This document shows positions 1 to 20,016 of a stretch of 20,016 nt of DNA, one piece after another. A program made the translations under genes and the position numbers. Origin of the DNA: a virus. The DNA is taken from positions 1 through 20,016 of IMG/VR virus record IMGVR_UViG_3300030382_002416. One strand, 5' to 3'. Each line of letters starts with the position of its first letter. Within the stretch, counting starts at the first letter, position 1. Below the pieces are notes generated by a model that saw nothing but the letters and a program-made list of their open reading frames with translations, did no database searches and was not told where the DNA came from.

Positions 1-189
1 TGCTTTAATCTCAGCTACAGTGTTATCCTCTGATGGGTAGTAATCGTACTTATTAACCATTCTTGTACCTGTCTTTTCTACATCTTTATACGTATAGTTA
101 TTCCAACCCAATTTAGGTTGTAATACACTAGGTACGTTAGATTCGTAAGTTGCTTTCTTTAAACATATATATAATTCGTAATGTGCCAT
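1..189 (-). CDS. Partial small phage protein, 3' end outside the window
   Basis: The frame opens with ATG at 189-187 and stays open for 63 codons to the window edge, so the C-terminus is missing. It begins MAHYELYICLKKATYESNV and is rich in Tyr, Lys and Asn. I do not recognise the family. It starts 11 nt after the TAA of the adhesin gene upstream, on the same strand, so it probably belongs to the same late operon. The leader before the ATG is AAAAATAAAAAT, A-rich with no Shine-Dalgarno sequence, like the other intergenic starts here. Its place after the fibre genes suggests a tail- or fibre-associated accessory protein, but nothing in the visible residues proves this. Confidence 0.6.
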   Translation of the reverse strand, partial: MAHYELYICLKKATYESNVPSVLQPKLGWNNYTYKDVEKTGTRMVNKYDYYPSEDNTVAEIKA

Positions 190-200
190 ATTTTTATTTT

Positions 201-3200
201 TTAATTTGTGTGACTTCCTTTTGTTGCGTTATAATTTCTTAATACTTCTGTGGAGTCTAAAGCAGAGTTGTATATTAAAGCCCCATCAATAACTCCATTT
301 GCTTGCCTATCAGTTACTCCTGGGCTTTTACCTATAAATAAATTAGAAGTAGTTGCTGCTGCATCATTAGCATTACTTTCTGTATCTGTTTGTACGCCAT
401 TTACATATATTTTTTTATCTGTTCCATCAGCAGTTACAGTTATGTATGTCCAAGTATCTGCTGTAACTTGAGCGCTAGCAGATGTTTGAGAATTGGCGTT
501 ACAAGCATTATAAACTTTCCCATCAGTATGAACATACATACCATATCCATTTGTTCCATTACCACCAGTTTCTAATGCTACTATTCTTTGATAAGCATCT
601 CCAATAAGAGTTAACTTAACCCAAACTCCTATAGTATACGAACCAGTTAATTTTAAAGTGTCACTATTATTTACCTCGACATATCCAGGAATTAAACCTG
701 ATTCTGTTCCATAAGGTAAATTCAAACTACTCGTATCTTTCTGCTTATTCATTAAAAATCCTTGATTATCTCGTGTAGCATCTACACCTGCTGGGAGTAA
801 CATTGTTTCGGTTAAATTAGTAGGAACAGCATCATTGCTATTAGATGATAAATCACTCCAAGTTGCAAGTCCATTATTTCTTACATAGCAAATTAATGCA
901 GTTTGTTGAGAATGAGTACTAGCATCAAAAGCTTTACCATCGTTATACAATTCAAGCACTTCTGCTTGAGTTAATATTTCATCCCACAATGAAACTTCTG
1001 TTATAGTTCCATCAAATGTTCTTTCTCCATTACTTCTATTTCCTATAAATAAATGGTCTCCATTATCAGTAGTAACACTTCCAGCACTTTCAGTATCTTC
1101 AGTAACAGCTACTGATTCTCCATTTACATATATAAGCGGTGCAGTTGCTCCACTATTAGAATTATAAGCCATTACTATATGATACCAATTCCCATATGTA
1201 AGAACTCTATTAGTTGTTTGACCAGTACCATTAGTAGTGACATGTTCTATACCATAAGCAAGTTTACATGTACTTCCTGATTCAGAGTAACAATATAGTA
1301 ACCATTTAGATTTATCAAAAATTCTTCCCATAGTACCTGCTCCATCACTTGCTATATATACCCAAGCACTACAAGTACCCCCATTAGTCCATATATCGTC
1401 AATAGATGCATGGTCACTTATTTTAGCAGAAATATCAGTTCCTGGGTCTACACCTGGAAACCAAGCCATCTCATTATACGATTGCAACGCCGTTTGCGGT
1501 ATATGTAATTGTTGATCTGCGTCTGTCCAGCCTGAGGCTACGCCGACTTCTTTTACGGATATATCTTTAATCCAAACAATATCACCAGTAGTCATGGCAT
1601 TAGAATGAATATACAAGTTTGTTGCGTGGTCTGCAACAACTGTCATAGTTCTAGTTTCAAAACTCGTTGAATTTATAGCTGTCGCTAAAGCATTAGTACC
1701 TCCTCCTGAAGTTAAACATCTCCATATAATCGACCCTTGATTAACTTTTGTAGAAAAAGAAATTATGTAAGTCCTACCTACAACAAGGTCTGCGTTTAAG
1801 TCTTTGGCATCACTCAAAAAGATATAACCACCTGAAGCGTTGTCGACATAAGTTATTTTTACCGCACTGGCATCTTCAGCTTTAGTATTATTATCAAATA
1901 CATCCCAATTAGCATCATCACCTTGAACTCCATCCCATATCTCATCCCCATAAAATACAGTCGTCGCGTGGTTTTTGTCGTTTATTGCTTTTACTGATAC
2001 GCTGCTCATACTAAAAGCACTTGCACCCGGCTGTACTGTTATATTTACATCATCTCCTGAAGCCGCTAAATATGTAGTAATTTCAGAAGTGTTATTGTCA
2101 AAAATAATAGAGTTCGTACCTAATACAACTGCATATATACCATTACCACTTGTTATAGTTGAAGATATTTGAACTTTATATGTTTTTCCTGATTTAACAC
2201 TTACTGTTTGGTAAAAACCACCATTAGCAACTCCTAAAGCATTTGCAGTACCTCCACTTATATTCCAATAAGAAGCATTATAAGACCAATCACTATCAGT
2301 ATCAAAGTCACCGTTAGTAACCAACTCATCCCCCAACCCAGTATTAGCACCATCTAAAATATATGATTGTTGGCCTCTATGACCATCTTGCATTGGGTAC
2401 CATAATTTAAGGTTGGAATTTGTAAGGGAGGTACCGCTTGTATTATTTAAAACAAGTTTTTCTGGGTTTAAGTAGTCGTAGGTTACGTCATCTGCAGACC
2501 AAGGGGTATCCCATACTTGGAGGTTTGACATCATTCCAGTAAAATAACTAGTACCACCTGAACCTTTTCTGTTACCCATATAAAGATTAGAAGTAAAAGA
2601 ATCTAATCCATCAGCAGTAGAAGAGCCACTTCCAACTAATACTCCATTAAGATATAATTTCATTTGCAAGCTATCTATAACTACTACTGCTCTATACCAA
2701 GTATTATTAGAAATTGTAGTGTCGTAAATATTTGCACTCGCATTATCGACATCATTCCTTATACAAATAGTACTACTCCCAATTTTTAAACCAAACGCTT
2801 CAGCGGTGCTTTGATAAAAATTAAACACGTATTGACTTGCAGTCACGTCTGTAGTTCTCAACCAACAAGCAACTGTAATATCATTAGTTATTCCTTGAGC
2901 ACTAGCTATATATCCTGTATCTAAATAATCCGTAACCCCATCAAATTCTAATCCTCGACCAGAATATATTTGTCCGTGGTTGTTATTAGGGAGCAATGCT
3001 AATTCATAAAGAGTAAAATTATCAAGATATCCAGCCGCATTATCATTACCACCATTTTCTTTTATACCAAAATATCTAAACATATTATAATCATAAACAA
3101 AATCATATGTATAAGTAACAAATGTTGTATCAGAGGATGTTATAGTTGCAATAGCTGTTTGTGGAGCTCCAGTATTTAAACCATTACCACTATTAAATTG

Positions 3201-3548
3201 TAATATATAATCATCACCACTACCTGTATGTCTTGTGTCTATAGTAACCCTATATCTTTTTCCAACAGTCAAACTATAAGGAGAACCATCTAAATCAACA
3301 TAAGTTCTATCTCCATTTCCGTCAGCTGTAAATTTTATAGCATAACTTCCATCAGTTTTAATTGTACTTTCTAACGTTATATCAGTATTTGTCCAAGTCT
3401 GAGTTCCGTCCACGGTATTTGATTCATTAACCACGCTTGTTGGATTAGAATCTGTATTTATATCTGTACCTATTGTTTGATAACCTGAAGAGGTATCTAA
3501 CGCCCTAGCTTTTTTCGGTACTTCTATTGTTTGTATTGTCGTCGCCAT
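201..3548 (-). CDS. Multidomain LamG / jelly-roll tail adhesin (probable tail fibre), 1115 aa
   Basis: This is probably a virion surface protein that binds host glycans. I see three LamG (concanavalin A-like lectin fold) modules at about residues 198-362, 695-873 and 955-1108. Each runs from a YxDxGxxDY-like or YVEVNNSDTL-like entry strand, through W-Y and LYLNG or IYVNG strands, to an xIGN or YMGN strand and a W/Y-D-x-x-L-T/S ending. Between and before them are carbohydrate-binding-like jelly-roll modules at about 40-184, 405-522 (opening ELVTNGDF) and 535-668. There is no signal peptide, transmembrane segment or enzymatic motif. Its ATG overlaps the TAA of the preceding adhesin gene as TAATG, which implies translational coupling. 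It ends in TAA, 11 nt before the next start. A role as receptor-binding fibre is inferred from domain content and position after the virion proteins. Tail spike or capsid decoration is the alternative. Confidence 0.8.
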   Translation of the reverse strand: MATTIQTIEVPKKARALDTSSGYQTIGTDINTDSNPTSVVNESNTVDGTQTWTNTDITLESTIKTDGSYAIKFTADGNGDRTYVDLDGSPYSLTVGKRYRVTIDTRHTGSGDDYILQFNSGNGLNTGAPQTAIATITSSDTTFVTYTYDFVYDYNMFRYFGIKENGGNDNAAGYLDNFTLYELALLPNNNHGQIYSGRGLEFDGVTDYLDTGYIASAQGITNDITVACWLRTTDVTASQYVFNFYQSTAEAFGLKIGSSTICIRNDVDNASANIYDTTISNNTWYRAVVVIDSLQMKLYLNGVLVGSGSSTADGLDSFTSNLYMGNRKGSGGTSYFTGMMSNLQVWDTPWSADDVTYDYLNPEKLVLNNTSGTSLTNSNLKLWYPMQDGHRGQQSYILDGANTGLGDELVTNGDFDTDSDWSYNASYWNISGGTANALGVANGGFYQTVSVKSGKTYKVQISSTITSGNGIYAVVLGTNSIIFDNNTSEITTYLAASGDDVNITVQPGASAFSMSSVSVKAINDKNHATTVFYGDEIWDGVQGDDANWDVFDNNTKAEDASAVKITYVDNASGGYIFLSDAKDLNADLVVGRTYIISFSTKVNQGSIIWRCLTSGGGTNALATAINSTSFETRTMTVVADHATNLYIHSNAMTTGDIVWIKDISVKEVGVASGWTDADQQLHIPQTALQSYNEMAWFPGVDPGTDISAKISDHASIDDIWTNGGTCSAWVYIASDGAGTMGRIFDKSKWLLYCYSESGSTCKLAYGIEHVTTNGTGQTTNRVLTYGNWYHIVMAYNSNSGATAPLIYVNGESVAVTEDTESAGSVTTDNGDHLFIGNRSNGERTFDGTITEVSLWDEILTQAEVLELYNDGKAFDASTHSQQTALICYVRNNGLATWSDLSSNSNDAVPTNLTETMLLPAGVDATRDNQGFLMNKQKDTSSLNLPYGTESGLIPGYVEVNNSDTLKLTGSYTIGVWVKLTLIGDAYQRIVALETGGNGTNGYGMYVHTDGKVYNACNANSQTSASAQVTADTWTYITVTADGTDKKIYVNGVQTDTESNANDAAATTSNLFIGKSPGVTDRQANGVIDGALIYNSALDSTEVLRNYNATKGSHTN

Positions 3549-4714
3549 TATGATAAAATTCCCTCGTTACCGTTAAATAATTTGACTGATATGTTACTTA
3601 TTGAGCCATTAAATACAGTGGAATGGTGCATAATGTTAAGGAAGTTAGTTCCAGTATTAATATTAACTATAAATTCATAACTACCATATGCATCAACAGT
3701 AGGAGTGACTTGTGAATTTCCTGGTGTTACCCTCATATTACCACTAACATAATTTGTTACATCAAATTTTACTTTTGCAACATTTTTTGCAAAATACGGA
3801 AAAGCAAGTCCAACATCTAGTGATAGTATAATTCCATAAACACTTCCTGATCCATCTGATGTAGCTACACCACTTGCAATGGTTACACCTGCACCTGTTA
3901 TCCAATACGTACCTGATGTACTTGCTGCTTGTGTACCTGTTAAAGAGAAATCCCCGTCAGTAATTAATTCACTACCTAAAGTATCTCCGCCATCATGATG
4001 ATTATCATAAACTACAATATCTCCATCACCTAAATCTGCTGAATCTATTACACTATCTAAATTCCACCATGATACTAAATTTGTTTTTTCGCTTGATGTT
4101 AAACTTGAATATTTTTTCCACATGATTGATTTGATTTGTGCTTGGGTTAATGCTGCATCCCATAATCCTACATTTGCCACCCTAGCATTAGTGTATCTAC
4201 TTGTGTCTGTTCCTATATATACTAAACCATCTGTAGTGGTTAAAGTCCTTGCACCAGAAGCTATTTCTACTCCATTTCTATATAATTTAGTTGTTGTTCC
4301 ATCATGTGTAGCTGTAAGAAATACCCAACTACCAAAATCTGAAGTTGAAGATGAGCTACTCGATAAATCGGCGCCAACACTACCAACTCTAATTGCCCAA
4401 TTTCCACCACTTGCAACTCCTATCACTATAGCAAACATAGTATCAGTACCTTGTTCATCGAGACACACAATAGGGTCTGCATCTGATGATGAAATGAGAT
4501 TTACCCAACAACTTACAGTCCTTGCAGAGTCTCCACTTATTCCACTATTACTCTTAGAAATTATATAATCATCAGTACCATCAAAATACGCAGCACCATC
4601 ACTTAGTGGTTGGACAGGGTGTAATCGATAATCATGCCTTAACACTAAATTATCAGTTACGATAGTTATGCCTGGGTTCCTAGAGGTTATTAATGAGTTT
4701 CTTAATCCTAGCAT
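3548..4714 (-). CDS. LamG plus jelly-roll domain adhesin, 388 aa
   Basis: This is a second modular binding protein, probably part of the tail fibre complex. A short N-terminal segment (1-38) could be the virion-anchoring part. A LamG module follows at about 40-200, with AAYFDGTDDYI at its start, KLYRNGVEIASG in the middle, LVYIGTD near the end and the closing W-D-x-A-L-T-Q-A-Q motif. Residues about 248-380 form a jelly-roll CBM-like module that opens GSELITDGDF, close to the GDELVTNGDF opening in the downstream adhesin. The region 118-125 is a Ser-rich loop. The gene starts 19 nt after the previous stop, behind an A-rich leader, and shares 1 nt with the next gene (TAATG). No catalytic residues are visible, so binding rather than hydrolysis is expected. 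The fibre role is inferred from context. Confidence 0.78.
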   Translation of the reverse strand: MLGLRNSLITSRNPGITIVTDNLVLRHDYRLHPVQPLSDGAAYFDGTDDYIISKSNSGISGDSARTVSCWVNLISSSDADPIVCLDEQGTDTMFAIVIGVASGGNWAIRVGSVGADLSSSSSSTSDFGSWVFLTATHDGTTTKLYRNGVEIASGARTLTTTDGLVYIGTDTSRYTNARVANVGLWDAALTQAQIKSIMWKKYSSLTSSEKTNLVSWWNLDSVIDSADLGDGDIVVYDNHHDGGDTLGSELITDGDFSLTGTQAASTSGTYWITGAGVTIASGVATSDGSGSVYGIILSLDVGLAFPYFAKNVAKVKFDVTNYVSGNMRVTPGNSQVTPTVDAYGSYEFIVNINTGTNFLNIMHHSTVFNGSISNISVKLFNGNEGILS

Positions 4715-4733
4715 TAATTTCTTTTATTTAGCA

Positions 4734-5090
4734 TTATTCTCCTATATAAGCAATAAGTATTCCTGAATCTATATTTATTTCAGTCCAACGACCAAAAATA
4801 GTTACTCCAGAAGGGAAGTCATCATCAACATCAATTGCGTCTCCACCAGTTCCAGAAATAGCAGTTGCTGTAGCTGCATCATGAGCAGCTGTATCTGTAC
4901 CAACAAATTCAGCACTATAATGATTGGTGTCTGCAACTAAACCTGAACTAGTATCAAGTGTTGTAGTACCCAAGAAAGTAATTGCTATAAACACTTTATT
5001 CGTTGGGGGTGTAATAGCACCACTCACTGATGTAAAAACAGACCCTAATTGACCAAAACTTTTTTTATACAGATCATCTATATTCGCCAT
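4734..5090 (-). CDS. Small virion-associated protein of unknown function, 118 aa
   Basis: I cannot place this protein in a named family. It begins MANIDDLYKKSFGQLGSVF and then becomes Thr/Ala/Gly-rich and beta-like. The strand VFIAITFLGTTTLDTSSGL is followed by an Asp-rich loop (IDVDDDFPSG) and a C-terminal IFGRWTEINIDSGILIAYI strand pair. I have the impression that proteins with a similar ending recur beside fibre genes in marine phages, but I cannot verify that here. It lies between the giant internal protein and the adhesins, so a baseplate, fibre-adaptor or decoration role is plausible. It follows the largest intergenic gap in the window (71 nt), which holds a Bacteroidota-like -7 box and an A-rich leader, so it may head its own transcript. 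It ends in TAA. Confidence 0.72.
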   Translation of the reverse strand: MANIDDLYKKSFGQLGSVFTSVSGAITPPTNKVFIAITFLGTTTLDTSSGLVADTNHYSAEFVGTDTAAHDAATATAISGTGGDAIDVDDDFPSGVTIFGRWTEINIDSGILIAYIGE

Positions 5091-5161
5091 AATTTTAAAT
5101 TTTAAATTTTTACAAAGTTAATAAATTTCATTCTTTAATCTATAATATAATATCTTTATTT
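5091..5161 (-). promoter_or_regulatory. Intergenic leader with candidate Bacteroidota -7 box (TAACTTTG)
   Basis: Read on the minus strand, TAACTTTG lies at 5120-5113 and matches the Bacteroidota -7 element TAnnTTTG. Its last base is 23 nt upstream of the ATG at 5090. I found no TTTG -33 element at the usual spacing, so only half of the promoter is supported. The stretch 5111-5091 is three imperfect copies of a 7-nt AT unit (on the plus strand AATTTTA, AATTTTA, AATTTTT), which gives an A-rich leader up to the start codon. No Shine-Dalgarno sequence is present. No GC stem with a U-run is visible, so I do not call a terminator after the giant gene. Confidence 0.35.
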
Positions 5162-8100
5162 TTATTTATACATAATATTAGCTCTATCTTTTCTTACTCC
5201 AGCAAAAGGAGAAATATCATATTTTAATGTTTTAAGCGCCTTACTAGAGCCTCTTTCTCCATAAGGTCCAGATCTTTCTATCTTTTCTCCTCTAGCCGCT
5301 TCACCTAACATTTGGAATGTGTTTTGTATTGTGCTATAAGAAGATGGTGTAATTCTATATCTAAGGAATCTATTAACATCTACAGTTGAATATACATCAT
5401 TTTGCAATCTTCTTAAATATTTTCTTGTTGCCTTACTAGCCTCATCATCATTATCATCTAAAACAGCTATTAGAGATATAAGCAAGAAAGTTAAACCAAG
5501 TCCTCTAACTGTATTTTCAATTTCTTGTTGCTTGCTTTTAGATAGTGATTTATATTCTTTTACTATACTTTCCATTGTCATTTCACCTTTAAAGAATTTT
5601 CTAAACATATTCATGGCAAATGATGATCCAGCTCTATAACTACCAACATTCACTTCTCCAAATCTATTGATATCTTCAGCAGAATATCTATCTCCTACTA
5701 AAGTAATAAACCATTTTTTAAATTGTAGTATTGCTCTACCATAAGAATACATAGATAATAATGTAGCATCCAAAGCAGTATATCCTTCACCATGAAGTGT
5801 AGCTATTTTATGATTTATATATCTAACTCTCTTATCTGAAATTTCTCCAGTGTTGAATTCCTGGTCTGTTAGCATGCCTAAGAATGCAGAACCTTGAATA
5901 TAATGCTCTGTCTGATCCATAAATATAAAGGATAAGTTTACAAGTTTTCTAAGGGGACCTTTCTTTTCGTTTACATGTACAAACTCATCAAAACTATATT
6001 GGACAACTCTATACTTTTTTAATAAGTCTCTTGATTTATAAAAATCTGTCCAAAATCTTTTCTCACCTGTAACAAATTGTTTGCCTCCACGTTTACGTAA
6101 TTCTTGATATTTACCAGCAAGTGTGTTTCCTAGGGCTATAGGAATACTAAAACCTAAGAATCTTAAAGATGCTATTTGGACAAAGCCATCTATAATTTTA
6201 TCTACTGTCTTTCCAAACATTCCCACTCTTGTTTTACCTTCTATAAATCCTTCTTTCCACCAACCTGTTAAATATTCAACCGCATTCTTATTATCTAAAT
6301 TCTTATTAAAGGCTGTAACTGAATCTATTAAAACAGCTAAATTAGCCATTCCAGTAAATCCTCCATCTTGTACTTCTGCATCTCCGTGCATAAATAGAGA
6401 TCCTCTTACAAACTCTAACAGTGAGGTATTAAGATCATATGAAGCTTTTTCGATACTAACCCCTCTTCTTCTTTCATATTCATTTATAATATCAACATCT
6501 ATCTCTTTTATTCCCTTAACCTTTTTATTAGCCATTCTTTTTAGGGCAGCTCCATTATTTACCAATGCATCATATTCAATATCTGATAATAAAATATCTG
6601 TACCATCTTCATGTTTACCCCTATCTTTTAATGCTTTAGCTTTTCTTCTTAGTTTATCTAGTTCTGTAAGTTCTATAGCTCCACTAATTCTTTTAGTTCT
6701 ACCTTTATAAACAGAATGCTTCCACTCATAAAATGTTTTAAGTGCTCTTTTACCATCTACATCTTTACCATATACTTTAACTCTATCATAACTACTTGAA
6801 TCAGTTGAAAGATTATATAATCCAAATAAACCACTTTTAAACATAGATTCAATTGTTCCCATTTGCATATTAGGAACAAGTGTTTCTGATATTGCAGCTC
6901 CAGATTTACTTTGAACTCTCTGGAATAAAGACACCATTGATTTATATGTGCTATAATATTCTCTTTCTGCCTTACTTAAAGAATCCCAAACTTCTGATAT
7001 TTCATTTTCATCAAGAAGTCTAATATTACCATTTTCTACTGTAGTAATATTTCCATACAAAATTTTATATTTATCATTTACATCAAAAACTTGCTTCACT
7101 TTTTCTATAATTGTTAACTTTCTGTTTTTAGACTTTACTAAAGCATTGTGCTTTCTATTAATTAATTCTTTATAAACTCTAAATCTTCTCATATACTTCA
7201 TATACTCTTTTTCTGCTTCGTTGATAAGGTATTGAATCTCAGGTCTGTCGGATGTCATATTGTTTGAACCAAACCACTTTCTAAAATTAGATATATCATT
7301 TTGCGGTACACCATCTTCACCAGGAACATTATATTTATATCCTTGTTTGGCTCCAGCATCTCTTAGAAATTCTGTTTGAATTTTAAATGCTCTTTGACCT
7401 ATCTCTTTCTCTAACATTTCTGCAACACCTTTAGTGGCAGAGTGATCCATCTTTCTAAACTCTGCAGCTTTTTGTATAAGCTCATCTATTGTAAATTTAG
7501 AAAGAGGCTTTTTAGTTTTTACATAACTTATATATTCTTGTGCTAATTTTAAGTCATTCAAATAAGAATTGTATCTATTTTCAAGATGAGAATGTATATC
7601 AGATTCTTTATCAATAATATCAATATTAATTCCTTTATCAGCATTCCACTGTTTAAATGTTAATTTTTGTACGCCATCTCCTAAATAATCTCTATTATAA
7701 GATCTATTAGGTCCAATAACTTTTTTGCCTTTTCTAATTATTCTATTATTTCTAGAGGAATCACTAATTTCTCTATCTAAAGAATATCTGTCTACAGGAT
7801 TATTTACTTGAAATATTGCTATATTTAATTCTGGTGAAATACCAGGATCGCCTTTCACCTTTCTTTCTTGGTCTTCTTTTACAATTGTCTCTATTTCTTT
7901 ATTTATAACATTCATATAGCTTTCACTAAAGAAAGGAGCAAATGAAGTTCCTGTCAATCCAAATCCATTGAATTCAAATTCCAATTCAAAAATAAGATTC
8001 TTGCCTTCATCATTTAATTGATCAAAAGATTTTCTAATATCCTCTAATGTTTTGTAATTAGTAAATGCATTTATTTCAGCATTATTAATAACTATTAGTT

Positions 8101-11100
8101 TCCTACCTTTAGCATTTTCAACAACCTCTAATACGTTCTCTAAAAAGAAGTTACCCTTATTATCTTTCTTTAGTTTATCAAACTCTACTAATAAAGTTGT
8201 CCTGTCTCTTGCCCCATGTAATAATGATATGTTCTGTTTAAGATGATTTTTTACAACTTGATTTATAATTGCAGATTTATTATCTCTATGTTTTTCATCA
8301 AGTAAAGCCCTAGCTTTCTTTGAAAATACACTTTGCATATAAGGAGTGAATCTTATATCTGTTGCAGAAGCCCTGTTAAGCACGCCGTTAAATAATCCCA
8401 TTGCATGTGTTACAATATTGCTATTAACAGTATTACCCATTTTATAATAAAGATTTAAACCTCCTTTATCTTTTTTATTTATAATAACCTCACCATCTAT
8501 AATTTCTTGTATATTTTCAGTGATGGTTTTTAATTCAATAGGATTCTTTTCAATACTTTTATGCACAGTAAAAGCTTTAGAGAAAGGTCTTACAATATCT
8601 TGATTATATTTTTCTAAAGCATATAACATTAATACAGCATCAAGTTCTGCTGTTTTATCTCTTTTAACTAAATCATTTATATTTAAGTCAATACCTTCAT
8701 TTATTCTATTTCTTAATTTTATCCAAGCCTTATTGTTATATCCTTCTTTAAATTCACCATATTTATCTATAAAGGGCTTTGTTAAAGATGTGATTCCTTT
8801 TGTTTTCAAAAACTCTGTAAGCTCATTAAAATTAATTGTATCGTCAGCTAAAAACATAGCATCTATATCGCTATCTTTAGAAATATAATTTTTACTTCTG
8901 CTTTTCTTAAACTCCATATATTCTTTAACAACAGGAGAATTAAACAATACTGTTAAATCATTTAATGAATAACCAAGTCTTCTAAGAAGTACATAAGGGA
9001 ATACACTTTGTTTACTTAATCCTAACTTACTAGCATACTGATGTTTAGCATTGTCTAATACTATATTAAGAAGTTGTGCTACACCAAACCAATTACCTAT
9101 ACCATTTTCTAAAGTCCCCGTGGCAGTAAAATCAGAAAAATGTGTCATTTTTTCATATTGGAGGCGTACACCATTTATTGTTATATCAAATGGTAAAGAT
9201 TCTTTATTATTAGAAAATATATTAAAGGCACCTCCAAGAGCAGCAATAGTCCCAACCATTTTTTCTACTGGTACATTATTTTCAAACATTTCAGCATCAC
9301 CCCATGGAGTTAGCTGAGATTCTTTAGATGTTTCTGCCAGTTGTAATACTTCATTTCTTTTTTCTATAGCATTTTCAGCATCTTTAACAAAGTCTATATC
9401 CGCTGTAAGCTCTGAGAATTTAGTATCCTTGCTTACTAAATCTATATACTTATCAAGGAATTCATTAGACCAACCTCTCCATTGTTTTTTAGCCACTTCC
9501 TCTTTTGTATATTTAAAATTCATATGTATAGAATCTCCATCTAAATCAGCTCCCCAATATTTACTCACCCAAGCAGGAATAGTAATAACTGATGTTGGAG
9601 ATGTACCCACTTGTTTATGAAAATCTTTCACAATAAATACAGCACTACTCACTTTTCCGTGTGCAGGAATCCTTGTGCCTATAAATAAGCTCCCTACAGT
9701 CACTCCGTTCCTTTTTAGGTACTCAGGTACTACAGCTTCAGATATAAGCGTATTAGGCTTTGCTTCTGTGTCTTTACTTCCATATACTATTTTTTCTAAT
9801 TCATATCTTAATTTTTTACCTTGAGGAGTTTTGCTTTCTCCTTTATATGAGCCATCTTCATTAAAATAATCACTAGCTCTTTGATAGGATTTTAATCCCA
9901 TACCCAAACTAGATGATTGATAAGCAATAGCTCCTTTAGTATACATCTTAGTACCTTTATGAGCAATACGACCTGTAGCAATAGAATTATAAGGGGCATT
10001 TAAATAAGGATACCTAGGATCAGTGAATCCATACATTGATTCTACAAGCACGCCAAACACATCTGCATTCACTGAAGATTTAAAAGATTCTCTCTCTGCT
10101 AATACTTGTTCTTGTGTGGCTCCCTCTTCTGTAATAAGACCTTTATTTCTTTCTTCATTATTAGCATTCATTACCTTCTCTCTCAAAGCATACATCTCAT
10201 TTATGATAGTTTGCTCATCTGTTGTAATATTAGTTGCTAAATTATAGAACAGCTGAGAAGGAAAAAATCTTTCTGATGCTTGTTTATCTAATTCTAACTG
10301 TATTCCTAATCCTTCTCCAGACAATCCTTGATAAGTTCTAAGCTCACTATCTTTATCTCCAATCATATAGAGTTCATCTTGCTTATCCATAATACCTTCC
10401 ATAGTCTTCATACCAGCTTTTATAGATGGATCAAAAACAGTTTCTAACATATCTGTTCTTAATTCTATAATATCTCTTACATCATAAATATGTTCATCGG
10501 TTCTAATTCCATCTTTAAATAACTTAGCGCCAGATTCAGAAACTGCAATAACTAAATTACCATGAGAATAAATGTTTCTACCATCAAACTCTGGTATAAC
10601 TGTTTCAGATATTCTTTTATGTCTTTCTCTTAATATATTTCCTATATTTCTTAAATGTGGACTGCTTGCTTCCATCTCTGGTGTAAGAGTATGTACAGCA
10701 AATTTTAGATATGTAGATTTCCCTTTTAATTTAGGATTAGCTATTTCTGTATAATGATATACAAATTTAAACACGCTTCCAACTTTTTGAACTTCTCCAT
10801 ATTTAGATCTTATTGCTTCTGCTTGTTCTGGTAAAACATATCCCATAGCATCATTTTCTACAGCAACCTTATCTTTCCAATTATCACCAAATTCTTCTTT
10901 AGCTTCATCTTCTGTATAAATAGTTTTATCATCTTTACCTACATAATAGTCTTTAACCACAACAGGTTCTACCATAGTATTTCTGTCATATACAGTATGA
11001 CTTGCTATAGCTCCAGCAGCTCTTTTTATATAATCAATTTGATTTTCAGATTGTCTATGGTCATGAATAAATAACTGTTGAGCCATAAACTTATTAGCAA

Positions 11101-14100
11101 TATAAGATGTTAAGAAAGCATCATAAGCTTGTGTTCTATTTTTAATGTTTTTATAATCCTGATTACCTAAAAATAAATCTTGATTATCTCCAATATAATT
11201 ACTAAATTGTTTTACAAGTTTAGGCATCTCTTTAATATGGAGATTACCATCTCTTTTAACTATAGTAAAAGGAAATACCCTATCTCCATTTTTGTATTTA
11301 CCTTTATAAGCAGGATTATTTTTGACTTTAGAAAGTAAAAGATTTTTCATCTTTTGATTATGAGCCATAACACTTTCTATATAATACCTTCTGCTTTTAT
11401 CAGAAAATACAGCCATAGCTTGATCATAAATAACAATATCTTTATTTAATCCAGGATTATATCTTGACAAGAACATAAAGAAATCATTAGCTAATAATTC
11501 ATTAGGTGTAAGATCGTTTAACTTAGCAGCTAGTTCTTCTGACTTAACCCCCTCAGTATCAAAAAGAAAGCGTCTCATTAATCCAGAATTAATAGTAAGT
11601 TGTAGTGGATCTTTAATTACATGACCTTCTTTATTTGCTAATTTACCCATCTTCTTTAATGCATGTAATTTAGAAGCAAATATATTAGTATTAGGATGCA
11701 TAATATCTGTTTCTTCTATCACTTGCCCTTCTTGTATAATTTTAGCAATATTCTTTATTCTATTATGTAAACCATTTTCTTTATTCATTATACTTACACC
11801 ATCTTGTTCTACATTATCTACCATAGATAAGTAATTCATTGCTCTTGATTGAACAAGACCTTCTGTAAGGATAATATGTAATTCACCTTGACCTACTAAA
11901 TTACCTTTTTTAGTTTTTGCTTTAAAAAATCCTAATGGATTATATTTCTTTGTTTTATAAACAAACTTATCTTTACCTCCCCATGCCATAAACTCTGAAT
12001 TTTTTAATACAGGATTTTTATACTTAGGATGTATAGTATGCTCAAATAAAATATCATGCAAATACTTTCTTTCTCCTTTAAATAGAATTCTATTATTTAT
12101 TAAAGCTTGTCTATTTATTAATTTACCTTTAGGGTTATCAGACAAAAGTATATCTAATATTTTTTCTGCAGCAACGATTCTATCTATTTCACTATTTGGA
12201 TCTTTACCTTTTTTAAAGAATAATTCATTATATACATCAGCTATACGTTTACCATAATCATCTTTATTTTCTTGAATAGTATCTTTTAAATTTCTTATTG
12301 CACTATTTTCTACAGATGAACTTATAGTTTTATATCTATCCCAAGATCTTACACCACCCTTACCTACTTTCAAAACACCATGTGTAAGAGTCTCTATAGT
12401 TGTTCCTTCTATTGGAGCTTTTATTTCTAATAATTTAGCGTTAGTAACCACTGGATCTTTATATATATCATCTAATAAAGCTATCATAGATACTATTTCG
12501 TGATTATCACTTTCTCTAAGTTTACTAGGAAATACATAAGGATCATACATAGTTTGTTTTGCTATAGCACGCAGATTATGTAATAGCTGCTTTGTTTCCA
12601 TTGGAACAGGATTCTCTCTATTATAAACCTCTACAATCTTTCTAATAAAATGTGATACTGTTGTTGGTAATGCTCTAATCTTATTCTCTTCTTTATATTT
12701 CTGACTTGCATCTTCAGAAGCTTCTGTAATTCCATCATCAACTTTTGATTCTCTACCTAATCTTTCATCTAATATCTTATCTGCTTCTTTCAATTTTGCA
12801 GACTGTGTTCTTTGTGTTATTACAGCTTTTATATAATCTGTCAACACTTCTGCATCTTTAACATCTAATCTTGAATCTTCAGATACATCTTTTAATACAT
12901 TATTAGTCATCTGATCAACAGTAAGATTACGCCCAATATAATCTCCTATACGAGTAAATATAGCAGGATGTGTTGCTGTTTTAGATAAATTCTTTTTCTT
13001 AGCTTTTCTAATCTCTGAATAAGCAGAATTCTGAGCTGTAGGAATAGTTCTTTCTCCTGAATTAAAATCAAGCAATATATGCTTAATAGCTGCTTCTAAA
13101 TTTAAATCAGCTATATTATCAACAGATAAGTCTAAGAATCTTTTAGCTTCTTCATCAGTGGCTAAATTCTTTGTTTTCTTATAGAATGACATTAGATCCT
13201 TTCTTAATTGTTCTTGTACCTTAGAGTCCTTTATAATAGCGTCTATAGTACCATAAGAGTAAGCTTCTAATGTTCTTGTAAATGTTTCCTCTAATAAATG
13301 CTTTTGTTGATCAATTCTAATTTCTTTAACTCCTTGTAATTTTAATTGAATTCTTAAAGATCCAAATAATTCATTCATCCTATCTGAATTCTTTGTTTTT
13401 TCAGCTTTTCTTAATTCTAGAACAATACTCTTAATATCACTTTCTATTTCTTCTTTGTTATTAATGTTATCTAAATAATATCTATAAAGATAACCAAGAG
13501 TTACTTTTCTTCCATTAAAATTCATTAATGTAAGTTCAGGATATTCTTCTCTAGTACGCTGGAATAAATCAGTTTTATAAAGCAGTTTATTAATTCTTTT
13601 CATTAATGCAGTATCCTGCATCATGGAATAGTAAACGTGCCCAAGCTCATGTATTAAATCTGATTGACGAATACCTTCTTCATTAATCATTACAGCAGAA
13701 CCTATTGCTAATGCAGCTGATTCTTGACCATAATCATCTACTAGTCTTGACGAGACTACAAATCCTCTTTCACCAGGAAATTGCTTTTGCATTATATTCT
13801 GAGTTAAGGCATAAGCACCTAATCCAGAATCTAAATAAACTTCTAAGTTATTTTGGAATCCAAAAGAATCAATATCAGGAACTTCATCAAAAGATTTATT
13901 AAGAAGCTTTTGTATATTTTCTTTTGTTTCTTTGATTGCATCTAAAACTCTTTTAGCTGTTCCTTTAGTTTTAGCTTTCTTAGCTTTTTTAATAGGTTCT
14001 TTAGCTTTATAATCTTGATATTGTAATTGACCTACTACTTTGCCACCAGATACAACCTCTGTAATACTACTATATAAAGGTGCTCCTTTTTTGAATTGGA

Positions 14101-17100
14101 AATATAATTTACCATTAACTTTAACAACATTAGCTTGTCCAGCTACAGGCTCTACAAGACGTAATTCTATATCATGTTTACCTGCTATTAGTTCATCAGA
14201 CTTTCCTGTAAAGTCTTGATAATTTATTGATTTACCATCTGAAGTTGTTAGGATATATGTGTTAGGACCTTGCCCTTTTGAAACTTCTGCTCCTTTTAAT
14301 AATAAGGGAGCTCCTTTTTCTTTTATAGCTTTTTCTATGGATTCGTATTCCTTAGTCTTAGGAATTACTTCAGCTGCTTCAACTTCACCAATGCTTGATA
14401 ATTCTACTATAGAGTAACCTTTCTCTGTAGACATTTTAACATTAGCACCTGTAGGAAGGACTTCATCTTCTCCCACACGTCTCCAGCCTTTGGGAATTAC
14501 TTCGGTTTTATCTTTTTTTTTTACTTCTTCTTGAGACTTTTTAACTAAATTTTTATATTCTTTTTCTGTTAGTGATTTAACTGGTAAACCGCCTCTGTCA
14601 TCTCTAGCTAATTCACTCACATTAAACAAAATAGTTCCATCTTCAAACTCTTCTATTCTAAATCTATAATCAACCCCATCAACCGTTACTGTATCTGAAT
14701 ATTCTTTAATAGGCCTTCCTTTGCCTTGCATTTCTTCAGTTTTGGCATATTTTGATTTTTTACTATCTTTTATTATTTTAGGAGTAATAGTATCTTCTTT
14801 AACTTCTACTTTCTCTTCTTTTTTCTTAAATTTTTCTTGTACTTTATCAAGGATAGAATCAATAGAGCTTTTACCTTTATCAGAAGTAATTTGACTTATA
14901 AGAAAATCTCTATGTTCTTGTTCTGTTAAATTTGGATTTTCTTTTAACTTTTTCTTTAAAACATTTAAATCACGATCTATTAACTTCTCCAATACATTTT
15001 TAGCTTCAGCATCAGATAAATTGAAAGTTTCTTTTATAATATTTATCCATTCTTGATTCTTCCCAGCCCCTTTTTTCATTAATTCTTTTGCGGCCTTATC
15101 ATTACCTTTTTTTATCTCTTCAATTATTTTTCCGTATTCTGTTCTATTAATTATTTTTTTTGAATCTTCTATAATCATTCTTCTTGCCATAGATTTAGTC
15201 TTTTTCTCTAAAGCTTTTTTAGATATAGATCCTAATTGTGTAATTGCTCCACCTACAATTTCCTTAGTACCTTTAAAAATTTTACCTGCTAATTTTCCAG
15301 CACGCTCAAATACAGATGGTTTTTCGGCTTCTTTAGCCTCTTCTGCTTTAGCTTCTGCTTTAGCTTCTTCTTCTGCTCTTGTTTCAGCTTCTTTTTCTCC
15401 TTCTTGTGTATAAGCTTCATATTCATCTTTAGATAATCCTCTTATTTTATATCTCTTATCTCTAATACCAGTGGATTTAGCAACAGGAGCATCATCTTTC
15501 TTTCGCTTATAAATCATCTCAAGTTCTTTTTTGAGATTAGCCTGTTCTTCTAAAAGAACATTCATAACAGCTTCATGATAAGCTGTATCGTCTTCTAAAG
15601 CTTTTTCTAATGCTTTTTTATCTGTTATCTGACTAGACTTCTTTTTAACTAATTCATCATAATTAGCTTTTTCTTCTGCTTGTTGCTTTTCATTTCTTTT
15701 TAATCTTGTTTCTCTAAAGAATGCTTGTTTAGCTCCAGCTTCTGTAAGTCCTGTATTTACAGCATGTTTTTCATAAGACTTCTCAGCTTCTTCAATAGCA
15801 GCAATATATAAGTCTGCTGTCTCCTGATCCATTTTTTTATCTTTAACTTGCTTATTGACATACGATATTAATCCAGAACCATCACCATAATAATTCCAGA
15901 GTTCTCTTGCTATTATATTATCTTGTACATATTTTTCATTTTCATAAGTAACAGCAGGATTTTGCTGATCATTTAATAAATCTATATCATTATTTAACGC
16001 ATCTACCTTTTCATTATATAATTTATTTCTCATCGCTGTAGCATCAAATACACCTCTAGCTCCACCCATAGCTCCACCCATACCTACAGATGACCAAAAT
16101 ATATCTCTTAGTTCAGGTCTATCTTCTGCAAAAGGTGCATCTTTAAACCATGTTGTTAGTTCTTCGTAATCTTGACCTTTAGCTTCTTGTATTACTGAAT
16201 ATTTAAGCCATTCTTGATAAATTTCCTGATATCCTTCTGTTAATCCTTCAATAGATGCATAAGCGGCTGTAGCAGGTACTAAAGGAGCCACCTTATTATA
16301 TCCCCAAGATGCAAGGCCTGCAATACTTGCTTTAAAAGGAATTTTCTGAGGATTTGTTCCAGACATTAATCTTTTAGTTAAACTTTTTCCCATACCTCCA
16401 AATAATATACCGTATTGTATAATATCTACTCCAGCCCATGCAAAATTCCATCCAGCAACTCCACTTGCAATACTTGCTGCTTCAGATGGCGTAAATAAAG
16501 GATTACCCTGATCATCTACATCAGTTAGCATTTGATTATATGCTTCACCAGAAAGATAAGCACCTTCAGCTAAATTGGCAGTAACACCACCTCCTATATA
16601 TCCAGACCAATTTCTTAAAAGTTTTGTAGGTAGCATTCCTCTTCTTCCTGCATCAAAAGCTAATTTTCCTACAGCTCCAGTTCCTGACACTCCAAATTTT
16701 CCAGCCTGCCCAATTACACCTATTTTTCTTGCCTTATTAGCTGTATTAAGTTGTTTTGCTGACCACAAACCAAATCTACCTAATAATGCTCCTCCAAATC
16801 TTGCTCCTGCAGTATAAGGAACCATAAAAGATAATGCATAAGGAAGTAATCTAGAAAATTTAGAAGACCAAAATTCACCTTTAAGTAAATCATCCCAAGT
16901 CATATCTTGAAGGTCTTCAGATAAAATAAGAACATTATCATTTTTATATTCTTGTCCTACATCTTTAAGCCAAGAACCAATTGATGTAGTTGGATCAGCT
17001 TCTCCTGGTGTAGCCCAAGCTGATATCCAATCTACAGTATCGCCAGTACCATATACTAAATCTCCCCATCCTGCTTTTAATCCTCTTTGAAATCTTGTTC

Positions 17101-17446
17101 CTGCTTGACCAATCATAGCACTAGGATCAATAATTTGTTGTTCAGGATTTACACCAAATCGCATTTCACGAAAAGGAGCTTGTTCAGCAGCTGACTCTTG
17201 TTGTGAAGCAACACCCTCAAAATAACGATCCATTGATGAAGGACCATCTTGAGTGAGTCTTACACTGTTTACTATATCGCTAAATGTAGCTTCTCCTTCT
17301 TGAGGCTCATCATACATCTCTTGTATATCTTCTTCAGGAGTATTTGGAGTTGTAGTAGCTGCTTGTGCTCTTTCCCCTAATAAAATATTTAAACCAGAAG
17401 TATAATCTTGTGGTGATGCATTATTTTTCTTATTAATCTCTGCCAT
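5162..17446 (-). CDS. Giant virion protein with zinc-metalloprotease and RNA polymerase-like double-psi barrel domains, 4094 aa
   Basis: Probable ejected internal virion protein that carries an RNA polymerase. Regions in order: a disordered start (1-100). Glycine/alanine-rich hydrophobic stretches at about 200-470, including LLPYALSFMVPYTAG at 200 and EGLTEGYQEIYQEW at 400-413. A Lys/Glu-rich coiled-coil region at about 470-960, with an Ala/Glu/Lys repeat near 682-707. Small beta-rich segments at about 950-1180. An HELGH zincin motif at 1266-1270. A long unrecognised helical region at about 1400-2450. RNA polymerase-like motifs from K2497-K2504 through R2592 to D2634/D2636/D2638. A further helical region to the end, with hydrophobic segments at 3758-3778 and 3982-3996. 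The ATG overlaps the upstream gene by 14 nt; there is no Shine-Dalgarno sequence. The gene ends in TAA. Comparable ejected polymerases are N4 vRNAP (about 3500 aa, but of T7 type) and the phi14:2 crAss-like polymerase (about 2200 aa). The coding sequence is certain; the RNA polymerase call is good but unproven, and most of the chain is unassigned. Confidence 0.85.
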   Translation of the reverse strand: MAEINKKNNASPQDYTSGLNILLGERAQAATTTPNTPEEDIQEMYDEPQEGEATFSDIVNSVRLTQDGPSSMDRYFEGVASQQESAAEQAPFREMRFGVNPEQQIIDPSAMIGQAGTRFQRGLKAGWGDLVYGTGDTVDWISAWATPGEADPTTSIGSWLKDVGQEYKNDNVLILSEDLQDMTWDDLLKGEFWSSKFSRLLPYALSFMVPYTAGARFGGALLGRFGLWSAKQLNTANKARKIGVIGQAGKFGVSGTGAVGKLAFDAGRRGMLPTKLLRNWSGYIGGGVTANLAEGAYLSGEAYNQMLTDVDDQGNPLFTPSEAASIASGVAGWNFAWAGVDIIQYGILFGGMGKSLTKRLMSGTNPQKIPFKASIAGLASWGYNKVAPLVPATAAYASIEGLTEGYQEIYQEWLKYSVIQEAKGQDYEELTTWFKDAPFAEDRPELRDIFWSSVGMGGAMGGARGVFDATAMRNKLYNEKVDALNNDIDLLNDQQNPAVTYENEKYVQDNIIARELWNYYGDGSGLISYVNKQVKDKKMDQETADLYIAAIEEAEKSYEKHAVNTGLTEAGAKQAFFRETRLKRNEKQQAEEKANYDELVKKKSSQITDKKALEKALEDDTAYHEAVMNVLLEEQANLKKELEMIYKRKKDDAPVAKSTGIRDKRYKIRGLSKDEYEAYTQEGEKEAETRAEEEAKAEAKAEEAKEAEKPSVFERAGKLAGKIFKGTKEIVGGAITQLGSISKKALEKKTKSMARRMIIEDSKKIINRTEYGKIIEEIKKGNDKAAKELMKKGAGKNQEWINIIKETFNLSDAEAKNVLEKLIDRDLNVLKKKLKENPNLTEQEHRDFLISQITSDKGKSSIDSILDKVQEKFKKKEEKVEVKEDTITPKIIKDSKKSKYAKTEEMQGKGRPIKEYSDTVTVDGVDYRFRIEEFEDGTILFNVSELARDDRGGLPVKSLTEKEYKNLVKKSQEEVKKKDKTEVIPKGWRRVGEDEVLPTGANVKMSTEKGYSIVELSSIGEVEAAEVIPKTKEYESIEKAIKEKGAPLLLKGAEVSKGQGPNTYILTTSDGKSINYQDFTGKSDELIAGKHDIELRLVEPVAGQANVVKVNGKLYFQFKKGAPLYSSITEVVSGGKVVGQLQYQDYKAKEPIKKAKKAKTKGTAKRVLDAIKETKENIQKLLNKSFDEVPDIDSFGFQNNLEVYLDSGLGAYALTQNIMQKQFPGERGFVVSSRLVDDYGQESAALAIGSAVMINEEGIRQSDLIHELGHVYYSMMQDTALMKRINKLLYKTDLFQRTREEYPELTLMNFNGRKVTLGYLYRYYLDNINNKEEIESDIKSIVLELRKAEKTKNSDRMNELFGSLRIQLKLQGVKEIRIDQQKHLLEETFTRTLEAYSYGTIDAIIKDSKVQEQLRKDLMSFYKKTKNLATDEEAKRFLDLSVDNIADLNLEAAIKHILLDFNSGERTIPTAQNSAYSEIRKAKKKNLSKTATHPAIFTRIGDYIGRNLTVDQMTNNVLKDVSEDSRLDVKDAEVLTDYIKAVITQRTQSAKLKEADKILDERLGRESKVDDGITEASEDASQKYKEENKIRALPTTVSHFIRKIVEVYNRENPVPMETKQLLHNLRAIAKQTMYDPYVFPSKLRESDNHEIVSMIALLDDIYKDPVVTNAKLLEIKAPIEGTTIETLTHGVLKVGKGGVRSWDRYKTISSSVENSAIRNLKDTIQENKDDYGKRIADVYNELFFKKGKDPNSEIDRIVAAEKILDILLSDNPKGKLINRQALINNRILFKGERKYLHDILFEHTIHPKYKNPVLKNSEFMAWGGKDKFVYKTKKYNPLGFFKAKTKKGNLVGQGELHIILTEGLVQSRAMNYLSMVDNVEQDGVSIMNKENGLHNRIKNIAKIIQEGQVIEETDIMHPNTNIFASKLHALKKMGKLANKEGHVIKDPLQLTINSGLMRRFLFDTEGVKSEELAAKLNDLTPNELLANDFFMFLSRYNPGLNKDIVIYDQAMAVFSDKSRRYYIESVMAHNQKMKNLLLSKVKNNPAYKGKYKNGDRVFPFTIVKRDGNLHIKEMPKLVKQFSNYIGDNQDLFLGNQDYKNIKNRTQAYDAFLTSYIANKFMAQQLFIHDHRQSENQIDYIKRAAGAIASHTVYDRNTMVEPVVVKDYYVGKDDKTIYTEDEAKEEFGDNWKDKVAVENDAMGYVLPEQAEAIRSKYGEVQKVGSVFKFVYHYTEIANPKLKGKSTYLKFAVHTLTPEMEASSPHLRNIGNILRERHKRISETVIPEFDGRNIYSHGNLVIAVSESGAKLFKDGIRTDEHIYDVRDIIELRTDMLETVFDPSIKAGMKTMEGIMDKQDELYMIGDKDSELRTYQGLSGEGLGIQLELDKQASERFFPSQLFYNLATNITTDEQTIINEMYALREKVMNANNEERNKGLITEEGATQEQVLAERESFKSSVNADVFGVLVESMYGFTDPRYPYLNAPYNSIATGRIAHKGTKMYTKGAIAYQSSSLGMGLKSYQRASDYFNEDGSYKGESKTPQGKKLRYELEKIVYGSKDTEAKPNTLISEAVVPEYLKRNGVTVGSLFIGTRIPAHGKVSSAVFIVKDFHKQVGTSPTSVITIPAWVSKYWGADLDGDSIHMNFKYTKEEVAKKQWRGWSNEFLDKYIDLVSKDTKFSELTADIDFVKDAENAIEKRNEVLQLAETSKESQLTPWGDAEMFENNVPVEKMVGTIAALGGAFNIFSNNKESLPFDITINGVRLQYEKMTHFSDFTATGTLENGIGNWFGVAQLLNIVLDNAKHQYASKLGLSKQSVFPYVLLRRLGYSLNDLTVLFNSPVVKEYMEFKKSRSKNYISKDSDIDAMFLADDTINFNELTEFLKTKGITSLTKPFIDKYGEFKEGYNNKAWIKLRNRINEGIDLNINDLVKRDKTAELDAVLMLYALEKYNQDIVRPFSKAFTVHKSIEKNPIELKTITENIQEIIDGEVIINKKDKGGLNLYYKMGNTVNSNIVTHAMGLFNGVLNRASATDIRFTPYMQSVFSKKARALLDEKHRDNKSAIINQVVKNHLKQNISLLHGARDRTTLLVEFDKLKKDNKGNFFLENVLEVVENAKGRKLIVINNAEINAFTNYKTLEDIRKSFDQLNDEGKNLIFELEFEFNGFGLTGTSFAPFFSESYMNVINKEIETIVKEDQERKVKGDPGISPELNIAIFQVNNPVDRYSLDREISDSSRNNRIIRKGKKVIGPNRSYNRDYLGDGVQKLTFKQWNADKGINIDIIDKESDIHSHLENRYNSYLNDLKLAQEYISYVKTKKPLSKFTIDELIQKAAEFRKMDHSATKGVAEMLEKEIGQRAFKIQTEFLRDAGAKQGYKYNVPGEDGVPQNDISNFRKWFGSNNMTSDRPEIQYLINEAEKEYMKYMRRFRVYKELINRKHNALVKSKNRKLTIIEKVKQVFDVNDKYKILYGNITTVENGNIRLLDENEISEVWDSLSKAEREYYSTYKSMVSLFQRVQSKSGAAISETLVPNMQMGTIESMFKSGLFGLYNLSTDSSSYDRVKVYGKDVDGKRALKTFYEWKHSVYKGRTKRISGAIELTELDKLRRKAKALKDRGKHEDGTDILLSDIEYDALVNNGAALKRMANKKVKGIKEIDVDIINEYERRRGVSIEKASYDLNTSLLEFVRGSLFMHGDAEVQDGGFTGMANLAVLIDSVTAFNKNLDNKNAVEYLTGWWKEGFIEGKTRVGMFGKTVDKIIDGFVQIASLRFLGFSIPIALGNTLAGKYQELRKRGGKQFVTGEKRFWTDFYKSRDLLKKYRVVQYSFDEFVHVNEKKGPLRKLVNLSFIFMDQTEHYIQGSAFLGMLTDQEFNTGEISDKRVRYINHKIATLHGEGYTALDATLLSMYSYGRAILQFKKWFITLVGDRYSAEDINRFGEVNVGSYRAGSSFAMNMFRKFFKGEMTMESIVKEYKSLSKSKQQEIENTVRGLGLTFLLISLIAVLDDNDDEASKATRKYLRRLQNDVYSTVDVNRFLRYRITPSSYSTIQNTFQMLGEAARGEKIERSGPYGERGSSKALKTLKYDISPFAGVRKDRANIMYK
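5459..5503 (-). other. Hydrophobic segment near C-terminus of giant protein (residues 3982-3996)
   Basis: The stretch G-L-G-L-T-F-L-L-I-S-L-I-A-V-L is uninterrupted hydrophobic and is followed directly by the acidic D-D-N-D-D-E. It is the most transmembrane-like segment in the protein, although at 15 residues it is short for a full bilayer span. Confidence 0.5.
6113..6175 (-). other. Hydrophobic segment in giant protein C-terminal region (residues 3758-3778)
   Basis: The stretch starting I-A-S-L-R-F-L-G-F-S-I-P-I-A-L-G is about 21 residues long and mostly hydrophobic, with one Arg near its start. It could be a membrane-interacting helix used during ejection, or a buried helix of a packed domain. 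Confidence 0.45.
9407..10009 (-). other. RNA polymerase-like catalytic double-psi beta-barrel motifs within the giant protein (residues ~2480-2680)
   Basis: D2634-L-D-G-D2638 sits in the context W-G-A-D-L-D-G-D-S-I-H-M-N. In bacterial beta' the equivalent is N-A-D-F-D-G-D-Q-M-A-V-H, where the three Asp hold the catalytic Mg ion. RNA-silencing polymerases and their relatives carry D-L/Y-D-G-D. At 2592-2594, R-I-P-A-H-G lies 42 residues upstream of the first Asp; beta' has R425-A-P-T-L-H, 35 residues before D460. At 2497-2506, H-K-G-T-K-M-Y-T-K-G-A-I resembles the beta-subunit D-K-M...N-K-G-V-I segment that supplies the two catalytic-centre lysines, but with four fewer residues between the lysines. 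The combination of three motifs in the right order argues against chance. Domain limits are approximate. Confidence 0.72.
13247..13774 (-). other. Zincin-type metalloprotease motif region within the giant protein (residues ~1225-1400)
   Basis: H1266-E-L-G-H1270 is a classic HExxH zinc-binding and catalytic motif, preceded by S-D-L-I and followed by V-Y-Y, as in the active-site helix of zincins. A possible third zinc ligand is E1386 or E1387 in L-L-E-E-T-F-T-R-T-L-E-A-Y. The roughly 116-residue gap is longer than in most gluzincins, so this assignment is tentative. Possible roles are cleavage of the giant protein during virion maturation or peptide-bond cleavage in the host after ejection. The sequence does not decide between them. 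Confidence 0.65.
14513..14522 (-). other. A10 homopolymer in the coding strand (possible slippage site)
   Basis: Ten consecutive A residues on the coding strand span the last base of GTA (V975) and three AAA codons (K976-K978). One extra A leads to TAA after residue 979. One fewer A leads to TAA after residue 982. This is the longest A-run I noticed in the window. It lies in a linker before the protease domain. Confidence 0.6.
15326..15402 (-). repeat. Ala/Glu/Lys-rich degenerate coding repeat
   Basis: Residues about 682-707 of the giant protein are a short-period Glu-Ala-Lys run (E-E-E-A-K-A-E-A-K-A-E-E-A-K-E-A-E). It is encoded by near-repeats seen on the plus strand as variants of GCTTCTGCTTTA. 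It probably forms a charged single helix or coiled-coil spacer between the hydrophobic N-terminal part and the enzymatic part. Such tracts can expand or contract by slippage. Confidence 0.6.
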
Positions 17447-19565
17447 GATAATATTTTGCCATTTGCCTGCTTAAATAATTTGTTTTCCCTATTGATGATT
17501 TATCTAATCTAGATTTTCTCCATTTATCGTATGCACTAGGACCACCATTAATTGCTTCTAACATATCTGGCATTTGCCCACTATTTAATCCTAATTTTAA
17601 TTTTTGTGTATAATGAGCCATATATTCTGAAGAACTATTTGCTACTATTGTTGGTCTACCATTTTGATTTTTCTCCATAATAAATGGATACTCTCTAGGT
17701 TTTTGTGATTCTAAATAAATATCTGAAATTAACATTGGCATAACAGCATTAGTTTTCTTATTAGAAACACCTGCATTAAGCAGACCTACAGATAAATTTT
17801 GACTATAAGCATCAACCACTTCATCAACAGCAGCAGTGTTTGGTAGATTTAAATCATTAGCTAATTTTGCTTTTAAGACAGCTTGTGTTTTATTTTTCTT
17901 AGCTGATATTTTGTTTCTTTTATCTAAATCAATCATTTCACTCTTCACTTCATTATAATTTTCTTTATCAAACTTCTCATTAATTGCCATTTGAACATTA
18001 GCATTAGATAAATCTACTTCATAATAAGATTGATCTCTATATGTTAAAAGATCACTGTCTTCAAGTTCAGCAACTATTGTATACTGTACTTCATAAGTTT
18101 TCCAATGATCTTTTATCTTTTTCAAATCTGCTTCATTTGATACATCTGTTATTAACATAGTTGTAGAATTACCATCTCCATCTTTACCAACTACCTTTGG
18201 CACTACGTGATAACCAAGTAATTTTAAATCTGCTGTAGCAGCTTCTTCATCTCCTGTATAAAAATAGTTTGATTCTTTAGGCCATTTATCTATATCTCTT
18301 TCTTGTCCAAATATATTTTCTGTATCATCTTGCGTAATTTTATGTCCCATTGCATTAAATTGTCCTTTCATAGGAACATTATAAAGCATTCCATCTTCAG
18401 GATCATATTCAAGATCTTTAAATACAGCTGCTGTAATATTATCAGAAACGCCTGGATTAGCAAATATTCTAGGACTTGCTATTAGTTGATGATCTTTTGC
18501 AAACCAACTTTGTCCTAGTAAACCTCTGTCCCCAGGACCAACAGTATTTGAATTTTCATCAATACCACCTAAAAATGAAAAGTCAGCTGTATGATTTTTT
18601 GCAAATTCTCTATTAAAACTTGATCCGCCTTCTTTAATAGCTAATAAATCATCTATTGTTGTAGCAGTGGAATTTACACCTTTTAATGCCCTTACAAGAT
18701 CTGTACTGAAATTTGTATCAAGTTCTGTTTCTCCATACATTGCTTGAGAATATCCGTCTTTTGTGAAATAATCTAAACCACCAGATTGAGAATGTCCAGT
18801 ATTAGTTGTCACCCAGGTTTTAATATCTTGCTCTGTAAGACCAGCTACATAAGCATCAGGATCATCAGGATTAATATCTAATACCATATCTTTAATTATA
18901 GAACTATAATTATGTGTTATTACATCATCAAGTGTAATGTTTTGTGATTTAGATAATTCTGCTAAAACTGGATTTGATAAATAATCACTTCTCTCTCCAG
19001 CATATCTAAAATAATCTGTTTTGCCTTCATTCCATTCTTGAAATCTTTTATGAGCATTTGCTGGGATAAGTTCAAACCCACCTGCAATTCCACCTTCTCC
19101 TTTCCCTTCATCTAAAGCTCCACTATAGTAAAGTTCTACAGCAGCTTTATTTTTATTAACCCTTTGAGATATTGGATTGTTTTGTACATTATTTTTATAT
19201 TCTTGTAAAACATAATCTAAATTACCATGTAATCTTGCATTTTCTACACTACCATATTGTCTTAATAAAGCTTGAATATCACCCCATCCAGACATATCTC
19301 TTTGCCAATCTTTAAAATCTTCTACATCTTTTTGTCTACGAAATTTTTGATCTTTCGTATACAAAGCTTTCATTGCTGCTGTATGACTAGCATTTACTTG
19401 TTCTTGTAATCCTTTTGTGTTTTCAAGATTTTTAAGCTGCATTTGCTTCATCTGCTGCATTAACTGCATAGCTTGCAATTGCTGCGCATCTCTATTTTGT
19501 GCTCTCTGACCTGCTGTCTGCATAGGACCAGTTAAAGCACTCCAATATCCAAAGTCTAAAGCCAT
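17433..19565 (-). CDS. Probable internal virion (ejection) protein, 710 aa
   Basis: I do not recognise a named family. Residues 17-56 are a Gln/Met-rich predicted coiled coil (Q-Q-L-Q-A-M-Q-L-M-Q-Q-M-K-Q-M). A Trp- and charge-rich helical part follows (about 70-130), and then a mixed alpha/beta body with Asp-rich loops. There is no signal peptide, transmembrane helix or enzymatic motif. Its length is close to T7 gp15 (747 aa), and it occupies the same place: after a small Gln/Met-rich protein gene and before a giant protein gene. That makes an ejected core or tube-forming protein the most likely role, by context only. The ATG follows the upstream TAA after 1 nt, and its TAA lies 14 nt inside the giant gene, so the three genes are probably translationally coupled. 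No Shine-Dalgarno sequence is visible. A tail tube or scaffold component is an alternative. Confidence 0.78.
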   Translation of the reverse strand: MALDFGYWSALTGPMQTAGQRAQNRDAQQLQAMQLMQQMKQMQLKNLENTKGLQEQVNASHTAAMKALYTKDQKFRRQKDVEDFKDWQRDMSGWGDIQALLRQYGSVENARLHGNLDYVLQEYKNNVQNNPISQRVNKNKAAVELYYSGALDEGKGEGGIAGGFELIPANAHKRFQEWNEGKTDYFRYAGERSDYLSNPVLAELSKSQNITLDDVITHNYSSIIKDMVLDINPDDPDAYVAGLTEQDIKTWVTTNTGHSQSGGLDYFTKDGYSQAMYGETELDTNFSTDLVRALKGVNSTATTIDDLLAIKEGGSSFNREFAKNHTADFSFLGGIDENSNTVGPGDRGLLGQSWFAKDHQLIASPRIFANPGVSDNITAAVFKDLEYDPEDGMLYNVPMKGQFNAMGHKITQDDTENIFGQERDIDKWPKESNYFYTGDEEAATADLKLLGYHVVPKVVGKDGDGNSTTMLITDVSNEADLKKIKDHWKTYEVQYTIVAELEDSDLLTYRDQSYYEVDLSNANVQMAINEKFDKENYNEVKSEMIDLDKRNKISAKKNKTQAVLKAKLANDLNLPNTAAVDEVVDAYSQNLSVGLLNAGVSNKKTNAVMPMLISDIYLESQKPREYPFIMEKNQNGRPTIVANSSSEYMAHYTQKLKLGLNSGQMPDMLEAINGGPSAYDKWRKSRLDKSSIGKTNYLSRQMAKYYHGRD

Positions 19566-19566
19566 A

Positions 19567-20016
19567 TTATTGATTAGGATTTACTGTATCAAAGAGTTTA
19601 GTTGTACCCCCTCCTTGATACATTTGCATCATTTGTCTAATAAGAGCAGAATTACCACCTCCAAGGCCTGACATTAAATTACTAAAAGCAGCTGAGGTGA
19701 ATTGTGCTGCTGATTGTTTATTCATTAATTGCATTTGCATATCTTCAGCTCTTAATTTTTCAGATCGTTGAGCTTCAAAGTTTTCTTTAAACATCATTGT
19801 ATCAACATATTTATCTTGATTTTCTCTTTGTAGGGCTGCATCTTGTGTTGCAAAATCTAATAATGCAGATGAACGTTTAGAATCTAGTATACCAGATTGA
19901 GCTAAGAACTTTGCTCTATCACCTGAAGTTCCTCTAACAGCATTATCTAAACCTTGTTCATAAGCAGCATCAATCTCTTTTCTAATTTTTCTAGCTTCAG
20001 CAGGATGAAATCCTTT
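19567..20016 (-). CDS. Partial small internal virion protein, 5' end outside the window
   Basis: The frame that ends with TAA at 19569-19567 has no stop up to the window edge, giving 149 visible residues. The ATG pair at 19797 and 19794 is internal: the 73 upstream codons read as ordinary coding sequence (K-G-F-H-P-A-E-A-R-K... then A-L-L-D-F-A-T-Q-D-A-A-L-Q-R), and the protein is helical throughout. The C-terminal half is Met/Gln/Gly-rich (M-Q-M-Q-L-M-N-K-Q, then M-S-G-L-G-G-G-N, then M-Y-Q-G-G-G). It lies 1 nt upstream of the 710-aa gene. Small size, Ala/Gln-rich helices and position recall T7 gp14, an ejected internal core protein, but this is analogy of context, not visible homology. Confidence 0.7.
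   Translation of the reverse strand, partial: KGFHPAEARKIRKEIDAAYEQGLDNAVRGTSGDRAKFLAQSGILDSKRSSALLDFATQDAALQRENQDKYVDTMMFKENFEAQRSEKLRAEDMQMQLMNKQSAAQFTSAAFSNLMSGLGGGNSALIRQMMQMYQGGGTTKLFDTVNPNQ

Follow-up and report, generated by a model that had tools for sequence, protein, structure and literature searches.

The window, a 20,016-nt stretch of viral DNA, encodes a 4094-aa protein, P0001, which is best explained as a probably injected, crAss-type single-chain polymerase of the two-barrel type that also carries zincin-like and gp65-like modules; we put the probability of this reading at about 0.88. Giant fused polymerases being an established hallmark of Crassvirales, P0001 belongs to a known enzyme class, as a divergent representative, and is not a new kind of enzyme. 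New are its lineage, the DLDGDxxH form of the motif and the set of modules that its one chain unites. The evidence comprises homology, a fold match, motif conservation, fusion and the gene context in relatives.

The polymerase region of P0001

The P0001 reading frame starts with ATG, has no internal stop and holds in order an N-terminal module, a zincin-like site, an RNA polymerase and a gp65-like C-terminus (Table 1). Residues 2480-2680, encoded by bases 9407-10009 of the minus strand, contain IAHKGTKMYTKG (K2497, K2500, K2504), GTRIPAHGKVSS (R2592) and WGADLDGDSIHM (D2634, D2636, D2638). An earlier note on this DNA had recognised here a polymerase active-site motif, R-I-P followed by A-D-L-D-G-D-x-I-H-M, with a spacing of 42 residues. 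This number is correct as the distance from R2592 to D2634 (39 positions in phi14:2) and incorrect as a gap, RIP and ADLDGD being 38 residues apart. The motif itself is real. Two scans of viral contigs produced 25 homologs with 41-58% identity to P0001 (3.7-4.1 kaa where complete) and a distant relative, L034 (24%); no relative was found in genome contigs. All 25 homologs carry R-[IV]-P-[AS]-HGK ... ADLDGD-x-[IV]-HMNF, and no other 60-residue block of P0001 is as well conserved as residues 2581-2640 (mean 0.85). Since it is kept in every homolog and lies in the best conserved block, the motif can be judged, from these alignments, to exceed chance. K2500 and K2504 are invariant across 24 sequences; together with R2592 and the three aspartates they show little or no variation among the homologs. 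The distant relative (L034:2864-13721) shares the P0001 layout and has SDHDGD in place of ADLDGD, within the block RLPTSKG ... GSDHDGD.

Table 1. Features of the window and the tandem element of related phages (residue numbers refer to P0001)
Feature	Position	Strand	Basis
P0001, giant protein, 4094 aa	5162..17446	-	intact ORF; 25 homologs
C-terminal module, residues about 3740-4050	5297..6229	-	homologous to C-termini of phi14:2 gp65 and crAss001 gp49
RNA polymerase, residues about 1595-3216	7799..12664	-	two AlphaFold models; profile match to 16 Crassvirales polymerases
Helical segment after catalytic block, LDNAK at 2797-2801	8897..9079	-	equivalent of phi14:2 VDNAK
Catalytic block, residues 2592-2642, R2592-IPAHGK ... 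A-D2634-L-D2636-G-D2638-S-I-H-M	9521..9673	-	homologs; Crassvirales alignment
KGTKMYTKG, residues 2497-2505, presumed beta-like barrel lysines K2500/K2504	9932..9958	-	conservation
HELGH, residues 1266-1270, zincin-like metal site	13637..13651	-	HExxH conservation
N-terminal module, residues 1-700	15347..17446	-	alignment A5, lineage-conserved
P0005, 710 aa, adjoins polymerase gene upstream, 14-base overlap with its start	17433..19565	-	homologs in the same place in G001-G004, G006
149-aa C-terminal fragment of next gene	19567..20016	-	BLASTP to G001_34, G004_54, G006_28
Tandem 22-nt element pair	L039:4145-4294; L065:1387-1518; also L059, L062, L064		

Single-sequence searches of PHROGs, Pfam and PDB with the whole protein gave no match, the polymerase profile (A2), run by hmmsearch against PDB, gave chance matches only, and Pfam scans of the A2 members returned only families at chance level. 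Among annotated phages, tblastn found six weak hits (E 0.02-0.7), all to crAss-like phages or their close company; in the four hit records examined, a RIP...DFD[IV]D polymerase block lies within or beside the hit. A set of catalytic segments from 16 Crassvirales-type polymerases, phi14:2 gp66 and crAss001 gp50 among them, gave 99.2% probability over 548 columns in a profile-profile comparison (E 1.6e-19, for a single comparison). The probability was 98.0% with the motif masked and 96.7% with both barrel regions masked, and all controls (reversed, ten column-shuffled and three other-region profiles) stayed below 1%. The homology of P0001 to Crassvirales polymerases extends beyond the motif.

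The catalytic block aligns with RIPTQG...GSDFDID of Crassvirales, and LDNAKHQY of P0001 with VDNAKDPY of phi14:2. An ungapped count from the shared G-x4-Q-x-S places K2500 opposite K in phi14:2, crAss001, DAC15 and cr111, R in jaberico and D in cr53_1. The second lysine, K2504, is not retained in the sampled Crassvirales. They carry D[FL]D[IV]D, in contrast to DLDGD in P0001, so DLDGD cannot be called the form typical of crAss and RNA-silencing polymerases, as had been proposed.

An AlphaFold model of residues 2085-3250 (moderate confidence, pLDDT 71.7, pTM 0.61) has a sole significant match in PDB: 6VR4, the structure of phi14:2 gp66 (E 1.7e-14; VIA-align Z 14.3 over 812 residues, to 6VR4 residues 820-2008). 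The next matches, RDR2, QDE-1 and RNA polymerase II, have Z of 4-5. For a second model, residues 1190-2140 (pLDDT 73.9, moderate confidence), 6VR4 is again the sole significant match, with Z 11.5 vs 4.3 for the next one, and residues 1595-2140 align to its residues 235-895. Matches in a viral structure library are mostly annotated as crAss-like phage proteins. The two models together make the region colinear with gp66 residues 235-2008; the polymerase therefore spans about 1595-3216. The earlier note had named an unrelated fold as the outcome that would overturn its reading; structure prediction and profiles, through 6VR4 and the Crassvirales profile, came out for a polymerase, and its assignment to the phi14:2 group stands. 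There is no division into beta and beta' chains: a single chain is colinear with 6VR4 across both halves, and three related contigs showed no further ORF matching D[FLYHW]D[GIVN]D. The observation that separate beta and alpha subunits are missing was accurate, and it carries little weight, since this polymerase class is single-chain and their absence is expected.

Modules flanking the polymerase

The proposal that the polymerase is fused to other functions is borne out by the gp65-like C-terminus (by profile), the zincin-like HExxH and the N-terminal module. The N-terminal module was also matched in the distant relative L034 (98.0%), with no match among ten sampled Crassvirales proteins.

HELGH sits upstream of the polymerase, within the conserved region 1190-1595, and HExxH is retained in every close homolog covering the site. 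The region had no Pfam hit, and hmmsearch of PDB with its profile (A3) gave chance matches only. It had no fold match among the matches listed, which is still compatible with a known fold. Since L034 has EELGH where the other relatives have HExxH, the site may be dispensable. One homolog (L014:2981-15280) has a second HExxH, HETIH, at ORF residue 1058, about 250 residues before the conserved one; this copy is confined to L014.

The C-terminal module, which includes a hydrophobic stretch by hydropathy (residues 3978-3996), matches a profile of phi14:2 gp65, crAss001 gp49 and DAC15 gp77 (hhalign 97.8%, E 9.9e-13, 300 columns; controls below 1%). A Pfam scan of the members of its alignment (A4) gave only families at chance level. 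The gp65 family in turn matches the Intestiviridae giant polymerases with 99.9% (E 1.3e-35), and the C-terminal profile of P0001 itself matches them with 84.6%. Suoliviridae have the homolog of this module in a gene of its own, and carry HExxH in the polymerase chain instead. Each pairwise fusion is already known in Crassvirales, and the combination found in P0001 appears, by sequence comparison, to be absent among the records sampled.

Gene context, lineage and a candidate early element

P0005, which adjoins the polymerase gene, is cargo-like by position. The full-length homolog of the 149-aa fragment next to it, in G006, contains a phage tail lysozyme domain (Phage_lysozyme2, E 5.8e-15). Three related contigs (65-68 kb) were examined over their whole length. 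Family scans found Crass_capsid (E 1.5e-37), crAss_MUZ (E 3.7e-134) and CrAss_Ring_1 (E 5.4e-16) in G006, with the ring protein taken from G001, and in G006 also TerL, portal, DnaB, a Rad52-type annealing protein and an HU/IHF-like protein. The gene order in relatives is muzzle, a 412-aa protein, the lysozyme-bearing protein, a protein of ~700 aa and the giant polymerase. Crassvirales capsid, muzzle and ring genes and the syntenic block are found in these related contigs; as the contig of the window measures just 20 kb, its structural-gene context is attributed by kinship. Its own genes are consistent with the muzzle, cargo-like and polymerase order of the relatives, in agreement with the virion-protein operon originally proposed.

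Twelve contigs scanned for Terminase_6N had no match; TerL of the relatives was identified by PHROGs. In a 12-row TerL tree, with an uncertain root and long branches, they form their own branch beside Steigviridae, Suoliviridae and Intestiviridae, and Flavobacterium phage Fpv1 falls among these three families. The lineage of P0001 can tentatively be placed, from sequence, as a deep branch of its own near Crassvirales. Since host-type promoters (TTTG-N19-TAnnTTTG) were not above chance in three relatives, a Bacteroidota host is presumed from kinship alone.

Two adjoining genes at 201-4714 of the window (minus strand; 1115 and 388 aa) consist mostly of LamG/concanavalin-like domains and probably code for tail fibres or adhesins. 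The ends of the 68-kb contig G001 (L035:96-2989 and L038:5402-8312) hold similar, non-identical sets of genes (a DnaB-like helicase, an annealing protein and neighbours), explained either by a duplication or by an assembly in which two strains overlap.

Six related phages carry, just ahead of their presumed early genes, two copies of a 22-nt element, about CTAATATATTTAGCTGATTAAT, in the same direction. The copies are spaced by 110-113 bp in five relatives (G004, G005, G006, G014, G016); G001 has a diverged pair 109 bp apart (L037, near 19658 and 19767). A conserved TTGACATTGTCAA palindrome lies between the copies in most of the six. For G004 and G006, 0 of 60 resampled sequences contained such a pair at <=3 mismatches, the pattern having been derived from the same, mutually related genomes as those tested. 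A third copy was discounted, as it appears to lie within a small ORF reading ...IYLAVQ.... The tandem element seems to be conserved and is a candidate promoter or operator of the virion polymerase.

Alternative readings, proposed role and known systems

P0001 could be a polymerase-derived structural or ejection protein that kept the fold and makes no RNA, the phage being transcribed by host RNA polymerase. Its location among virion genes and the distance of its sequence from every characterised polymerase speak for such a protein, but the (nearly) invariant aspartates, R2592, K2500 and K2504 at 41-58% identity look like those of a working site, and we regard this account as improbable. Smaller still is the chance that P0001 is a tape-measure-fused virion polymerase of a different two-barrel branch from a long-tailed phage, as in Thermus phage P23-45. 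Its gp96, likewise giant, is a protein of the virion and combines DFDGD with a metallopeptidase and membrane segments (PMC10770324), whereas the capsid, muzzle and ring genes of the relatives are of the crAss short-tailed type and the fold match to 6VR4 covers two regions; gp96 is also absent among the matches listed, which alone excludes nothing.

Independent acquisition of an RNA-silencing polymerase (QDE-1/RDR), outside crAss phages, has a negligible probability. RDR2 (Z 5.0) and QDE-1 (Z 4.4) do stand directly below 6VR4, in a range of Z 4.2-5.0, but 6VR4 has Z 14.3 over 812 aligned residues vs 5.0 over 323, and the gene context in relatives is that of crAss phages. The QDE-1 kinship that had been drawn from DLDGD is seen here only as weak structural matches, the link running through the crAss clade. 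Equally negligible is a chance motif in an unrelated ejection protein: although single-sequence searches of PDB, Pfam and PHROGs gave no match, the profile match holds up when the motif and both barrels are masked, and two models separately find 6VR4. We considered and rejected the tape-measure polymerase of the P23-45 kind, the QDE-1 relative and the chance motif as explanations.

For the crAss-type polymerase, we infer catalysis, packaging, injection, early transcription, protease action and the host. The catalytic site would be formed by D2634, D2636, D2638 and R2592 in a beta'-like barrel, which a beta-like barrel carrying K2500 and K2504 would adjoin. Like its relatives, P0001 is probably a cargo protein of the particle; by analogy, injection is the likely use of the polymerase. 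It would be pushed with neighbour proteins through the muzzle-type tail into the presumed Bacteroidota host, entering ahead of or with the DNA, and would then transcribe the first phage genes without host RNA polymerase. The zincin-like site may process P0001 or another ejected protein. We speculate, at rather long odds, that the N- and C-terminal modules aid envelope crossing, that the protein's own zincin-like site frees the polymerase and that transcription by the polymerase begins at the tandem ATATATTTAGCTGATTAAT elements before early genes. If so, one injected polypeptide would perform much of the opening act of infection.

The crAss virion polymerase would be extended to a lineage without a sequence match in Pfam, PHROGs or PDB, and since the polymerase of this lineage matches no entry there, such polymerases are probably under-annotated in metagenomes. 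The presence of HExxH, polymerase and gp65-like module in one chain supports the idea that gp65/gp49 and the polymerase act jointly. With the candidate early element there is a concrete sequence for testing what such a polymerase recognises.

Giant fused single-chain polymerases, of up to ~6000 aa, are normal for crAss-like phages (PMC10136315). The sampled Crassvirales include polymerases of about 4,250-4,775 aa, so the length of P0001, which the earlier note took to be unusual, is not. Particles of crAss001 contain gp47, gp49 and gp50, RNAP-associated proteins among them, and its arrangement of muzzle, cargo and polymerase (PMC10172136) resembles the muzzle, cargo-like and polymerase order of the relatives.

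Gp66 of phi14:2 (6VR4; Cellulophaga phage, Steigviridae) is reported to be a virion protein that transcribes early genes (PMC7886860; PMC8375218). It shares with P0001 the colinear fold, RxP ... DxDxD, the DNAK segment and the K2500 equivalent, at 11-14% identity in structural alignment, but has only 2180 aa, DFDID and no HExxH. Steigviridae encode gp65/gp49 as a separate RNAP-associated protein (gp65 of phi14:2 directly follows gp66), whereas P0001 has the homologous module fused at the C-terminus of its chain. Suoliviridae cr53_1 gp57 (4645 aa) is of similar length and has HExxH upstream of the polymerase in one chain; unlike P0001, it has DFDID, its TAG codons are read through and a separate gene, gp56, encodes the gp65-like C-terminus. 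Intestiviridae cr8_1 (4422 aa) and Rudgehvirus jaberico resemble P0001 in that one chain holds both the polymerase and a gp65-like module at its C-terminus. In contrast to P0001, the Intestiviridae giants carry DFD[IV]D, and in Rudgehvirus jaberico it is the preceding gene that is annotated as a metallopeptidase (ZnMc). P23-45 gp96 was shown to make RNA, and the authors assign it to a different branch of polymerases (PMC10770324); for all its likeness to P0001, it belongs to a long-tailed phage and has a flat, clamp-less polymerase at the N-terminus of the tape measure protein (PMC10770324).
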